Below are positions 1 to 64,000 of a stretch of 64,000 bases of DNA, piece after piece. Every line of letters starts with the position of its first letter. Positions within the stretch are counted from its first letter, which is position 1. Source of the DNA: Terriglobia bacterium (GTDB lineage: Bacteria; Acidobacteriota; Terriglobia; Bryobacterales; Bryobacteraceae); the NCBI GenBank assembly GCA_020073305.1, contig JAIQFK010000034.1, forward strand, positions 1 to 64,000, read 5' to 3'. The translations under genes were made by a program, and so were the position numbers. The notes beneath the pieces were generated by a model. It was not told where the DNA came from. It worked only from the letters and a program-made list of their open reading frames with translations, and did not search any database.

Positions 1-160
1 GCCTTGGGTATCGGCCCTTGTTGCGCAGCCGCTCGCTGCCGCAGTGCGGGCACGATTTCAGCCCGTTATGCCGGGCAGAAATCCTCACCCCACCACCGCT
101 GATCTGTAAATCGGTAATCTCATAGTCGGGCAGTCCTAATACGATCTCTGATTTGATCAA
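1..160 (-). mobile_element. ISL3-family transposase, N-terminal part, cut by the window edge
   Basis: Reading the minus strand from a TTG codon at 160 gives 53 uninterrupted residues that run off the left edge. They start IKSEIVLGLPDYEIT and include a CPHCGS zinc-ribbon half-site. This is how ISL3/zf-ISL3 transposases with an N-terminal zinc ribbon begin. A strong GGAGGA Shine-Dalgarno sequence (167-172) sits six bases before the TTG, which supports this start over any internal one. The DDE catalytic domain would lie outside the window, so intactness cannot be judged, and I could not recognise a terminal inverted repeat between 161 and 232. The family call rests on recalled similarity of the start of the protein plus the zinc motif. 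Confidence 0.72.
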
Positions 161-232
161 AACAATTCCTCCAAGAATGTTTTATCAAGTCAGGAATCCT
201 GGGCTGCCCCCATTTCTGATGAAGAGCCTCTG

Positions 233-1537
233 ATGCGGGGCGCTGCCACCCCTGGTGTGCTCATGGTGCTTTCTGTCTGCGTTTGCTTTTCACAGGTGGA
301 AGCAGCCAAACCAGGATTGCCGGCCGGCGACGCCGCTGTTCCCGCTGCCCAGGCGGTGAACCCTCAGCCCGTTCCTCATTACCCCGTTAGCCCCCATCGC
401 CCGCAACCCCGCCATCCGATCGGCGGCCGTTGGCCGAGCTTCCAAATTTCAGCATGCCAGGAGATAACGGCCCCAGGGTTTTATCTCTTGACCGCCGATA
501 TCGACACCGGCGGTGCCGCCTGCATGAATATCCATGACACCCACAGCGTTTCCCTGGATTGCGACGGACACGGCATCAGCGGGCATCTCTTCACGGCTTT
601 AGACGCAACTACGCCGGTCGTGGTCCAGAACGCTAGCGCGGTCATCATCACCAACTGTTCCTTGTCCAACCGGCCCGTAACGCCCACCGGAATGTTCACA
701 TTGTGGGGCCTCGATATTGAGAACAGCACGGATATTGCACTAACCAACAACAACATTACCGCCATAGAAATTAACAAGCTCAGTTCGGGCCATGTGTCGA
801 ACAACCAGATTGTCGGGTACTACGCGCAGTACAATTCCAACAACGTGACCATTTCACAGAATTCCATCGTGGGAATCGCTGATGAGATCGGGGCGGCAGG
901 CATCATCCTACAAGGAGGACATAGCAACCAGGCCTTGAACAATACGATGGACGGCAAGTGGGACCGGATTTCCGAGGGCACACTAGCTAGGGGCTGGGAC
1001 GACGGAATCATACTGGATAATGAGGCTGGCGACTTAATCTCGGGCAACTCCATTCAGAACGTCTGGGGCGGGGGGATTGCGGCGTCGGACAGCTTGCAGA
1101 ATACGGTGATTTCCAATAACACCATTCAGCACGCTTATGGCTGCGCAATCGGCGCTGGGTGGTACATGGATTGGGTGGGGAACCAGGTTCTCAATAACCA
1201 GGCGGACGACGTCTCGCAATTGTTGACCTTCTTCTACTACGACGACTATTCTCCGGAGCCCCCTTCGCCGACCGTTCATTTCGAGAATAACCGGTTCGTG
1301 GCTAACGTGGTGGGGAAAGTGAACGGGAATCAGTCTGTGGGCTCGCGATCAGAGATCGTAATCTCGCCACAGCAATACATCCATTTTCTCCAGGTCCAGG
1401 TGGATCATAACGTTCTGCAGGACAATAACTTCGGGCAGTACGCCCCGTTTCTCATTCCGCCCATTGGATTCATCGACGGCGGCGGCAATGCGTGCCAAAT
1501 GCCGACCGATGGATCGCCCATCACCTGCCATCCATAG
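233..1537 (+). CDS. Secreted right-handed parallel beta-helix protein
   Basis: A 434-aa protein with an N-terminal hydrophobic signal peptide ending around VEAA, a proline-rich linker (about residues 30-65), then repeated Asn-ladder rungs such as NNNITAIEIN, SNNQIVGY and ISNNTIQH (about 90-350). Such asparagine ladders with short beta strands are typical of PbH1/NosD-like parallel beta-helices found in polysaccharide lyases, epimerases and surface proteins. No catalytic motif is recognisable, so a substrate cannot be assigned. Paired cysteines near the C-terminus (GGGNAC, SPITC) could form a disulfide. An ATG at 263 would give a shorter but still plausible signal peptide; the ribosome binding site is weak for both. 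It is monocistronic and convergent with the next gene, separated by nine bases. Confidence 0.7.
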   Translation: MRGAATPGVLMVLSVCVCFSQVEAAKPGLPAGDAAVPAAQAVNPQPVPHYPVSPHRPQPRHPIGGRWPSFQISACQEITAPGFYLLTADIDTGGAACMNIHDTHSVSLDCDGHGISGHLFTALDATTPVVVQNASAVIITNCSLSNRPVTPTGMFTLWGLDIENSTDIALTNNNITAIEINKLSSGHVSNNQIVGYYAQYNSNNVTISQNSIVGIADEIGAAGIILQGGHSNQALNNTMDGKWDRISEGTLARGWDDGIILDNEAGDLISGNSIQNVWGGGIAASDSLQNTVISNNTIQHAYGCAIGAGWYMDWVGNQVLNNQADDVSQLLTFFYYDDYSPEPPSPTVHFENNRFVANVVGKVNGNQSVGSRSEIVISPQQYIHFLQVQVDHNVLQDNNFGQYAPFLIPPIGFIDGGGNACQMPTDGSPITCHP

Positions 1538-1546
1538 CCTGGCTGC

Positions 1547-1927
1547 TCAGAGGCGGATCGGGATCGCTAGCAGTACCTGGTCCCACCCAGGAATTTCCAC
1601 AGCGAGCCCACGCACCTGAGACAAGAAAAACCGATCACCGTAGCGCCTGAACACCAGTTTCGGATCGACGTTGATTTTGCCCGACTCGGCCGCCGTAGTG
1701 AGGGTGAACACTGCCGAGTTGTCCGCTTCGCCGCGAACCAGTATGACCGTTCGCAGGCTATCGATGCTGATGGTGTATTCACCCGCCGCCATCTTTTGGT
1801 TGCGCACTACAAAATCAAACGGTACCTTCGCCACGATCTTGGGTCCAGAAGCGGCATGTAGACTGCAAACCGCGAAGAGGGCGCAGCCGGCGAATCTCTT
1901 CCACTTCTTGAAAATGCTGTTTGCCAT
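1547..1927 (-). CDS. Small secreted acidobacterial protein of unknown function
   Basis: 126 aa with a signal peptide (FAGCALFAVCSLHAAS) and the pattern VPFDFVVRNQKMAAGEYTI, which I recognise from a large family of small exported proteins in Acidobacteria. The family usually continues with a FxRYGDxxFLS block and a hydrophilic tail. Here the FRRYGDRFFLSQV block is present but the last ~23 residues (RGLAVEIPGWDQVLL...) look unlike the family, and the DNA encoding them matches a second locus at 8703-8750 (see findings), so the 3' end may be chimeric. AAGGAG lies about nine bases upstream of the ATG. Function unknown; export is inferred from the leader. Confidence 0.65.
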   Translation of the reverse strand: MANSIFKKWKRFAGCALFAVCSLHAASGPKIVAKVPFDFVVRNQKMAAGEYTISIDSLRTVILVRGEADNSAVFTLTTAAESGKINVDPKLVFRRYGDRFFLSQVRGLAVEIPGWDQVLLAIPIRL

Positions 1928-2041
1928 GGGAGTTTCTCCTTTTTAGACAAAATTGAGGCGCCGTTTGAAGCCTGCGGCTCGCCCTTTTCCTGGTGGAATT
2001 GGCTCTTCAAACCAACTGCTTCAACCACCGTTCCGCTGCGT

Positions 2042-2053
2042 GCCCCCGGGGGC
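2042..2053. promoter_or_regulatory. Perfect 12-bp palindrome GCCCCCGGGGGC in a divergent intergenic region
   Basis: The palindrome lies between the small secreted protein gene (start 1927, minus) and the sigma factor gene (start 2136, plus). The position would suit a shared operator, but GC-rich palindromes of this length also occur by chance in such a genome. A TAGAAT hexamer at 2102-2107 could serve as a -10 box for the sigma gene, without a convincing -35 element. Confidence 0.2.
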
Positions 2054-2135
2054 TACACATAATCGCGCGGAAACAGCCGCAAGAAGGGGACAAAACTGAT
2101 GTAGAATCTCCAGATACTGAAAGGGCGGATGGTAT

Positions 2136-2702
2136 ATGACGTCCCCGCCTGGAGAAATAACCGAACTCCTTCGGCAGGTGAGCGACGGAAACCGTGCGGC
2201 CGAAGCACAGCTCGTTCCGCTCGTCTACGACGAGTTGCGCCATCTGGCCGCGTGCTACATGCGGAGGGAGCGCCCGGATCACACGCTCCAACCTACCGCG
2301 CTGGTCCACGAGGCCTACCTCAAGCTAGTCGATCAGAAGGGGACTTCGTGGCAGAGCCGTGCACACTTCTACGGCGTGGCGGCACACTTGATGCGTCGCA
2401 TTCTGGACGACCACGCCCGGGAGGCAAAGGCGGCGAAGCGTGCCGGCGGATACCAGAAGATTCCGCTCGACACCGCCCTCGTCTATGCAGAAGAAAAATC
2501 CAGCCAACTGATAGCGATTGATGAGGCACTCAACCGCCTCGCTGAAAACGATCCCCGCCAGAGTAGAGTAGTCGAACTGCGGTTCTTTGGTGGACGCTCC
2601 GAAGAAGAGATAGCCGAAATCCTCGAAATCTCAGTTCGAACGGTGAAGCGGGATTGGAGACTTGCTAAAGCCTGGCTCTATGTCCAGCTGAGCAAGAAGT
2701 AA
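2136..2702 (+). CDS. ECF-type RNA polymerase sigma factor (Sig-70_X6 / sigma70_ECF type)
   Basis: 188 aa. Region 2 contains LQPTALVHEAYLKL and HFYGVAAHLMRRILDDHAR, both hallmarks of the ECF subfamily common in Acidobacteria and Planctomycetes. Region 4 ends in a helix-turn-helix (VELRFFGGRSEEEIAEILEISVRTVKRDWRLAKAWL, about residues 145-182). It directs RNA polymerase to a dedicated promoter set in the cytoplasm. The stop codon TAA (2700-2702) abuts the GTG start of the kinase gene, so the two are translationally coupled. In this subfamily control is generally thought to run through the partner kinase rather than an anti-sigma factor; none is seen here. Confidence 0.92.
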   Translation: MTSPPGEITELLRQVSDGNRAAEAQLVPLVYDELRHLAACYMRRERPDHTLQPTALVHEAYLKLVDQKGTSWQSRAHFYGVAAHLMRRILDDHAREAKAAKRAGGYQKIPLDTALVYAEEKSSQLIAIDEALNRLAENDPRQSRVVELRFFGGRSEEEIAEILEISVRTVKRDWRLAKAWLYVQLSKK

Positions 2703-5627
2703 GTGGCTTCGTGGCAGCGGATCAAGAGGTTGTTCGAAGAGGTGGCAGACCTGCCACCGGACCAGCGTATTGCCTATCTGGATAGAGTGTGCGCGGGGGA
2801 TGACGTTCTTCACGCGGAAGTGCTGAAGTTAGTCGAAGCGGACCAGCAGGCAACCACCTCTATGAATGATCCGGCCACCCAGCCGCTCATCTATTCGCTG
2901 AACGTCTTCTCGCCGGGTCAAGTCGTGGCCAACCGCTTTCGAATCGTTTGTTTCCTGGGTGCGGGAGGCATGGGCGAAGTTTATCAGGCTGAAGATCAGG
3001 TGTTGGGCGGATTCGTTGCGCTGAAGACTATTCGCAACGAAATTGCGTCCGACGAGCGTACCTTCGAGCGTTTCAAGCAGGAGGTCCGGCTGGCTAAGGA
3101 GGTGACCGACGATAATGTCTGCCGCGTTTTCGACCTGGATCACCGCAACAGGCCTCCCTTTCTCACCATGGAAATGCTCGCAGGAGAAACCCTGTCACAC
3201 CGGCTCCGGCAGGTAGGAAAGATGACAGCGGCCGAGGCCCTTCCACTCGCCCAGCAGATTGCCAAGGGGCTCGGCGCGGCACACCAGAGGGGTATCCTTC
3301 ACCGCGATCTCAAACCGAGCAATATCATGCTCACGCCGGGGGAAGGGGGAACGACACGTGTCAAGGTAATGGACTTCGGCCTGGCACGGACGGAGAGCGA
3401 CCACAGCCAGAGCTCGGGAAAACCAGTGGGAACCCCGAGCTATATGGCGCCGGAACAGTTGGAAGGAGGAAAGACCACGGTAGCGTCGGACCTTTACACG
3501 CTCGGGCTGGTTCTGTATGAAATGGTCACGGGGAACAAGCCTGCGTTTCAGCGCTTGAGCGAACCGGCGCCTAGTCCGCGCGTCCATGTACCGGAGCTGG
3601 ATTCCAATTGGGAGGCCGCCATTCTGCGATGCCTGGAACGCGACCCAGGCAGGCGATTTAAAAGCGCCGCCGAAGTGGCCCAGGCGGTCCAAGGAGACAC
3701 ACGACGACGGCATTTCTCCCGGCGGGTGCTACTGATGGGAACGGGCTCCCTGATTTTGTTGGCCCTTTTTCTCGTGTTTCTGCGCGTGTATTACTGGAGC
3801 GCCACTGTACGGGAGGGATCTTCCGTGCTGCTCACCCAAGTGGAGAATTTGACTCAGGACCCGGAACTCGATGCCGTGGCCGACGTGCTTCGCGCGCAGC
3901 TCGGCCAGTCCGCTCATTTCAACCTGGTGGGCGGCAACAGGGTGGCCGAAATTCTGAGAGAGATGGTGAGAGATCCAAACCAGAAGATGGATGCCCCGAC
4001 GGCGCGCGAGGTGGCTCTGCGCGAAGGAGCTCCCCTGGTTATCTTTGGCGCCCTCACTCGACTCTCGCAGGGTTATACCCTCAACCTGCAAATCGAAAAA
4101 GTGCGCCGCCGGCCCGACGTTGCCGCTGCCAGTTGGCCCAAAACCTTCAACGCCGCCAGCAAGAAGGAGCTGTTCGGAGCGATTCGCGACGGCAGCAGTT
4201 GGATCCGTGGAATGGCCGGCGAGGCAGCCGGCGACCTTTCGGAACGGGATCAGCGGCCCCAGGATGCCACCACCAGTTCCTGGCCGGCGCTGCGGCGGCT
4301 GATGCAGGCCAACATTAAGAACGCGGCGGGCGATCGAGAGGAAGCCGTGCGTCTGCTCCGCGAGGCCATTCAATTGGATCCCGAGTTCGCCATGGCGCAC
4401 ATGCGCCTCGCCGATATTCTGATCACCTTGGAGCGGTACAGCGAAGGGTATGAGGCTTGGCAATCGGCCATGCGTTACACGAAAACACGCACGCTCACTC
4501 GCCGTGAAGAGCTACAGATCACCGGCCAGTACTACGACGACACGGGCGATTTTGTCGCTGCGGAAAAGGCGTACCGGGCCTTAGCGGCCTATTATCCGAA
4601 CGACTTCTTACCTTTGTTCTTCCTCGGAGTCGTGCTGGCACCCATGGGGCATGAGAGTGAGGCCATCGAAAAGTTGTCCGAGGCAGCCAAGAAAAGGCCT
4701 GGAGATTTCACGGCTCCGGCGCATCTCGCCCAGATCTATCTGGATCGCGGCCAGTTCCAGGAAGCAGAGGCCGAGGTGAACAAGGTACGGGCATTCGGCC
4801 AGCCCGAGTGGGCCGCATGGTTGCGGGGCGCGTCCCGGTTCTTACAACACCGCTACGATGAAGGTCTCAAACGGATCAGCGAACTGAGTGAATCGGCGGA
4901 CGAGGACTGGCGCAGCCGTGGCTATGCCTTGTCCGCCTCCTGGCTCGGCGAGCTTGGAAAGTACAGGGAAGCGGAAGCGTCGCTACGCGAAGGTATCAAG
5001 TTTGATGTGCTGCGCCGCCACAAACCGGCCCAGTGTGATAAGTATCTATTGCTCGCCTATATCGCCTATCGGCGCCAGGAATTCAAAGAGTGCCGGAACG
5101 CATGCCGGCTCGCCCTCGAGCTGGACAACAGCCCGAATCGATTGTCGCGCACTGGAGTTTTGCTGGCAAGATCCGGCTACGTCTCCGAGGCGCAGTCATT
5201 CCTGAACCGGATGCCTGTGCAGCCGGACATTCCAGTACTGCGCTTGAACCGATACCGACTTGAGGGTGAGATCGCGCTGGCCAAACGAGACACGCTGAAC
5301 GCGGTCCGGCTGCTCAAGGCAGCCGCGCAATTGGAGTGGCCGCGGGCTGACCGGCACTATCTGGCCCGCGCGCAAGCTCGCGCCGGTGATGTATCCGGCG
5401 CTCTTGAGACTTACAAACTGCTTGTGGATCGGCCCGGACTGTTATGGCTCAAGCTGGATCCGGAATACCCGGGCTTATGGGCCGACTCGCTGTTTCAATA
5501 TGCCAGCCTGGCTCACCGCGCGGGAAACAAAGAGGCGGCCAGTTTAGTCGGCCAGTATCTTGACGTCCGGAAGAACGCCGACGACGGCCTCAACGAGGTG
5601 GAGGATGCCAGTAAACTCTGGCCTTAG
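2703..5627 (+). CDS. Membrane serine/threonine protein kinase with TPR sensor domain
   Basis: 974 aa starting at a GTG directly after the sigma factor stop. A short N-terminal segment (1-75) precedes a PknB-type kinase domain: glycine loop GAGGMGEV (about 86-93), catalytic lysine in ALKTI (about 108), HRDLKPSN (about 199-206), DFGLA (about 222) and MAPE (about 248). All catalytic residues are present, so the kinase should be active. One transmembrane segment (about 341-362) separates it from a long C-terminal part with TPR-like repeats (about 530-960), likely outside the membrane. The layout fits a signal receptor controlling the co-transcribed ECF factor; the signal is unknown. Confidence 0.93.
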   Translation: MASWQRIKRLFEEVADLPPDQRIAYLDRVCAGDDVLHAEVLKLVEADQQATTSMNDPATQPLIYSLNVFSPGQVVANRFRIVCFLGAGGMGEVYQAEDQVLGGFVALKTIRNEIASDERTFERFKQEVRLAKEVTDDNVCRVFDLDHRNRPPFLTMEMLAGETLSHRLRQVGKMTAAEALPLAQQIAKGLGAAHQRGILHRDLKPSNIMLTPGEGGTTRVKVMDFGLARTESDHSQSSGKPVGTPSYMAPEQLEGGKTTVASDLYTLGLVLYEMVTGNKPAFQRLSEPAPSPRVHVPELDSNWEAAILRCLERDPGRRFKSAAEVAQAVQGDTRRRHFSRRVLLMGTGSLILLALFLVFLRVYYWSATVREGSSVLLTQVENLTQDPELDAVADVLRAQLGQSAHFNLVGGNRVAEILREMVRDPNQKMDAPTAREVALREGAPLVIFGALTRLSQGYTLNLQIEKVRRRPDVAAASWPKTFNAASKKELFGAIRDGSSWIRGMAGEAAGDLSERDQRPQDATTSSWPALRRLMQANIKNAAGDREEAVRLLREAIQLDPEFAMAHMRLADILITLERYSEGYEAWQSAMRYTKTRTLTRREELQITGQYYDDTGDFVAAEKAYRALAAYYPNDFLPLFFLGVVLAPMGHESEAIEKLSEAAKKRPGDFTAPAHLAQIYLDRGQFQEAEAEVNKVRAFGQPEWAAWLRGASRFLQHRYDEGLKRISELSESADEDWRSRGYALSASWLGELGKYREAEASLREGIKFDVLRRHKPAQCDKYLLLAYIAYRRQEFKECRNACRLALELDNSPNRLSRTGVLLARSGYVSEAQSFLNRMPVQPDIPVLRLNRYRLEGEIALAKRDTLNAVRLLKAAAQLEWPRADRHYLARAQARAGDVSGALETYKLLVDRPGLLWLKLDPEYPGLWADSLFQYASLAHRAGNKEAASLVGQYLDVRKNADDGLNEVEDASKLWP

Positions 5628-5652
5628 CATGACATTGAAAAGGAGAAACGAA

Positions 5653-6003
5653 ATGTCCCCGAAGACTTACATAGAAGACGAAGTCACACCGTGGCGCTAC
5701 GAAATACATGCGCTGGTGGTGCTATTGTGCTCGCCCTGTGAGTTTCATGAGGCTTGTGTGAAGGCTAAGAGTCCGGAGCAGGTCAAGGAGGCTATCGACA
5801 AGCTCAATTTCTCGCAGGAGTTCAAGAATGAGGTGGCGAAGGCGGTCGATACGCTATTCGAAAGCAAGAGTGACTTCAAGAAGGTTGTTGACGCGTTCAT
5901 GACAATCGCAGGACAAGGCAGGTTGTGGACCCACCCGCCACATCCTAGTTCCACGGATACGTACCGAATCATAGGCGCCATGCAGCAACTGGGTCGTTGC
6001 TGA
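5653..6003 (+). CDS. Hypothetical 116-aa protein following the sigma/kinase pair
   Basis: The start is the ATG at 5653, chosen because AGGAG (5641-5645) lies at good spacing; it begins 25 bases after the kinase stop, so it belongs to the same transcript. The protein has a CSPC pair and a further Cys (LLCSPCEFHEACVKAKS), a charged helical middle (SPEQVKEAIDKLNFSQEFKNEVAKAVDTLF) and a C-terminal Cys. It has no signal peptide and no family I recognise. Cotranscription suggests a substrate or modulator of the kinase, or a product of the regulon, but this is inference only. Confidence 0.6.
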   Translation: MSPKTYIEDEVTPWRYEIHALVVLLCSPCEFHEACVKAKSPEQVKEAIDKLNFSQEFKNEVAKAVDTLFESKSDFKKVVDAFMTIAGQGRLWTHPPHPSSTDTYRIIGAMQQLGRC

Positions 6004-6027
6004 CGCTCTGGAAGCCCGGCCAACTGG

Positions 6028-6052
6028 GGCGGGTGCTCAATGTGCACTCGCC
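6028..6052. terminator. Possible bidirectional terminator hairpin
   Basis: GGCGGGTGC (6028-6036) and GCACTCGCC (6044-6052) pair over nine positions, with one G-T wobble and a 7-base loop. It lies between two converging genes (ends at 6003 and 6090), where a terminator is expected. No T-run follows on either strand, so intrinsic termination is uncertain. Confidence 0.35.
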
Positions 6053-6089
6053 CTCTACCCGCGTCTTCGAGGCGCAGCCCTCGCGACTG

Positions 6090-8549
6090 TCACTGTTGCC
6101 GGAGCGAGGTGGAAGGGTCCACCTTTGTGGCCTGCCGCGCGGGCAGATAGCTGGCCACGAGCGCGACCACAACCAAAAACAAACCCACGCCGCCGAGGAT
6201 CAAGGGATCGCTCGCGCTGAGATGGACCAGGAACCCGGCAATCAGCCGCCCGGCCACGAGGGCCAGAATCGTTCCCGCCGCCAGGCCGGCCAGAGTGAGA
6301 AACATCCCCTGACGGATTACCATCCCCAGCACGTCGCCGGATTGTGCGCCCAGCGCCATCCGAATCCCGAACTCATGCTCGCGCTGGCCCACCGCAAAGG
6401 CCAGGACACCATAAAGCCCTAACGCGGCAAGCAGCAATGCGACAGTGCCGAGAACGCTCAGCAGCCCCGCGGCAACCCGCTGTGAGAACAGTGCGGCACT
6501 CACATGTTCTTCAAACGGAATCACCGGGAACGCCGCCGCGGTCGCCTCCACCAGGGACGCTTCGCGCCGGACCGTGGCGATCAGGTCGCGAGCCGGTCCG
6601 GCCGTGCGGATGAAAAACGCGATCCAGAACTCACCGCCGTGTGCCTGGCGAAACGGTCGATAGAAATAGGGAGTGGGCGCTTCAGTCACCGAGCGATACT
6701 TGCTGTCTCTCACCTGGCCCACAATGGTGACCCAGGGTCCGTTCGCGCGCATTCTGTGCCCCACCGGGTTTCCGCCATCAAAGAATCGTTGGGCGAAGGA
6801 CTGGTTCACAATCGCCACCGGGACGGTCTCCGGTGTGTCCTGCTCGATGAAGTCGCGACCTTCGAGGAGCGGAATCCCGACGGCGTCGAAGTACCCCGGA
6901 GACACAGTGGCGCTGCCGGCCCGCGTCTCCCCCTTCCGGCGCGGCGCGTATCCTTCAATCTCAAGCTCCGTCGAGTTGCTGGTGCCGACAGCGAGGGGGA
7001 TGTCGAGGCCGTACCCGACCGCAACGATCCCCGGCCGCGCGGCCAGCCTGTCATGCAGCCGGAAGCAGAACTGCGCCCGCTGTTCGCTGGTGGTGCAGAA
7101 CGTGTCCACGTGATACTGCGCGAACAGCAAGTTGTGGACATTGAGACCCGGGTTCATCGCTCGTGCATTCAGGAAACTTCGGGTGAACAGTCCAGTACCC
7201 ACGAGCGCGAGCATTGCCAGTGCGACCTCGGAAACAACCAGCATGCCGCGCGTGCGCTGAAGACCCGCACCGGAAGTGCCGCTGCGCCCGCCTTCCTTCA
7301 GACTCTCGTTCACATTGGCGTGGATCAGGTGCAGCGCGGGCGCCAGACCGGTGATCACCGCGAGAACGGCGCACAGCACAGTCGCGAAAGCCAGTATGTC
7401 ACCGTTCAGGCTGAAGTTGAGAGTGATGGGATATTCCGTACCGGGCAGCACACCGGGCAGCATGCGTTCGAGCGACTGGCCCATCCACAAAGCGAGCGCC
7501 ACGCCAACTGCCGCGCCGGCGGCGGCAAGCAGCAGGCTCTCCGTCACCATTTGGCGGATCAGACGAAATGGTCTCGCGCCCATCGCCAGGCGCACGCTGA
7601 ATTCCTTCTGGCGGGCTGTGGCGCGCGCCAGTTGCAGATTCGCCACGTTGGCGGCCACGATCAACAGCAGTACGCCGCACACGGCCATCAGGATCCGCAA
7701 CGGTGTGAGCAGGAGTCCTTGCAAGCCAATGTGGGCTTTCCACACGGGCATGAGCCGGGCGCTGAAGCCGGTGCTGCTCAAAGGCGCCAGACTGGCAATG
7801 CGGCGCGCACAGGCCTCCACCTCCGCATTCGCTTGTCCCACGTCGACGCCAGGCTTCAACCTGGCGGTGACCCACACCTGATGTTCCGTGCGATCGGTGA
7901 GCAGCCATTCGCCCTGGCCGTTCAGCGCGGGAGCCATCATCATGGGTACCCAGATCTCCACGGCCAAGCCAGGCACCGAACCGCGGAACTCGAGCGGAAC
8001 GACTCCGACGATGGTTAGCTTGTGCCGGTTGACGCGCACAGTGCTGCCGATCACCGTGCGATTGCCGCGGAATCGCTGCTGCCAGAGCCGGTGGCCGATC
8101 ACCACCACAGGACACGATCCCGGTGTGTCGGCGCATTCGGGAGGCAGGAGCGTGGTGCCGAGCTCCGGCTGTACGCCCAGTACCTTGAAGTAGTTGGCTG
8201 ACACGTACTCGCCCGCGACGCGCTGTGGGTTCTCGTCCCCCACGGCGAAGGGATTGAGCAACGATGCGGCCACACTGGATGTCAGCGTCAGGCTGTCGCG
8301 GTAATCCTGGTAGTCCCGCCAGGAGGTGGTGCTGAACTCGCCCGTGGGCGAAACAGTTTCGATCGAGGCCAACCGCTCGCCGGCGGTGACCCCGGGGAAG
8401 GGATGCACCAGAAGAGCGTCGATCCAGCCGAAAACAGTGGTGTTAGCCCCTATTCCCAGGGCCAGCGTGAGCACGGCAGCCGCCGTGAACCCCGGCCTGT
8501 TCCGCAAGATTCGAATGCCATAACGCAGATCCTGGACGAGGGTCCGCAT
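6090..8549 (-). CDS. ADOP-type (MacB/FtsX-like) ABC transporter permease
   Basis: The start is placed at the ATG at 8549, giving 819 aa beginning MRTLVQDLRYGIRILRNRPG, the canonical opening of acidobacterial duplicated orphan permeases; upstream in-frame codons encode no family sequence. The architecture is TM1 (LTLALGIGANTTVF), a periplasmic MacB-type core domain, three TM helices, a second periplasmic domain (AMNPGLNVHNLLFAQ... onward) and a final set of three TM helices, i.e. two FtsX halves in one chain. No ATPase gene lies next to it, the orphan situation from which the family takes its name. Members are thought to act in macrolide/lipoprotein-type export or mechanotransmission; the substrate is unknown. 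Confidence 0.93.
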   Translation of the reverse strand: MRTLVQDLRYGIRILRNRPGFTAAAVLTLALGIGANTTVFGWIDALLVHPFPGVTAGERLASIETVSPTGEFSTTSWRDYQDYRDSLTLTSSVAASLLNPFAVGDENPQRVAGEYVSANYFKVLGVQPELGTTLLPPECADTPGSCPVVVIGHRLWQQRFRGNRTVIGSTVRVNRHKLTIVGVVPLEFRGSVPGLAVEIWVPMMMAPALNGQGEWLLTDRTEHQVWVTARLKPGVDVGQANAEVEACARRIASLAPLSSTGFSARLMPVWKAHIGLQGLLLTPLRILMAVCGVLLLIVAANVANLQLARATARQKEFSVRLAMGARPFRLIRQMVTESLLLAAAGAAVGVALALWMGQSLERMLPGVLPGTEYPITLNFSLNGDILAFATVLCAVLAVITGLAPALHLIHANVNESLKEGGRSGTSGAGLQRTRGMLVVSEVALAMLALVGTGLFTRSFLNARAMNPGLNVHNLLFAQYHVDTFCTTSEQRAQFCFRLHDRLAARPGIVAVGYGLDIPLAVGTSNSTELEIEGYAPRRKGETRAGSATVSPGYFDAVGIPLLEGRDFIEQDTPETVPVAIVNQSFAQRFFDGGNPVGHRMRANGPWVTIVGQVRDSKYRSVTEAPTPYFYRPFRQAHGGEFWIAFFIRTAGPARDLIATVRREASLVEATAAAFPVIPFEEHVSAALFSQRVAAGLLSVLGTVALLLAALGLYGVLAFAVGQREHEFGIRMALGAQSGDVLGMVIRQGMFLTLAGLAAGTILALVAGRLIAGFLVHLSASDPLILGGVGLFLVVVALVASYLPARQATKVDPSTSLRQQ

Positions 8550-8702
8550 CGTCTGTTCCTGATTCGCTCTATCCGGGGCACGTTTGTCGCCACAGGTAAG
8601 TGGCTCATAGGACTGGGTCAAGCCGCACAAACGGCCTCGTTCTGCGGCGAATTTCTCAGCAGAACGAAGGGCAGTGCGGTCTTCCGCGCCAGAAACGCGT
8701 GC

Positions 8703-8843
8703 TTAGCAGTACTTAGTGCCGCTCAGAAATTTCCACAAAGAACCTACGCAAGCCAAAACCAGAACCAGCAGCAGCATCAGCTCTGGCTGGTAGCGGAAGA
8801 GACAATACAAAACGTTCCGATCGACTGGACAGCCGGCAAGCAT
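8703..8843 (-). CDS. Putative 46-aa membrane peptide with conserved WKFLSGTKYC tail
   Basis: The ATG at 8843 is preceded by AAAGGA at about nine bases and opens a 46-codon frame: a polar start with three Cys, a strongly hydrophobic helix (LMLLLVLVLACVGSLW) and the terminal sequence KFLSGTKYC. The last 15 codons plus stop resemble 1567-1614 at DNA level, and nearly all differences are synonymous in this frame (see findings), which argues that this frame is translated or was until recently. The rest of 8550-8998 holds no other recognisable gene. Alternatives are a decayed remnant or a chance frame in a repeat. Function unknown. Confidence 0.42.
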   Translation of the reverse strand: MLAGCPVDRNVLYCLFRYQPELMLLLVLVLACVGSLWKFLSGTKYC

Positions 8844-8998
8844 AATGGTTTTCCTTTGAAGGCGATTATGATTCAGTTGCATACGCGGCTCAAGATGCTT
8901 TTTGGTTAGCCTGTTTCTACTATCGCGCACTACTCTCCAAGGTTTACGCAGACAAATCAATCAGTTACTGGGGCGAATGGAAGTTGCGCTTCAAGACA

Positions 8999-10612
8999 CT
9001 ATTGAAAATAGCCGCGTGCCAGCTCAGGCTTCAGGTCAAGGGCCTTTTGCCAGTTCGACTTAGCCTCTTCTTTCTGACCTAACGCTTCGAGCGCGATGCC
9101 CAGGTTCAGGAGAGCTTCGGCAAAATCAGGAGTGGCGGTGATGGCCTCGCGGTAGAGATGGGCGGCCTGTTCCTGCTGGCCGGATTTCTGGTGCAGGAGC
9201 CCCGCGTTGTAGAGGACTTCAGGGGACCGCTCTCCAGCCTCGATCAGCTTGGAGTGCAGATCCAAGGCTTCTTCGAAGCGGCCGCGCTCGAGCGCCATCG
9301 CTGCCAGGGCGCGGAGGGCTTCGGTGGATTGCGGGCGGGCCGCCAGGCAGCGCTGGAACGCATCCTGTGCCGCCTCCACCTCGCCCAGCTTCCAGTTCGC
9401 GATGCCGGCATTGAGCAGCGCTTCGGCCCAGTCCTTTCGCTTCCAAAGACACGCATCGAAGGCTTCGGCGGCCCCGCGAAAATCCCCGAGTTCCAGGCGC
9501 AGGCAGCCCAGGCGGAAGCGCGAGTCCTCCGCATGAGGAGCATCGGGGGATTGTTCGAGCATGCGCTCGTAGAGTTTTTCCGCTTCGCTAAAGTTGCGGT
9601 CTTGTTCGAGCACGAGGGCGAGGTTCCAGAGCGCGGTCGAGGAGTGAGGGTCGAGTTCCAGGGCGCGCCGGTAGCACTCTTTGGCTTTTTCCCACTCGCC
9701 GCTCTCCTGACAGGCGACGCCCAGGTTGATCTGCAGTTCGGCATCGTTGGGGCGCAGGCGCAACGCTTCGGCGTAAGCCTTGGCGGCGTCCGGGCGGCCC
9801 GCTTTCTCAAGGGCAACCCCCAGATTGAACCACGCCTCAAAGGCATCCGGTGCGATCTTGACCAGGGCAGCGCAATGCGCGGCGGCGCGGGCATAGTCCT
9901 GGGTGGCAAATGCCGCCGCGGCAAGGCCTTCGTGGCCGGCGCGCGAATCAGGCCGGATTTTCAACAACTGCTCGGCGCCCACTCCTACGGCGGTGTAATC
10001 TTTCAGCTCCAGGTGCACCGCAATGGAATTAGCCAGCGCCTCTTCCGAGTGCGGGTTTTGCTCGAGAATCCGGCGATACAGCTCGGCTGCTTCGGAGAAT
10101 TTCTTCAGAAGCTGCAAAGCCACGGCTTTTCCGAAAAGCACCGGCTCGAGTTTCGCGGGATCGAGATGCGCGCCCAGACGAAGACAGCGCTCGTAGGCTT
10201 CGAGCGCGGGCCTCGGCGCACCCTGACGCAACCGGCTTAGCCCCAGACCGAGATGCGCCTCAAAACGATTGGGGTCGAGGGCCAGCGTTTTTTCAAACAT
10301 GGCCGCCGCGTCATCCCACCCACCCATCGCCTGGAGCGACGCCGCCAGGTTAAACCAGCCCGCCGCGTTATCGGCGGCGAGTTCAACCAGTTTTCGATAG
10401 GCCGCCGCGGCTTCTTCAAACTGCTTGTGCTCGTAACGCAGATAACCGGCAGCAGCGTACACTTCCGACTGCTGTTCGCCGGCTTCGAGCGCGCGCTCAA
10501 TCTGCGCCAGGGCCTCTTCGGCCTTGCCGTCCAGATGCAGCGCCACGGCCTGCCCAAATAGCTGGCCGGGAGCCGCAGGCGCGGCAGTCTGTGCTTTTGG
10601 TTTCACCTTCAC
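8999..10612 (-). CDS. TPR-repeat protein, cytoplasmic
   Basis: 537 aa, made almost entirely of tetratricopeptide repeats (about 14 units with the W-LG-Y-A-F-A-P pattern; e.g. AWFNLGVALEKAGRPDAAKAYAEALRLRPN). There is no signal peptide; the N-terminus is a short Ala/Pro-rich lead. The start is a GTG with GGAGG nine bases upstream. TPR solenoids act as protein-interaction scaffolds. The gene begins 65 bases after the stop of the upstream zinc-finger/LamG-like gene and is probably co-transcribed with it, suggesting the two products work together. A specific partner cannot be named. Confidence 0.85.
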   Translation of the reverse strand: MKVKPKAQTAAPAAPGQLFGQAVALHLDGKAEEALAQIERALEAGEQQSEVYAAAGYLRYEHKQFEEAAAAYRKLVELAADNAAGWFNLAASLQAMGGWDDAAAMFEKTLALDPNRFEAHLGLGLSRLRQGAPRPALEAYERCLRLGAHLDPAKLEPVLFGKAVALQLLKKFSEAAELYRRILEQNPHSEEALANSIAVHLELKDYTAVGVGAEQLLKIRPDSRAGHEGLAAAAFATQDYARAAAHCAALVKIAPDAFEAWFNLGVALEKAGRPDAAKAYAEALRLRPNDAELQINLGVACQESGEWEKAKECYRRALELDPHSSTALWNLALVLEQDRNFSEAEKLYERMLEQSPDAPHAEDSRFRLGCLRLELGDFRGAAEAFDACLWKRKDWAEALLNAGIANWKLGEVEAAQDAFQRCLAARPQSTEALRALAAMALERGRFEEALDLHSKLIEAGERSPEVLYNAGLLHQKSGQQEQAAHLYREAITATPDFAEALLNLGIALEALGQKEEAKSNWQKALDLKPELARGYFQ

Positions 10613-10677
10613 CCGCGGAAAGCCTCCAAGAAACTATCGACAGTTTGGGCCGGGAAGATCAGGGCCGCCGCGTCGCT

Positions 10678-12597
10678 CTATCGGTCGTGCACCGAGGCCA
10701 GGTAAGAGTAGAGGCGGCCCAAAGCGTCATCATTGTGCACCACTTCGATCCACCGGATGTAGGCCGACTCCCCCGCATCCGCAAAGAATCCCACGCCGCC
10801 GCTCGGCAGGGCGGCATCGCTCCAGGTATCCATGATTTGTCCGTCCAAATACGTCGTGAATTGGGCGCCCCGAATCTCCTGGCGCACGTGCAGCATAGTC
10901 TTGATGGACGGAGTGACCGGCAGCGGCAACTGCATTTTGAGCCTTTCACGTCCACCGATCACCGCATAGCGCACGATGAAGAATGCCGGCGCCGGCCCCT
11001 GCTTCGATTGGATCAGTTTGGTGGCGTAGTAGTTGTGGGCATCGGAGGCGCGAAAGACCCACCCGACCGCCTTGCGCTCGATTTGGGCGGAGAACTCGAG
11101 CCGGTAATCGCTCAGCCGCAGCGATTGGGAGAGCATGGCCAGCCGGCCCGGACGTGCGAATCCGATCGCGTCGTATGACCAGCTCTTGGCCCAGTCCGGC
11201 TCTCCCGTCCACTGGCTGAGCCCGGCGCGGAAATCATCTTGAATCTCGACGGCGGCGCGCTGATGGATGCGCGACCACATCTCGTCTTGCGCGTTTCGTG
11301 CGGCCGCGGAATGGTCCAAGCGGCGGATGCCGGCCCACAGAAGCACCGCCAGCGATAGGGCAACGGCCAGCCGCCGGCTCCAGTCTGGCATGGCGTGGAT
11401 CAGGCGGAGCATCCGCAGGGCCAGGGGAGCCGCCAACACCGGTTCAACGCCGCGTACAGAAACACCGGGGTCGAATTCCTCGCGGGCAGGTACCTCAACA
11501 AACGGCCGAATCGCATCCACGCGGGCGTGTGGTCCGAGGCGAACCTGGCACCTCCACACGATGGGCCGAAGGGTGGCGTTCATGGACGTTTTCGGCGGGA
11601 TGGCACGAGGTGGCTGAACCGCGGCCGGCGCCGCGCAAGCCAGCGAGGGACGACCCGGCGTGAAGGCGGCAGGCATCCATGCCGGGTTCTCCACGGTCCT
11701 CGAACGGCCCGTGGTTGGCACGCTCGCGTTAGAAGCGGGTTTCGACGGTGGCAAAGTGAGCGCGATCGCTTCCGAGCAGGACAATCCGCGGGCCCGCAGC
11801 CGGATCGCAGTGCGCGGCTCGATCGGCTGAGTTGCGGCGCCGCTCCGCGCCGCGCCGTTCCGTCTCGCTTGGTTGCGCCCGATGGAAGCAGCCGCCGGGC
11901 GGCTCCGTTCGACGCCGGGCCGGGCAGGCGGCGCCAGCCCAAGAACCGGCGCGCACGGCGAGAGTGCAACTTCGCACACGGAAGGCTTGATCGTGGCGCA
12001 CAGGACAGCAGCAACCCTGGTCTCGCGGGCTTCGCCGTGAGCCCATTTCGGCTTGAGTGAAACAAATCCCGCAGCAGGCCGCTCTTCAGGAGCGTGGCGC
12101 AGAGGCTCGACCCACACCGGGCGTAGGGACGAGTCTTGGATGCGCGGGCGCTCCCCGGCGAACGGAATCGCGCTGTGATCGGCCACACGAGCTTGCGCCG
12201 AGGGTGAATCCGCTGCCGCGGACAGCGCAGCGAAGCCGGAAACGCACGGAACCGGCGAATGAAGATCCACACCAGCGGGCAGAACCCGGTCCGGGCCGAA
12301 GGCCACCGGGTGGGCGTTTCGCTCGGGCACGGATGCCACGGCTGAGGGGGGCACACGCTCCGGGACGAATTCAGCGGCAACCAGTAACGGCTGGGGTTCG
12401 GATTCGCGCGATGGCGCGGGACGAGTTTCGGCAGGCGGCTCTGCGGGCTTGGGCCGGTGCTTGTTCTGAAGCAGGAAGTCGAGCGCGAGATCCTCCTCCT
12501 TCTTGAGATACGCTTTGCGGTGAGCGGCCGAGCAGAACTCGTCGCCCTGCAGCTTGCGAAGCACCGAGATTTTTTTGCCGCAGTAAGCGCACTCCAT
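10678..12597 (-). CDS. Zinc-finger / low-complexity / single-TM / LamG-like domain protein
   Basis: 639 aa in four parts: an N-terminal treble-clef-like zinc site (C3, C6, C22, H26); a Pro/Ala/Arg-rich disordered stretch (about 50-390); one transmembrane helix (LAVALSLAVLLWAGI, about 410-425); and a C-terminal concanavalin-like/LamG-like sandwich (about 445-630, DDFRAGLSQWTGEPDWAKSW ... ATKLIQS ... VGFFADAGE). The topology predicts a cytoplasmic zinc finger and an extracytoplasmic ligand-binding lectin-like domain, so a sensor or anchoring role is plausible, but no such family is known to me. Upstream of the TPR gene in the same orientation. Confidence 0.75.
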   Translation of the reverse strand: MECAYCGKKISVLRKLQGDEFCSAAHRKAYLKKEEDLALDFLLQNKHRPKPAEPPAETRPAPSRESEPQPLLVAAEFVPERVPPSAVASVPERNAHPVAFGPDRVLPAGVDLHSPVPCVSGFAALSAAADSPSAQARVADHSAIPFAGERPRIQDSSLRPVWVEPLRHAPEERPAAGFVSLKPKWAHGEARETRVAAVLCATIKPSVCEVALSPCAPVLGLAPPARPGVERSRPAAASIGRNQARRNGAARSGAATQPIEPRTAIRLRARGLSCSEAIALTLPPSKPASNASVPTTGRSRTVENPAWMPAAFTPGRPSLACAAPAAVQPPRAIPPKTSMNATLRPIVWRCQVRLGPHARVDAIRPFVEVPAREEFDPGVSVRGVEPVLAAPLALRMLRLIHAMPDWSRRLAVALSLAVLLWAGIRRLDHSAAARNAQDEMWSRIHQRAAVEIQDDFRAGLSQWTGEPDWAKSWSYDAIGFARPGRLAMLSQSLRLSDYRLEFSAQIERKAVGWVFRASDAHNYYATKLIQSKQGPAPAFFIVRYAVIGGRERLKMQLPLPVTPSIKTMLHVRQEIRGAQFTTYLDGQIMDTWSDAALPSGGVGFFADAGESAYIRWIEVVHNDDALGRLYSYLASVHDR

Positions 12598-12660
12598 TCG
12601 CCTGTTCCATCGGCTGAATCCCGGAGACGAAGCAGCCGTGGAACCCCTTAGCTGGGGGGC

Positions 12661-12681
12661 CAGGTGCTAGGTGTCAGGTGC
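12661..12681. repeat. Short tandem repeat, three 7-bp units of YAGGTGY
   Basis: CAGGTGC, TAGGTGT and CAGGTGC follow each other without spacers in the short gap between the quinoprotein gene (ends 12689) and the zinc-finger protein gene (starts 12597). No function is evident. Confidence 0.5.
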
Positions 12682-12688
12682 CAGCTTA

Positions 12689-14581
12689 CTAGTGCGTCTT
12701 GACAGCCGTCGCTGGGATCTGCGGCAGCGCGAAGGCCACGTACGCGCCGCGGATCTTCGCCTGCGTCGCCGGAGCCATTCCCGCTTGGGCGGCTGCGCAG
12801 AAGACAACGTACTCCCGGCCGCCGGCTTCGTAAACCGCGGGCATGCCCTCGAGCGCCGCATCCAGTTCGTGTTCCCACAGCACCCGCCCCGTCTCAGCGT
12901 CCAGCGCGCGGACCTTGCGGTCGCGCGTGCCTGTGAAGATCAATCCTCCGGCGGTCACCACCGGACCCACTTTCGGAAAATGCGCTCCCGTGTTCTTGAT
13001 GCCTTTGGCGGCCAGGTCCGGGACTTCTCCCAGAGGAATTTTCCACTTGATCGTCCCCTGGTTCAGGTCATACGCGGTTAAGGACGTCCACGGTGGAGCG
13101 ATCGGCGAAAGCCCGTCACTTGCGATCATGAAGCCAAATCCGCTGTAGTAGTGCTCGCCAACCGGCGAAGCGAGCTTCTTATCCGCTTCCGGGTCTTGGG
13201 CGAGTTTTAGCATCGACGGAAGATCCTTCGACACGACGAATAACGTGCCGCTTTCCGGATCCACCGCGGCTCCTCCCCAGTTGGCTCCGCCGTTGTTGCC
13301 GGGCATCTCGACGGTGTTGCGCCGACCCGGCGGGGTGAACATTCCCTCATTCCGCGCGCTCAGAATCTCATCGCGGAACCGCGCACGGTCCTCCGGACTC
13401 AGAAAAGGACTGAGATCTTCAACCGTGAACTTCTGTCGCGCAAAAGGCGGCGGCTTCACCGGAAACGGCTGCGTCGGCCAGGTCACTTCTCCCGGCATGT
13501 CGGACCGCGGCACGGGCCGCTCCTCGATGGGCCACAGCGAAACGCCCGTTACGCGATCGAACACCCAGACAAACCCCTGCTTGGTCACCTGGGCGACGAC
13601 GTCAACCGGCTTTCCTTCATGCCGTACGGTGAGCAGTTTCGGAGCCGTGCCGTTGTCGTAATCCCAAATGTCGTGATGAACCATTTGAAAATGCCAGAGG
13701 CGCTTGCCGGTTCTGGCGTCCAGAGCCAGCAGACAGTCGCTGAAGAGATTTGCTCCGCTGCGGTCCACGCCGTAGAAGTTATACTTCGCGCTCGCCGTGG
13801 GCACGTAAACGATACCGCGGCTCTGGTCAAGCGAAAGCTCACTCCAGGCATTGGCCCCGCCGACTCGCGTCCATGCGTCCTTCGGCCATGTGTCGTACCC
13901 GAATTCGCCCGGACGCGGGATGGTGTGAAAGGCCCACACCAGCTTCCCCGTGCGTACGTTGAACGCGCGTATATCGCCGGGCGCGGAGCCGTACCCTTGA
14001 TTCGTAGCTGACCCAAGGATCAGTAGATCTTCGAACACTCGCCCGGGTGTTGTGGATTGCACCAGGCTGATCTTCCGGGGATCACGATCCAGTCCTTCCT
14101 TCAGATCGACACGGCCCTGGTTGCCAAACGACAGAATCGGGCGTCCCGTCCGCGCGTCAACCGCTCGCAGGAAGTGGTTGCTCGCAAACAGCAGCCGCCG
14201 TTCCGACCGGTCCTTGCTCTCCCAATAGTTAATCCCGCGGTCCGTGATGATGTTCGTGCCGGGCTCGGCCGCGTGTGCCCAGATCTCTTTGCCCGTCACC
14301 GCATCGAGCGCGATGATCGAGTCGTTCCTGGCCAGGACGTACATGACACGATCGACCACAATGGGATTGAAGAAGTACTTATTGCCGTCGTTGGTCGGAT
14401 AAGACCAGGCGACTTCGAGCTGGCTCACGTTCGAGCGGTTGATCTGCGCCAGGGCGGAGTATTGCGCGGCATCGGCTGCGCCTCCGTAGTCGCTCCATGT
14501 TTTGTGGTTTTGCGCCGCGAGCGGCAGCGCTGCCAAAAGCACACAGCACGCAGCCTGCGTCCACCCAGTTGGCCGGATCAA
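12689..14581 (-). CDS. Exported PQQ-dependent dehydrogenase-like quinoprotein
   Basis: 630 aa with a signal peptide (CCVLLAALPLAAQ) and an eight-bladed quinoprotein propeller: repeated blade motifs such as ALDAVTGKEIWAH, VDARTGRPILSFG, NVRTGKLVWAFH, ALDARTGKRLWHF and ALDAETGRVLWEH. The block WHFQMVHHDIWDYD and the overall blade order match membrane-type glucose dehydrogenase-like and other PQQ enzymes that oxidise sugars or alcohols in the periplasm. There is no N-terminal five-TM domain and no cytochrome domain, so electrons must go to a separate acceptor. The start is a TTG (14579-14581); an ATG just upstream is in another frame. No PQQ biosynthesis genes are in the window. Confidence 0.88.
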   Translation of the reverse strand: MIRPTGWTQAACCVLLAALPLAAQNHKTWSDYGGAADAAQYSALAQINRSNVSQLEVAWSYPTNDGNKYFFNPIVVDRVMYVLARNDSIIALDAVTGKEIWAHAAEPGTNIITDRGINYWESKDRSERRLLFASNHFLRAVDARTGRPILSFGNQGRVDLKEGLDRDPRKISLVQSTTPGRVFEDLLILGSATNQGYGSAPGDIRAFNVRTGKLVWAFHTIPRPGEFGYDTWPKDAWTRVGGANAWSELSLDQSRGIVYVPTASAKYNFYGVDRSGANLFSDCLLALDARTGKRLWHFQMVHHDIWDYDNGTAPKLLTVRHEGKPVDVVAQVTKQGFVWVFDRVTGVSLWPIEERPVPRSDMPGEVTWPTQPFPVKPPPFARQKFTVEDLSPFLSPEDRARFRDEILSARNEGMFTPPGRRNTVEMPGNNGGANWGGAAVDPESGTLFVVSKDLPSMLKLAQDPEADKKLASPVGEHYYSGFGFMIASDGLSPIAPPWTSLTAYDLNQGTIKWKIPLGEVPDLAAKGIKNTGAHFPKVGPVVTAGGLIFTGTRDRKVRALDAETGRVLWEHELDAALEGMPAVYEAGGREYVVFCAAAQAGMAPATQAKIRGAYVAFALPQIPATAVKTH

Positions 14582-14627
14582 GCGGACTGCGGCTCCCCGC
14601 GTCCATCCCGGCCCGGCTGTTGAGAAT

Positions 14628-14702
14628 TGGAGCGGGAGACGGGAATCGAACCCGCAACCAACAGCTTGGAAGGCTGTGACTCTACCATTGAGTTACTCCC
14701 GC
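14628..14702 (-). tRNA. tRNA-Gly (TCC anticodon), CCA encoded
   Basis: Minus strand: acceptor GCGGGAG pairs with CTCCCGC; D-arm ACTC/GAGT; anticodon stem ACAGC/GCTGT around loop CTTCCAA (anticodon TCC); T-arm GCGGG/CCCGT around TTCGATT; discriminator T at 14631, followed by an encoded CCA (14630-14628). All stems pair. It reads GGA codons (and GGG by wobble). It stands alone, not in a cluster. Confidence 0.97.
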
Positions 14703-14809
14703 CTTTTTGAGTGCCAACGGCTCACGATTTCTGGCCGAGCTTAGCCTCCAAGTTTACCACCCCTCGCCAAGTTTTCAGGGCGACGCGAAGAGTAGCGGCG
14801 GTTGATCTC

Positions 14810-15031
14810 CTACTCTGATTCCTCTGCCGGATGGGAAGGCGAATAACTGTCTTCGACCGGCTCATCGCTGGACTCTGCCTGCTCCGGGGAAGTCACGAAC
14901 TCGTCTTGTTTCAGGCCCTGGTCTTCTTTAGAGAGCCGTTTTCGCGGGCGCTTCTCTCGATTCGAATCAGTGGGCGCTTGCCCGCGGTTCGGGTCGGAGG
15001 GAAAAATAGAGCCCAAACGAAAATCGTCCAT
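14810..15031 (-). CDS. Hypothetical small acidic/charged protein
   Basis: From the ATG at 15031 the frame gives 73 residues of highly polar, low-complexity sequence (REKRPRKRLSKEDQ ... ESSDEPVEDSYSPS) without hydrophobic segments; probably intrinsically disordered and cytoplasmic. A TTG two codons upstream is an alternative start. No family is recognised and no strong Shine-Dalgarno sequence is visible. Coding status is supported only by an open frame in a gap flanked by a tRNA and a divergent gene. Confidence 0.4.
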   Translation of the reverse strand: MDDFRLGSIFPSDPNRGQAPTDSNREKRPRKRLSKEDQGLKQDEFVTSPEQAESSDEPVEDSYSPSHPAEESE

Positions 15032-15116
15032 GCCCAACCCATTTAATACACCAGCAGAAACCCGGAGTCAAAGCCTTTAGGCGTCCTTTCAAGCGCGTCA
15101 GTGCGAAAATGATGAT

Positions 15117-16208
15117 ATGCGAGTCCGTCTTGCGTTGGCCGCGCTAGTCGTCTGCGCCTGTGCCTGGGCGCAACAAACCATGACCGTCGACCAGTTGCTT
15201 TCCTTCATCCGGTCTTCGGTGAAGATGAAGATGCCCGACAAAGACGTCGCCGGCTACCTGGCCAAGGTCAAACTCTCCGAACGTCTGGAGGAGCGAACCG
15301 TGGAGGATTTGCAGGGCGAGGGCGCGGGCCCGAAAACCGTGGGCGCGCTCGACGCACTGGCCACGGCCTCCGCGTCACTGCCCAAGCCGCAACCCAAGGC
15401 GCCCAAGCCCGTTTATATGCCGCCACCACCGCCTCCTCCCGAAGAACAGCAGGCGATTATCAGCGAAATCCGCGCGTACGCTATGGACTACTCGAAGAAG
15501 CTGCCGGATTTTATTTGCACGCAGGTGACGCGAAAGTACCTGGGCCAAACGGGTCAGGACGGTTTCCACCCGCAGGGCACTGTCATGGAGAACCTGACCT
15601 ATTTCGATCAGCAGGAGCACTACAAGGTAACGATGGTGAACGATCACTCCGTCGACCTGTCCCACGACGCCGTGGGTGGGGCGAGTTCGGCGGGAGATTT
15701 TGGCACCATGCTCAAGGTGACCCTCTGGCCTAAAGCCGACGCGATCATCGAGTTCGATCACTGGGCCACGCTGCGCGGCAATCCATGCTACGTATTCTCT
15801 TATCGTATTTCGAGCGGAAACTCGGACTACAGCATTTTGTTTGGGCGCTCGGACCGCATCGTCGTGGGCTACCGCGGCCTGATCTATGTCGACAAGAAGA
15901 CCCATTCGATCCTGCGCCTCACGCTCGAAGCCACCGACATTCCGCGGTCGTTCCCGGTGCAGGAGGCAGGCGAAATCCTGGATTACGGTTATCAGAACCT
16001 CAGCGGCAGTGAATTCCTGCTGCCTCTCAAGGCGCAGGTGTTCATGCGTCACGACCGGGAACGCAACCGGAACGACATCGAATTCCGTCTGTATCGAAAG
16101 TACTCGGCCGATGCCTCTATCAAGTTTGAGACGGATGTGCCCGAGCCGCTGCCAGACGATCAGACCAAGGAGCAGCCAACCCAGCCGCAAGGGCGAAGTC
16201 CCAAATAG
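15117..16208 (+). CDS. Secreted hypothetical protein with polyproline linker
   Basis: 363 aa with a clear signal peptide (RLALAALVVCACAWA). Residues about 20-85 form a small helical segment; PPPPPPP (about 101-107) links it to a C-terminal domain of beta-rich sequence (SEIRAYAMDYSKKLPDFICTQVTRKYL ... YRGLIYVDKKTHSILRLTLEATDIP). The phrases IYVDKKTHSILRL and YQNLSGSEFLLPLKA recall the LolA/outer-membrane-lipoprotein-sorting-like sheet proteins that are abundant in Acidobacteria, but the assignment is tentative. It converges on the VWA gene with a 21-base gap. Probably periplasmic. Confidence 0.7.
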   Translation: MRVRLALAALVVCACAWAQQTMTVDQLLSFIRSSVKMKMPDKDVAGYLAKVKLSERLEERTVEDLQGEGAGPKTVGALDALATASASLPKPQPKAPKPVYMPPPPPPPEEQQAIISEIRAYAMDYSKKLPDFICTQVTRKYLGQTGQDGFHPQGTVMENLTYFDQQEHYKVTMVNDHSVDLSHDAVGGASSAGDFGTMLKVTLWPKADAIIEFDHWATLRGNPCYVFSYRISSGNSDYSILFGRSDRIVVGYRGLIYVDKKTHSILRLTLEATDIPRSFPVQEAGEILDYGYQNLSGSEFLLPLKAQVFMRHDRERNRNDIEFRLYRKYSADASIKFETDVPEPLPDDQTKEQPTQPQGRSPK

Positions 16209-16229
16209 GGCGCTAGCAATTGGCGGACC

Positions 16230-17228
16230 TCAACGCCGGGCCCAGTATTTGCTCCGCGCCTGCACGGCGAGTCCCTTCTTATCGACCGCCACCTGGATCT
16301 TGCGAAACTCCGAGATCCGCACCGGCACATCCGAAACGTAGCCCAAGCTGTATTGCGTGCGCAGTTCTTCTTCGAGTTCAGCGAAGATCTGCTCGATGCT
16401 TTGCTTCTTGGAGACCTCGAAGTAGCTGCCGCCAGTTTCCCGGGACAAGCGCTGGAGAACTCCCCGGCCGTTGGGACCTCCAATCCCTCTCAGCAGCGGG
16501 CCGCCGTAAAAGGTCGCGTCGGAAAACTCGATCGAGTAGATCAGCGTGTCGGCGAGTTGTGCCGCCTCAATGGCCTCCGCCAGGGTGGCATCACTTCCGG
16601 TATCCACGCCATCGGTGAGGACAATGAGCGCCTTGCGGCCCGACTGGGCCTTCATCACGTCTTTTGCAGCCTTGATGATCGCGTCGTACAGGAGCGTGCC
16701 GCCGCCGTATTGATTTTGCAGGTCCTGGCGGCTCGGGGTATCCACCAAGCCGAGCGCGTCGTTCAGATCCTTGTGAGAGGACGTGAGCGCTTGCCGCATC
16801 ATGATTGCCATATCGAATTGCACCAGGAAGACGTGGTCTTTGCTTTCGCGCAGGACCTGGTCGAGAAAACGAAAGCTCGCCCCGCGCTCGGAGTCGAGCA
16901 CGCGCTGCTGGCTCATGCTGGTATCCACCAGCAGTCCGAGAGTCAGCGGGAGATCGGACTCCCGGGAGAAGTAACGGATGGTTTGCGCGCGTCCATTTTC
17001 CAAAACCGAGAAGTCCGCCTGGACCAGGTCGCGGATGATGGCGCCGTGCTTATCTCGCACGGTGGCGAGCACATTCACCACCTTGACGTCGGTAGAGAAA
17101 GTAACCTCGTCCTGCTGGGCGCGCGCCCGAGGCATAACGCAAAAAATAGATGCCGCCAGGAGCAGCGCACGGCGCCGCGAGCAGCCGCTGCCGGCGGAAT
17201 CGTGGCGTGTCGGAAAACAGTCTCGCAT
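16230..17228 (-). CDS. Exported VWFA-related (von Willebrand A) protein, acidobacterial type
   Basis: 332 aa: N-terminal twin-basic leader and hydrophobic signal (RRRALLLAASIFCVMPRARA), then VTFSTDVKVVNVLATVRDKHG and an F-x-V-x-ENG block that define the acidobacterial VWFA-related family. The MIDAS metal site is intact: DTSMS (about residue 97) and the later LTDGVDTGSD. VWA domains bind protein ligands through a divalent metal. AGGAG lies about 12 bases before the ATG. Partner and role unknown; it is not adjacent to a MoxR-type ATPase. Confidence 0.9.
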   Translation of the reverse strand: MRDCFPTRHDSAGSGCSRRRALLLAASIFCVMPRARAQQDEVTFSTDVKVVNVLATVRDKHGAIIRDLVQADFSVLENGRAQTIRYFSRESDLPLTLGLLVDTSMSQQRVLDSERGASFRFLDQVLRESKDHVFLVQFDMAIMMRQALTSSHKDLNDALGLVDTPSRQDLQNQYGGGTLLYDAIIKAAKDVMKAQSGRKALIVLTDGVDTGSDATLAEAIEAAQLADTLIYSIEFSDATFYGGPLLRGIGGPNGRGVLQRLSRETGGSYFEVSKKQSIEQIFAELEEELRTQYSLGYVSDVPVRISEFRKIQVAVDKKGLAVQARSKYWARR

Positions 17229-17463
17229 CTGGTCCGGAAAGGACTCCTACAAGTGTCGCCCAAATTCTACCCAGGGGTCTAAGAACCATTCTTACGATTT
17301 GCCGCGTAGGTGAGAACCCCCTTTTACTGGGTCCTGGCAAGGTTCCAGCGAACTCCGCAGGGGGCCTTTCCCTATCGCTTTCAACGAGATCGAAGACTCG
17401 GAGAAGAGGAGCTGAAACTGGTCCTTGAATTGCACAGCTCGCTGCAAGGAAACCCTTGTGTGG

Positions 17464-18675
17464 ATGCGTGTCCGGATCTTTGAGTGCGCCGGCCTGCTGG
17501 CTGCTCTCTTGCTAACGGGATGTTCCGGCAAAGGCACAGTCACCGCCGTGGCCGCGCCTGAGGCGCCTGTCACCGTAGCAACCGTGGTCCAGCGGACTGC
17601 GCCGGTTGACGTTCACGTGATCGGCAACGTCGAAGCCTACGAAATCATTTCGGTGAAAAGCCAGGTTGGTGGCATCCTGGAGCGCGTCTTCATCCAGGAA
17701 GGCGATTACGTGAAGAAGGCCGACCGGCTTTTCACCATCGATCCGCGCCCGTATGACGCGGCGGTAAAACAAGCCGAGGCCAATCTGCTGCACGACAGCG
17801 CTGCGTTGAAACAGGCGGAAGCCAACCTGCGCCGGGACATCGCGCAGGAGAAATTCTCGCGCACGCAAGCTGGCCGCTATGCCCGCCTGTATGACAAGAA
17901 CGTGGTCGCGAAACAGGAAGCCGAGCAGTTCGAGACCGACGCGGATGCGAAGCAGGAGACGGTGATGGCCGATCGCGCCGCCATTGAAACCGCGAAAGCG
18001 GCCGCGGCGGCAGATGAGGCCGCGCTGGACAGCGCCAAGGTCCAGCTCAGCTACACCCGGATTGATTCGCCCATCAACGGACGCACCGGAAACCTGAACG
18101 TCAAACAGGGCAATGTCGTCAGACCGAATGACGTCGAACTGATCACCATCAACCGGCTGGAGCCGATCTATGTGACCTTCTCCATTCCCGAGGACCGCCT
18201 GGCCGAGGTCCGGCCGGCCATGGCGCGGGGACACAAACTGGCGGTAATGGCGAATCCCGGCAAGGGCGATGACGCCGGCTGGGAAACCGGAGAACTCACG
18301 TTCATCGACAATGCGGTCGATGAGACCACCGGCACCATCAAGCTAAAAGGAACATTCCCGAACACCAGCCACAGGCTGTGGCCCGGCAAATTCGTCCGCG
18401 TGGCGCTCCGGTTGGGGACCCTGCAGGACGCTCTGCTGGTGCCTACGCAGGCAGTACAGACCGGTCAGGACGGAGATTACGTTTTCGTGGTCAAGCCGGA
18501 TATGACCGTCGAATCGCGCTCCGTGGTGGCCGGAGTGCGGGTGGATACCGACGAGGTTATTGAGAAGGGCCTGCGTGCGGGAGAGACGGTGGTAACCGAA
18601 GGGCATGTCCGGCTGGTATCGGGGACGCGGGTGAGGATCAAGAACGCGATCCCGGGGACTCTCAGTAAACGGTAG
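17464..18675 (+). CDS. RND efflux periplasmic adaptor (MdtA-like membrane fusion lipoprotein)
   Basis: 403 aa from the ATG at 17464, chosen because it gives a proper lipoprotein signal (LLALLLTGCSG; lipobox Cys at residue 20); TTG and GTG codons further upstream only extend a polar lead. It contains the biotinyl-lipoyl halves (VKSQVGGILERVFIQEGDYVKKAD and TRIDSPINGRTGNLNVKQGNVV), a coiled-coil hairpin between them (about 95-190) and a beta-barrel. It bridges the inner-membrane pump encoded next to it and an outer-membrane channel, which is not encoded here. Start-to-pump spacing is 26 bases, so the pair is one operon. Confidence 0.93.
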   Translation: MRVRIFECAGLLAALLLTGCSGKGTVTAVAAPEAPVTVATVVQRTAPVDVHVIGNVEAYEIISVKSQVGGILERVFIQEGDYVKKADRLFTIDPRPYDAAVKQAEANLLHDSAALKQAEANLRRDIAQEKFSRTQAGRYARLYDKNVVAKQEAEQFETDADAKQETVMADRAAIETAKAAAAADEAALDSAKVQLSYTRIDSPINGRTGNLNVKQGNVVRPNDVELITINRLEPIYVTFSIPEDRLAEVRPAMARGHKLAVMANPGKGDDAGWETGELTFIDNAVDETTGTIKLKGTFPNTSHRLWPGKFVRVALRLGTLQDALLVPTQAVQTGQDGDYVFVVKPDMTVESRSVVAGVRVDTDEVIEKGLRAGETVVTEGHVRLVSGTRVRIKNAIPGTLSKR

Positions 18676-18701
18676 CGGCTGCCCGCGAGGAGGAGACGAC
18701 T

Positions 18702-21700
18702 ATTTCCGACTTATTCATCCGCCGGCCGGTTGCCACCGCCCTGGTGATGCTGGCGATCGTGCTGTTCGGGGTTGTGGCCTACCGCACCCTGCCTGTCAGC
18801 GATCTGCCCAACGTCGACTTCCCGACGCTGGTCGTGAATGGCAGTCTGCCCGGCGCGAGCCCGGAGACGATGGCATCCGCGGTGGCGACGCCGCTCGAGC
18901 GCCAGTTCTCCACCATCCCCGGCCTGGATTCGATGATCTCCTCGAGCGCTCTCGGCGTGACCTCGATCACCCTGCAATTCGACTTGAATCGCAACCTGGA
19001 TGGCGCCGCGACCGATGTGCAGAGCGCCATCACGCAGGCGAGCCCGTTGCTGCCGCCCGGCATGCCCAGCCCGCCCTTTTTCCGCAAAGTGAATCCGGCC
19101 GACCAGCCGATTCTGTACATCGCGGTGGCCTCGCCCACTCTGCCGATGTGGGAAGTGGACGAATACGCCGAAACCATCATGGCGCAGCGCATCTCGATGG
19201 TGAACGGCGTGGCGCAAGTACTGGTGCAGGGCGCGCAAAAATATGCCGTTCACGCTCAGGTGGACCCGCAGCTTATGGCCGCCAAGCAGATCGGGATCAA
19301 TGAGGTGGAAGACGCGCTGCGGAATTGGAACGTGCTACTCCCCACCGGCACTCTCTGGGGTCCGCACAATGCCTACACGGTGCTCTCGAACGGGCAACTC
19401 GAGCGGGCCGCCCAGTACCAGCCCATGATCGTGGCCTATCGCAATGGCGCGCCGGTGCGGCTTTCGGACATCGGGCGGGCGATCGACAGTGTCGAGAATG
19501 ACAAGACCGCCTCCTGGCACTACCACAAAATCCACGGCGAGCGCCGCTCCATCTCGCTCCAGGTCCAGCGACAGCCCGGCACCAACACGGTCGAGGTGGC
19601 CGAAGCCGTCAAGGCGCTGCTGCCGGCTTTTCGGGCGCAGATCCCGTCCTCGGTCGACATGTCGATCGTCTACGATCGTTCGCAACTCATCAAGGAAGGT
19701 TTCAAGGATGTCCAGTTCACCATGCTGCTGACGCTGGGGCTGGTCATCATGGTTATCTTCCTGTTCCTGCGCAATATCTCCGCCACCATCATCCCCAGCC
19801 TGGCGCTGCCTTTCTCCATCGTGGGCACATTCGCCGTCATGTATCTGATGGATTTCAGTCTGGACCAGCTCTCCATGATGGCGCTCATCCTGTGCATCGG
19901 GTTCGTGGTGGACGATGCCATCGTGATGCTGGAAAACATCGTGCGCCATATGGAACGCGGCGCCCGTCCGATGGAGGCGGCCTTTGCCGGCTCGAGAGAA
20001 ATCGGATTCACCATCATTTCCATGACTCTGTCCCTGGCGGCGGTTTTCATCCCGGTGCTCTTCATGGGCGGAATTCTCGGACGCCTGTTCCGCGAGTTTG
20101 CCGTCACCATCGTTGTGGCCATTCTGATCTCCGGCTTCGTGTCGATTTCGCTGACCCCGATGCTCTGCAGCCGTTTTCTGCGGCCGCCTTCCGCCAAGGA
20201 GCACGGACGCGTGTACAAGACGACGCAGCGGTTTTTCGACGGCATGCTGCACGCGTATGAGATCAGTTTGCGCCAGGCTTTGGGTCATCGTCCCGTGATT
20301 ATGGCGGCTTTCGTCCTGATCCTGGCGGCCAGCGTATATCTCTTCATCAAGATCCCGAAAGGTTTCATTCCGGACCAGGACACGGATTCGATCTTTACCA
20401 TTGTCGAGGGAGCGCAGGGTACCTCGTTCGACCAGATGAAGGAGTATCAGCAGGCTGTGGCGCGCGTGGCCATCCAAGACCCGAACATTCAGGAGTTCAA
20501 CTCGACGGCCGGTGGCAGCTTCGCGGGAATAGCGGGTCCCAATTTCGGCCGCATGTTCTTTCATCTGGTGCCGCGGGCCACGCGCGAACTCGACGTGAAT
20601 CAGGTCATGGCGGAGTTGCGTCCGAAACTCGGGCAGTTCCCCGGCGTCCGCGTGTTCATGCAGAATCCGCCCACGATTCGCATCGGCGGCCAGCTCACGA
20701 AGAGCCTTTACCAATTCACTCTGCAGAGCCCCGACACCAGGGAACTGTATCGCCAGGCGCCCATCGTGGAACGGGAAGTGGCACGCCTGTCCGGCGTTCG
20801 CGATGTCACCAGCGATCTTCTGATTCAGAACCCGCAGGTGAACATCGTGGTCGATCGGGATAAAGCCGCCGCCCTCAAGCTGAACGTCAGTCAGGTGGAA
20901 AACGCGCTGTATGACTCTTTCGGCTTGCGCTGGGTGTCAACCATCTACGCTCCCACCAACCAGTACCGGGTGCTGCTGGAACTTCTTCCGAAATACCAGG
21001 CCCACCCGGACACGATGTCGCTGCTCTATATACGCTCCGGGGACGGGAAACTGGTGCCGTTGGATACGGTGGCTAAAGTGGTCAAAGACACGGGGCCGCA
21101 GAGCATCAACCACTACGGGCAGTTCCCCGCCGTCACGGTCTCGTTTAATCTGGCGCCCGGCCATTCCCTGGGCGATGCTGTTGACCAGATTCGCGAGGTT
21201 GCATCGCGCGTGCTGTCGCCGGCCGTCACCACCACCTTTCAGGGGAGTGCAAAAGCATTTCAGGATTCGCTCAAAAACCTCACGGTGCTGCTGGTTGTCG
21301 CCATCATGGTGGTGTACATCGTGCTGGGCATCCTGTACGAGAGTTTCATTCACCCGCTGACCATTTTGTCCGGTCTCCCGTCCGCCGGATTCGGCGCGCT
21401 GTTGACTCTCTATCTGTTTCACGTCGACCTCAACATCTACGCGTTTGTCGGGCTGATTATGCTGATCGGTATCGTGAAAAAGAATGCCATCATGCAGATC
21501 GACTTCGCATTGTCCGCCGAAAGACTGGAGGGCATGAAGCCGCTGGATGCGATTTACCGGGGATGCCTGATCCGCTTCCGGCCCATCATGATGACGACCA
21601 TGGCGGCGCTGCTGGGCGCGGTGCCGATCGCCGTAGGATACGGAGCGGGCGGCGAGGCCCGGCGCCCCTTGGGACTGTGCGTGGTGGGCGGCCTGCTGTT

Positions 21701-21830
21701 CTCACAGTTGGTCACCCTCTATCTCACACCGGTCATTTACACTTACCTGGCGGCCCTGGCCACGCCGCGCAGAACGCCGAAAGACCGCAAGAAGCCGCAG
21801 GTAGCGCAGCCGGAACCCGTCCACGCCTGA
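18702..21830 (+). CDS. RND-family multidrug efflux pump (MdtB/MdtC-like), ATT start proposed
   Basis: Read from 18702 the protein has 1042 residues and begins ISDLFIRRPVATALVMLAI, matching the conserved N-terminal FIRRPVAT of HAE1 pumps. The first standard start in frame is a GTG at 18744, which would delete this motif and part of TM1. AGGAGGA (18688-18694) is perfectly spaced for ATT at 18702. Other family signs: GASPETMASAVATPLE, the NLDGAATDVQSAI block, D-D pair in TM4 (CIGFVVDDAIVMLEN), twelve TM helices and two large porter loops. It uses proton motive force to extrude small molecules. Closest by feel to MdtC. No outer-membrane factor gene is adjacent. Confidence 0.93.
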   Translation: MSDLFIRRPVATALVMLAIVLFGVVAYRTLPVSDLPNVDFPTLVVNGSLPGASPETMASAVATPLERQFSTIPGLDSMISSSALGVTSITLQFDLNRNLDGAATDVQSAITQASPLLPPGMPSPPFFRKVNPADQPILYIAVASPTLPMWEVDEYAETIMAQRISMVNGVAQVLVQGAQKYAVHAQVDPQLMAAKQIGINEVEDALRNWNVLLPTGTLWGPHNAYTVLSNGQLERAAQYQPMIVAYRNGAPVRLSDIGRAIDSVENDKTASWHYHKIHGERRSISLQVQRQPGTNTVEVAEAVKALLPAFRAQIPSSVDMSIVYDRSQLIKEGFKDVQFTMLLTLGLVIMVIFLFLRNISATIIPSLALPFSIVGTFAVMYLMDFSLDQLSMMALILCIGFVVDDAIVMLENIVRHMERGARPMEAAFAGSREIGFTIISMTLSLAAVFIPVLFMGGILGRLFREFAVTIVVAILISGFVSISLTPMLCSRFLRPPSAKEHGRVYKTTQRFFDGMLHAYEISLRQALGHRPVIMAAFVLILAASVYLFIKIPKGFIPDQDTDSIFTIVEGAQGTSFDQMKEYQQAVARVAIQDPNIQEFNSTAGGSFAGIAGPNFGRMFFHLVPRATRELDVNQVMAELRPKLGQFPGVRVFMQNPPTIRIGGQLTKSLYQFTLQSPDTRELYRQAPIVEREVARLSGVRDVTSDLLIQNPQVNIVVDRDKAAALKLNVSQVENALYDSFGLRWVSTIYAPTNQYRVLLELLPKYQAHPDTMSLLYIRSGDGKLVPLDTVAKVVKDTGPQSINHYGQFPAVTVSFNLAPGHSLGDAVDQIREVASRVLSPAVTTTFQGSAKAFQDSLKNLTVLLVVAIMVVYIVLGILYESFIHPLTILSGLPSAGFGALLTLYLFHVDLNIYAFVGLIMLIGIVKKNAIMQIDFALSAERLEGMKPLDAIYRGCLIRFRPIMMTTMAALLGAVPIAVGYGAGGEARRPLGLCVVGGLLFSQLVTLYLTPVIYTYLAALATPRRTPKDRKKPQVAQPEPVHA

Positions 21831-21835
21831 GTCTC

Positions 21836-23206
21836 CTACCGGGCGGGCGTGAGGGGCATTCGTCCGTGAAGTGTAATGGCGTCTAGGACCCGCTGGACTT
21901 CTTCGCGCCGATAAGGTTCAGAGATCAGATCGAAGGCCCCGGTCTCGAGTAGATCCAACCACCCCCCGTCGATTTGCGTCAAGCACACGATCCGCGGAGT
22001 GTATTCGGAGCGGCGGTAGGCCAGGTGGACCAGATCGTGAAATGCTCCGTCGGGCAGCAATCGCGCGCTGAATATCGCCCGAATCGAAAGGGCGGTCTCC
22101 AGAGTCTGGCGCGCTTCCGCACAGGAGAATGCCGTGAATACTTCGGCGCCGCATTGCTCCACCAGAGGCCGAAGCTTCACCATTTGCTCCGGCGGCATGA
22201 CCATCAGAACTTCCAACCGTGGAGTGCCCGTAGTTCGGGCGCCCGCCGCCGACGCGCGGCACGCCTCCTGCACAATGGGCTCAGCGATGTCCCGGAGAGC
22301 CGTCCAGTCGAGGCTGCTGCCCAATTCGCTGTCGGAGCCGGCCGCGAGATTCGATCCGCCCCAGATCTTCGCACCGGGCATATCCTCGGCAGCCTGGAAG
22401 GCCTCAATCAGTTTCGTGACCTGAAAGGTATCCTCATCGTAAGGCGAGCCACGAATGACGCTATAGGTGTAGCGGCCGTTCTTCCGCCGGCACACCAGGC
22501 TGATCAGATTCGTGTGTCCCTGTGCTGCCAGGATCAGACGTGAGTTGGGATCGCCCTTCTCATCGGCAATCACAAAGCCATGAGGTGACCGGTACAGGAT
22601 TGTTGGTTCCGCGGTGATCGGCGCAGTTCCCGCTCGTCCTTCAACCAGATCCTCCAAGCGGTCACAGACCTGCCGGATGGTATCTTTCACCAGGGCCTCG
22701 TCCTCCAGCATCTTGCCCTGCATCCGCTGTCGCCGGAACGGCTCGAATACCCAAGTGAAGTGGTTCTCGACGACTTCGTCCAGATCGATGGGGTAGAGTC
22801 CGCCGCACACGTCGATCTTGTTGTTGAATTGCACGATCCAGCGCAGCAACGGATCGGCGTGAAACCGCTCCAGCAATTCGTGATACTCCAGGATGAAGGC
22901 CGCCAGGCACACGTCCTGGTCTGCATTCCAGACATAAACCGGAATCGGACACCGCTGCCGCAGCCACTTCTGCATCAGCCGGCCCTGGCGAACGGCCATA
23001 TAGGCCTGCATCGCGGCGCTCATCGTGGCCTCGCGAATCACGCCCGCATGATGGTCGAAATGAACATAGTGCCCCCGGTGCCCCGGGGTATCATCCATGA
23101 CTTCGAGCCCGATCGAGTACTCCGGTGCGGCGGCAGTGAAATCATCCCAGCTTTCGAAGCGCTTCGCGGGTACCCGTAGGTCGATGTATCTGAAATTCTT
23201 CCCCAT
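21836..23206 (-). CDS. DHH-like phosphoesterase-type domain fused to a degenerate receiver domain
   Basis: 456 aa from the ATG at 23206 (preceded by GGTGGGGGTGA). The N-terminal part has YVHFDHHAGVIREAT and WNADQDVCLAAFILEYHELL, resembling the Asp/His metal motifs of DHH-type phosphoesterases, followed by PIDLDEVVENHFTWVFEP. The C-terminal ~115 residues (VLMVMPPEQMVKLRPLVEQC ... LPDGAFHDLV ... FDLISEPYRREEVQRVLDAI) follow the response-regulator fold order, but the phosphoacceptor Asp before LPDG is replaced by Ser/Ala (IFSARLLPDG). It converges on the pump gene with a 5-base gap. The N-terminal family is a tentative call; the receiver-like domain is clearer. Cytoplasmic. Confidence 0.6.
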   Translation of the reverse strand: MGKNFRYIDLRVPAKRFESWDDFTAAAPEYSIGLEVMDDTPGHRGHYVHFDHHAGVIREATMSAAMQAYMAVRQGRLMQKWLRQRCPIPVYVWNADQDVCLAAFILEYHELLERFHADPLLRWIVQFNNKIDVCGGLYPIDLDEVVENHFTWVFEPFRRQRMQGKMLEDEALVKDTIRQVCDRLEDLVEGRAGTAPITAEPTILYRSPHGFVIADEKGDPNSRLILAAQGHTNLISLVCRRKNGRYTYSVIRGSPYDEDTFQVTKLIEAFQAAEDMPGAKIWGGSNLAAGSDSELGSSLDWTALRDIAEPIVQEACRASAAGARTTGTPRLEVLMVMPPEQMVKLRPLVEQCGAEVFTAFSCAEARQTLETALSIRAIFSARLLPDGAFHDLVHLAYRRSEYTPRIVCLTQIDGGWLDLLETGAFDLISEPYRREEVQRVLDAITLHGRMPLTPAR

Positions 23207-23423
23207 GATGTCACCCCCACCGAAGGTCCGCTTGCGCTGGCCTAGAAAATGTGAAAAACGGGTCGGGCACGCCCGACCGATCCTTATTGTAAGGACCCTG
23301 CGCGTTGAACGCCAGCCTGATCGTAAGCCCAAAATCGCGTTGCGAGGGGACGATGCGGGCGCGCATCAGTACTGAAGTGCGCAACCTCAAAATAACTCTC
23401 AACGCCGCGCGCCAGGCCCCCAA

Positions 23424-23870
23424 TCAGCGGTACACAGGCCTTGCCGGGGGCACGACGGTGTATCGAGACTGCAGGAACGCCACGGTATCGACCAACTGCT
23501 GCACCGTCATCCGGTCCCTGTAGTCCGGCATGCGCGATTTGCCGCCAACGGTGATCAGATCTCTGGGGTAGGGAGCCAGCGCATACGACGGGTTGACAAT
23601 TGACGTTACCAGATAACCATCGGTCACTTCCGTGGGTACCTGGCCTCCCAGTGCGACCATCACGGGAGCCTGGACCGCAGGCTTGGGCAGGTTTACGCCG
23701 GATACCTGGTGGCACTGGTAGCATCCAAGAGCAACAAAAGAAGCTTTCCCATTTTCTACATCACCATCCAGCGGCAGGCGAAAGCCCGCCGATGAGTGGC
23801 GCCCGGTATCGCACGCTACAACTCCACCGAGAAGCAGGATGATCGGTAACAACTTAAGTGAGCTCAACAT
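23424..23870 (-). CDS. Mono-heme c-type cytochrome, lipoprotein
   Basis: 148 aa. A lipoprotein signal ends in GGVVAC (Cys20). The heme attachment motif is CYQCH (50-54) and SRMPDY supplies a likely distal methionine, as in class I cytochromes c. It would be anchored to the membrane on the periplasmic side and shuttle electrons. The start is decided by an almost ideal ribosome binding site, AAGGAGGTGA, four bases before the ATG. It is monocistronic; the next gene upstream is divergent and over 400 bases away. Confidence 0.9.
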   Translation of the reverse strand: MLSSLKLLPIILLLGGVVACDTGRHSSAGFRLPLDGDVENGKASFVALGCYQCHQVSGVNLPKPAVQAPVMVALGGQVPTEVTDGYLVTSIVNPSYALAPYPRDLITVGGKSRMPDYRDRMTVQQLVDTVAFLQSRYTVVPPARPVYR

Positions 23871-24277
23871 AGGTCACCTCCTTGAGCTTGGCGGGCAAAC
23901 CTATCCGGTCGCGAGGCGCGGCAACAATAACACACCTCTCTATCCGAAATAGTAGGCTAAACATTTCAGCGCGTCAAGGCCACCGCGTTCGGGGTTCGCG
24001 GGGAAGGGAATTTGGCACCAGGTCTAGGGGAATTCACCCAGGGGCACGGCTGTGCGGTGCTCCAGGCTCATGTTACTAAAGGCTTCAGTCTCTGGTAACT
24101 GATTTGCTCCCTGCCCGGTGACAACTCTTCTAGACCAGCGATGAGTCCGCAGAGACGTCACCGTTGAGGATCAGCAGACCCATGCTAGATCGCGGCCACT
24201 AGAGTTCGAGCTATCGGCCTGAGGTTGGTTTGCCGATGACTTACTAGGGCCTGAGAGCAAGGAGGTCTTGATTCCGG
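23871..24277. other. 407-bp intergenic region without a recognisable gene
   Basis: This gap separates divergent genes. It holds the ribosome binding site of the cytochrome gene at its left end and AAGGAGGT (24259-24266) for the next gene at its right end. A GTTAC/GTAAC inverted repeat is visible near 24070-24100 but is short. I see no tRNA, repeat array or credible open frame. Confidence 0.6.
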
Positions 24278-24937
24278 ATGACTCTGCGCACCCTCCAGTG
24301 GGCCGTCTTCCTGACGTTCTGTACCCTCCCCGGTTCGGGAGAACCCATGACTGCCGGCGCTTGCACGGCTCCGGTTAGCGTGTACACGCACTTCGAACAA
24401 GCATATTCCGAACCGCTGTTGGAAAACATGAAGGAAGAAGTCCGTTCGATTATGGCTCCGATCGGTCTTGAGCTCCAGTGGCGCACCCTCGATGCCCACG
24501 CGCCCACGGGCCTGTCCAGCGAATTGGCCGTCGTGTCATTCAAAGGCAAGTGCCGGATGGACGATCTGCTGCTGCCGTCTGTCAACTCGGGGAATCTGGG
24601 CTGGAGCTATGCGCTGGAGGGCCATGTCTCTCCGTTCAGCGATGTGGACTGTGACCGCGTCCGGCAGTTCATCAATCCTTCTGTGCTCCACGCAAAGTGG
24701 GTAGATCGCGACGCCATCCTCGGACGGGCACTGGGCCGGGTTCTGGCTCACGAACTGTATCATATCTTCGCGGACAGCAAGCGGCACGCACGGGTCGGGC
24801 TGGCGAAGGCCTTCTTCTCACCTCGTGATCTGGTCTCCGATCATTTCACCCTGGAGGAGAGAGACGCCGAAACGCTGCGTAATGGAAAATTGCACGGTGT
24901 ACTCGAGCAGGCTGCGTCGTTCCCCAGTTGTCCCTGA
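24278..24937 (+). CDS. Secreted putative HExxH metalloprotein, acidobacterial hypothetical
   Basis: 219 aa with a signal peptide (LQWAVFLTFCTLPGSGE). The central feature is a helix carrying HELYH (158-162) followed by His170, i.e. HExxH-x7-H, in VLAHELYHIFADSKRHAR. This is a plausible zinc-protease site (gluzincin or related), although the downstream ligand spacing is not that of a family I can name. Four or five Cys could form disulfides after export. AAGGAGGT precedes the ATG by about 12 bases. The 3' end nearly meets the converging binding-protein gene (7-base gap). Confidence 0.6.
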   Translation: MTLRTLQWAVFLTFCTLPGSGEPMTAGACTAPVSVYTHFEQAYSEPLLENMKEEVRSIMAPIGLELQWRTLDAHAPTGLSSELAVVSFKGKCRMDDLLLPSVNSGNLGWSYALEGHVSPFSDVDCDRVRQFINPSVLHAKWVDRDAILGRALGRVLAHELYHIFADSKRHARVGLAKAFFSPRDLVSDHFTLEERDAETLRNGKLHGVLEQAASFPSCP

Positions 24938-24944
24938 CGCGCCT

Positions 24945-26780
24945 TCAACGCCCTTGTGGTTCGCCGTTCGAAGCGAACCGCATCTCGCCCAACTGCATTC
25001 CTGAGGACAAGACCTCGCGCAGCCGCCCCCGGTTGGCGCCGGCTTTCTCTGCCGCGTCGAGAAGGCAGCGCAGCGCCTCCCGCACGGAGGTATCGGGCGG
25101 GACGCGAAAGACCCACGGAATATTCACAGACGTCAGGCTGTGATCCGCCGAGATCGCAATCAGCGGCAGAAAAGCCTTGACCGCGAGTTGTTCGGCCAAG
25201 TGGCTCGAATTACGGTCGGTCGCAATCAATCCCAGCGCCTGGTCTTCGTAGATCAGCTTCACCAGGTCGTGCGAGGCCTTGCCCCACGGGACATCGGAGG
25301 GGATGGCGGTGAGACGGTAGCGGCCTGCATAGCGCTCGATCCATGGTGAAAGGCTGGCGGCCAGCCGCGCGGCGTCGGGTCCGAAAATTCCGATCCGCAC
25401 CGGTCCCTGCGGACAATCTGCCACAGGCGGCCCGTTGTACGAAACCGGCTTCTCCCCAACCCGCGCGTAGGGAATCTGCATCGGATAGCGGCGGAATTCA
25501 TACTTGCCGGATTTCACCGTTGCCAGGTACATCGGAACGATGTTCTTGCAGTTCGGGTCGAAGACCATCTCTCCGGTTACGCCTTTATAGCGCTCGAGAC
25601 CCGTAAGAGCATCCCGAATCCGGCCGCGATTCAGACCCGCGCGGCAGATGGACTGGAGCAGGATATTCATCGTGTCATAGGCGAGCGAAGCGAATACTTC
25701 GGGACGCTGGTTGAATTGCTTCTCGAAACGCTGGTTGAACGCGAGCCAGGCCGGATCGTCGCGTGTCAGGTCGAAAGGAAATACGATCTCGAGTCCTTCA
25801 GCGGCTTCACCTGCGACGCGCAGCAGGTCGTCACCCAGCACCCGGTAGCCGCCGAACACGCGCTGCTTCATGCCTATCTCGCGCAACTGTTTCAGAATGG
25901 CGCCGGCCGCTGGCGCATCGCCCCAAATGACAATTCCATCCGCGCCCGATTCACCGATGATCCGCAACTGGCGCCGAAAATCCGTATCGCCAGGCAGGTA
26001 TTTCTGCTCGATAAGAACCGGGTGGCCGAGCCTCCGCGAGGCGTCTTTGAACTTCAACACGCCGAAGCGGCCATACCGGTCGTTGACGCGTAGCAGCGCG
26101 ATTTTCTGCAGGCCGAGGTCGGTGTAGATGCGGCGCGCCAGCGTGTAGCTTTGCACGCGATCGTCCTGGATGGTGGTGAAGTACCAGGGAATGATGGTTT
26201 CGGGGATGGTAGGATCGGTCGCCGCGCTGTTGACGATGGGCACTTCCGCTTTGAGCGACACGCGCAGCGCGATATGCGTGGAATCGCCGCTGATCGATCC
26301 GAGCATGGCCCAGACCTTGTCGTCGTAAGCCATCTTGACGATCTCGTTGCTCGACGCTCCCCAAATCGCCTGGTCGTTGTGGACCATCAGCTTGAACGGT
26401 TTGCCGCAATAGCCACCCGCCCGGTTTCGCTCGTCGACCGCCAGTTGCGCGCCAGCGAGCATCATCTTGCCGAGTTGCTCCTGTGGGTGATTCTCCACCG
26501 GACCCAGGAAGCCGATGCGGACCTCGTCAATCTCGCCGGGTTTCACGGTTTCGACGTCGCGCGCGCCGCCGTTGTATTCCACCAGCTTGGTGTAGTGCTC
26601 GTAGTACGGCGTCGTGAACTTCGAAAACGGACGCAGATCCGCCGGTGCGTCGGCATACGGACGGAGCTCGCGATTCTGCGGCGGGCCGGGAGGATTGGCG
26701 CCACAGGAACACGGCGCCGCACCTTGTGCCCAGGCGAGCGCCACCGGAACGAGCGCGATCAGCCACCGCGGAGACATCAT
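24945..26780 (-). CDS. Periplasmic leucine-binding-protein-like receptor with an extra half domain
   Basis: 611 aa from the first of two adjacent ATG codons (26780; the second, 26777, has better spacing to AGGAGG). A signal peptide (WLIALVPVALAWAQ) precedes a Cys-rich CSCG start. Residues about 75-440 form a complete type I periplasmic-binding fold (VRIGFLGPVEN ... AMLGSISGDSTH ... NDRYGRFGVLKFKD), as in branched-chain amino acid receptors. A second N-lobe copy follows (VRIGIFGPDAARL ... LIATDRNSSHLAEQ ... IPWVFRVPPD). No transporter permease is nearby, so it may act as a sensor or ligand carrier. Its ATG overlaps the RidA stop by 4 bp. Last gene of a six-gene operon. Confidence 0.88.
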   Translation of the reverse strand: MMSPRWLIALVPVALAWAQGAAPCSCGANPPGPPQNRELRPYADAPADLRPFSKFTTPYYEHYTKLVEYNGGARDVETVKPGEIDEVRIGFLGPVENHPQEQLGKMMLAGAQLAVDERNRAGGYCGKPFKLMVHNDQAIWGASSNEIVKMAYDDKVWAMLGSISGDSTHIALRVSLKAEVPIVNSAATDPTIPETIIPWYFTTIQDDRVQSYTLARRIYTDLGLQKIALLRVNDRYGRFGVLKFKDASRRLGHPVLIEQKYLPGDTDFRRQLRIIGESGADGIVIWGDAPAAGAILKQLREIGMKQRVFGGYRVLGDDLLRVAGEAAEGLEIVFPFDLTRDDPAWLAFNQRFEKQFNQRPEVFASLAYDTMNILLQSICRAGLNRGRIRDALTGLERYKGVTGEMVFDPNCKNIVPMYLATVKSGKYEFRRYPMQIPYARVGEKPVSYNGPPVADCPQGPVRIGIFGPDAARLAASLSPWIERYAGRYRLTAIPSDVPWGKASHDLVKLIYEDQALGLIATDRNSSHLAEQLAVKAFLPLIAISADHSLTSVNIPWVFRVPPDTSVREALRCLLDAAEKAGANRGRLREVLSSGMQLGEMRFASNGEPQGR

Positions 26781-27268
26781 CCCTCCTGCCGGTTGGTTCG
26801 GAAGATGGCGATGGCTTCGAGTTCGACGAGAAGGTCGGGGCGGCAAAGCTTTGCCTGAATGCCCGTCGATGCCGGCAGCGGATCGAGTCCCTGCGCCTGG
26901 TAGAAAGCGGTGCGCTCCTCGTTGAAAGCCACGTAGTCGCGATCGATGTCGCGCAGGTAGCACGTGGTGCGCACGATGTCCTTCCAGGTGGCGCCTTCAG
27001 AAGCCAGCAGGCTCGAAATGTTCTGGAACGTGCGGCGCGCCTGAGCGCGGAAGTCGCCCACATGTAGGGTCTCGCCGTTGGGTCCTACACTCGCCGTTCC
27101 GGAGATGAGCAGAATCGCCAGGCCCCCCAGGTCCAGCCGCAAGCCCCTGGAAAACGAGCTGGGTCGCGCGTAGTGATACGCCTCATTCAGCACCTCCGGA
27201 GCCGTCATGGGCTTCTTGGTGATGCTGGTCGCCACCGAAAACTCTTCGAGCACTTCAGGTATCGTCAT
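26777..27268 (-). CDS. RidA/YjgF-family protein (putative enamine/imine deaminase)
   Basis: 163 aa from the ATG at 27268, which has GGGAGG at proper spacing. The Rid core is seen in LLISGTASVGPNGETLHVGDFRAQARRTFQNI, then TCYLRDIDRDYVAFN, DPLPASTGIQAKLCRPDLLVELEAIAI. The usual RidA Arg that binds the carboxylate of 2-aminoacrylate (in the R-x-C motif near the end) is not obvious: here KLCRPDLLVE. The enzyme family hydrolyses reactive enamines/imines in the cytoplasm. It has no signal peptide although its operon neighbours are exported, which makes its placement notable. Fifth gene of the operon. Confidence 0.87.
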   Translation of the reverse strand: MTIPEVLEEFSVATSITKKPMTAPEVLNEAYHYARPSSFSRGLRLDLGGLAILLISGTASVGPNGETLHVGDFRAQARRTFQNISSLLASEGATWKDIVRTTCYLRDIDRDYVAFNEERTAFYQAQGLDPLPASTGIQAKLCRPDLLVELEAIAIFRTNRQEG

Positions 27269-27315
27269 ATGAAAACCTCCCCATGTAAGAATCCGCAGGA
27301 TCGTCTGCGGCCCGG

Positions 27316-28383
27316 CTATTTCATCCGTATCCCGTGACTGAGGCCTTTGGCCGTCGCCACCCAAATGTCGTCTCCATCAAAATCGACGCCGAGCACGTAG
27401 TGGTGCGCCGGCGCGGTCGCGGTTTCAACGCGCGTTACATTTCCCGCCGCATCGCGAACCAGCATCTCCGGCTTGTGCGTGTCGAGCGCCGGGCGGTAAA
27501 CCGCCCAGTTTTCACCGTCGTAGTACGCCAGACCTTTGTCGGTCGAGAACCAGGCGTGATTGCCGTCCACCCCTTTCACCTGGTTCAGAAAGTTGCTGGG
27601 CAGCCCGCTGTCTTTTTCAAGAAAGTTCTTCCAGTTGCGCCCATCGTAGCGGCTGGCTCCGAAATAGGTCGCCACCCACAGGATCTTTTCCTTCTCCATG
27701 TAGCTAACCGAAGTCGTGATTTCATGGATGAGACCCTGGTCCTTGTACAGGACCATTTCGGTCTCGCCGTCCGGATCGTTGTAGTCTTTCCAGCGCTCGG
27801 TTTTCACGTCGTACTCGAGCACGCCGCCGCCCCAGACCGCGTAGTACACCTTGCTCGGCGTGGCGTTGACCGCGTAGGTCCAGATTTCGTACATCGGAGT
27901 GTTGCGCTCGTTGAACAGGCTCCATTGGCCGGTGCGCGTGTTCAGGCGGCTGCCCCCGGCCGCGGTGGCAACCCACACATCATCTCCTTGGACTGCGACG
28001 CCATAAACCACGTCGTTGGCCAGGCCGCTCGTGAGTTGTGTATAGGTATCGAACCGGCCGGCGGAAAAGCGGCTGAGTCCGCCCATGGTGGCGATCCAAA
28101 CGTCGCCAGTCCGCTTGTCGGGCGCCACATAAAGCACCGCGCGGTGCGTCAGGCCGTCCTCGGGACGGTACACCTTCCACTTGCCGTTTTCGTACAGGCC
28201 GAGGCCGTTCTCCGTCGCCGCCCACACGCGTTTGCCATCCACCGCGACGTTGAACACGTGGTTGTCCGGCAGGCCATTCTCGGTGGTGAAATTTTCCCAG
28301 CGATAGGTGGGCATGTCTGGCCGGCCACCCGTGGCGGCGGCCGCCGGCGCCAGAACTAACAGGAGTGTGAGAATCGTTCTCAT
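27316..28383 (-). CDS. Exported two-component-regulator-type (Reg_prop) beta-propeller
   Basis: 355 aa with a signal peptide (TILTLLLVLAPAAAAT). Repeats such as GLPDNHVFNVAVDGKRVWAAT, GLTHRAVLYVAPDKRTGDVW, GLANDVVYGVAVQGDDVWVAT and GLPSNFLNQVKGVDGNHAWF are Reg_prop blades (about seven), the same as in the sensor part of hybrid two-component systems. There is no TM helix or kinase behind it, so it is a free-standing periplasmic propeller, probably for ligand or protein binding. Its ATG overlaps the stop of the preceding heme-propeller gene by 4 bp, so the two are translationally coupled. Confidence 0.88.
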   Translation of the reverse strand: MRTILTLLLVLAPAAAATGGRPDMPTYRWENFTTENGLPDNHVFNVAVDGKRVWAATENGLGLYENGKWKVYRPEDGLTHRAVLYVAPDKRTGDVWIATMGGLSRFSAGRFDTYTQLTSGLANDVVYGVAVQGDDVWVATAAGGSRLNTRTGQWSLFNERNTPMYEIWTYAVNATPSKVYYAVWGGGVLEYDVKTERWKDYNDPDGETEMVLYKDQGLIHEITTSVSYMEKEKILWVATYFGASRYDGRNWKNFLEKDSGLPSNFLNQVKGVDGNHAWFSTDKGLAYYDGENWAVYRPALDTHKPEMLVRDAAGNVTRVETATAPAHHYVLGVDFDGDDIWVATAKGLSHGIRMK

Positions 28384-30227
28384 AGAGTTTTCAGATACTC
28401 AATCAGATCGTTGAGTTCGTCTTTCTGGAGGTCGTTCGTCACCCCGTGCGTGTCCTGGGGATTGAAGACCGTCCAGATTTCCTCGAGGGACCGCGCCGAA
28501 CCGTCGTGCAGGTACGGCCCCGTCAATACGACATTCGTCAGTTGCGGCGTGTCGATCAGCGGCGACCGGTCGGTCGGCTTGCCGGTACCGACGTCCGCCA
28601 GTTGCTGATTGGTGTAATGCGGTCCGGAGTGGCACACCGCGCACTGATTCTTCGCGGGAATAGGCGTACCGTTCTTGCGCCTCGTACGCTCGAAGATGAC
28701 TTTGCCGCGCTCCTGGGCCGGAGTCAACTCGCCGTTGCGGTAACGGTTCGGCCGCAATGGGATCGATTTGATGAAGCTGACCAGGTCATTGAGCTGCCAG
28801 CCATCGTAGCTTTCCGAACGGTAGAAGAACTTCTCTGTGCGCGGGCCGCACTCGGTTTCGAGATTCGGATTGGCGCCATTCCATTTGAACGGCGCAGTGT
28901 CGGCGACGTCCTCGAGCAGCCGGTTGTCGACGTAGTCCTTGCCGAATCCGTCCGGCTCCAGGTCCCAAGAGAGGCCGTCGAAGGTCGCCTCGATGTGACA
29001 GTTGGCACAGCCGAAGTGACCGTGAAAAGCAAAGCCTGCGTTGAAAAAGAGACGCTCGCCACGCCGCTCCGGCGTCAAAGTAGCGGGCCCGCCGAGCGAG
29101 AGGTCGCTGACTACCCGCCGAGCCGCGGTGTCGATGACGGAGATCGTGTCGCCAGTACGATTTGCGACGTAGAGCCGCTTCCCATCGGGTGAAAGCGTTA
29201 GGCCTTTAGGACCGTGGCCCACCGGAACGCGCGCCACGACATAATTGGCCGAGGCCGAAAGATCGTTGGCGAGCGCGCGCCGCTCGGCCGGGCTTAAAGT
29301 CCGGATCAGCGCCAGCAGCCGGCCGATGTCGATGACGGTCACGCTATCCGAGCCGGTGGTCGAAACGTAGGCCACGCTCTTGTCTCGCGCCATCGCGATC
29401 GCGAACGGCGGCGTGTAATAACGGTCCAGTTCATCGATGGAGATCTGCACGACTTCGCCCACGTCTTCGCCGAACAGGGAAATCGAGTTTCCGATGACCC
29501 AGCCGTGCTCGACGTGCGCGAGCGGAACCAGATTCTTGGGACGCATCTGCGCGGCCATGCCCAACCGCCCGTCCGCCGAAACGGCCACGTGGAATACGCC
29601 GGCCGCATTGTGCAGACGGTATCGCTCGGCAACCACCTGCCGCGCGGCGTCGATCACCGTGATCTCCGATTCTGGTGTCGCGCGGAACTTGGCGATGTTC
29701 GGGTAGATGTGGGTACAGTAGATCCGGCTTCCGTCCGGCGACAAAGTCAGATAGGCGGCGCCGCGTCCGGCGAGCAGGCGCTTGCTTTCAAGACCACTCG
29801 CCAGGTCGACCACCGAAACGTCATTGCTGAGCCGGTTGGCGACGAAAAGGAACCGGCCCTCACGGTCTGAAATCGCCGCGTTCGGCTCAAACCCCGCGGG
29901 AAGGGTGCGCACCACTTGGAGGGAAGAGGTATCCAGATCCGAGATCGTGTCGCTCCAGGAATTCGCGACGTACAGGTGTTTGGCGTCCGGCGATAGCGCA
30001 AGACTCTTGGGCACTCGGCCCACGGGAGTGCGGTGGAGAATTCTTCCTGAACCGAGGTCGTAGGTCACGACTTCGTCGGTCCCCTCGCAAAGCGCGTAGA
30101 GCCGCGAGCCGTCAGGAGAGATCACCAGTTCAATGGGCGAGGGATAGCGTGCCGCGGGGGGCTCCGAGGCCATCGCAGCCAGCGCCGCCACTGCATTTGC
30201 GGCCAGCAGGAACGCTCCCCCGCGCAT
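28380..30227 (-). CDS. YVTN beta-propeller fused to a di-heme cytochrome c peroxidase/MauG-like domain
   Basis: 615 aa, signal peptide at the N-terminus. Residues about 30-390 are YVTN-type blades (SPDGSRLYALCEG, SPDAKHLYVANSWSDTI, SPDGKRLYVANRTGDTISVID). The C-terminal third carries two heme c motifs, CANCH (about 407) and CAVCH (about 528), with TNVVLTGPYLHDGSARSLEEIW, the signature ending of the bacterial di-heme peroxidase/MauG superfamily. Such enzymes reduce peroxide or perform long-range oxidation of partners in the periplasm. The propeller fusion is seen in related predicted oxidases. Three bases separate it from the CRTAC1 gene upstream. Confidence 0.92.
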   Translation of the reverse strand: MRGGAFLLAANAVAALAAMASEPPAARYPSPIELVISPDGSRLYALCEGTDEVVTYDLGSGRILHRTPVGRVPKSLALSPDAKHLYVANSWSDTISDLDTSSLQVVRTLPAGFEPNAAISDREGRFLFVANRLSNDVSVVDLASGLESKRLLAGRGAAYLTLSPDGSRIYCTHIYPNIAKFRATPESEITVIDAARQVVAERYRLHNAAGVFHVAVSADGRLGMAAQMRPKNLVPLAHVEHGWVIGNSISLFGEDVGEVVQISIDELDRYYTPPFAIAMARDKSVAYVSTTGSDSVTVIDIGRLLALIRTLSPAERRALANDLSASANYVVARVPVGHGPKGLTLSPDGKRLYVANRTGDTISVIDTAARRVVSDLSLGGPATLTPERRGERLFFNAGFAFHGHFGCANCHIEATFDGLSWDLEPDGFGKDYVDNRLLEDVADTAPFKWNGANPNLETECGPRTEKFFYRSESYDGWQLNDLVSFIKSIPLRPNRYRNGELTPAQERGKVIFERTRRKNGTPIPAKNQCAVCHSGPHYTNQQLADVGTGKPTDRSPLIDTPQLTNVVLTGPYLHDGSARSLEEIWTVFNPQDTHGVTNDLQKDELNDLIEYLKTL

Positions 30228-30230
30228 GAA

Positions 30231-31853
30231 TCACTTCTCCTCGACGGTAACGACGCGATCCACCGGCAGGTTTTCGAGTATCTGCCTGGTTCCGCTTGGC
30301 CACGTGATCGTGAGCTTGTCGATTTTCGTCGCACTACCCAGGCCGAAATGCACCCGCGGATCATCCTGCGACAGGTAGCCGGATCCGGCCGTGCGCTCGT
30401 GCTGTTGCCGGCTGCCTCCGGCGAGCACTTCCACCTGCGCGCCGATCCCGTCGCGATTGCTCTTGTGACCGGCCAGCTTCACCGAGATCCAATGGTTCGA
30501 GACCGGCGCGACATTGTGCAGCAGGAAAGCCGGACTGCCGAGGTTGACGACAAAAGCGTCGATCCGGCCGTCGTTGTCGTAGTCCGCGAAGGCCGCGCCC
30601 CGGCCGACGCTCTTCACTTCGAAGAAGGGTCCGGCCGGGAGCGACACGTCTTCGAATTTCCAGTCACCCATGCCCCGGAACACCGAATGTTCCTGCGGAA
30701 TCAAGTGGATCAATCCGCCATGGACGATGAAGATATCGTCACGGCCGTCATTATCGAAATCATGCACGCCCGTGCCCCAACTCACGTACTGCGCGGCGAG
30801 CTGGGAGATGCCGGCGCGCTCGGTGACGTCCTCAAACTTGAGCTTGCCGAGGTTTTTCATGAGCCGGTTGTACTTGGAGTCCGAGACCCACAGATCCACG
30901 CGGCCGTCATGATCGAAGTCCCGGAAGACGGGCCCCATGGCCGACGTATTCTCGCCGCTTTGCCCGTAAGCGACCCCGGCGGATTCCGCAATCTCCTTGA
31001 ACGTCCCGTCCTTCTGGTTGTGAAACAGAAAGTTCTCCGTCTTGTCGTTGGCGACGTAGATGTCGGGATAGCCGTCGAGGTCGAAATCAGCCGCGGTCGC
31101 GCCCATGGTGCGGCCTTTGTAGCGGGCGATGCCCGATTTCTCGCTCACGTCGGTGAACGTGCCGTTGCAGTTGTTGTGCAGCAGCACGTTGCTTTGCGGT
31201 TCGTAATCGAGCGGGCCGGGATAGTTGTCGGCGGCGTAATAAGCGTGGTAGTCCGGATCGAATTTCACGTACCGGCCGACGAACAGGTCCACACAGCCGT
31301 CCCGGTCGTAATCGAGCCACGCGGCGCCGATCGACCAGCCAGGGACCTTGATTCCCGCCTTTTCAGTGGCGTCCTCGAACGTGCCGTCACCCTTGTTCCG
31401 GTAAAGAATGACGCGTCCGTAGCCCGTGACCAGCAGGTCGACGTTGCCGTCGTTGTCATAGTCGGCGGCGATGGCCGCCATGCTGAACAGGTTGCCGCCT
31501 ACACCTGCCTGCTCAGTGACGTCCGTGAATTTGCCGTTGCCCAGATTTCGGAAGAGGTGATTGTGCGGCGGGGTTTGGGGCAAATGGCGCAACGGGTAGG
31601 GGTGCATACCCGTTCCCAGCGGCTTTCCACTCACCACGTAGAGGTCCATCAAGCCGTCGTTGTTGTAATCAAACCAGACCGCTCCGGCCCCGGTGCTTTC
31701 CACGAGCGATCCCAGCTTCTCGGCTCCGAAACTGTGGGTGAATTGAATTCCGGCCTGTGCGCTAACCTCTTCAAAACGAATCGGGCAGGAGGCCGGCCGC
31801 TCGGCCGCGAGCGCCAGAAACACAACGGCAATCCCCCCCAGCACAGCCCTCAT
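30231..31853 (-). CDS. CRTAC1-family FG-GAP/VCBS protein with ASPIC/UnbV C-terminus
   Basis: 540 aa with a short signal peptide. Many FG-GAP repeats with Ca-binding D-x-D-x-DG loops (WFDYNNDGLMDLYV, ADYDNDGNVDLLV, YDRDGCVDLFV, DFDLDGYPDIYV, FDHDGRVDLWV, FDNDGRDDIFIV) build an integrin-alpha-like propeller; the last ~80 residues (GAQVEVLAGGSRQQHERTAGSGYLSQ ... VHFGLGSATKIDKLTITWPSG) are the ASPIC/UnbV domain. Secreted; binding role assumed. The domain also occurs near enediyne genes, but nothing else here suggests that pathway. It overlaps the upstream gene by 4 bp and lies in the same operon. Confidence 0.94.
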   Translation of the reverse strand: MRAVLGGIAVVFLALAAERPASCPIRFEEVSAQAGIQFTHSFGAEKLGSLVESTGAGAVWFDYNNDGLMDLYVVSGKPLGTGMHPYPLRHLPQTPPHNHLFRNLGNGKFTDVTEQAGVGGNLFSMAAIAADYDNDGNVDLLVTGYGRVILYRNKGDGTFEDATEKAGIKVPGWSIGAAWLDYDRDGCVDLFVGRYVKFDPDYHAYYAADNYPGPLDYEPQSNVLLHNNCNGTFTDVSEKSGIARYKGRTMGATAADFDLDGYPDIYVANDKTENFLFHNQKDGTFKEIAESAGVAYGQSGENTSAMGPVFRDFDHDGRVDLWVSDSKYNRLMKNLGKLKFEDVTERAGISQLAAQYVSWGTGVHDFDNDGRDDIFIVHGGLIHLIPQEHSVFRGMGDWKFEDVSLPAGPFFEVKSVGRGAAFADYDNDGRIDAFVVNLGSPAFLLHNVAPVSNHWISVKLAGHKSNRDGIGAQVEVLAGGSRQQHERTAGSGYLSQDDPRVHFGLGSATKIDKLTITWPSGTRQILENLPVDRVVTVEEK

Positions 31854-33184
31854 TTTTTGCCTTGCTTGCCGTTATGCACGGGGAGGGCCATCTTAACCGG
31901 CTCCTGGGTTCGGAGCAGCACTTCCGGCGCTCGGTTCTCGGGCGTGTGCTCCGGTCCGGCGTGGCAGCCAACGCAAACCCGCTGCTCCCCGCGGCGCGCC
32001 CAAAACCAGCCTTTTTCGGACGCGATGCTTTTTCCAATTGCATCGAGAAGTTCAAACCGGATTGGCGTCTCGCTTGGCACTTGCACGTAGAAGGAACCAT
32101 CTCGCTCCACGGGCGCCTGGCCGAGCACTACCGACACGCCTGAAGCATTCAAGGCCGAGACCCGAACTGCGGCGACAGAGCCAGCGGGAATAGTTTGTGA
32201 TCGTGAAACGTAGCTATTGAGGCAAAGCAGGTTCGCTCCCTGCCGGTCTCCGAGGCCTGAGGGGTGGCGCTTGGGCACGGTGTGGGGCCGGACGAGAACC
32301 GGCTGCAGGATGTTCGTCCCTTTGATGGCCAGCACAGTCTCCGGAAGACCTTGCCCCGGTCTCCAACGGTACAGACCGAATGACGCCGCGGCGTTGGAGC
32401 GGTAGCTGACGAGCCATTCTTCGGGAGAAATTTCTGCGGTCGGCCCAGCGAACTCTCCGGCGGTTGCCGCTAGTTCAACCTGTGTTGCCCGCGCTGACGT
32501 GAACCGGGCCAGGTGAGAGCCGGTTTGGAAGATGATATCTCCGGAAGACAATTCACGTCCGCGAGAGCGATCTCGCCCATGATCGCAGCGGTGGGTTTCC
32601 ACGCCGCTGCCGTCGGTGTAAACGGTGAAGAGATCGCGGGTTGAGGATTGCGCATCCGGGTGGGGAGCTTCGAACAAGACGCGGCCGTCGCGCAGCACGT
32701 CGCAGAGGATGTGATCTCCTGGCGCGTACGTCAAACGCAGCGGCGCACCGCCGTCGGGCAGCGCGGTCTCGATTTGAAATCCCTGGGGCGTGCGCCGGGC
32801 GTAGGCGATCCTTTCACCCGGCAGGTAAAACGGCGTGACCGCATCCTCGGCAAACGATGTGACGCGCCGCGGCCCACCGCCCGACAAAGGGATCTCCCAG
32901 ATTTGCCAGGAATCCGCCGGCTTCCGCTTTCCCGAAAACAGGACGCTCGTCCCGTCGAACGACACGGCTGCATCCGCGGACGCGGCGAATCCAGGGGCCA
33001 GCACGCGTTTGCGGCCGTTCGAGACAATTTCGAGGGCGGCGCCCGCCGGAAACCGCTCTCCACCGTGAAGCGAGGCGCGGCTATCGTAGCGCGGGGCTTC
33101 GGTATAAATGTACGGAACCGGAATGGGGGCGGCTCCGGACACTAACCGGCAGAGAACCACAAGGCCGAGGCAACGGCTGATCAA
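31850..33184 (-). CDS. TolB-like propeller with C-terminal c-heme (hydrazine synthase alpha-like)
   Basis: 444 aa, exported (leader CLGLVVLCRLVSGAAP). The N-terminal two-thirds has WD40/TolB-like blades (AAVSFDGTSVLFSGKRKPADSWQIW, DAVTPFYLPGERIAYAR, DHILCDVLRDGRVLFE). The C-terminal part contains VQVPSETPIRFELLDAIGKSI followed by WFWARRGEQRVCVGCHAGPE, with heme motif CVGCH near residue 402. That order resembles the middle domain of hydrazine synthase alpha subunits and related acidobacterial or planctomycete proteins; no claim of hydrazine chemistry is made. The start is TTG (33182-33184) with GGGGAT upstream. First gene of the six-gene operon. Confidence 0.8.
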   Translation of the reverse strand: MISRCLGLVVLCRLVSGAAPIPVPYIYTEAPRYDSRASLHGGERFPAGAALEIVSNGRKRVLAPGFAASADAAVSFDGTSVLFSGKRKPADSWQIWEIPLSGGGPRRVTSFAEDAVTPFYLPGERIAYARRTPQGFQIETALPDGGAPLRLTYAPGDHILCDVLRDGRVLFEAPHPDAQSSTRDLFTVYTDGSGVETHRCDHGRDRSRGRELSSGDIIFQTGSHLARFTSARATQVELAATAGEFAGPTAEISPEEWLVSYRSNAAASFGLYRWRPGQGLPETVLAIKGTNILQPVLVRPHTVPKRHPSGLGDRQGANLLCLNSYVSRSQTIPAGSVAAVRVSALNASGVSVVLGQAPVERDGSFYVQVPSETPIRFELLDAIGKSIASEKGWFWARRGEQRVCVGCHAGPEHTPENRAPEVLLRTQEPVKMALPVHNGKQGKK

Positions 33185-33235
33185 GAGTAGAAGATCCCCT
33201 AAACCAGACGAGTTGCACGTTGCGTTCCAGTCTGC

Positions 33236-35056
33236 TCACTGCTCCCCAAGCGCGAAATTCACGCTCGCTTCTGAAATGACTTCGACGGGCTCTCCGTTGA
33301 GCAAGGTAGGCCTATAAACCCACTGGCTCAGGGCATCCCTGGCAGCTGCGACCAATAAAGGATGGCCACTAACCAGCGCTATATTGGACACCCGGCCATC
33401 CTTCCCGATGACAACCGTGAACCGAACCACTCCCTGGATGCGAGCCTGCCGGGCGAGAGGAGGATAAATCGGGTCGACCTTGGTGAGGAGATTCTTTTCT
33501 TGCAGTTGCGTTCCTATGCGAATGCGATCCGGCGCTGCCTGGCGTTCGGAGGATTGCAGACTCTGGCGGACCGCGGTCATGGCGAGGAGCGGATTGAGCG
33601 TGAGGCGGTACTCCCTGCTCAGCAGCGGGTCCGTAAATCCGAAGATGATGTTGTCGCCGACCCCTTCAATGTGGTGGTAGAGCCATTCTTCGAAGGGAGC
33701 TTGCCGGTCCTGGCCGCCGCCGGAGGGGTGAGATTCGATTTCATCGGGCGGCCCGAAGATGATATAAATGCGTCCGCGGTCCGTCTTCCAGCCAGGAAGA
33801 TCGATGGCAGCAAAACGTTCGTTTGCATAGGCGATCCGCCGGTAGTGTTCCTCTTTGAATTCGTTTTCCGGCGTACCGGGAGTTGGATCGCGCCGCAGCC
33901 AGAACTGCACGATGAAGTTCTCGCGTTCTTCATCGGCGGTCAGTGCTTTGAAGGCAGCGCGCTCTTTATCGTCGATGATGTAGACCACGTCCTGATTCAG
34001 CCATTTGTCGTAAGGAGAGGTCTGGCCCGCCTGCGATTGCGCAGTAGCGATACTTTGCTGGGGCGCCGCTTGCCATGCAACTAGAGCCACCGCGGCGTTT
34101 GCCATGAGGATTATGGCGGCGAACAACGGCGTCCAAGCGCCGCTTGTCCCTTGGGGATATAGCAGACGACGGATGCGTTTCACGAGACTCCCTCCTGTAG
34201 CTGCCACGGCCGGTTCGCGGCTGGAGCAACGGTTTTGTTCCAGGGCGGTTAGCGCAACGGCGTACTCGTGCGGGTTGCCGCTCATGGCGACCACCACATC
34301 GTCACAGCAGTTTTCGCGCTCGGCGCGGATCACCCGGGACATCCACCAGACCGCCGGGTGATAAAACAAGAGGCCCTCCACCGATCGCTGGAATACATTC
34401 ACGAGGTAATCGTAGCGGCGGATATGCGCCAGCTCATGCAGCAGGATGGCTTCGATCTGTCCGGCGGGCAAGCCGGCCAGCAGTCCGACCGGCATCAGAA
34501 TGAACGGGCGAAAATGGCCAACGACCGTGGGCGCCTCGGCCAGGCAGGACTCCAACAGCAGGACCGGGCGCGACAGGCGCAACCGGGCGCTCAAGCGAGC
34601 GAGTTCCTTTTGCCACCGTTCGGGTGCACAACACACGCCGCGGCGGCGCAGCCGGCATACCGAGATCCAGCCGGCCACATGCCCCAGGTAAAACATCCAG
34701 ACGCCTGCGACCCAGAACGGCGCAAGCCAGGGTACGACTGCGGCAAGGCCCGGATTCGACGGGCTAGACGCATCCACGCCGGCGCGAACATTCCGGGCGG
34801 GGAAGACGAGGGTCCTTTCGGTCCGCAGGCTGTCGACGCCATCCGGCATCACACGAATCAAAGTGAGGCCGAATCCGCCGAGCATCAAAAGCATCGCCAC
34901 ACAAGCCGCGGCATAGCGGGCGCGCGGTGACCGCAAAGCCGCCAGCGCCGCCGCGAGCGCAGCCGAGAGGATCGCGCCCTCCCATAACGAATGAAGCAGC
35001 GTCCAACCGATCGCGCCGGCCAGCGGAGTCTGAACCCAGGTTTCGAGAAGCCTCAT
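33236..35056 (-). CDS. BlaR1-type M56 metallopeptidase with GWxTD and TonB C-terminal domains
   Basis: 606 aa. Residues 1-330 are a BlaR1/MecR1-like membrane M56 peptidase: TM helices near 15-35, 47-67 and 108-128, the zinc site HELAH (about 207-211) with the RRYDYLVNVFQR follow-on and AERENCCDDVVV; then a TM helix near 320. Residues about 345-460 match a GWxTD domain (YDKWLNQDVVYIIDDKER ... GWKTDRGRIYIIFGPPDEIE). The last ~90 residues are TonB-C-like (YPPLARQARIQGVVRFTVVIGKDGRV ... WVYRPTLLNGEPVEV). Its ATG overlaps the BlaI stop by 4 bp. It presumably relieves BlaI repression on sensing a signal; no beta-lactamase gene is adjacent. Confidence 0.93.
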   Translation of the reverse strand: MRLLETWVQTPLAGAIGWTLLHSLWEGAILSAALAAALAALRSPRARYAAACVAMLLMLGGFGLTLIRVMPDGVDSLRTERTLVFPARNVRAGVDASSPSNPGLAAVVPWLAPFWVAGVWMFYLGHVAGWISVCRLRRRGVCCAPERWQKELARLSARLRLSRPVLLLESCLAEAPTVVGHFRPFILMPVGLLAGLPAGQIEAILLHELAHIRRYDYLVNVFQRSVEGLLFYHPAVWWMSRVIRAERENCCDDVVVAMSGNPHEYAVALTALEQNRCSSREPAVAATGGSLVKRIRRLLYPQGTSGAWTPLFAAIILMANAAVALVAWQAAPQQSIATAQSQAGQTSPYDKWLNQDVVYIIDDKERAAFKALTADEERENFIVQFWLRRDPTPGTPENEFKEEHYRRIAYANERFAAIDLPGWKTDRGRIYIIFGPPDEIESHPSGGGQDRQAPFEEWLYHHIEGVGDNIIFGFTDPLLSREYRLTLNPLLAMTAVRQSLQSSERQAAPDRIRIGTQLQEKNLLTKVDPIYPPLARQARIQGVVRFTVVIGKDGRVSNIALVSGHPLLVAAARDALSQWVYRPTLLNGEPVEVISEASVNFALGEQ

Positions 35057-35439
35057 TTCTTCTCCTTCGGGTACTCATCCAGCAGCTTGCGCAGCTCGGC
35101 GAGTTCCTCTTTAGTGGCTTTCCGGGCCGAAAGCGCGCCGATCAGGAGCGCCTTGGCTGACCCGCTGAAGCCGCGTTCCATCAGGTCTCCGGCGAGCTGT
35201 TTCTGGGTCCACTCGCGCGGGCGCGCGGCCGAGTAGATGTGCGCGCGCTGCTTCTCGTCGCGGCGCACCAGCCCCTTTTCGGCCATGATCTGCATGAATT
35301 TCAGGACGGTGCTATATTGCGCCGGACGCCGCCGGCTGATGACGTCGTGGACCTCACGCACGGTCGCAGGTCCGATGCTCCACAGCACGGTGAGGATTTC
35401 AAGTTCGGCGTCAGTGGGGCGGGGCGGCTCGGATGCCAT
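35053..35439 (-). CDS. BlaI/MecI/CopY-family transcriptional repressor
   Basis: 128 aa winged-helix protein: DAELEILTVLWSIGPATVREVHDVI and AQYSTVLKFMQIMAEKGLVRRDEK are the BlaI helix-turn-helix and wing; the C-terminal helices dimerise. Repressors of this family bind a palindromic operator and are released by proteolysis through the M56 partner, whose gene overlaps this one by 4 bp. The ATG at 35439 is directly preceded by a 30-bp dyad with no room for a Shine-Dalgarno sequence, so the mRNA may be leaderless or poorly translated. Confidence 0.95.
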   Translation of the reverse strand: MASEPPRPTDAELEILTVLWSIGPATVREVHDVISRRRPAQYSTVLKFMQIMAEKGLVRRDEKQRAHIYSAARPREWTQKQLAGDLMERGFSGSAKALLIGALSARKATKEELAELRKLLDEYPKEKK

Positions 35440-35440
35440 A

Positions 35441-35470
35441 TACGAAGACTTTACTAGTAAAGCTTTCGTA
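35441..35470. promoter_or_regulatory. Palindromic operator of the BlaI-like repressor
   Basis: Core palindrome CTTTACTAGTAAAG (35449-35462) is perfect over 14 bp. Outer arms TACGAA (35441-35446) and TTCGTA (35465-35470) extend the symmetry to 30 bp with small mismatches. It begins one base from the repressor start codon, where autorepression is expected. BlaI operators are known to be TACTA...TAGTA-type dyads, and the core here contains TACTAGTA. Confidence 0.75.
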
Positions 35471-35618
35471 TGTCAAGAGGGTGGTTGCGAGCTTTACACA
35501 GGGCGGTCCAATACGTCGAGCCATAGAAGTTGGCAGGTGGGAAGATCGCCGCCGGCACTCGGCGTGAGCTGCTGCTGGCCGGAGTGCCAGCGCCGTGAGG
35601 TTTTTAGCTCGTCTCAGT

Positions 35619-35978
35619 TTAGGGCAGTACCGGCACCGCTCCCGCGCAAGCTGGGGCCGAAGAAGGGGGGTAGGTCGAAACCGCGAAGGTAATCCATGAC
35701 AGAATCTCGAGAGCCTGTTCCAGGGACTTAACCCGCCTTGTCAGTGGCTCCTTCAGCGCACGGAGCAGGTCGTTTTGCCGTCCCATTTTCTCCGCGAGAG
35801 CGGCCCCCTTAAGCGAGAACCTCAATCGTGATTCAGCCGGAGGTTGCCAGCCTGCCATTTCTCGTCCTGACGGCTTTTCGAGCAAGGCTCCGAACCCGGA
35901 CATGCCGGCCGCCGCCATCAGCTCTTCAAGGCTGATCTTCTCCAGCTTCTTATGCCGAGGCCTGGAGCTGTCTTTCAT
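35619..35978 (-). CDS. Hypothetical 119-aa partner encoded downstream of the ParA-like ATPase
   Basis: The start ATG lies inside the 3' end of the ParA-like gene (29-bp overlap), implying coupled translation. The N-terminus is basic (KDSSRPRHKKLEKISLEELMAAAGM), the middle carries LRFSLKGAALAEKMGRQNDLLRALKEPLTRRVKSLEQALEIL, and the end is Pro/Ala-rich with a Cys. I see no ParB-type helix-turn-helix motif. The basic tail and the gene order suggest a cargo adaptor or DNA-binding partner for the ATPase, but this is inference only. Confidence 0.6.
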   Translation of the reverse strand: MKDSSRPRHKKLEKISLEELMAAAGMSGFGALLEKPSGREMAGWQPPAESRLRFSLKGAALAEKMGRQNDLLRALKEPLTRRVKSLEQALEILSWITFAVSTYPPSSAPACAGAVPVLP

Positions 35979-36741
35979 TCGTCTGTTCCTGAAGCAAGAT
36001 GGCTAGCTCCTGGCACGCGATCTGGTAATCTTCCGCGGCTCTTGATCGCGGATCGTAGTCCACGAGAAACTGCCGTGCCCGGCTGGCTTTGGTTACCATG
36101 GCATCCACCCGAATCGCATGGAGCACCGGGATGTTCAATCTCTCGGCAAGTTCGAGCAACGACTCCATCACGATGGCGGTCATCTGCAGACGGCGGTCCA
36201 CCATTACAGGCAAAATCGCGACCGGCCGGACATCCAGCTTGAATGCCGCGTTCAACAGACGAGACGATTCCACATTAGCGCCCACGCCCTGGAGACTGAG
36301 GGGGTCCATGGCGACGGGGATCAGCATGTGCCTGGCGTAAACCAAAGCACAATTCTGCAGCATGCTGATCGATGGGGCGACATCAATCAGAACAACGTCG
36401 TATTCGCGGTCCACCTTAGAGAATAAGTTTTCGAAAACCATTTCACGACCGACGACACCGTGGAGAATTTGCTCCGTCAGGGCTGTCTCACGGTTGCTGC
36501 ATAGGACGTCTATGCCAGGATAAGCCTCGAAAAGGCACTCCTGGAACGGGTAGTTGTGAACCACAAACTGATGCAGATAGTGGCGAGGCTTTAAACCAAG
36601 CACAGCCCCCAGCGAACCTTGCGGATCGGTGTCAATGAGCAGCACCCTGAGTCCCTGGTCAGCAAAATAGCGCGCCAAGGTGTGGGTGGTGGTGGTCTTC
36701 GCAACACCGCCACGCTGATTCGACAACACCAAGCGGATCAT
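35950..36741 (-). CDS. ParA/MinD-family Walker ATPase (orphan)
   Basis: 263 aa. The deviant Walker A is QRGGVAKTTTT (residues 9-19): the signature lysine of KGGxxKT is an Arg here, while the P-loop Lys is kept. LLIDTDPQGSLGAVLG (Walker A' region) and YDVVLIDVAPS (Walker B) are intact. Such ATPases position plasmids, chromosomes or protein cargo on the nucleoid. The usual ParB and parS are absent and the downstream partner is unrelated, so cargo positioning or a mobile-element origin is as likely as chromosome segregation. AAGGAGA precedes the ATG. Confidence 0.9.
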   Translation of the reverse strand: MIRLVLSNQRGGVAKTTTTHTLARYFADQGLRVLLIDTDPQGSLGAVLGLKPRHYLHQFVVHNYPFQECLFEAYPGIDVLCSNRETALTEQILHGVVGREMVFENLFSKVDREYDVVLIDVAPSISMLQNCALVYARHMLIPVAMDPLSLQGVGANVESSRLLNAAFKLDVRPVAILPVMVDRRLQMTAIVMESLLELAERLNIPVLHAIRVDAMVTKASRARQFLVDYDPRSRAAEDYQIACQELAILLQEQTNERQLQASA

Positions 36742-36937
36742 TTATGTTTCTCCTTCGATTGATCGGATTTCGAGACAAATAGAGGAGGGGTCCCTTGTCA
36801 CACGGCGTACGATATATTGCGGTCTACTGCGCATATTATGCCGTATGGTGTATGTTAAGGGTACAGATCATCATCATAGATCGGACTTAAAGGTCCGTCA
36901 ATAAGATAATTAGACTAAAACGGGAACGCTGAAGCTT
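36742..36937. promoter_or_regulatory. AT-rich region with dyads upstream of the ParA-like gene
   Basis: This 196-bp gap is visibly richer in A and T than its surroundings. It contains an interrupted repeat ACGGC (36802-36806) / GCCGT (36840-36844), inside it TGCG (36818-36821) / CGCA (36830-36833), and a hairpin CGGAC-TTAAAG-GTCCG (36882-36897). It could carry the promoter and an autoregulatory or partition site for the ParA operon. No function is shown. Confidence 0.3.
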
Positions 36938-37201
36938 TCAGCTTGTACGGGGCTTGCGGTTGAATCTTTGACCTGAATGGGCTGACTCGGAGCCTGGTGT
37001 CGAGTGGTCTCCCCAAACCAGACGCTCCATCAGAATGTCGCTTTCGGCTCTTAACCAGTCCTCTTCCGGTGAGCCCAGCGGCCGCCCGCGGTCTTCCCAG
37101 TATTGGTAGGCGAGTTGAGCGATTTCTTCGTGGCTCGCTGACGGATGATCGGTTGTTTCAGGGGCGATCGGACTCACCGCCATCTTCGGTGCTGTCGACA
37201 T
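36938..37201 (-). CDS. DUF2934-family small protein
   Basis: 87 aa. The core EEIAQLAYQYWEDRGRPLGSPEEDWLRAE (about residues 26-53) matches the DUF2934 pattern: I-A-x-x-A-Y-x-x-W-x-x-x-G-R-P-x-G-x-x-x-x-x-W-x-x-A-E. The family is common in soil proteobacteria and Acidobacteria; its role is unknown. AAGGAG precedes the ATG at normal distance. The flanks are low-complexity. It is transcribed in the same direction as the ParA operon but is separated by 196 bases. Confidence 0.85.
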   Translation of the reverse strand: MSTAPKMAVSPIAPETTDHPSASHEEIAQLAYQYWEDRGRPLGSPEEDWLRAESDILMERLVWGDHSTPGSESAHSGQRFNRKPRTS

Positions 37202-37299
37202 CGCGGTGATCTCCTTGTGTCACCAAGTATAGTCGACAATAGCTCCACCGGCGCACCTATTTTCCTGCTCTGACCACAAGATACCGGCGTGTAGGCGCT

Positions 37300-40200
37300 C
37301 TATCGTGAAGCCGCAATCAACGGATGCACGAAGCGGATCGCCGGCCGCGAATTGTACTTCCGGCGGTAGGCCTGGTGGGAAGCGTCGTCGGGGTAGTGTT
37401 CGGCGGCCGGATACGGATAGCGGCTCATGGAGTGGAACGGAAGCGGCTCCACCGTTTGCGAAAACGCGGTGTTCGCGTCGCTGTCCTTGGCCCAGCCGTC
37501 CACCAGCAGCAGGAAATCGCGGCGCCAGTTCGGAGCGAGCGATGGAAGTCCGCGGTTTGCGAACTGCAGGCGCAGCTCATCACCCGACCCCATGATGACG
37601 AAGCGGTCGTCGGCATCGTTCACCAGTTCGCGGACATCGCCGTAGCGTGTGTAAAGCCCCGGCGTCTGGTTCCAACGGGCCTCACTCGTCCATCGCGCAT
37701 AGGCGAACGACTCGGGATGCTCGCGCCGCGGATCCACCACTGCACGCGAAAAGCCGCGCAGCCGGACGTCAGCGGACTCGACATCGAGCGGCGTGAACCG
37801 CACGGGCGGCGGCCCAGGCTGTTCGCTAAAGAAAATCTCATCCCAGTAAACACAGAGGTTGGTGACGATGCGAACCTCGCGCGACGCAGAGAGGAACTTG
37901 CCGGAAAGATCGACGGCGATGGTTTTGGGCTTGCCCGCCGGAATCCCCATGTCCGCAATCGCCGTCCGCCACTGGCCTGATTCATCTTTCACCTGCAAGT
38001 ACGGCAGAACGAGGCCTTTGGTGGCGCCCTGCGATGCGCCCAAGAACGTGCTGCCGTCCGCCCAATCCACCCAGCCGTTCAGGAACAGCACGGCCTGGTT
38101 GTCCCGGGCTGCCTCATGGCCGAGGTCGAGCGTCAACGAATGCAATTCGGCGACCCCGGCGTAGTTGTGCCGGAAGCCGCCGGCGTAGACGCCATCGCGC
38201 CGGAGGATGCTCGCGAGAACATCGCGGCCCTGATCGTCGTGCGCGGCGACCGGTGCAATGCGCGTGCTCACGCCGAACAAACGGAACTCCGGGAAGGGCG
38301 GGGACTTGAACTTTTCGTTGGTGAAGATCTCTAGGGCACGAGGATGGTCGAGTGCGATCAACCGCACCTGGTCGAGGTAGGAAACCTCGTGCAACTCCTC
38401 CGTGATGCGGACTTCGTAATGCTCGTCCACAGGCGCTAGAGCCTCGGCTGGGATTTGAACATACTCGTCGTGATCCACCGGAAAGTAATTTCCGCCGCCC
38501 GAGCTGGCCCCGAGCGGCGCCACCCCCAGGACGTCGGTGATGAACTGGAACTCGCGGCCGTTCCAAGTGAAAATCATGGGGCAGGAACCTGAGAGTCTCG
38601 GCGCTTCCTTTAACAACGCAGCGCGGGCGACCGGCTGGTTCGGCTCGTTTTGGATCAAACCGTTCGGCCAACTGATGCGCACCGTGTCGATGAGTTTGTT
38701 CGCGCCCAGGCCGAACACGAGCGGAGTTCCCTGGTAGACCTGTTTTTGGTAGTGCTCGCCGGCTTTGACCTCGACTTCGGCACCCTCCGCCATTTTGAGG
38801 TTCTTGACGCCGGTGAGCGCAACGCGCAGCCATTGGTTCGCCGTGGAAGTTCGATTCAGCAGGAGATGAAGGCTGCCATCGGGCGCGACAGCGGCGATGT
38901 CGTCGCGGCCATCCGCATCGAAGTCGGCATGCGTCCAGGCGACGGCCGGAGACAGTGGGGCGGGCGATTTCGATTTCATCAGTTCACCGAGCCCTTGATT
39001 GCGATACACGGCGTCGCCGGCAATCAGGTCGGAGAGTCCGCGGTTCTCGAGGTCGGAAAAAACAAACGGTCCGAATGCTGCCGTGGGCTTCGGCTCGAAC
39101 TCGCCGCGGCGGTTCATAACCAGCGATATGCCGTCGCGCGTCCGAAAGGCGAAATCGATCCAGCCGTCGTTATCCAGATCGACGGCATTCAGGCCCGCAG
39201 CGCCGGCGGGAATGGCATCAAGCGCGGTGGCTTGGAACACGCCGCGCAATTGATCGCGATACAGCATTCCCTTGCGGTCCGCGTAGGAGACCGCGAGGTC
39301 GATGCCCTTGGTGTCGGGGACGACGCGGAACGCGGCGGCGGAGATCGCGTGCCCGTGCGCGAAGGGAAAATGCGCGGTGTAATCCGCAAATCCGGCCTCG
39401 CCTTCATTCCTCAGTAACACGGAGTTTTCGCCGAGCAGGAAGAGGTCGAGATCGTAGTCGTGGTCGAAATCGAGCCAGACAGCAGATTCGTAACGTCCCG
39501 CGGGTATGGGCGCTTCCTTCGGCTCAAAGCGGCCCTTCGTGTTGTGGTAAAGACGCGCGCCGGCTTCAGTGAGCACGCAGAGGTCGGGGAGACCGTCGTT
39601 ATCGAAGTCGCCGGCCGCGACCGAAATCACATCTGTGAGATCGGCCAGGCCGGTATCCGCCACTGGCGCGCTCCCACGGCGATACAGAAGGATGCCGGTC
39701 CGCGACCAGACGAGCAGGTCCGGGTTGCCGTCGCCATTTGCATCCAGGACGAGCATCCCGGCGCCCTTTGCGTCCACGGTTCCGGTGAGTATGCGATCGT
39801 CGAATTGCAAAGCGGCGGGCGAAGAGGCATCACGCGCCGCTGGATGTGCCTGGGCGGGATCGTAAAGTTCCGCATAGAAGCACCACTCCATGTCTTCGGT
39901 GTCGTCGGCGGCCTTCTGTTGCGCCTTAGCCTGACGAAAATCCGCCAGTGCGAGGCGAGCGGCCGCATCATCGTCGCCTAGTCGGTGGTGGTTGTAAATC
40001 TGGAAGCGCGGCGCCACCAGTTTTGGATCGAGCTTCGCGGCGATTTCAAATTGCTTCAGCGCTTCCGCAGCGCGGCCGGTGAGACCGTACAACAGGCCGA
40101 GATTGTAATGGGAAACGGGCTCGTCCGGCGTCAATTCGACCATGTGCTCGAACTGCCGGATCGCCTCCGGATACCGCCGCTCGTGCTTGTAGGCGATGCC

Positions 40201-40527
40201 CAGGTTGAACCAGGTGTGGGGCACGCTCGGGTTCTGCTTCTGCGCTTTTTGGAGTTCCACGATTCCGCGTGTTCTGTCGCCGGAGCGCAATAGCGCGAGC
40301 CCGTAATTGAGGCGGTCGCGGAAAGAATCCGGCGCCAGATCGAGAGCCTTCTTGAGCTCCGCGGAAGCCTCGGCGAGAGTGGTCGGCGTTTCAAAAAGGG
40401 CTTTGCCGAGGTTGCGGTGACGCCAGAGTTCTCTTTCGTTCACTGGCCCGGTGCCGGCCGACTGCAATAGGAACAGCGCGGAACCGCCAATCGCCAACGC
40501 GCAGAGGGATGCCGCGAAATGCTTCAT
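37300..40527 (-). CDS. Large exported TPR / FG-GAP (CRTAC1-like) protein
   Basis: 1075 aa. A signal peptide ([14 protein letters not shown]) is followed by about five TPRs (about 35-190, e.g. [28 protein letters not shown]), then FG-GAP repeats (about 240-590; [48 protein letters not shown]), an ASPIC/UnbV-like stretch ([33 protein letters not shown]), and about 400 residues of beta-rich sequence found in this acidobacterial type ([22 protein letters not shown]). Secreted or periplasmic. It overlaps the DAHP synthase gene by 4 bp at its start, so the two are translationally coupled. Role unknown. Confidence 0.85.
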
Positions 40528-41450
40528 CGGGGCGCGGCGACGGGTGTCTCGTTCAGAGCGCGCTCATCGGTCCAAAGCTGGAAATAGGGCTTGAGGCGCT
40601 GCATCATTTGATTGAACTGCGGAATGGACAGGGATTGGACTCCATCGCTGAGCGCGGTTTTGGGAGATGGATGGACCTCTACCAGCAGACCGTCGGCGCC
40701 GATCGCCACGGCCGCGCGCGCCAGCGCCGGAACCAGGCTACGCCGTCCGGTCGCGTGGCTTGGATCGACAATCACGGGCAAATGAGTAAACTGATGCAGC
40801 AAGGGGACGGCAACGATATCACAGGTATTCCGCGTCAGCTTGCCAAACGTCCGGATGCCTCGCTCACAGAGAATAACATTGGGATTGCCCTTCGCCAACA
40901 ACGCTTCAGCCGCCTGCAGCAATTCTTCAACGGGGGCGACCATGCCGCGCTTGAGTAGTACGGGCCGCCGGCACCGGCCCAAGGCGGCGAGCAGCGCGGC
41001 GTTCTCCATGCTACGTGTGCCCACCTGGACGATGTCCGCATATTCGGCGACCAGCTCGACTTGACTGTCGCTCATGGCCTCGGAAACCACCGGCAGGCCG
41101 AACGCATCGCCCGCCTTTCGCAACAGCTTGAGCGCTTCGAGTCCGAGGCCCTGGAATGCGTAAGGCGAAGTGCGCGGCTTGAACCCGCCCCCGCGCAGGA
41201 CGCGTGCGCCTGCCCGCGCCACCGCTTCGGCCGTGGCCATCACCTGGCGCTCAGATTCGACCGCGCAAGGCCCGGCCATCACGACGAAGCGGTCTCCGCC
41301 GATCTCAACACCGTTTACATGTACCCGGGTACGCTCGCCGTTAGAGCGCCTTCGGACGTGCTTCAGGGATGCCAGTAAGTCGTATGCGGCCCTCTCGGCA
41401 TCCGCCTCCAGGGAGTCGATCGCGTCGAACTGAAATTCTTCAAGATCCAA
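40524..41450 (-). CDS. aroF: 3-deoxy-7-phosphoheptulonate (DAHP) synthase, AroF/type I-beta
   Basis: 308 aa, cytoplasmic TIM barrel that joins phosphoenolpyruvate and erythrose 4-phosphate, the first step of aromatic amino acid biosynthesis. Family motifs: [58 protein letters not shown]. The ~55-residue N-terminal extension before [12 protein letters not shown] is consistent with the type I-beta forms with a short regulatory or helical lead. The start is TTG with GGAG five bases upstream. It precedes the giant FG-GAP protein gene with a 4-bp overlap, an unusual pairing. Confidence 0.95.
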
Positions 41451-41556
41451 GCGGGCTCCGTCTAGAGCATAGGCTACGTGGAGATTGGTTTCAACCGCGC
41501 TAGGACCGGGAGGGACGAATCGCGCTCAGCCGTGGAGTAAAATCGTTGGAACTCCG

Positions 41557-41778
41557 ATGCCCGTATCAGCAGGCACGCGTTTCGGCGTTTACGAAGTCCT
41601 CGCGCCTCTGGGCGTCGGCGGCATGGGCGAGGTTTACCGCGCGCGCGACACCAAGCTGGGACGCGAAGTGGCGATTAAGGTGGTCCCTGACGCCTTCGCC
41701 CATGATGCCGACCGCATGGCGCGCTTCGATCGAGAGGCGCAGCTGCTGGCCGCGCTAAACCATCCCAATAGGCCGTAA
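41557..41778 (+). pseudogene. Truncated serine/threonine protein kinase, N-terminal fragment
   Basis: The frame from ATG 41557 encodes 73 residues that match the start of acidobacterial PknB-type kinases: [19 protein letters not shown], the complete glycine loop [21 protein letters not shown] and [17 protein letters not shown]. It stops two codons after LNHPN, where intact kinases continue with the alphaC-beta4 region. HRD and DFG motifs are missing, so it cannot be an active kinase. A deletion or recombination seems to have removed the rest; the following DNA shows no kinase sequence. Confidence 0.8.
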
Positions 41779-41834
41779 CACATATCTTGAGATCCTGTTA
41801 TCCTGAAAGTGCGTCGGATTCACAGGAGACCAAG

Positions 41835-42206
41835 ATGAAAAGAACGGCGGCAGTGGCGTGGGTTGCGGGCCTGATTTTGCTCGCGGGAGTGCTGGCAATC
41901 GCGGCGAGCAGCGCGATTGAGGGGCGTTGGAAGTGGACCACCGAGACCCCGGACAGCGGTCCAACGGAATGGACCGCGATCTTCAAAGTGCAGGATGGCA
42001 AGCTTACCGGGACAGCCGAAGGCGAGCCGGGACAATTCGAATTCAAGAACTTGAAGATGAACGGCGCAATCCTGACCGGCGGGATCGAGGTCGAAGGCGA
42101 CACATACACGTTCGAGGTCAAATTGACCGGGAACACTCTCGAAGGGACGTGGAAGCTGGATAGCATGAGCGGTTCCATCAAGGGTGTCCGGGAGTCCAGC
42201 GAGTAG
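41835..42206 (+). CDS. Small exported protein of unknown function
   Basis: 123 aa from the ATG at 41835, chosen because AGGAG lies nine bases upstream and the sequence then starts with a signal peptide (TAAVAWVAGLILLAGVLAIAAS). The mature part (IEGRWKWTTETPDSGPTEWTAIFKVQDGKLTGTAEGE ... LEGTWKLDSMSGSIKGVRE) alternates short strands in two similar halves ending in GRW/GTW, a pattern of small secreted beta-barrels reminiscent of acidobacterial lipocalin-like proteins. No ligand can be named. It stands alone downstream of the kinase fragment. Confidence 0.6.
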   Translation: MKRTAAVAWVAGLILLAGVLAIAASSAIEGRWKWTTETPDSGPTEWTAIFKVQDGKLTGTAEGEPGQFEFKNLKMNGAILTGGIEVEGDTYTFEVKLTGNTLEGTWKLDSMSGSIKGVRESSE

Positions 42207-42253
42207 GCAATCGCCCCTCCTATTAACAACCGGCGCGTGTGGAACAATATGGC

Positions 42254-43642
42254 ATGTTCAGATTCTTTCTCTTGCCATTATTGTGCGCGGCAGCCTTGAC
42301 CGCCGAGACCATACCGCCGGAGCCGGAACGGCAGCTCGCCCGCGACATCTACAAGCAATTAATCGAAATCAAATCGGGTTACACAACCGGCGCGACCACT
42401 CCCGTCGCCGAGGCCGTGGCTGCGCGTTTGAAGGCCGCGGGCTTTCCCGATTCCGACATCTTCGTAGGCGGCGCGACCCCGACGAAAGCGAATCTTGTGG
42501 TCCGGTATCATGGCACCGGCCGGCGGAAGCCGATCCTGCTGCTGGCCCACACGGATGTCGTCGAAGCCAAACGCGAAGACTGGAGTATGGATCCGTTTCA
42601 GTTCATCGAGAAGGACGGCTACTTCTATGGCCGCGGCACGGGTGACGATAAGGCGCAGGCGTCCGTCTGGATTGCCAACCTGATCCGGTATAAGCGGGAA
42701 GGCTTCAAGCCGGACCGCGATATCATTGTGGCTCTCACAGCCGATGAAGAGGGCGGAGGCCCGTACAACGGCGTCCAGTGGCTGATCAAGAACGAACGGG
42801 AGTTAATCGGCGCGGAGTTCTGCCTCAATGAGGGTGGTTGGGGAGAAGTGGCCGGCGGCAAGCGGATCTCGAACGACGTGCAGGTCAGCGAGAAATACGT
42901 GATTAATTTCCGGCTGGAGGTCCGCAACAAGGGCGGGCATAGCTCGATGCCGGTTCCGGACAATGCGATTTATCACTTGGCGGCCGCTCTCGACCGGCTC
43001 TCGAAATTCGGATTTCCGCTGAAGACCAATGAAGTAACGCGAGCTTATTTTGAGGCCATGTCGAAGATCGAGACGCGTCCGGTGAAAGACGATCTGACGA
43101 AGGTCTCAGGGGGCGCAGGCGACGCTATGGAGCGAGTTGCTGCGGCTTCTCCCGCCTGGAACGCGACGCTGCGGACCACGTGTGTGGCGACCGAGATCGA
43201 GGGTGGACACGCCAAGAACGCCTTGCCCCAGCTTGCCGCCGCCACTGTGAACTGCCGGGTTCTGCCCGAGGATTCCGTCGAATACGTGCAAAGCACGCTC
43301 GCGAGGGTCCTGGCGGATGACCAGGTGAAGCTCACGACTGGCGGCGAGGTAAGTAAAGGACCGGCGTCACCCATGCGTGAGGATGTATTCAAAGCAGTCA
43401 GCCGTCTCACCGACACGCTGTGGCGCGGTGTGCCTGCCATCCCCATCATGGTCATGGGAGCCACTGACGGCCTTTACCTCCGCGCGGCTGGAATCCCCAC
43501 GTACGGCGTCCAAGGATTCTTTATGGACCGGGACGACATTCGATTTCACGGGCGCGACGAGCGGATGCCGGTCCAATCGTTCTACGAAGGTCAAACGTTT
43601 TTGTATGAGTTGGTCAAAGCTCTCTCGAAGACCGGTAGTTAG
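42254..43642 (+). CDS. Exported M20-family metallopeptidase
   Basis: 462 aa from the ATG at 42254 (a GTG five codons earlier only adds a polar lead); the signal peptide is FRFFLLPLLCAAALTAE. M20 zinc site: LLAHTDVVEAKREDW (His and first Asp), GRGTGDDKAQ (bridging Asp), TADEEGGG (catalytic and zinc Glu), FCLNEGG, and EGGHAKNALPQLAAA with NCRVLP. A dimerisation domain is inserted in the middle. It hydrolyses dipeptides, N-acyl or carbamoyl amino acids in the periplasm. It is followed three bases later by the PfpI-like gene, so the two form an operon. Confidence 0.92.
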   Translation: MFRFFLLPLLCAAALTAETIPPEPERQLARDIYKQLIEIKSGYTTGATTPVAEAVAARLKAAGFPDSDIFVGGATPTKANLVVRYHGTGRRKPILLLAHTDVVEAKREDWSMDPFQFIEKDGYFYGRGTGDDKAQASVWIANLIRYKREGFKPDRDIIVALTADEEGGGPYNGVQWLIKNERELIGAEFCLNEGGWGEVAGGKRISNDVQVSEKYVINFRLEVRNKGGHSSMPVPDNAIYHLAAALDRLSKFGFPLKTNEVTRAYFEAMSKIETRPVKDDLTKVSGGAGDAMERVAAASPAWNATLRTTCVATEIEGGHAKNALPQLAAATVNCRVLPEDSVEYVQSTLARVLADDQVKLTTGGEVSKGPASPMREDVFKAVSRLTDTLWRGVPAIPIMVMGATDGLYLRAAGIPTYGVQGFFMDRDDIRFHGRDERMPVQSFYEGQTFLYELVKALSKTGS

Positions 43643-43645
43643 CAC

Positions 43646-44200
43646 ATGAGCAAAATCCTCGTTGTGACCGGTGATGCCGGCGAATCATACGAAGCGCTTT
43701 ACGCGGTGCATCGATTCCGGGAAGCCGGACATATCCCAGTGATTGCGGCTCCGAGCAAGCGCCGGCTGCATCTGGTAATGCACGATTTCGAGCCAGGCTG
43801 GGACACGTACGTCGAGCGGCCGGGATACGGTCTCGAAGCCGACATTACTTTCGATCAGGTGAGTCCCGCTGAATATGACGCCATCTTGCTGCTGGGCGGC
43901 CGGGCTCCTGAATATCTCCGAAATAACGTGAAGCTTCTCGACATTACGCGGGAGTTCGCAGGAGCTGGAAAGTGGCTGTTTTCGATTTGCCACGGCATTC
44001 AGATTCTGGTTGCCGCGGGTCTCGTATCCGGGCGGTGCGTGACGTGCTACGACCAGGTACGCGCGGAAGTCACACAGTCGGGAGGAACGTACCGGACGGA
44101 ACAGGCGGTTCGCGACGGCCGCATTGTGACCGGGCAGACCTGGCAGTCCCATCCGGAGTTTTACCGGGAGGTGTTCGCCTGTCTTGAAAGCGATTCTTAG
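43646..44200 (+). CDS. DJ-1/PfpI-superfamily protein
   Basis: 184 aa. It shows the flavodoxin-like alpha/beta fold of the superfamily: KILVVTGDAGESYEALYAVHRFREAGH, a conserved Glu/Asp loop, AILLLGGRAPEYLRNN and the nucleophile elbow SICHG (Cys about residue 114) followed by QILVAAGLVSGR. Members act as glyoxalases/deglycases, chaperones or amidases; the precise activity cannot be read from sequence. Cytoplasmic, no leader. Transcribed with the M20 peptidase. Confidence 0.9.
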   Translation: MSKILVVTGDAGESYEALYAVHRFREAGHIPVIAAPSKRRLHLVMHDFEPGWDTYVERPGYGLEADITFDQVSPAEYDAILLLGGRAPEYLRNNVKLLDITREFAGAGKWLFSICHGIQILVAAGLVSGRCVTCYDQVRAEVTQSGGTYRTEQAVRDGRIVTGQTWQSHPEFYREVFACLESDS

Positions 44201-44223
44201 ACAGGCCAGCGCCGCGAGTTTCC

Positions 44224-45465
44224 CTACACTCCCACCAGCCCGCACTTCTTCCGAAGCAGATCGAGCGCCATCTGGGTGGCGAAGACGCGGATGCGCGGGC
44301 GGTCTCCGAAAAACTGGCGGTGTACGACTTGCGTGCCGCTGGCGTCAGCCAGGCCGACGAACATTGTGCCCACGGGAACATTCTCACTAGGATCAGGGCC
44401 GGCTTCGCCGGTAATGGAGAGCGCGAAGGTGGAACCGGTGCGCCGGCGCGCGCCGATGGCCATGGCCTCGGCGGTTTCCTTGCTGATTGCGCCGTGCTGC
44501 GCGAGAATGTCCTCGCTAACGCCCAGCAAATCGGCTTTCATCTTCCTGCTGTAGGTGATGAAGCCGCCTAGGAAATAATTCGAGCTGCCGGGAACTGAAG
44601 TGATGCGCTGAGCAAGCAGGCCGCCGGTCACGCTTTCTGCAACCGAGAGAGTGGCGTGATGCTTCTGCAACAGCTCACCGACGATAGCTTCGAGCGGCTC
44701 ACCGTTCCGCGAGTAAATGCGATCTCCCAGCAGTAACTCGATTGGTCCGGCGACCTCAGCCAGCAGGGCAGCGGCATCGGCCTCATTCGAGCAGCGGGCC
44801 CGGAGGTGAACCTGAATGTCGCCCTCGCCCGCGAGAATCGTGGTCACCGGATTGTTGTACTTCTTGTAGACCGGAGAAATCGTTTGATCCAGGTCCGACT
44901 CGGCCATGCCCGCTACGCGGAACACGAGCGTTCGGATCACCTGCTGGGGAACCACGCGCTCCAGGCGCGGCAAACACTGGCGCGTGAACATGGCTTTCAG
45001 CTCGTGCGGCGGGCCCGGCAGCAGCATGATGGAAACGTCCGAGTCATCGATCCACTGCCCGGGGGCGGTACCCCGATCGTTCGGTAGAATCTCCGCGCCT
45101 TCGATGATGAACGCCTGCCGACGGTTCACTTCGGCCATTTTGCGGCCTGCCTGGCGAAAACGCTGCTCGAGCTGGTCGGCGATCTCGGAATGAAAGACCA
45201 TCTTGCGGTCGAGCGCCAGCGCGACAGCGTCACGCGTGACGTCGTCCTCGGTAGGACCGAGTCCGCCGGATAGGATGACGATCCGGGAGCGCGCCATGGC
45301 GCGGCGCACGGTGTCGGCCAGCAGGTCGCGGTCGTCACCCACCACGTACTTGGTGACTACCTCGACGCCCAGTGCGTTCAACTGATCCGTTAAGAAGAGC
45401 GAGTTAGTGTCCAGCCGCTGAGGCGTGAGAAGTTCGGAACCGACGGCGATGATCTCCGCGTTCAT
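44224..45465 (-). CDS. cinA: CinA (NMN deamidase / competence-damage protein)
   Basis: 413 aa, the two-domain form. The N-terminal MoaB/MogA-like COG1058 domain has AEIIAVGSELLTP, LSGGLGPTEDDVTRDA, LPGPPHELKAMF; the C-terminal amidohydrolase-like domain has SVAESVTGGLLAQRITSVPGSSNYFLGG, SKETAEAMA and SITGEAGPD. The C-terminal domain hydrolyses nicotinamide mononucleotide amide in pyridine nucleotide recycling; the N-terminal part has ADP-ribose pyrophosphatase-like activity in characterised members. Last gene of the rimO-yacG-pgpA-IPT/NHL-cinA operon; 6 bases after the preceding stop. Confidence 0.97.
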   Translation of the reverse strand: MNAEIIAVGSELLTPQRLDTNSLFLTDQLNALGVEVVTKYVVGDDRDLLADTVRRAMARSRIVILSGGLGPTEDDVTRDAVALALDRKMVFHSEIADQLEQRFRQAGRKMAEVNRRQAFIIEGAEILPNDRGTAPGQWIDDSDVSIMLLPGPPHELKAMFTRQCLPRLERVVPQQVIRTLVFRVAGMAESDLDQTISPVYKKYNNPVTTILAGEGDIQVHLRARCSNEADAAALLAEVAGPIELLLGDRIYSRNGEPLEAIVGELLQKHHATLSVAESVTGGLLAQRITSVPGSSNYFLGGFITYSRKMKADLLGVSEDILAQHGAISKETAEAMAIGARRRTGSTFALSITGEAGPDPSENVPVGTMFVGLADASGTQVVHRQFFGDRPRIRVFATQMALDLLRKKCGLVGV

Positions 45466-45471
45466 CGGCTC

Positions 45472-46497
45472 TTAGGCGAGCAGTCTCCCCTTGATGCGCA
45501 CGTCGACGCGGTACAGCCCGTTCGTCGTAGCCAACACCAGCGAGCGCGAGGGCGTGAATGCCATGCCGACGATGCCTGGGCCGGAAAGGAACAGTTCCGG
45601 CTTGCGATCGGGTCCGAAGCGTACCACGCCTTTGCGGCCGCCATACGATGCCGCCGCGTAGAGGCGGTTCTCGGAGTCGAACGCCAGTCCTTGCGGCCGG
45701 CCGAGTCCGCGATAGAACACTTCCACCTCGCCGGTGTGCGAGATGCGATAGATGGAATCGAAGCTCGACGTAGTGGGCCCGGTCACGTACAGGTACTGAT
45801 CGGGTCCGAACGCCAGGTGATAAGCCGCAATGGACGGCTCGAGCGTGGCGAACACAAAGATCTGGCGGTCGGGTGCGATTTTGAAAATCGTGCCGCTGCG
45901 GTCGCCCACGTAGAGGTTGTTCTCCTCGTCGAACGCCAGGCCGGTGGCCACGCCCATCCCTTCCACAAAAACCGACATGTTGCCTGTAGGCGTTACCTGG
46001 TAAATCACGCCTTCAAAGCGGCTGGAAATATAAAGCAGCCCTTGCGGATCGAAGGCCAGGCCGGTAGCGTTCATCAGGTCGTTAATGAACGGCTTCACGC
46101 TGTAATTTAAATCGATTTTGTAAACCGCGACGGGCACCTTCTGGCCGCGGGAGCCGCTGAAGGTGGTGAAGACGTTGCCGAACGTATCCACCGCGGGATT
46201 GCCGACCGGGTGCAGATTGTCGGCAATGGGAATGCCGATATCACAGGTCCAGGCCTGGCTCGCCTGCTCCCCGTTTTGAATGACAAGGTCACCGTCAGAA
46301 ACGCCTTCAGGCACACGCACAATCAGGAATGAATCCGAGCTGATGATGATGGGCGCGGCGACTTCTCCGATGACGACCCTGGGCCGGTCTGCTTTGGCAA
46401 AACCCCGCCCCTGAATCTGGAATTCGCCGCCCGCGATAGCCGCGACCGGCGATACCTGCGCGATTTGGGGCCGCCCATTATCCTTCCGAATACTCAT
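45472..46497 (-). CDS. IPT/TIG domain plus NHL/SMP-30-like propeller protein
   Basis: 341 aa from the ATG at 46497, two bases after the pgpA stop; a GTG further upstream would overlap pgpA by 19 bases. Residues 1-85: IPT/TIG (PQIAQVSPVAAIAGGEFQIQGRGF). The rest has NHL-like blades: ATGLAFDPQGLLYISS, ATGLAFDEENNLYVGD, AYHLAFGPDQYLYVTG and PQGLAFDSENRLYAAA, ending VGMAFTPSRSLVLATTNG. No signal peptide or TM helix is visible, so the compartment is unclear. The blades of a six-bladed SMP-30/gluconolactonase-like propeller fit, but catalytic metal residues are not recognisable. Confidence 0.82.
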   Translation of the reverse strand: MSIRKDNGRPQIAQVSPVAAIAGGEFQIQGRGFAKADRPRVVIGEVAAPIIISSDSFLIVRVPEGVSDGDLVIQNGEQASQAWTCDIGIPIADNLHPVGNPAVDTFGNVFTTFSGSRGQKVPVAVYKIDLNYSVKPFINDLMNATGLAFDPQGLLYISSRFEGVIYQVTPTGNMSVFVEGMGVATGLAFDEENNLYVGDRSGTIFKIAPDRQIFVFATLEPSIAAYHLAFGPDQYLYVTGPTTSSFDSIYRISHTGEVEVFYRGLGRPQGLAFDSENRLYAAASYGGRKGVVRFGPDRKPELFLSGPGIVGMAFTPSRSLVLATTNGLYRVDVRIKGRLLA

Positions 46498-46499
46498 AC

Positions 46500-46967
46500 T
46501 CAATAAAGATTGAAACACCCTGTCAGGGATAAGACAAGTGCCGCATACAGGCCCGCCATCAGGTCGTCGGCCACAATGCCGGCTCCACCGGGGAGCTTCT
46601 CCAGATTACGCACAGGCACCGGCTTCCAGATGTCGAACAGGCGGAACAGCAAAAACGCGCCCAGCCAGGATTTAACATTTAGCGTTCTGGCTCCGGCCAG
46701 CGCCAGCCACTGGCCCAGTACCTCATCCACAACCACCACGCCGGGATCTTTTTGGTTCAGCGCACGGGCTGTTACGTCTGCGGCCCAGATGGAGGGGGCC
46801 GTGGCAACCAGAACCAGCGCCACGAACCAGAGCGGCTGCCAGCCGCCATAGCGCACCAGAAGCCAGGCAATGGCCAGCGCCGCCAGAGAACCAGCCGTAC
46901 CCGGGCCGGCCGGCGCGTACCCGCAGCCGAACCATGTCGCGATGAGGTTCGCCGCCTTAGTCTTCAT
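46500..46967 (-). CDS. pgpA: Phosphatidylglycerophosphatase A
   Basis: 155 aa membrane enzyme that removes phosphate from phosphatidylglycerophosphate to make phosphatidylglycerol. Typical motifs: ATWFGCGYAPAGPGTAGS at the N-terminus, DPGVVVVDEVLGQW, FDIWKPVPVRNLEKLPGGAGIVADDLMAG, with four TM segments. Starts inside the 3' end of yacG (11-bp overlap), implying coupled translation. Probably essential for anionic lipid synthesis unless another Pgp exists. Confidence 0.95.
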   Translation of the reverse strand: MKTKAANLIATWFGCGYAPAGPGTAGSLAALAIAWLLVRYGGWQPLWFVALVLVATAPSIWAADVTARALNQKDPGVVVVDEVLGQWLALAGARTLNVKSWLGAFLLFRLFDIWKPVPVRNLEKLPGGAGIVADDLMAGLYAALVLSLTGCFNLY

Positions 46968-47139
46968 CTTGTTCGCTTCGGGTTTCGGCGGGCGCCGGTT
47001 CCGGCTGGCTGAGGGGCGATGACACCACGTACTTGCCCGAAGCCCAGTTGCCGAGATCGAGGATGCGGCAGCGCTCGCAGCAAAAAGGGAAGTCAGGGTT
47101 GTCCCGGGCGACCTCCTTCCGGCAGATCGGACACTTCAT
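46957..47139 (-). CDS. yacG: DNA gyrase inhibitor YacG-like zinc-binding protein
   Basis: 60 aa, close to the family length. Zinc site CPIC (3-6) and CERC (21-24) in KCPICRKEVARDNPDFPFCCERCRILDLGNWASGKYVV, the exact YacG pattern. The acidic tail (SEQDED) is typical. It binds GyrB and inhibits gyrase; chromosome placement next to rimO is not a known functional link. Its start overlaps the rimO stop by 4 bp. Confidence 0.95.
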   Translation of the reverse strand: MKCPICRKEVARDNPDFPFCCERCRILDLGNWASGKYVVSSPLSQPEPAPAETRSEQDED

Positions 47140-48536
47140 AAAACGGGGATGGGGATTTGAGCGCCGATCTGGACGAGTGGAGCCGCCCTGCGTGCCGGGT
47201 TCGCGTTGCCCTCCAGGAGCGTGCCTACCAGATCATAATCGTGCCCTTCTGTAATGCGCAGGCGGCGCATCTCACCGGGCCCGGGCTCGGCGCCTTCGAA
47301 ATCGTTGATCAGCGTGACGCCATCGATTTCGGGCGCCTGCGTGGGCATCCGGCCCTCCCAGAGCAGGTCGGTTTCTTTGGAAATGCCCTCGACCAACACG
47401 GTCGTTTCGCTGCCCACGAGTTGCCGGTTTCGGGCGCGGGCTACTTTGCGCTGCAACGCCATCAAGCGCCGCTTGCGGGCGTAAATGGTTCGACCGGCGA
47501 CTTTGCCATCCAGGTGATAACTCGCGCTGGTGTCTTCGTCGGAATAGGAGAACACGCCCAGGCGGTCGAAACGCGCGGCTTCCACAAACTGGCACAGTTC
47601 ATCAAAGTCCCGCGCGGTTTCGCCGGGGAATCCCACGATCATGCTGGTGCGAATGGCGACCGAGGGAATGGTGCGGCGAATGCGCTCGATCAGTTTCAGG
47701 AAAATATCGCCGGAGGCGCCGCGCTTCATGCGCTTGAGCACGCGCGCGCTCGCGTGCTGCAACGGCATATCGATATACTTCACCAGCGCCGCATGCTCGG
47801 CGATGGTGTCGAGCAGCTTCTGCGTGACTTTATTGGGATAGGCGTAGAGGAAACGGATCCACTTTTCACCAGGAGTTTCGATCTGCGCCAGGCGCGCCAG
47901 CAGTGCCGCGAGGCCATCCTTGATCCCCAAGTCCTCACCGTAGCAGGTGGTGTCCTGGCCAATCAGGTTGATTTCGCGCACGCCCTGCTGGAACAATCGG
48001 CTTGCCTCGGCGATTACCGATTCGAACCGGCGGCTGCGGAATTTTCCGCGGTACTGCGGGATCACGCAGAACGTGCACGGATGGTCGCAACCCTCGGCGA
48101 TCTTGATATAGGCGAAATGGCGCGGCGTCGCCAACACGCGCGGGGTGAGATCGTGATAGAGATATGGCTCGAAGGGATTGGCGGCAGCCTCGATACCTTC
48201 GCATAGTGGCACGATCTGTTCGATCTCGTTGGTGCCGACCACCGCGTCGACTTCCGGCATCTCGCGCCGGATCTGGTCGCGGTAGCGTTCCACCAGGCAT
48301 CCCGCGACGATCAGCTTTTTCGCCCGGCCGATTTTCTTGTACTCGGCCATTTCTAGGATGGTGTCGACCGACTCCTTTTTTGCCGGATCGATGAAGCTGC
48401 AGGTGTTCACGACGAGCACGTCGGCCTGGTCAGGATGGGGCGTGATCTCATGTCCTCGGGACACAAGTTGACCCATCATGACTTCGCTGTCGACCAGATT
48501 CTTGGGACAGCCCAAGCTGACAAACCCGACTTTCAA
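47136..48536 (-). CDS. rimO: Ribosomal protein S12 methylthiotransferase RimO
   Basis: 466 aa radical-SAM enzyme that methylthiolates an Asp of ribosomal protein S12. N-terminal UPF0004 domain with cluster ligands in VGFVSLGCPKNLVDSE, VVNTCSFI and AGCLVERY; radical-SAM motif CDHPCTFC (C-x3-C-x2-C); LIGQDTTCYGEDLG; EFIRFLYAYP-type WIRFLYAYPNKV; FPGETARDFDELCQFVE; C-terminal TRAM domain. The RimO-specific SLGCPKNLVD distinguishes it from MiaB. First gene of the operon, 119 bases from the upstream AAA gene. Confidence 0.97.
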   Translation of the reverse strand: MKVGFVSLGCPKNLVDSEVMMGQLVSRGHEITPHPDQADVLVVNTCSFIDPAKKESVDTILEMAEYKKIGRAKKLIVAGCLVERYRDQIRREMPEVDAVVGTNEIEQIVPLCEGIEAAANPFEPYLYHDLTPRVLATPRHFAYIKIAEGCDHPCTFCVIPQYRGKFRSRRFESVIAEASRLFQQGVREINLIGQDTTCYGEDLGIKDGLAALLARLAQIETPGEKWIRFLYAYPNKVTQKLLDTIAEHAALVKYIDMPLQHASARVLKRMKRGASGDIFLKLIERIRRTIPSVAIRTSMIVGFPGETARDFDELCQFVEAARFDRLGVFSYSDEDTSASYHLDGKVAGRTIYARKRRLMALQRKVARARNRQLVGSETTVLVEGISKETDLLWEGRMPTQAPEIDGVTLINDFEGAEPGPGEMRRLRITEGHDYDLVGTLLEGNANPARRAAPLVQIGAQIPIPVL

Positions 48537-48655
48537 ATGTGATGAACCTCGCTGAGAGCAGTGCTGGCTTTCAGGATAACACGCGGTTTGCGCGGCGGTA
48601 CTTCGCCGCGTCGCCCCGTCTCCGTGTCACCCCGTCCGCGGTGCGCAGCGCCGGC

Positions 48656-49975
48656 TTACCAGCTATGGTCGATGGTGTTCTTTTGATACGACTGCGTGAA
48701 GTAGAGATTCACGGCGCGCTGCAGGTCGGTCTTGGTCATCTGCGGCGGACGTTTCTCGTATTCGCTGATGGAGACGATGATGTTGCACAGGTCGAGCGGA
48801 TAGCACGCGCGCAGCTCGCTGCGGCCATCCGAGAGCACGAGCGACCGCACGAAGTCGACCGTGTCGGGATCGTAAGGCAGCTTCTTCTGAATCGCGACGC
48901 GACGCCAGATTTCGTTGAACGTGGGCGGATCCACCGGTTCGACGAATACCTTGTTTTGGATGCGGCGCAGGAAGGTCGCATCCGCCAGGTCGTCCGGGTT
49001 CAGGTTCGTGGAAAACACCACCATCATTTCGAACGGGATCTGGAACTTGATGCCGTAAGAGAGAGTGAGGTAATCCACGCGCCGGTCGAGCGGAACAATC
49101 CAGCGGTTCAACAGCTCGCGCGGGGACATCACCTGGCGGCCGAAGTCGTCGATCAGGAAGATGCCGTTATTCGCCTTCATCTGCATGGGTGCGGCGAAAA
49201 CGCCGCCGGCTTCGTCATAGTGGAGCTCGAGCATGCTGGCCACCAGCTCGCCGCCCACCATGATGAAGGGCCGCTTTGCAATCACCCAGCGCGAGTCAAG
49301 TTCGGGATCCTCGCGATCCACCGTCTGATGGACCACAGGGTCGTAGAGCACGATGATCTTGCCGTCCACCTCCACGGCGTGCGGGATCAAAATCGTATCG
49401 CGGTAAATGCGCAGCAGCCGCTCCGCCAGGCTGGTTTTCCCATTGCCGGAGGGCCCGTACAGGAACAGCGATTTCTGAGAGACAATGGCCGGCCCGAGCT
49501 GATCCAGCATACGGTCGGAAAGCACCAAGTCGCTGAGCGCATCGCGCAGCATGACGCGGTCGATTTCTATATTCGCGGCCTGTGCCTTGGCGGCCAGGTG
49601 ATAGTCGCGAATCGAGACCGGCGCAGGGCCCACGTAACGGCAAATCCGGAAACGTTCGGCGGCAAGCTCGTGGCCGGCGCTGGTCAGCGTGAACGCGTAA
49701 TCTTCGCCTACCGAACCCTTGACCTCCACCAGGTGCTGCTGGCGCATCTCGCGGAACATGGCATCGAGGATGGGAATAGCCACCTTGATCGTCCGGCTGG
49801 TAATCTCCAGACTGGTCATGCCGTCCAGATGCAAGTGCCGGAGGATCAGGTCAAAGATGACGGATTTCGGAATCCGCAGATCGGCCAGGCGCATGGGAAC
49901 CGCGGGCCAAAACGCCGCGCGCCGCGCCGGTGGCGCAACTTTCTCAATGCCGTTAGAAGCAAGCTTTTGGACCAC
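48656..49975 (-). CDS. AAA+ ATPase with N-terminal winged-helix-like region, function unknown
   Basis: 439 aa from a GTG at 49975 (GGAG about 9 bases upstream). Residues about 30-120 resemble a winged-helix/marR-like unit (LRIPKSVIFDLILRHLHLDG ... DAMFREMRQQHLVEVKGS). The ATPase domain has Walker A GPSGNGKT (about 174-181), Walker B FLIDDF (about 272) and sensor-1 VVFSTNLNPDDL. A MgsA/ClpX-like lid follows. It looks like the acidobacterial/myxobacterial AAA family sometimes called predicted ATPase with chaperone activity; the role is unknown. The 5' flank (49985-50080) is AT-rich and shared with the divergent mrp gene. Confidence 0.8.
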   Translation of the reverse strand: MVQKLASNGIEKVAPPARRAAFWPAVPMRLADLRIPKSVIFDLILRHLHLDGMTSLEITSRTIKVAIPILDAMFREMRQQHLVEVKGSVGEDYAFTLTSAGHELAAERFRICRYVGPAPVSIRDYHLAAKAQAANIEIDRVMLRDALSDLVLSDRMLDQLGPAIVSQKSLFLYGPSGNGKTSLAERLLRIYRDTILIPHAVEVDGKIIVLYDPVVHQTVDREDPELDSRWVIAKRPFIMVGGELVASMLELHYDEAGGVFAAPMQMKANNGIFLIDDFGRQVMSPRELLNRWIVPLDRRVDYLTLSYGIKFQIPFEMMVVFSTNLNPDDLADATFLRRIQNKVFVEPVDPPTFNEIWRRVAIQKKLPYDPDTVDFVRSLVLSDGRSELRACYPLDLCNIIVSISEYEKRPPQMTKTDLQRAVNLYFTQSYQKNTIDHSW

Positions 49976-50136
49976 TGGAAAAACTCCGACATCAGATTAG
50001 CATAATTCGCAGAGAATATAATCTATTTCTGGATAATTAAACGGACATTTTGTTTTATTTGGTTGCTTTGAAATGATTTCCGAGGCGTTGCGGTTCGCCA
50101 GCGCTTGAACGTTGACGTAAGTTAACATGAACAGAG
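49976..50136. promoter_or_regulatory. AT-rich divergent promoter region
   Basis: About 100 bases (49985-50085) are far richer in A and T than the genes around them and lie between the divergent AAA ATPase and mrp genes, where two promoters are expected. I could not assign -35/-10 boxes with confidence; TATAAT-like hexamers such as 50017-50022 exist on the plus strand. Confidence 0.35.
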
Positions 50137-50970
50137 ATGAGCCCCAATCAGCCGAATCAACCCCCTAAACTTCCCATTCCCGGCGTGCAGAATTTGATCG
50201 CCGTGGGCTCTGGAAAGGGCGGCGTCGGCAAAACTACCGTTGCCGTGAACCTCGCCGTGGCCCTGGCGGCTCTCGGGCACCGGGTGGGGCTGATGGACGC
50301 GGATGTCTACGGCCCCAACGTGCCCATGATGATGGGCATCAACAAAACGCCTATGGCCTATGGCGAGCGCATCCAGCCGCTCGAGCACTTCGGCGTGAAG
50401 CTCATGTCCATGGGGTTCTTGAGTCCGGGCGACAAACCTCTGGTTTGGCGAGGGCCCATGCTGCACAGTGTCATCCAGCAGTTCTTGCGCGGCGTGGAAT
50501 GGGGCGATCTGGAGTACCTGGTCATCGATCTGCCGCCCGGAACCGGCGATGTCCAGCTTACGCTGATTCAGACGGCGCCCGTGACCGGAGCCGTGGTGGT
50601 TACCACGCCCTCCGATGTCTCGCTCGAAGACGCACGCAAGGCCGTACATATGTTCAACCAGGTGAAGGTCCCGATCCTGGGCATTGTCGAAAACATGAGT
50701 TACCTGGTCTGCCCACACTGCAACGAGCGCGTGGATGTATTCAGCACCGGCGGCGGCGAAAGGACGGCGCACGAAATGAAGGTGAACTTTCTGGGAGCGC
50801 TGCCCCTCGATCCCGCGGTCCGCGCCGGAGGCGATTCCGGGAAGCCCGTGGCGCTGCACAATGGCAACGATCCCCACGGCAAGGTCTTTCTCGACCTGGC
50901 TCAGAGGACCATCGACCGGATCAACGAGATCGGCCCGCCGTCGGGCCCGAAGATTGAAATCTCGGAGTGA
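50137..50970 (+). CDS. mrp: Mrp/ApbC-type Fe-S cluster carrier ATPase
   Basis: 277 aa. Deviant Walker A GKGGVGKT (25-32), MDADVYGPNVPMMMG, GFLSPGDKPLVWRGPMLHSVIQQFL and VIDLPPGTGDVQLTL are diagnostic; CPHC (about 191-194) bridges an Fe-S cluster at the dimer interface. It delivers [4Fe-4S] clusters to apoproteins in the cytoplasm. The N-terminal DUF59/MIP18 domain common in bacterial Mrp is missing here, giving the shorter archaeal-like form. It converges on the CDGSH gene with 7 bases between. Confidence 0.95.
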   Translation: MSPNQPNQPPKLPIPGVQNLIAVGSGKGGVGKTTVAVNLAVALAALGHRVGLMDADVYGPNVPMMMGINKTPMAYGERIQPLEHFGVKLMSMGFLSPGDKPLVWRGPMLHSVIQQFLRGVEWGDLEYLVIDLPPGTGDVQLTLIQTAPVTGAVVVTTPSDVSLEDARKAVHMFNQVKVPILGIVENMSYLVCPHCNERVDVFSTGGGERTAHEMKVNFLGALPLDPAVRAGGDSGKPVALHNGNDPHGKVFLDLAQRTIDRINEIGPPSGPKIEISE

Positions 50971-50977
50971 GGCTCTC

Positions 50978-51205
50978 CTAGAGCTTCGGTTTGGGCGGCG
51001 GCAGTTCCCTTGCGGTCACGGTATCCTGGAAACCCATCCGGCCGTGAGTGCCATCGCAGAAAGGCTTGTTTTGCGATTGTCCGCAGCGGCACAGCGAGAT
51101 CAATGTCCGGCCGGCCAAGCCGAACTCGCGCCCTTCAGGATCGTGGATCGAGAACTCGCCCTCGATGCGGATGGGGCCGTTGTGGACAACCGTGATTTTC
51201 GCCAT
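50978..51205 (-). CDS. CDGSH iron-sulfur domain protein
   Basis: 75 aa. The C-x-C-x8-C-D-G-T-H pattern CRCGQSQNKPFCDGTH provides three Cys (39, 41, 50) and one His (54), the mitoNEET-type ligand set for a [2Fe-2S] cluster, with Thr in place of the usual Ser. The N-terminal half (ITVVHNGPIRIEGEFSI) is the expected beta strand lead. Role in bacteria unclear; redox or cluster transfer. It follows the LolA-like gene by 23 bases and converges with mrp, another Fe-S gene. Confidence 0.92.
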   Translation of the reverse strand: MAKITVVHNGPIRIEGEFSIHDPEGREFGLAGRTLISLCRCGQSQNKPFCDGTHGRMGFQDTVTARELPPPKPKL

Positions 51206-51228
51206 GTGAACAACGATGCTAGCAGACT

Positions 51229-52041
51229 CTAGGGTTTCGTCGGCTTCGGCGATGCCGCCGGGTTCGTGCCGGGCTTCTGCTCTTTGCCCTCGCCGTTCAC
51301 GGCCTCGCCGAACTGGATGTTCACGTCGCTCTTGAACTGTTTGTAATCTTCGTACTTCACGATCATGCGCATGCGCTGCGGCCCGGTCTGGAAATGGAGC
51401 GTGTCATCGGCGTCGGTGTAAACAGGAAACCAGTACTTGCCGTCAATCTGTTCCCGCAGCGTCTCGAACTTCGGGAACTGGTTGTCCTCTTTCCTCCCGA
51501 GGAGTCCCACGCCCTTGCCGTATGTCTTGACAATCTGCATATCGCGGTCATCCACCCAGATCTGTCCTTCAAAATAGCGATGGCCCTTCTCCATCTTCTT
51601 CGGCTTCACCGCGAAGACGTAGCACGGAATCTCATCGGCTTTCTGTTTGCCCAAATACCGAATGTCGTAGTCGGAGATTTCGGTTGTGGTCAAAACGAAC
51701 GGCTGGACGTCCCGAAGATCCTGAATGTCTTGCGGCGTCAGGATCAAGTAATTGCCCAACGTCGAGACCGGTGCGTGCACCACTCTCTCGGTACGCTTTC
51801 CGTCGGGCGAAAAGATAACGTCCTCGACGATCTCGTAGCGCCCGAGCACTCCTCCAGAGGGATCCAGTGCCTGGATCTTGACGGTCTGCCGGTAGGTGTA
51901 GTTCTCGCGCGCGCGGGAAAACTCGGCTTCCTTGGCGGCGAACTTCTGGATGATTTCGTCCGGATTGGCTTCTTTTGCGTCCCCGGCCCACATAGGGACC
52001 GACAGGACGGCCAGAATCGCAGGAAGTACAACAGAACGCAT
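51229..52041 (-). CDS. Exported LolA-like / outer-membrane lipoprotein-sorting-type protein
   Basis: 270 aa from the ATG at 52041 (GAGGT upstream), with a signal peptide (SVVLPAILAVLSVPMWAGD). NPDEIIQKFAAKEAEFSRARENYTYRQTVKIQAL, VEDVIFSPDGKRTERVV, CYVFAVKPKKMEKGHRYFEGQIWVDDRDMQIVKTYG and FPKFETLREQIDGKYWFPVYTDADDTLHF follow the LolA/VioE-like curved-sheet pattern common in Acidobacteria. Periplasmic. Located 25 bases after the acyl-CoA dehydrogenase stop, hence co-transcribed, although no functional link is obvious. Confidence 0.75.
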   Translation of the reverse strand: MRSVVLPAILAVLSVPMWAGDAKEANPDEIIQKFAAKEAEFSRARENYTYRQTVKIQALDPSGGVLGRYEIVEDVIFSPDGKRTERVVHAPVSTLGNYLILTPQDIQDLRDVQPFVLTTTEISDYDIRYLGKQKADEIPCYVFAVKPKKMEKGHRYFEGQIWVDDRDMQIVKTYGKGVGLLGRKEDNQFPKFETLREQIDGKYWFPVYTDADDTLHFQTGPQRMRMIVKYEDYKQFKSDVNIQFGEAVNGEGKEQKPGTNPAASPKPTKP

Positions 52042-52066
52042 CTCTACCTCACTCACTCTGACGTGT

Positions 52067-53275
52067 CTACCGTTCCAACAGTTTCTTGGCGATCGTCAAC
52101 AACTGCATGTTACTGGTGCCCTCGTAAATGCGGCCGATCTTGGCGTCCCGGTACAGTTTTTCCACCGGGTAATCCCGGGTGACGCCCACACCACCCATAA
52201 CCTCGATAGCCTTGGAAGCCACCTTCTCAGCGACTTCCGAACTGAAATATTTTGCCATAGCCGCCTCGGTGACGAACGGCTGCCCGGCATCGCGGAGGCG
52301 GGCGGCGTTGTACACCAGCAGGCGCGCGGCCTCGACTTCGGTGGCCATCTTGGCGAGTTGAAACTGGACGCCCTGGAACTCGCCGATGGTCTTTCCAAAC
52401 TGCTTTCGCTGTTTGGCGTAAGCGATGGCGTGATCGAGAGCGCCACGCGCCAGGCCGATCATCTGCGAGCCGATCGCGATGCGGCCCTCATTGAGGGTCT
52501 CGATCGCGATCTTGTAGCCTTTGCCCACCTCTCCCATCGCGTTCTCGCGCGGCACGCGGCAGTTGTCGAGAATCAGTTCGCACGTGGACGAGGCGCGAAT
52601 GCCGAGCTTGTCCTCTTTCTTGCCCACCTGGAATCCCGGAAAATCGCGTTCCACCAGAAACGCCGTGATCCCGCGGTATCCCGCGCTGGGGTTCGCATTG
52701 GCGAACAGCAGGAACAGCCCCGCCTCGCCGGCATTCGTGATCCACAGCTTTCGGCCGTTGAGCAGGAAATGATCGCCCTGATCTTGCGCTTGCGTGGCCA
52801 GAGCAAACGCATCGGAACCGGAGCCCGCTTCTGAGAGCGCATAACAGGCCACCGTGTCCGCCGCCAGCCGCGGCAGGTAGCGCTGCTTTTGTTCCGCATT
52901 CGCCCAGCGCAGAATCGCATTATTGACGATGGTGTTCTGTACGTCGACAATCACGCCCGCCGAGGGATCGACCGCCGACAGTTCCTCGACCGCCATCACC
53001 GCCTGAAAAAAAGTCCCGCCCTGGCCGCCGAATTCCTCTGGGATCTCGATTCCCATCAGGCCCAGCTCGAAGAACTGGCGGATGATGTCTTTGCGGAAGA
53101 CGCCCGCCTCATCCATTTCGCGGACGTGCGGGCCAATCTGTTCGCGCGCGAAACGGCGCACCGTCGCCTGGAACATTTTTTCTTCTTCGCTGAGCTGCGT
53201 GAGCGGCGAAGGATGGAACTCGGTCTGCGCGGAGGCTAGCATCGGTGTTTCTATCTTACTAAGAATCTGTTTCAT
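52067..53275 (-). CDS. Acyl-CoA dehydrogenase
   Basis: 402 aa from the ATG at 53275; a long upstream open extension has no family similarity and would run into the divergent gene. An ATG at 53242 is an alternative. Family blocks: CYALSEAGSGSDAFAL (FAD/substrate signature), KLWITNAGEAGLFL, LGIRASSTCELILDNCRVP, AYAKQRKQFGKTIGEFQGVQF, ARLLVYNAARLRDAG, VMGGVGVTRDYPVEKLYRDAKIGRIYEGTSNMQ; the catalytic Glu lies in the last block (YEGTS). It oxidises an acyl-CoA thioester with FAD, passing electrons to ETF; chain length unknown. Confidence 0.95.
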   Translation of the reverse strand: MKQILSKIETPMLASAQTEFHPSPLTQLSEEEKMFQATVRRFAREQIGPHVREMDEAGVFRKDIIRQFFELGLMGIEIPEEFGGQGGTFFQAVMAVEELSAVDPSAGVIVDVQNTIVNNAILRWANAEQKQRYLPRLAADTVACYALSEAGSGSDAFALATQAQDQGDHFLLNGRKLWITNAGEAGLFLLFANANPSAGYRGITAFLVERDFPGFQVGKKEDKLGIRASSTCELILDNCRVPRENAMGEVGKGYKIAIETLNEGRIAIGSQMIGLARGALDHAIAYAKQRKQFGKTIGEFQGVQFQLAKMATEVEAARLLVYNAARLRDAGQPFVTEAAMAKYFSSEVAEKVASKAIEVMGGVGVTRDYPVEKLYRDAKIGRIYEGTSNMQLLTIAKKLLER

Positions 53276-53332
53276 CAGTTCTTCACGGCTATTTGACTTG
53301 GTCCACCAGCTACGCCAAGATCGGGAAGCTGC

Positions 53333-54040
53333 ATGACAACCGAATTTCTGGTCATCGGGGTTCTCTGGTACGTGGTTTTCCTCCTCTCGACGACTGCTCA
53401 CGAAGCCTCCCATGCGCTGGCCGCGAAACTGGGTGGCGATCCCACCGCCTTTCACGGTGGGCAAGTCACGCTCGACCCGCTGCCGCACATACGCCGTGAG
53501 CCGTTTGGAATGGTGCTGGTCCCCATCCTCTCGTACGCTACGGGGGGATGGATGATGGGATGGGCCAGCGCGCCCTACGATCCGCGCTGGCAGCAAACAC
53601 ATCCGCGCCGCGCTGCCTGGATGTCGCTTGCCGGGCCGGCAGCAAATTTTACGCTGGCGGTGATCGCGGGAGTTTCCATTCATATTGGAATCCTGACCGG
53701 TGCCTTTCACCCTCCGGAATCCGCCAACTTTCAGCGCGTCGTCGAGGCAACGGCCTCCGGGTTCGCCGAAGGCGCTGCGAAGTTTTTCAGTCTGCTTTTC
53801 TCGCTCAATGTGTTGCTTGGCACATTCAATCTCCTGCCGATTCCGCCGCTCGACGGCTACGGCGCGCTCGGGCTATTCGTAACCGACAACGGCGCCAGAC
53901 GGCTGGAAGAAATGCGCCAGCGCGCGCGAAGCTACAGCTTCATCGGGCTGTTACTGGGCTGGCAATTATTCGCGAAGATTTACGAACCGCTGTTTACTCT
54001 GGCGCTCCAAGCCCTGTATCCCACGCTGCACTACGGCTAG
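53333..54040 (+). CDS. Site-2-protease-like (M50) membrane metallopeptidase
   Basis: 235 aa. Active-site helix TTAHEASHALAAKLGG with HExxH (HEASH, about residue 23-27) in the first TM region, LAGPAANFTLAVIAG (AGP...N motif) and NLLPIPPLDGYGAL with the distal zinc Asp in PPLDG. About five TM helices. It is the short S2P/rseP-like form without a PDZ domain, cleaving transmembrane substrates in the membrane. Starts 57 bases from the divergent acyl-CoA dehydrogenase gene; ends 3 bases from the converging DCC/MBL gene. Confidence 0.92.
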   Translation: MTTEFLVIGVLWYVVFLLSTTAHEASHALAAKLGGDPTAFHGGQVTLDPLPHIRREPFGMVLVPILSYATGGWMMGWASAPYDPRWQQTHPRRAAWMSLAGPAANFTLAVIAGVSIHIGILTGAFHPPESANFQRVVEATASGFAEGAAKFFSLLFSLNVLLGTFNLLPIPPLDGYGALGLFVTDNGARRLEEMRQRARSYSFIGLLLGWQLFAKIYEPLFTLALQALYPTLHYG

Positions 54041-54043
54041 ACG

Positions 54044-55549
54044 CTACGCCGGCCCGCGCCAGAACCGGGCCTGGTACACGGTGGGCAGCACAGCGTCCTG
54101 CTCGCCGCGCACAAAGCTCCGCACCAATTCCGTCCGCGACCAGTGGCCGCCACTGAGCATTCGCGACAGCTCGTCGCTGGCGAACTGTTCCCACGCGTAT
54201 GCCTGTCCCCAGGGAAAACAGGTCACCTCGACGGCGCGGAGCGGCAGTCCTTCACGCAAGCCCGCGTCGATCTGGTTCCGCAGCCATTCGAAAAAGCGCA
54301 GCTTCTCCAGGATCTCCTCGCGCGGATGCCGGCGAATCACCAGGCCCGGAAAATCCGGTACGTCCTGCCGCAGGGTGTGGACGAAGCCGTGGCCTTCCAC
54401 CAGGATTTCGATCTCCAGTTCGAGCATTCGCTCGAGCGTGCTGATCCATTTGCGGCTGTCCACATCCGGATTGGGCGCCGAGAAGTAAGTTCCCATGAAG
54501 GTATCGCCGGCGATCAGCAGCTTCTCCTGGCGATCGTAGAGCACGATGTGGTCATCGCAATGGCCAGGAGCGGCGATCACTTCGAGCGTGCTTGTGGCGC
54601 CGGCCATTTCGCTCTCCAGAACGGTGTACGGCTCGACGAGCGGCGGCGGCTGTCCGATCATCCAGCGGCGAATCCGCGGCAGCAAGGGCGGCGAGCGCAA
54701 CACGGCGGCAGTTGCGGCTCCCACATAGATGGGAGCGCCGGCGCGCACGCTCAACCAGTTGAGATTGCAGGAGTGCTCCTCGTGATGGTGCGTCGCGGCG
54801 ATGGCGCGGACGCCGCCTTTCGGCAGGCGCCTCAAATGGTGTTCGAGCGCCCGGCGCATTCGCGTCGATCCCGGATCAATCGCTATGCCGTCGTAGAGAA
54901 TCATGAGGAACTGCTCGCCGAACATCAGGCTTACCAGGTCGCAGGTGAACGAATTCAAGAAGACCAGAGACAGTTTCCCATCCAGCAGTTCGACGCGGCG
55001 GCCATGCGTTCGCCAGAGCAGGGCAATATGTCGCGCGATCGACCGCGTAAGCGCGGCCACGCTGAGAGGAAAATGCATCAGGAAGCCAATCGTGTAGCAA
55101 GTCCAGAAAGGGGCCAGCCCGGTGCGGCGGCGAACCTCACGGGGCCGGAACGCGTGGCAGGCGCCGCCGCGGCACTTGCTGAGCGCGTAACGGTTGGCCG
55201 CCACCAGCCGGTACACCAGACGGCCAATCCAGCGGAACGGCGGCACGGCGCCCACCGCGCCGATCATCCAGGTGAATGGGGAAAGGCGAGCCAGCCGGGC
55301 CACCGCGTCCCAGCCGGTGAGCACACGCTCGTCCGGCGTGACGACATGCAGCTCCTGAAGACAACGATCAATGGCGAGCGCCGGGTGCGGCGCGATGGTT
55401 TCCGGGTGGATCCCAAGGCATTCCGTCCTGCCGCCGCGATCGAGCAGCCGCAGCCAGGAGACGCCTGCCTGGCAGATTTCGCACTGATCGTCGTAAAAGA
55501 CTTTGAACTTCGGCGTGTTGGTCAGTTGGCTCTCGCCAGTTCCTTCCAC
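54044..55549 (-). CDS. DCC (DUF393) thiol oxidoreductase-like domain fused to a metallo-beta-lactamase domain
   Basis: 501 aa from a GTG at 55549 (AGGGG five bases upstream), chosen because the DUF393 motif starts right after it. Residues about 15-130: [22 protein letters not shown] with the redox pair C-x2-C and [11 protein letters not shown] near the end of the domain. Residues about 220-480: MBL fold with THHHEEHS (about 252), APGHCDDH and GDTFMGTY zinc ligands, a glyoxalase-II/Rnase-like layout. The gene overlaps the ald stop by 28 bp, so both are one transcript. Activity is probably hydrolytic plus disulfide chemistry; substrate unknown. Confidence 0.8.
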
Positions 55550-56634
55550 GCGCGCCCCTGTGATTCTGCGACGCCGGCATGCGTGACGTTGCCTTTGTAG
55601 GTATTCACTCCCTCGCGCAGCGCCGGATGATGGTCGCAGGCGCGCTCCAGGCCGTGATTCGCCAGCTCCAGCAAATAAGGGAACGTGGCGTTGGTCAGCG
55701 CAAAGGTCGCGGTGTGCGGCACCGCGGCTGGCATATTCGAAACGCAATAGTGCAGCACGCCGTCGACGAAGTAGACGGGCTCGGTGTGCGTGGTTGCGTG
55801 CGAGGTTTCGAAGCAGCCTCCCTGATCGATCGCCACGTCGACCACCACCGCGCCGCGCTTCATGTTAGCGATCATCTGCCGGCGAACGATCTTGGGCGCC
55901 GCTGCGCCGGGGATGAGCACCGCGCCGATCACCAGGTCCGCGAGCTTCAAGGTTTCGCTAATAGTGAATACGTTCGAAGCCAGGGTCACAACCTGCTGAT
56001 TGAAAATATCGTCCAGCTCGCGCAGCCGGTTCAGACTGCGGTCGATGATGGTGACGTGCGCGCCCATTCCTACCGCGATTTTCGCGGCGTTGGTGCCGAC
56101 GACGCCGCCGCCCAGGATCACGATGTTGGCCGGAGCCACACCGGGCACGCCTCCCAGAAGAACGCCGCGGCCTCCGTTGGGCGCTTCCAGATATTGCGCG
56201 CCAACCTGCACGGCCATGCGCCCCGCCACCTCGCTCATGGGAGTCAGCAGCGGTAGCGACCCGTCGCGCTCGCGAATCGTCTCGTAAGCCACGCCGCTCA
56301 CCTGCGAGTCGAGCAGCCGGTTGGTCAGTTCCGGCAGAGGCGCCAAATGCAGATAGGTGAACAGAATCAGGTCCGGCCGCAGGTAGCCGTATTCGGAGGA
56401 CTGCGGCTCTTTGACTTTCACCACCAGGTCGGCCTTGCGCCAGACGTCTGCGGCCATCGGCGCAATTCCGGCGCCGGCCTGCATGTATTCTTTGTCGGTA
56501 ATGGCGCTGCCCTCACCCGCCCGCGTTTCCACCAGTACCTCATGGCCGCTTTCCTTCAGCGCTACCACGCCGCTTGGTACCAGGCCCACGCGGGTTTCGT
56601 GGTCCTTAACCTCTTTAGGCACGCCAATAATCAT
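55522..56634 (-). CDS. ald: Alanine dehydrogenase
   Basis: 370 aa, the normal length. [22 protein letters not shown], the catalytic Lys/His region ([16 protein letters not shown]), NAD-binding [26 protein letters not shown] and [18 protein letters not shown] are hallmarks. It interconverts alanine and pyruvate plus ammonia with NAD in the cytoplasm. The coupled downstream DCC/MBL gene is unusual. Two 12-bp direct repeats lie upstream of its start. Confidence 0.97.
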
Positions 56635-56695
56635 GCCCGTATCTTAACAAGCCTCGCATCCAGCCATCGTGCCGGGTTTGTATTTACGAAAGATA

Positions 56696-56755
56696 ATATT
56701 GACGCGTTGCAAATCTTACGACAGCATCGTAGACAGGAAGTCTATATTGACGCGT
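56696..56755. repeat. Two 12-bp direct repeats ATATTGACGCGT between ald and the divergent gene
   Basis: The sequence ATATTGACGCGT occurs at 56696-56707 and again at 56744-56755 in the same orientation, 48 bp apart (start to start). Each contains the palindrome ACGCGT. The location upstream of ald (start 56634) and of the divergent gene at 56789 suggests paired activator or repressor half-sites. Confidence 0.6.
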
Positions 56756-56788
56756 GAAGTGATGTTCTGGTACAGGGCAGTCTGAGCG

Positions 56789-57460
56789 ATGTTCGAACAC
56801 AAGCCCAACCCGGCCGGGAATGACGAATCCACTCAACCCACCAGAGTGGTAGCGATCACTGCGAAAAGCCACATTCTGGAAATTTGGCACATCCAGCGGA
56901 TTCGGACCGTCTACAAAGAATGTCACGTGGAGTTGCCCAAAGAACTCCGCACCCGCGTGATCAATGGTTCTCGCCAGCGGTACAACGTCTATCGCCGTCA
57001 AGTGGCCCATCAGGAATGGGGCCACTATCTCATTCGCAGATATCAGGCCACACGAATCGTGCCCTTCATGCCCTCTTTCGGCCTGAGCATGTTGATTCCC
57101 GGCACTCTGCTGGCTGCTGGAACCGCGAACCATGGAATCATGCAGGTGCCGCTCGGGTTGCTCATCTTGCAGAGCCTGCTGATCACAGTCGGCGGCATCA
57201 TGGTCGTTGGATCAGGTTGGCGAATTCTCCGGCGACTGCAACCCGGCAGCGACATAGCGCTCGAATCCTTGGGAGTCTCGGGTCACGCGCTCGGCTTCCC
57301 GAGTGGTGTGGCGGCGTCAGACGTGATCCCAGCCGGTTTCCGCGCGGGCCATTTCAAAGGCGCAATCGAAGTCGAAGGCGCCGCCGGTGAGTGGAAAGTG
57401 GTGGCCGAACACGAAGCGGATGGGGAGTTTCGCGCGCAACGCGCCGGTTCCACCGCTTAA
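56789..57460 (+). CDS. Hypothetical membrane protein
   Basis: 223 aa. A polar N-terminal half (KSHILEIWHIQRIRTVYKECHVELP ... QRYNVYRRQVAHQEWGHYLIRRYQATRI) is followed by two close TM helices (about 92-112 and 119-140: FGLSMLIPGTLLAAGT, LLILQSLLITVGGIMVVG) and a C-terminal tail (SGHALGFPSGVAASDVIPAGFRAGHFKGAIEVEGA). No domain is recognised. Its TAA and the TAA of the converging VWA gene share the palindrome TTAA (57457-57460). Confidence 0.6.
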   Translation: MFEHKPNPAGNDESTQPTRVVAITAKSHILEIWHIQRIRTVYKECHVELPKELRTRVINGSRQRYNVYRRQVAHQEWGHYLIRRYQATRIVPFMPSFGLSMLIPGTLLAAGTANHGIMQVPLGLLILQSLLITVGGIMVVGSGWRILRRLQPGSDIALESLGVSGHALGFPSGVAASDVIPAGFRAGHFKGAIEVEGAAGEWKVVAEHEADGEFRAQRAGSTA

Positions 57461-58698
57461 TGAATCGTCCGCGTCTTGCGGTTCATGTAATCCATCAACA
57501 AATATTGCCCCAGCGTGTAGGGCGTCGTGAAATACGCTTTGCCGCGGCAGATCTCCGTCACCTTCTGCACGAAGTTCACTAACCCATAATCGCTCGCCAG
57601 CATGAACGTGTTGATCAGGATGCCCTGCTTTTTGCAGCGGTTCACCTCTTCGAGCGTGCGGCTGATCACCAGTGGATCGAGGCCGAACGCGTTGCGGTAC
57701 ATCCGTCCGTCTTCGAGCGTGAGAGCCGAAGGCTTGCCATCCGTGATCATCACGATTTGCCGCATGTCCTTCTTTTCCTGCGCCAGCAGGCGCTGCGCCA
57801 GAATCAGACCGTCGCGCGTATTGGTGTAATAAGGGCCCACCTGCACGCGCGCCAACTGGCTGATGGCCAGCTCCTCGGCGGTATCGTGAAACAGCACGCA
57901 GCGCAGGCTATCGCCGGGGTATTGCGTGCGAATCAAGTGCGCCAGCGCCAGCGCCACTTTCTTGGCGGGTGTGAAGCGGTCTTCCCCGTACAGGATCATG
58001 CTGTGGCTGCAATCGAGCATCAGCACCGTCGCGCACGAGCTTTGATACTCGCACTGGTGCACGTGCAGGTCCGAATAATCCATGTCGAGCGGCACCTTCG
58101 CACCCTCGCGGCGGATGGCGGAGAACAGCGTTTCGCTGACGTTGAGATTCAACGTATCGCCGAACTCATAGATCTTGGATGCGCCCGAAGCTTCAATGCC
58201 GGTCGCCAGATCGCGCGTATCGTGGCGGCCGAAACTGGATTTGCCCAGCGAGCCCAACAGATCTTTGAGCGTCTTGAACCCGAGAAAGTCGAGCGACTTG
58301 TCGGTGACTTCGAATTTTACTTTTCTGTCAGGACCGTTGCCGGCCTCGCCCGCACGCGGCGCTTGCTCCGGGTTCTGATCTTCTATGGTGATGTGGCCGT
58401 CGTCGATCAGCTTCTGCACCAGGCGATCCAGCAGTTGCTGGAGCTGTTCCTCCGAGAGATTCTTCAACTGTTCCATCATTTGCTGCAGATGGTCGTCGTC
58501 GAACATCTTGCCCTGTTCGAGCGCTTGCTGGATGGCGTTCTTGAGGTCTTCGAGCGTGTGCTCGTTCCACTCGCTGAAGGGCATGGACTGGGTGTTGAAT
58601 CCACTCTCCAGCAGAAAGTCGGAAAGAGCCTGTAGAAGATCTTCGGAATCGATGCCGAAATCTTCGCCGGTGTAGCGGGAATATTTGATCCACTTCAT
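57457..58698 (-). CDS. VWA-domain protein paired with the ChlI-like ATPase
   Basis: 413 aa. A long acidic/Gln-rich helical first third ([30 protein letters not shown]) leads to a VWA domain with MIDAS LDCSHSM (about 226) and [12 protein letters not shown]. This is the layout of CoxE/YehP- and ChlD-like VWA proteins that work as co-factors of MoxR or ChlI-type AAA rings for metal insertion or protein remodelling. Twelve bases separate it from the upstream AAA gene, so the two are co-transcribed. Cytoplasmic. Confidence 0.88.
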
Positions 58699-58710
58699 GA
58701 GTGGCGTTCC

Positions 58711-60210
58711 CTAATTGTATTGACGCCGGTAACCGCGCGGCGGGTTGCCTTCTTCGCGCCCGCCGGCGGCCTCACGCCGCTTCTCTTCGGCGGCAAAACC
58801 GCGCTCTTCCGAACGGCTGATGCGCCGGTGTGCGTACAAGCCCTCGAGAACGAATTCGGCTGCCGCGGCGCGGACCGCGTCGGGCTCGCTGGCGCCTAAC
58901 CCCAGATTGCGCACCTTCTCCATCAGGCCCTGGATGGATGCCAGTTGCTTCACCATGGTGGCGGAATCCACACTGTCATCCAGCTTGAGCGAGCCGCCGA
59001 GATCGAACCACTGGACGATTTGCGCAACGTTCGCACCTTCGAAGTACTTGTCGTAGACTTTGCCGACGGACGAGCGGATCAGCTCGCGCGCCACGGCGTC
59101 GCCCCCCTTGAGTTCGCCCTCGTACTCGAGTTCCAATTTGCCGGTGATGGAGGGCAGGGCAGCGTAGATATCGACCACGCGCGGCACCGCCACCGGCTCC
59201 TTCGTCCGCAAGGCGCGCCGCTCGGCATTCGAGACGACATTCTCCAGCGCTGAAATCGGCAGGCGCTGCGACACGCCCGAGCGCTTGTCCACTTTCTTGT
59301 CCTCGCGCGCCACGAACGCCAGTTGCTCGATGATCTCGCGGATGTAAACAGGAACGTGCGTGCGGATCGGCGACGGTCGTTCCAGCCACGCTTCCTGCTC
59401 GGTGATCTGAAGGCCCTGATCGAGCGACGCCGGATAGTGCGTGCGAATCTCGCTGCCGATGCGGTCCTTGAGCGGCGTGATGATCTTGCCGCGCGCGGTG
59501 TAATCTTCCGGGTTGGCGGTGAAGACCAGCAGCAGATCGAGCGGCAGCCGGACCGGATAGCCTTTGATCTGCACGTCGCCTTCCTGCATGATGTTGAACA
59601 GTCCCACCTGAATTTTTCCCGCCAGATCCGGCAGCTCGTTGATGGCGAAGATGCCGCGATTCGCCCGGGGTACCAGGCCGTAGTGCACCGTCAGCTCGTC
59701 GGAGATATCGTGGCCGCGGCGCGCCGCTTTAATGGGATCGATGTCCCCGATCATGTCGGCGATCGTCACATCTGGCGTCGCGAGTTTCTCCACATAGCGC
59801 TGATCCGGCGATAGCCACGCAATAGGCGTCTCATCCCCGTGCTCCTCGATGAGATCACGGCATCGGCGGCAGATCGGCCGGTATGGGTTGTCGTGAATCT
59901 CGCACCCCGCAATGTGCGGCAGCGCCGGATCGAGCAGGGTCGTCAGCATACGGATCAGGCGCGTCTTGGCCTGGCCGCGCAGTCCCAGCAGAATGAAGTT
60001 GTGCCGCGACAGGACGGCGTTGACCACCTGCGGCACTACCGTGTCTTCATACCCGACAATGCCCGGGAACAGCGCCTCGCTGCGCTGCAGTTTACAGATC
60101 AGATTGCTGCGGAGCTCATCTTTGACGCTTCGCGCACCGATATGATCTTCGGAAAAATTGCTCTTCTTTAGTAAGCCAAGTGTGTGGGGAATTTCCCGAC
60201 TTTGGGCCAT
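58711..60210 (-). CDS. ChlI/MoxR-like AAA+ ATPase with zinc-binding insert
   Basis: 499 aa. Walker A GLRGQAKT (76-83), Walker B and sensor blocks AINELPDLAGKIQVGLFNIMQEGDVQIKGYPVRLPLDLLLVFTANPEDYTARG, and RIGSEIRTHYPASLDQG, as in magnesium chelatase subunit I/sigma-54-interacting ATPases. Distinctive: an insert with four possible zinc ligands (C103, H106, C114, C117: AGCEIH ... CRRC), and a long C-terminal extension (about 360-499). It forms hexamers working with the adjacent VWA protein; whether the target is a metal chelatase or another complex is unknown. Confidence 0.9.
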   Translation of the reverse strand: MAQSREIPHTLGLLKKSNFSEDHIGARSVKDELRSNLICKLQRSEALFPGIVGYEDTVVPQVVNAVLSRHNFILLGLRGQAKTRLIRMLTTLLDPALPHIAGCEIHDNPYRPICRRCRDLIEEHGDETPIAWLSPDQRYVEKLATPDVTIADMIGDIDPIKAARRGHDISDELTVHYGLVPRANRGIFAINELPDLAGKIQVGLFNIMQEGDVQIKGYPVRLPLDLLLVFTANPEDYTARGKIITPLKDRIGSEIRTHYPASLDQGLQITEQEAWLERPSPIRTHVPVYIREIIEQLAFVAREDKKVDKRSGVSQRLPISALENVVSNAERRALRTKEPVAVPRVVDIYAALPSITGKLELEYEGELKGGDAVARELIRSSVGKVYDKYFEGANVAQIVQWFDLGGSLKLDDSVDSATMVKQLASIQGLMEKVRNLGLGASEPDAVRAAAAEFVLEGLYAHRRISRSEERGFAAEEKRREAAGGREEGNPPRGYRRQYN

Positions 60211-60320
60211 GATGGAGTGTCCCGACCTTTACGGCGATTGTAACAGACGCGGAGCGCAACCATGCCACGGGTCTGATACGATCTCTGTAAACAAATGGAT
60301 GGCCGCCGCCGGAGGCTCTT

Positions 60321-61187
60321 ATGAATCTGGACAACAGAAGGCAATTCCTGAATCGGGTGGCGCGCGGCGTGACGGGACTGGCGGCGCTCGGCCGGGGCTC
60401 GCTCCATGCCAACCCGCTCGGCCTGCCCATTGGCCTCGAGCTGTACACAGTGCGCAACCAGCTGGAAAAAGACTTCGCCGGCACCATCAAGAAGGTGGCG
60501 GCCATTGGCTACAAAGAAGTGGAATTGTACGCGTTCCTGAAGAAACCGGCGGCGGAGATTCGCCGGACCCTGGCCGATAACGGGCTGGTCTGCCCCGTCG
60601 CCCACTACGACCTCACGCTCGAACCGCGCCTGGCGCAGGAAATCGACTACGCCCAGCAGCTCGGCCTCAAATACATGTTAGTGGCATGGCTTACGCCCGA
60701 GGAGCGCAAGTCGCTCGATCAGTACAAGCGCTACGCCGAGTTTTTCAACCGTGCTGGCGCCGAGACCAAGAAAGCGGGCATCCAGTTCGGCTACCACAAT
60801 CACAATTTCGAGTTCAAAACCTTCCATGGCGTGGTTGCGTTTGACGAGTTGCTCCGGCTCACCGATCCGCAACTGGTCAAGATCGAGCTGGACTGCTTCT
60901 GGATGACCTGGGCCGGACGAGATCCCGTCGAGTACATGAAGCGGGACCCTGGGCGCTATCCGATCCTGCACATCAAGGACCGGAAACCAGGCTACGGGCT
61001 GTCGACCGATGTGGACGACAAGCCGGGCCCCTTCATCGAAGTAGGCCACGGCATCATCAACTGGAAACCCATTTTTGCCGCCGCATCGGCTGGCGTGAAG
61101 CATTACTTTGTCGAGCAGGACTTCTGCGACCGGTCACCCTTCGAGAGCGCGCGCATGAGCTACGAATATCTGAAGGGTCTAAGCTGA
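60321..61187 (+). CDS. Sugar phosphate isomerase/epimerase-like TIM-barrel protein
   Basis: 288 aa. The N-terminus NRRQFLNRVARGVTGLAALG resembles a Tat-type leader, suggesting export. The AP_endonuc_2/xylose isomerase-like barrel includes GLELYTVRNQLEKDFAGTI, GYKEVELYAFL, GYHNHNFEF, KIELDCFWMTWAG, LHIKDRK, and YFVEQDF, with Glu/Asp/His metal ligands. Members isomerise or cleave sugars; no substrate is indicated. GGAGG lies ten bases upstream of the ATG. It overlaps the next gene by one base (TGATG), forming an operon. Confidence 0.9.
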   Translation: MNLDNRRQFLNRVARGVTGLAALGRGSLHANPLGLPIGLELYTVRNQLEKDFAGTIKKVAAIGYKEVELYAFLKKPAAEIRRTLADNGLVCPVAHYDLTLEPRLAQEIDYAQQLGLKYMLVAWLTPEERKSLDQYKRYAEFFNRAGAETKKAGIQFGYHNHNFEFKTFHGVVAFDELLRLTDPQLVKIELDCFWMTWAGRDPVEYMKRDPGRYPILHIKDRKPGYGLSTDVDDKPGPFIEVGHGIINWKPIFAAASAGVKHYFVEQDFCDRSPFESARMSYEYLKGLS

Positions 61188-62323
61188 TGATGCTGCGGTT
61201 ATGGGTGCTGATGCTATCGGTGTCAGCGCTGGCTTCCAACATCGATCGTCCGCGCAAAGTAACCCTGATGCGTGTGCCCGCAGGCGGCATCCAGCCGCAG
61301 GTTGCGGTGGACGCGAAGGGCGCCATCCATATGCTTTTTTACCAGGGCGATCCGCAGCACGGGGATCTCTATTACGTACGCTCGAGCCATGGAGGCGCGG
61401 CGTTCTCCACGCCGTTGCGCGTCAATTCGGCGCCGGGCAGTGCTATTGCCGTAGGCAACATTCGCGGCGGACATCTTGCCATCGGCAAAAACGGGCGCGT
61501 GCACGTCGCCTGGAACGGGTCGCAAGGTGGACCGCAGGCGCCCATGTTGTACGCGCGCCTCAATGACGCCGGCTCCGCCTTCGAGCCCCAGCGCAATGTG
61601 ATCCAAAGTGCGTACGGACTCGATGGCGGCGGCGCCGTTGCAGCGGACGCCCTCGGCGATGTCTATGTTTTGTGGCATGCGCCCGAGCCAGGCAAGGAAG
61701 GGGAAGGGAACCGGCGCGTCTGGATGGCCCGTTCGCGCGATGACGGGAAAACATTTGAGCGCGAGAAAACCGCGTACGACCAACCCACGGGCGTTTGCGC
61801 CTGTTGCGGGCTGAACGCATTCGCCGATCGCTCCGGAACCTTGTACGTGCTCTATCGCTCCGCAACGGAGATGGTCCATCGCGACATGTACCTGCTGCTC
61901 TCCCGCGACAAGGGAGAGAGTTTTCAAGGCCAGGACATCTCAAAGTGGAATGTGGGCTACTGCGTCATGAGCAGCGAATCGTTTGTGGAGAGTCCCACGA
62001 GCGTCCTCGCTGCATGGGAAACCGAGAAGCAGGCCTATTTTGGACGGATCGATCCAGCTTCAGGAAAAATTTCCGCGCCGTTGCTAGCGCCAGGATCCGG
62101 CGAGAATCGCAAATATCCCGCCGTCGCCGCCAACGCCCAAGGCGAAACCCTCTTCGTATGGACGGAGGGCATGGGCTGGAAAAAAGGCGGCCGAGTCGCG
62201 TGGCAGATCTACGATAAATCCGGCGCACCCACGGCGGAGCACGGTACTGCCGACGGCGTCCCCGCCTGGAGCCTTGTCGCCGCCTTCCGCCGCCCCGATA
62301 ATTCATTCACCATCGTGTACTAG
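61187..62323 (+). CDS. Exported BNR-repeat/sialidase-like beta-propeller protein
   Basis: 378 aa with a signal peptide (LWVLMLSVSALASN). Asp-box-like repeats are visible: LYYVRSSHGGAAFSTPL, VWMARSRDDGKTFEREK and YLLLSRDKGESFQG, defining a six-bladed BNR/sialidase-like propeller. The CACCG motif (VCACCGLNAF, about 203-212) is an unusual Cys cluster that could bind metal. Sialidase catalytic Arg triad is not obvious, so it may be a binding protein. Translated with the isomerase-like gene (stop/start overlap TGATG). Confidence 0.82.
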   Translation: MMLRLWVLMLSVSALASNIDRPRKVTLMRVPAGGIQPQVAVDAKGAIHMLFYQGDPQHGDLYYVRSSHGGAAFSTPLRVNSAPGSAIAVGNIRGGHLAIGKNGRVHVAWNGSQGGPQAPMLYARLNDAGSAFEPQRNVIQSAYGLDGGGAVAADALGDVYVLWHAPEPGKEGEGNRRVWMARSRDDGKTFEREKTAYDQPTGVCACCGLNAFADRSGTLYVLYRSATEMVHRDMYLLLSRDKGESFQGQDISKWNVGYCVMSSESFVESPTSVLAAWETEKQAYFGRIDPASGKISAPLLAPGSGENRKYPAVAANAQGETLFVWTEGMGWKKGGRVAWQIYDKSGAPTAEHGTADGVPAWSLVAAFRRPDNSFTIVY

Positions 62324-62340
62324 GTGTTGTCCCCGTGTCC

Positions 62341-62357
62341 GCGATGCGCAGCATCGC
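62341..62357 (+). terminator. Stem-loop after the BNR gene
   Basis: GCGATGC (62341-62347), loop GCA, GCATCGC (62351-62357): seven perfect base pairs 18 bases after the stop codon. No T-run follows, so it may be a Rho-linked or mRNA-stabilising hairpin. A related sequence occurs near 48635-48655. Confidence 0.35.
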
Positions 62358-62434
62358 TCGGTGCCACGCGCCGACTGGTGTATACTGGCGGCTTCACGGA
62401 TACCCACCACAGCAGTCGCACGTAAGGGAGTCTC

Positions 62435-63796
62435 ATGTCCTCGACCACACGCCCGGATACAGCCGGCAAGGAAGTGCGCCTGAAGCGCGCCCTCACTCTG
62501 AGCGACCTGGTGCTCTACGGCGTGATCGTGCTGCAGCCTACCGCGCCCATGGCGGTGTTCGGCGTGATCAGCGAGCGCGGCCAAGGTCACGTGGTAACTA
62601 CCGTCCTCATCGCGTTGGTCGCCATGCTATTCACCGCCATCAGTTATGGGCGCATGGCGCGAGCCTATCCCAGCGCGGGCTCCGCGTTCACCTATGTCGG
62701 CCAGGAGATCAATCCAGCTCTCGGGTACATCACGGGCTGGAGCATGGTGATGGATTACATGCTCAATCCGCTCATCTGCATCAGTTGGTGCAGCACTGCC
62801 ACCATGGGCGTGGCACCCGGCCCTTTTTGGATGTGGGCCATCTTCTACTTTCTGATGTTCACCGGTCTCAACCTCCGCGGCGTGAAGACCTCGGCGCGCG
62901 TGAACGCAGCGCTGGCAGGCGCCATGGGATTGGTGGTGACCGTCTTTTTCGTCGTCGCGGCGCGCTACATCTTCGGACACCCTCACGACGGGGCCGGTTT
63001 TTTCACCAGACCCTTTTTTGATCCCGCGACGTTTAAAGTGGGCGCGGTTCTGGGTGGCACCTCCATTGCTGTCCTTACCTACATCGGCTTCGACGGCATC
63101 TCGACCCTCTCCGAGGAGGTGGAGAATCCGCGCCGCAATATTCTTCTCGCCACCGTACTCACCTGCATCGCGGTCGGCCTGCTCTCGGCCCTGGAATGCT
63201 ACGTCGCCCAACTGGTGTGGCCGGCTTCCGACCCGTTCCCCAAAGTCGAAACCGCCTACGTGGATGTTGCCGGACGTGCGGGCGGCGCGTTGCTATTCGG
63301 CATCGTGAACTTCACCCTGATTGTGGCTAACTTCGGCTCCGGGATGGCATCGCAACTCGGCGCGGCCCGGCTGCTCTACGGCATGGGACGCAGCAACGCG
63401 CTCCCCAAATCATTTTTCGGCGCCGTTGATCCCAAACGTCGTGTCCCGCGCAACAACGTCCTGTTCGTAGGCATCACCGCCCTGATCGGCACCTTCTTCA
63501 TCTCGTATAGCTTGGGTGCCGAGATGCTGAACTTCGGCGCGCTGATTGCCTTCATGGGTGTCAATGCCGCTTCCTTCATGCGCTATTACGTGCACGCCAC
63601 GGAAAAGAAGCTCATCAACCTGATTCCCCCAATCCTCGGATTTCTAGTCTGCCTGCTGCTCTGGTTGAACCTGAGCCTTCCCGCTCAGAAATGGGGCGGT
63701 CTCTGGATGCTAGTGGGAATCGCCTTCGGCTTCTGGAAAACGCGTGGATTCCGCGGCAAGTTGATCGATTTCGAGCTTCCGCCCGAAGAAGCGTAG
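62435..63796 (+). CDS. APC-superfamily amino acid permease
   Basis: 453 aa, twelve TM helices. LTLSDLVLYGVIVLQPTAPMAVFGVISE (TM1 substrate loop), SYGRMARAYPSAGSAFTYVGQEI, GFDGISTLSEEVENPRRNI (TM6-7 consensus), and GAARLLYGMGRSNALPKSFFG are standard for amino acid/polyamine/organocation transporters. It imports an amino acid or amine by proton or sodium symport; substrate unknown. AAGGGAG precedes the ATG. The 112-base gap upstream includes the stem-loop; it is probably monocistronic. Confidence 0.94.
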   Translation: MSSTTRPDTAGKEVRLKRALTLSDLVLYGVIVLQPTAPMAVFGVISERGQGHVVTTVLIALVAMLFTAISYGRMARAYPSAGSAFTYVGQEINPALGYITGWSMVMDYMLNPLICISWCSTATMGVAPGPFWMWAIFYFLMFTGLNLRGVKTSARVNAALAGAMGLVVTVFFVVAARYIFGHPHDGAGFFTRPFFDPATFKVGAVLGGTSIAVLTYIGFDGISTLSEEVENPRRNILLATVLTCIAVGLLSALECYVAQLVWPASDPFPKVETAYVDVAGRAGGALLFGIVNFTLIVANFGSGMASQLGAARLLYGMGRSNALPKSFFGAVDPKRRVPRNNVLFVGITALIGTFFISYSLGAEMLNFGALIAFMGVNAASFMRYYVHATEKKLINLIPPILGFLVCLLLWLNLSLPAQKWGGLWMLVGIAFGFWKTRGFRGKLIDFELPPEEA

Positions 63797-63801
63797 GACG
63801 A

Positions 63802-64000
63802 TTATTTCTCCGGCTTGCTGAACTTCGCGTCTTCAATCGGCACGTTCTGCTTGATTTCCGTGAAGCGGAAGGTGAGCGCGAAATCGGGCGTCTTGCGCCG
63901 GATGGTGGAGGGAAGCTTCAGACCGTCCACATCCTTATAGTCGTCGTAGTCGACTTCCCACAAGACGATGCCGTCATCAATCGTGACGCGCTCGAAATCG
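63802..64000 (-). CDS. LolA-like exported protein, C-terminal 65 residues (partial)
   Basis: From the right edge the minus strand encodes 65 residues ending at the TAA at 63802-63804: DFERVTIDDGIVLWEVDYDD, YKDVDGLKLPSTIRRKTPD, FALTFRFTEIKQNVPIEDAK and FSKPEK. The DGLKLPSTIRRxTPD and FTEIKxNVPIxDAKFxKP phrases are typical of acidobacterial LolA-like/outer membrane lipoprotein-sorting proteins, often located near c-type cytochrome genes. The N-terminus lies outside the window. It converges on the permease gene. Confidence 0.75.
   Translation of the reverse strand, partial: DFERVTIDDGIVLWEVDYDDYKDVDGLKLPSTIRRKTPDFALTFRFTEIKQNVPIEDAKFSKPEK

Follow-up and report, generated by a model that had tools for sequence, protein, structure and literature searches.

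Gene clusters with an alpha-CRTAC1-betagamma core have already been published, some of them with two binding-protein genes, and Paludibaculum fermentans is a named host of such a hydrazine synthase (HZS)-like cluster (PMC12758564, accessible text). The authors of PMC10732223 propose, in the text accessible, that there is a broader family of enzymes acting on different substrates. In their accessible parts, both papers leave open which substrates HZS-like proteins use outside anammox bacteria. Here we describe a six-gene operon in a soil bacterium (Terriglobia bacterium, contig JAIQFK010000034.1); the window analyzed is the whole stretch of 64,000 nucleotides, positions 1 to 64,000 of the contig. 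Our analysis suggests that HZS relatives of this kind handle a home-made aromatic molecule and not an amine, because in this phylum the cluster is often accompanied by genes of aromatic biosynthesis.

The six open reading frames, here called A to F, are tightly packed on the minus strand. A (31850-33184, TTG start) encodes an HzsA-like secreted TolB-type propeller with an HZS_alpha middle domain, and B (30231-31853) a CRTAC1 family protein with FG-GAP repeats and UnbV_ASPIC. C (28380-30227) encodes an HzsB-HzsC-like fusion of a 7-blade YVTN-type propeller and a di-heme MauG/CCP-like domain (CCP_MauG). D (27316-28383) encodes a secreted propeller of the Reg_prop type and was the marker for our genome scan. 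E (26777-27268) encodes a cytoplasmic protein with a single YjgF/RidA fold (Ribonuc_L-PSP) that lacks the RidA catalytic Arg, and F (24945-26780) a LivJ-type periplasmic binding protein (Peripla_BP_6) with a shortened second piece. From A to F, the spacings are -4, +3, -4, +47, and -4 bp. A DAHP synthase gene (PF00793; 40524-41450, minus strand) lies 7.3 kb upstream of A; it overlaps by 4 bp a gene for a TPR and FG-GAP/UnbV protein (37300-40527, minus strand), which is at most a candidate member of the system. A promoter search limited to the sigma-70 type found 0 internal promoters in the operon, versus 2.0 in shuffled sequences. A domain scan of the ten proteins encoded at 21.8-35.1 kb revealed no ABC permease or ATPase, so that F has no importer genes beside it. 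The cytochrome c gene at 23424-23870, the gene at 24278-24937, and the upstream BlaI/BlaR-like genes were rejected as members, none of them recurring near clusters in the gene-order strings.

A, B, C, D, and F were each present in 58 of 58 loci of this type, and E in 52. These loci are the non-duplicate ones with full flanks out of 115 (L033-L147), after removal of 13 duplicates and of those that lacked D (L035, L061-L067) or had truncated flanks; all were picked via A or D, and the sample is therefore non-neutral. Of 354 D relatives, 80 were used, and the view they give is confined to this phylum. The search with A gave matches in 84 of 121 genomes, mostly through shared propeller repeats, and 28 places plus 7 weaker ones were taken from it. 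The six-gene order was seen in dozens of genomes and is thus beyond chance. The preliminary description had given the same six genes, order, and spacings, had treated them as one operon, and had assigned them a binding protein in place of a transporter; our coordinates reproduce the former, and neighborhood conservation, the promoter search, and the domain scan bear out the rest. A lack of conservation, named there as a refutation, was looked for and is contradicted by these loci. Among neighboring ORFs outside these families and DAHP synthase, clusters comprised at most 13 of 103 sequences. Minor clusters, classified by eye, were GMC oxidoreductase-like (8 of the 103 sequences) and SDR-like (7). 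Of 396 Acidobacteriota genomes drawn, 20 carried A; all 20 also had an E-family match (E<=1e-15), and 19 had D. E-family matches at this threshold occurred in 59 of the 396 genomes, 39 of them without A; at an 80-bit line, which was set after inspection of the list, E-family genes occurred without A in 12 of 32 genomes. One genome (G022) has A and B, with C-F absent over 20 kb downstream. A plasmid search with D gave a single distant match, in Rhodothermus (28 percent). A PF13447 search of the bacterium's own genome gave zero matches, as did its control, and carries no information on HAO-type cytochromes.

A matched the HZS_alpha middle domain PF18582 with 62.8 bits (cut-off, 26.6) and the PDB 5c2v_A profile with an E value of 1.8e-49, and scored 52.4 bits against NCBIfam NF052339, below the curated cut-off of 800. 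C, in which the beta propeller and the di-heme gamma part form one fused protein, matched 5c2v_B (E 1.2e-64) and 5c2v_C (E 1.1e-36) in profile comparison and scored 207 bits against NF052342, below the curated cut-off of 1250. On these profile matches, A and C are almost certainly HZS relatives. A has one c-type heme site, CxxCH (CVGCH), and C has two CxxCH motifs; extracytoplasmic heme chemistry, as proposed in the preliminary description, is supported. The HZS relationship itself had not been noticed there.

Given the alignment of A with HZS alpha and of C with beta and gamma, a nitrogen-cycle enzyme has to be considered, either a non-anammox hydrazine synthase or an HZS variant that handles NO or hydroxylamine. 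The heme alpha-I CxxCH of A was kept in 26 of 26 sequences, and Cys460 of C, at the position of gamma-Cys165 (the third heme cysteine of gamma-I), had counterparts in 23 of 25, as such an enzyme would have it. However, the proximal alpha-Tyr591 was absent after the A heme motif (5c2v alignment; following residues compared in 26 sequences), and the position of gamma-His144 was occupied by Trp (Trp449 in the window) in 25 of 25. Moreover, A of the window (444 aa) ends shortly after its sole heme motif and lacks the C-terminal heme alpha-II domain. A Cys near the position of zinc-binding Cys303 of alpha was found in 15 of 26 sequences (C200 in the window), in a column that lies in an unaligned insert. 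The accessible text of PMC12758564 reaches the same verdict for clades I-III, and a nitrogen-cycle role would leave the linkage to DAHP synthase unexplained. We consider such a role very improbable; because of the missing Tyr and the substituted His, a true hydrazine synthase is rejected.

E is a protein of 163 aa with one YjgF domain. In fold comparison it matched TdcF (Z 15.2, rmsd 2.2, 123 aligned), and the best 50 matches comprised only RidA-type entries and no chorismatase. The preliminary description had proposed a module that oxidizes an amine and leaves it to RidA to clear the imine formed, and the RidA fold of E, the LivJ family membership of F, and the MauG-like nature of C are in keeping with it. 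However, the Arg that is essential in RidA imine deaminases (PMC4433059, accessible text) corresponds to Ser134 at the Arg105 position in 23 of 23 E proteins; Ser occupies this position in ~10% of RidA proteins according to the same text. Only 8 of 23 F proteins have an acidic residue at the amino-group position, where F of the window has Tyr, and the recurrent partner gene is DAHP synthase. The imine and E would also be in different compartments, because inspection by eye shows no signal peptide in E, and the heme proteins look exported. Because of the missing catalytic Arg and the DAHP synthase link, we reject the amine module, which has hardly any likelihood left. The operon is neither a hydrazine synthase nor an imine-detoxifying amine oxidase module, and the earlier interpretation as a whole is partly supported.

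The invariant residues of E point to another enzyme class. Ser134, G57, G136, C142, R143, and E149 were each found in 23 of 23 sequences; G136, G57, C142, and E149 correspond to G173, G240, C327, and catalytic E334 of Hyg5, E149 being common to ordinary RidA too. E resembles the FkbO/Hyg5 chorismatases (PDB 5ag3, 4bps; PMC7170507, accessible text) in these four positions and in both half-site motifs; those enzymes have two YjgF-like domains versus one in E, and E scores far below the family cut-off. Two-domain proteins occupy the E slot in loci L198 and L201; positions 72-140 of E match their N-terminal domain, and positions 18-60 and 140-156 their C-terminal domain. E scored 51.4 bits against TIGR00004, 44.5 against RutC, and 39.5 against TIGR04444 (cut-off, 325); judged by profile, it stands equally near RidA and chorismatase. 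In a tree, E formed its own clade, with unsettled bootstraps. The N-terminal piece of a chorismatase-like protein from locus L163 was placed inside this clade on a very long branch. To our knowledge, no chorismatase with one YjgF domain has been described. We give E an even chance of acting on chorismate or a near relative.

DAHP synthase is the entry enzyme of the shikimate pathway. Of the 58 loci, 31 contain its gene and 27 do not. A binomial figure for this count, and hypergeometric figures for A within E, were set aside because the loci are related. Over all loci analyzed, a set larger than the 58, it occupied five positions: upstream of A, upstream of B where B precedes A (L199), between the E and F genes, between the latter and f (L201), and after f (L200, L202). 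In a DAHP synthase tree, the linked copies fell into three groups (12 rows, support 100/99; 4 rows, 97/93; 14 rows including the window copy, 92/74) apart from 24 unlinked copies. The unlinked label requires two changes in this tree, and fewer independent recruitments, accompanied by losses, are therefore possible. The window copy grouped with the operon-linked copies L103/L114 (support 100/94); in other genomes, members of its lineage occupy the place immediately upstream of A, and in the window it is non-adjacent. The genomic link of the cluster to DAHP synthase and E is strong, and a functional tie of the operon to the shikimate pathway is very probable.

This tie could also arise if the heme complex had its own outside substrate, e.g. 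a lignin-type aromatic or peroxide, and never met the product of E; E and DAHP synthase would then tune the supply of aromatic amino acids or quinones, or sense chorismate-derived metabolites. E adjoins DAHP synthase outside the cluster in L212, L219, L223, and L227, and by coordinates in G151:C22, and E-family proteins lie near a UbiX-like flavoprotein (L221; L219 by eye) and, in L208, close to genes for prephenate dehydratase and UbiA, all of which would fit such a division; the pairs of E and DAHP synthase speak for the shikimate tie as well. However, all A-positive genomes of the draw have an E-family protein, and 52 of the 58 loci have E within the operon itself, which exceeds the demands of a house-keeping supply role. 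We regard a separate outside substrate as rather unlikely, though a serious alternative.

The AlphaFold model of F has one full domain (residues ~85-432) and a shortened, one-lobe-sized piece (~460-605). The binding protein had been described as duplicated; one full domain stands, and the second piece is probably a degraded copy. The first domain has the fold of LivJ-type and aromatic-acid binding proteins (4gnr, 4evq, 4q6w); F differs from these in its lack of adjoining transporter genes, in the fused second piece, and in Arg314, which is invariant (23 of 23) and adjoins the ligand position. Foldseek matches of F included binders of 4-hydroxybenzoate, p-coumarate, and 3-hydroxybenzoate; the best Foldseek and sequence matches were amino-acid binders (4gnr). 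These F/f binding proteins would be left unexplained if E and DAHP synthase made an aromatic cofactor built into the secreted heme proteins, with C as a MauG-like maturase. The MauG-like character of C is in line with a cofactor role, as are five loci (L194, L212, L213, L217, L222) in which E adjoins a seemingly unrelated propeller-TPR protein that has one CxxCH; we consider this role improbable.

We favor a model in which A and C, together with the propellers B and D and the binding protein F, would form an extracytoplasmic HZS relative fed by the shikimate pathway. A dedicated DAHP synthase and E go along with the cluster, as the gene linkage indicates. Chorismatase-like E would convert chorismate or a close relative to a small carboxylate of aromatic or dihydro-aromatic type, with a hydroxybenzoate as the likeliest product. 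The compound would leave the cytoplasm, the operon itself containing no exporter for it, and be bound by the F/f proteins; the hemes of A and C might then oxidize it, reduce it, or employ it as a redox mediator. Counting against the model are the 27 loci that lack DAHP synthase and the six that lack E, the distance of DAHP synthase from the operon in the window, the E-family genes in genomes without A, the amino-acid binders as best matches of F, and the closeness of E to RidA by profile and fold. We put the probability that a chorismate-derived compound serves a secreted HZS-like heme complex at roughly 45%; a direct action of the complex on what E produces is a more doubtful, still tentative proposal. 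The cytoplasmic pair of E and DAHP synthase offers a concrete candidate substrate class, chorismate and hydroxybenzoates, and opens a way to ask which function the ancestor of hydrazine synthase had. If the model is true, one Arg-less Rid-type protein, a kind called mysterious in the accessible text of PMC4433059, would gain a function. In its widest and unlikely form, a wide Acidobacteriota family of HZS relatives would use a chorismate-derived aromatic by means of a one-domain chorismatase (E), a dedicated DAHP synthase, and paired binding proteins, and hydrazine synthase would have descended from such secreted heme complexes handling an aromatic metabolite.

The preliminary description knew of no pathway with this gene set. 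This no longer holds for the alpha-CRTAC1-betagamma part; it still does for RidA, DAHP synthase, and the regulator-type propeller, which are unnamed in the accessible text of PMC12758564 (figures aside), and our literature search, whose scope was open papers other than preprints, found none joining the themes of this gene set. In the hzsABC-like genes of Phycisphaerae (PMC10732223), a fused hzsBC-like gene likewise follows immediately after the hzsA-like gene; the accessible text does not contain the term CRTAC1 and proposes no aromatic link. Anammox hydrazine synthase (PDB 5c2v) shares with A and C the heme motifs and the order of alpha N-part, beta propeller, and di-heme gamma, and its loop-bearing propeller aligns end to end; in contrast, the operon lacks key active-site residues and the alpha-II heme, has beta and gamma fused, and has other partner genes. 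The HZS-like clades of PMC12758564, as described in its accessible text, are closest. Clades I and II have alpha, CRTAC1, and fused beta-gamma in the order of the operon; clade II also lacks heme alpha-II and extra hemes, clade III has two binding-protein genes, and clades I-III all have Trp at gamma-His144 and no alpha-Tyr591. The third heme cysteine, described there for clade I, is also found in the two-heme type of the window (23 of 25). In contrast to these clusters, of whose further genes that text has only the binding proteins, the operon continues with the Reg_prop propeller, E, and F, and has a linked DAHP synthase.

The six minus-strand genes at 24945-33184 (A, HzsA-like; B, CRTAC1; C, HzsB-HzsC-like fusion; D, Reg_prop propeller; E, single YjgF/RidA-fold protein; F, LivJ-type periplasmic binding protein) had the places, order and spacings given in the preliminary description. 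A, B, C, D and F have signal-peptide-like starts and E has none, as judged by eye with no prediction tool. Just upstream of A, a single gene (33236-35056) encodes a curious fusion of Peptidase_M56 (BlaR1), GWxTD and TonB_C domains; a PQQ-domain protein of the alcohol dehydrogenase type is encoded ~17 kb from A (12689-14581).

A and C are relatives of hydrazine synthase (HZS). A domain search revealed PF18582 (HZS_alpha middle domain) in A, and the profile alignment of A with HZS alpha (5c2v_A; E 1.8e-49) spans its propeller and the region of heme alpha-I. The entire propeller of C aligned with HZS beta (E 7.5e-42 with a single sequence, 1.2e-64 with a profile), and C also aligned with HZS gamma (5.8e-23 and 1.1e-36, respectively). 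Because the C propeller had a similar score with a surface-layer YVTN protein (3.3e-42), the propeller alone is little proof of HZS kinship; judged from sequence, that kinship is established by the match from end to end, together with the di-heme part and the adjoining A gene. Both proteins fell far under the NCBIfam cut-offs for real HZS. A true hydrazine synthase was rejected on two residues: the heme motif was kept in 26 A proteins without the Tyr that follows it, and Trp replaced gamma-His144 in 25/25 C proteins. The third heme cysteine was retained in 23/25 C proteins, of which 16 had two CxxCH motifs and 9 had ten. A separate gene with eight CxxCH, upstream of the cluster in a related genome (L200:2079-3368), resembles the N-terminal extension fused to ten-heme C.

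A was searched over 121 relatives, with 28 loci then inspected for gene order, and a profile of D was searched against genome contigs, with 80 of 354 relatives kept, all acidobacterial by name. The same operon recurred in loci from both searches. The neighbourhood conservation check proposed earlier was thereby run, and the A-F operon recurs beyond the window genome (58 loci after removal of 13 duplicates and of loci with short flanks or without D). A, B, C, D and F were present in all 58, E in 52 and DAHP synthase in 31. Gene order was SABCDEF (S, DAHP synthase) in 21 loci and in 2 more with an extra reversed B, ABCDEF in 11 and ABCDESFf (f, second binding protein) in 7; the remainder had rarer orders. 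A draw of 396 Acidobacteriota genomes contained A in 20 and D in 19, each of the latter also A-positive. E-family matches (E<=1e-15) occurred in 59 genomes, including all 20 A-positive ones, and at 80 bits, a line chosen after the results, in 32, 20 of them A-positive. L064, L065, L066 and L067 have A-like and C-like pairs without D, so HZS-like genes are also arranged in other ways within this phylum. L035 and L260 (G022) have A and B, yet none of C-F within 20 kb downstream, through gene loss or misassembly.

DAHP synthase, an unprompted find, was the sole recurrent extra ORF family near the clusters (32/103 sequences). Many Terriglobia have it 21-256 bp upstream of A, another group has it between E and F, and in deeper families it precedes B-A (L199), separates F from f (L201) or follows f (L200, L202). 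E adjoins it away from A in L212, L219, L223 and L227, and by coordinates in G151:C22. A tree built from 54 DAHP synthases placed the linked copies in three groups and 24 unlinked copies elsewhere. The window genome has four matches, and the copy at 40524-41450 groups (100/94) with the copies from L103 and L114, which sit immediately upstream of A. Either there were several recruitments of DAHP synthase or its linkage outlived repeated rearrangement; both alternatives speak for a shared function. In the window, DAHP synthase overlaps a TPR + FG-GAP/UnbV gene by 4 bp (37300-41450), a second tie to a CRTAC1-type protein. Prephenate dehydratase and UbiA genes lie near E in L208:3419-5357, and a Flavoprotein-family gene (UbiX-like by eye) lies upstream of a two-domain E at L221:4343-4924.

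The preliminary description had E clear the imine product of an amine oxidation. This was contradicted by Ser at the essential-Arg position in 23/23 E proteins; according to PMC4433059, this Arg is essential for RidA and Ser stands there in ~10 percent of RidA proteins. Judged by its residues, E is no working RidA. The FkbO/Hyg5 chorismatase model was matched by 23/23 members, weakly. Characteristic chorismatase residues from PMC7170507, transferred to Hyg5 (G173, G240, C327 and catalytic E334), correspond in E to G136, G57, C142 and E149, none of which varies among the 23 E proteins. The E profile matched both domains of the two-domain E-slot proteins of L198 and L201 (E 72-140, N-terminal domain; 18-60 and 140-156, C-terminal domain), and one E chain therefore holds the motifs of both half-sites, and a symmetric trimer could join them. 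Against a chorismatase, RidA is just as near to E in score, and E stands as a separate clade in the tree. By both fold and sequence the closest matches of F are amino-acid binders (4gnr); aromatic-acid binders are among its matches as well. Its Arg314 is invariant (23/23) beside the amino-group-acid position, which is acidic in 8/23 and Tyr in the window. These residues lean against the amino acids or amines suggested earlier, without naming a ligand.

We propose that E would make a chorismate-derived aromatic, that F would hold it and that A-C would act on or with it. The operon with E and DAHP synthase offers a testable substrate class for an HZS-like complex. E-family genes also adjoin one-CxxCH proteins of ~780-830 aa (L194:7219-9702, L212:2735-5233, L213:2157-4631, L217:1094-3469 and L222:6528-8858), with PD40 and TPR repeats in the four scanned (L194, L212, L213 and L222). 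These neighbours suggest that E serves another kind of heme protein too; they are secreted one-heme proteins, and their presence next to E hints that use of the aromatic may extend to more heme proteins than those of the operon.

The claim that no pathway with this gene set had been described held in part: the core cluster is already known, whereas the larger operon that includes E and DAHP synthase was not found in the literature searched and is new relative to it. The residue losses in A and C agree with those of the HZS-like proteins in PMC12758564. Unlike the account in that paper, the third heme cysteine occurs here also in the two-heme type. C with two CxxCH matches its clade II type and C with ten its clade I type, and L199-L201 show the B-A-C order and two binding-protein genes that it gives for clade III.
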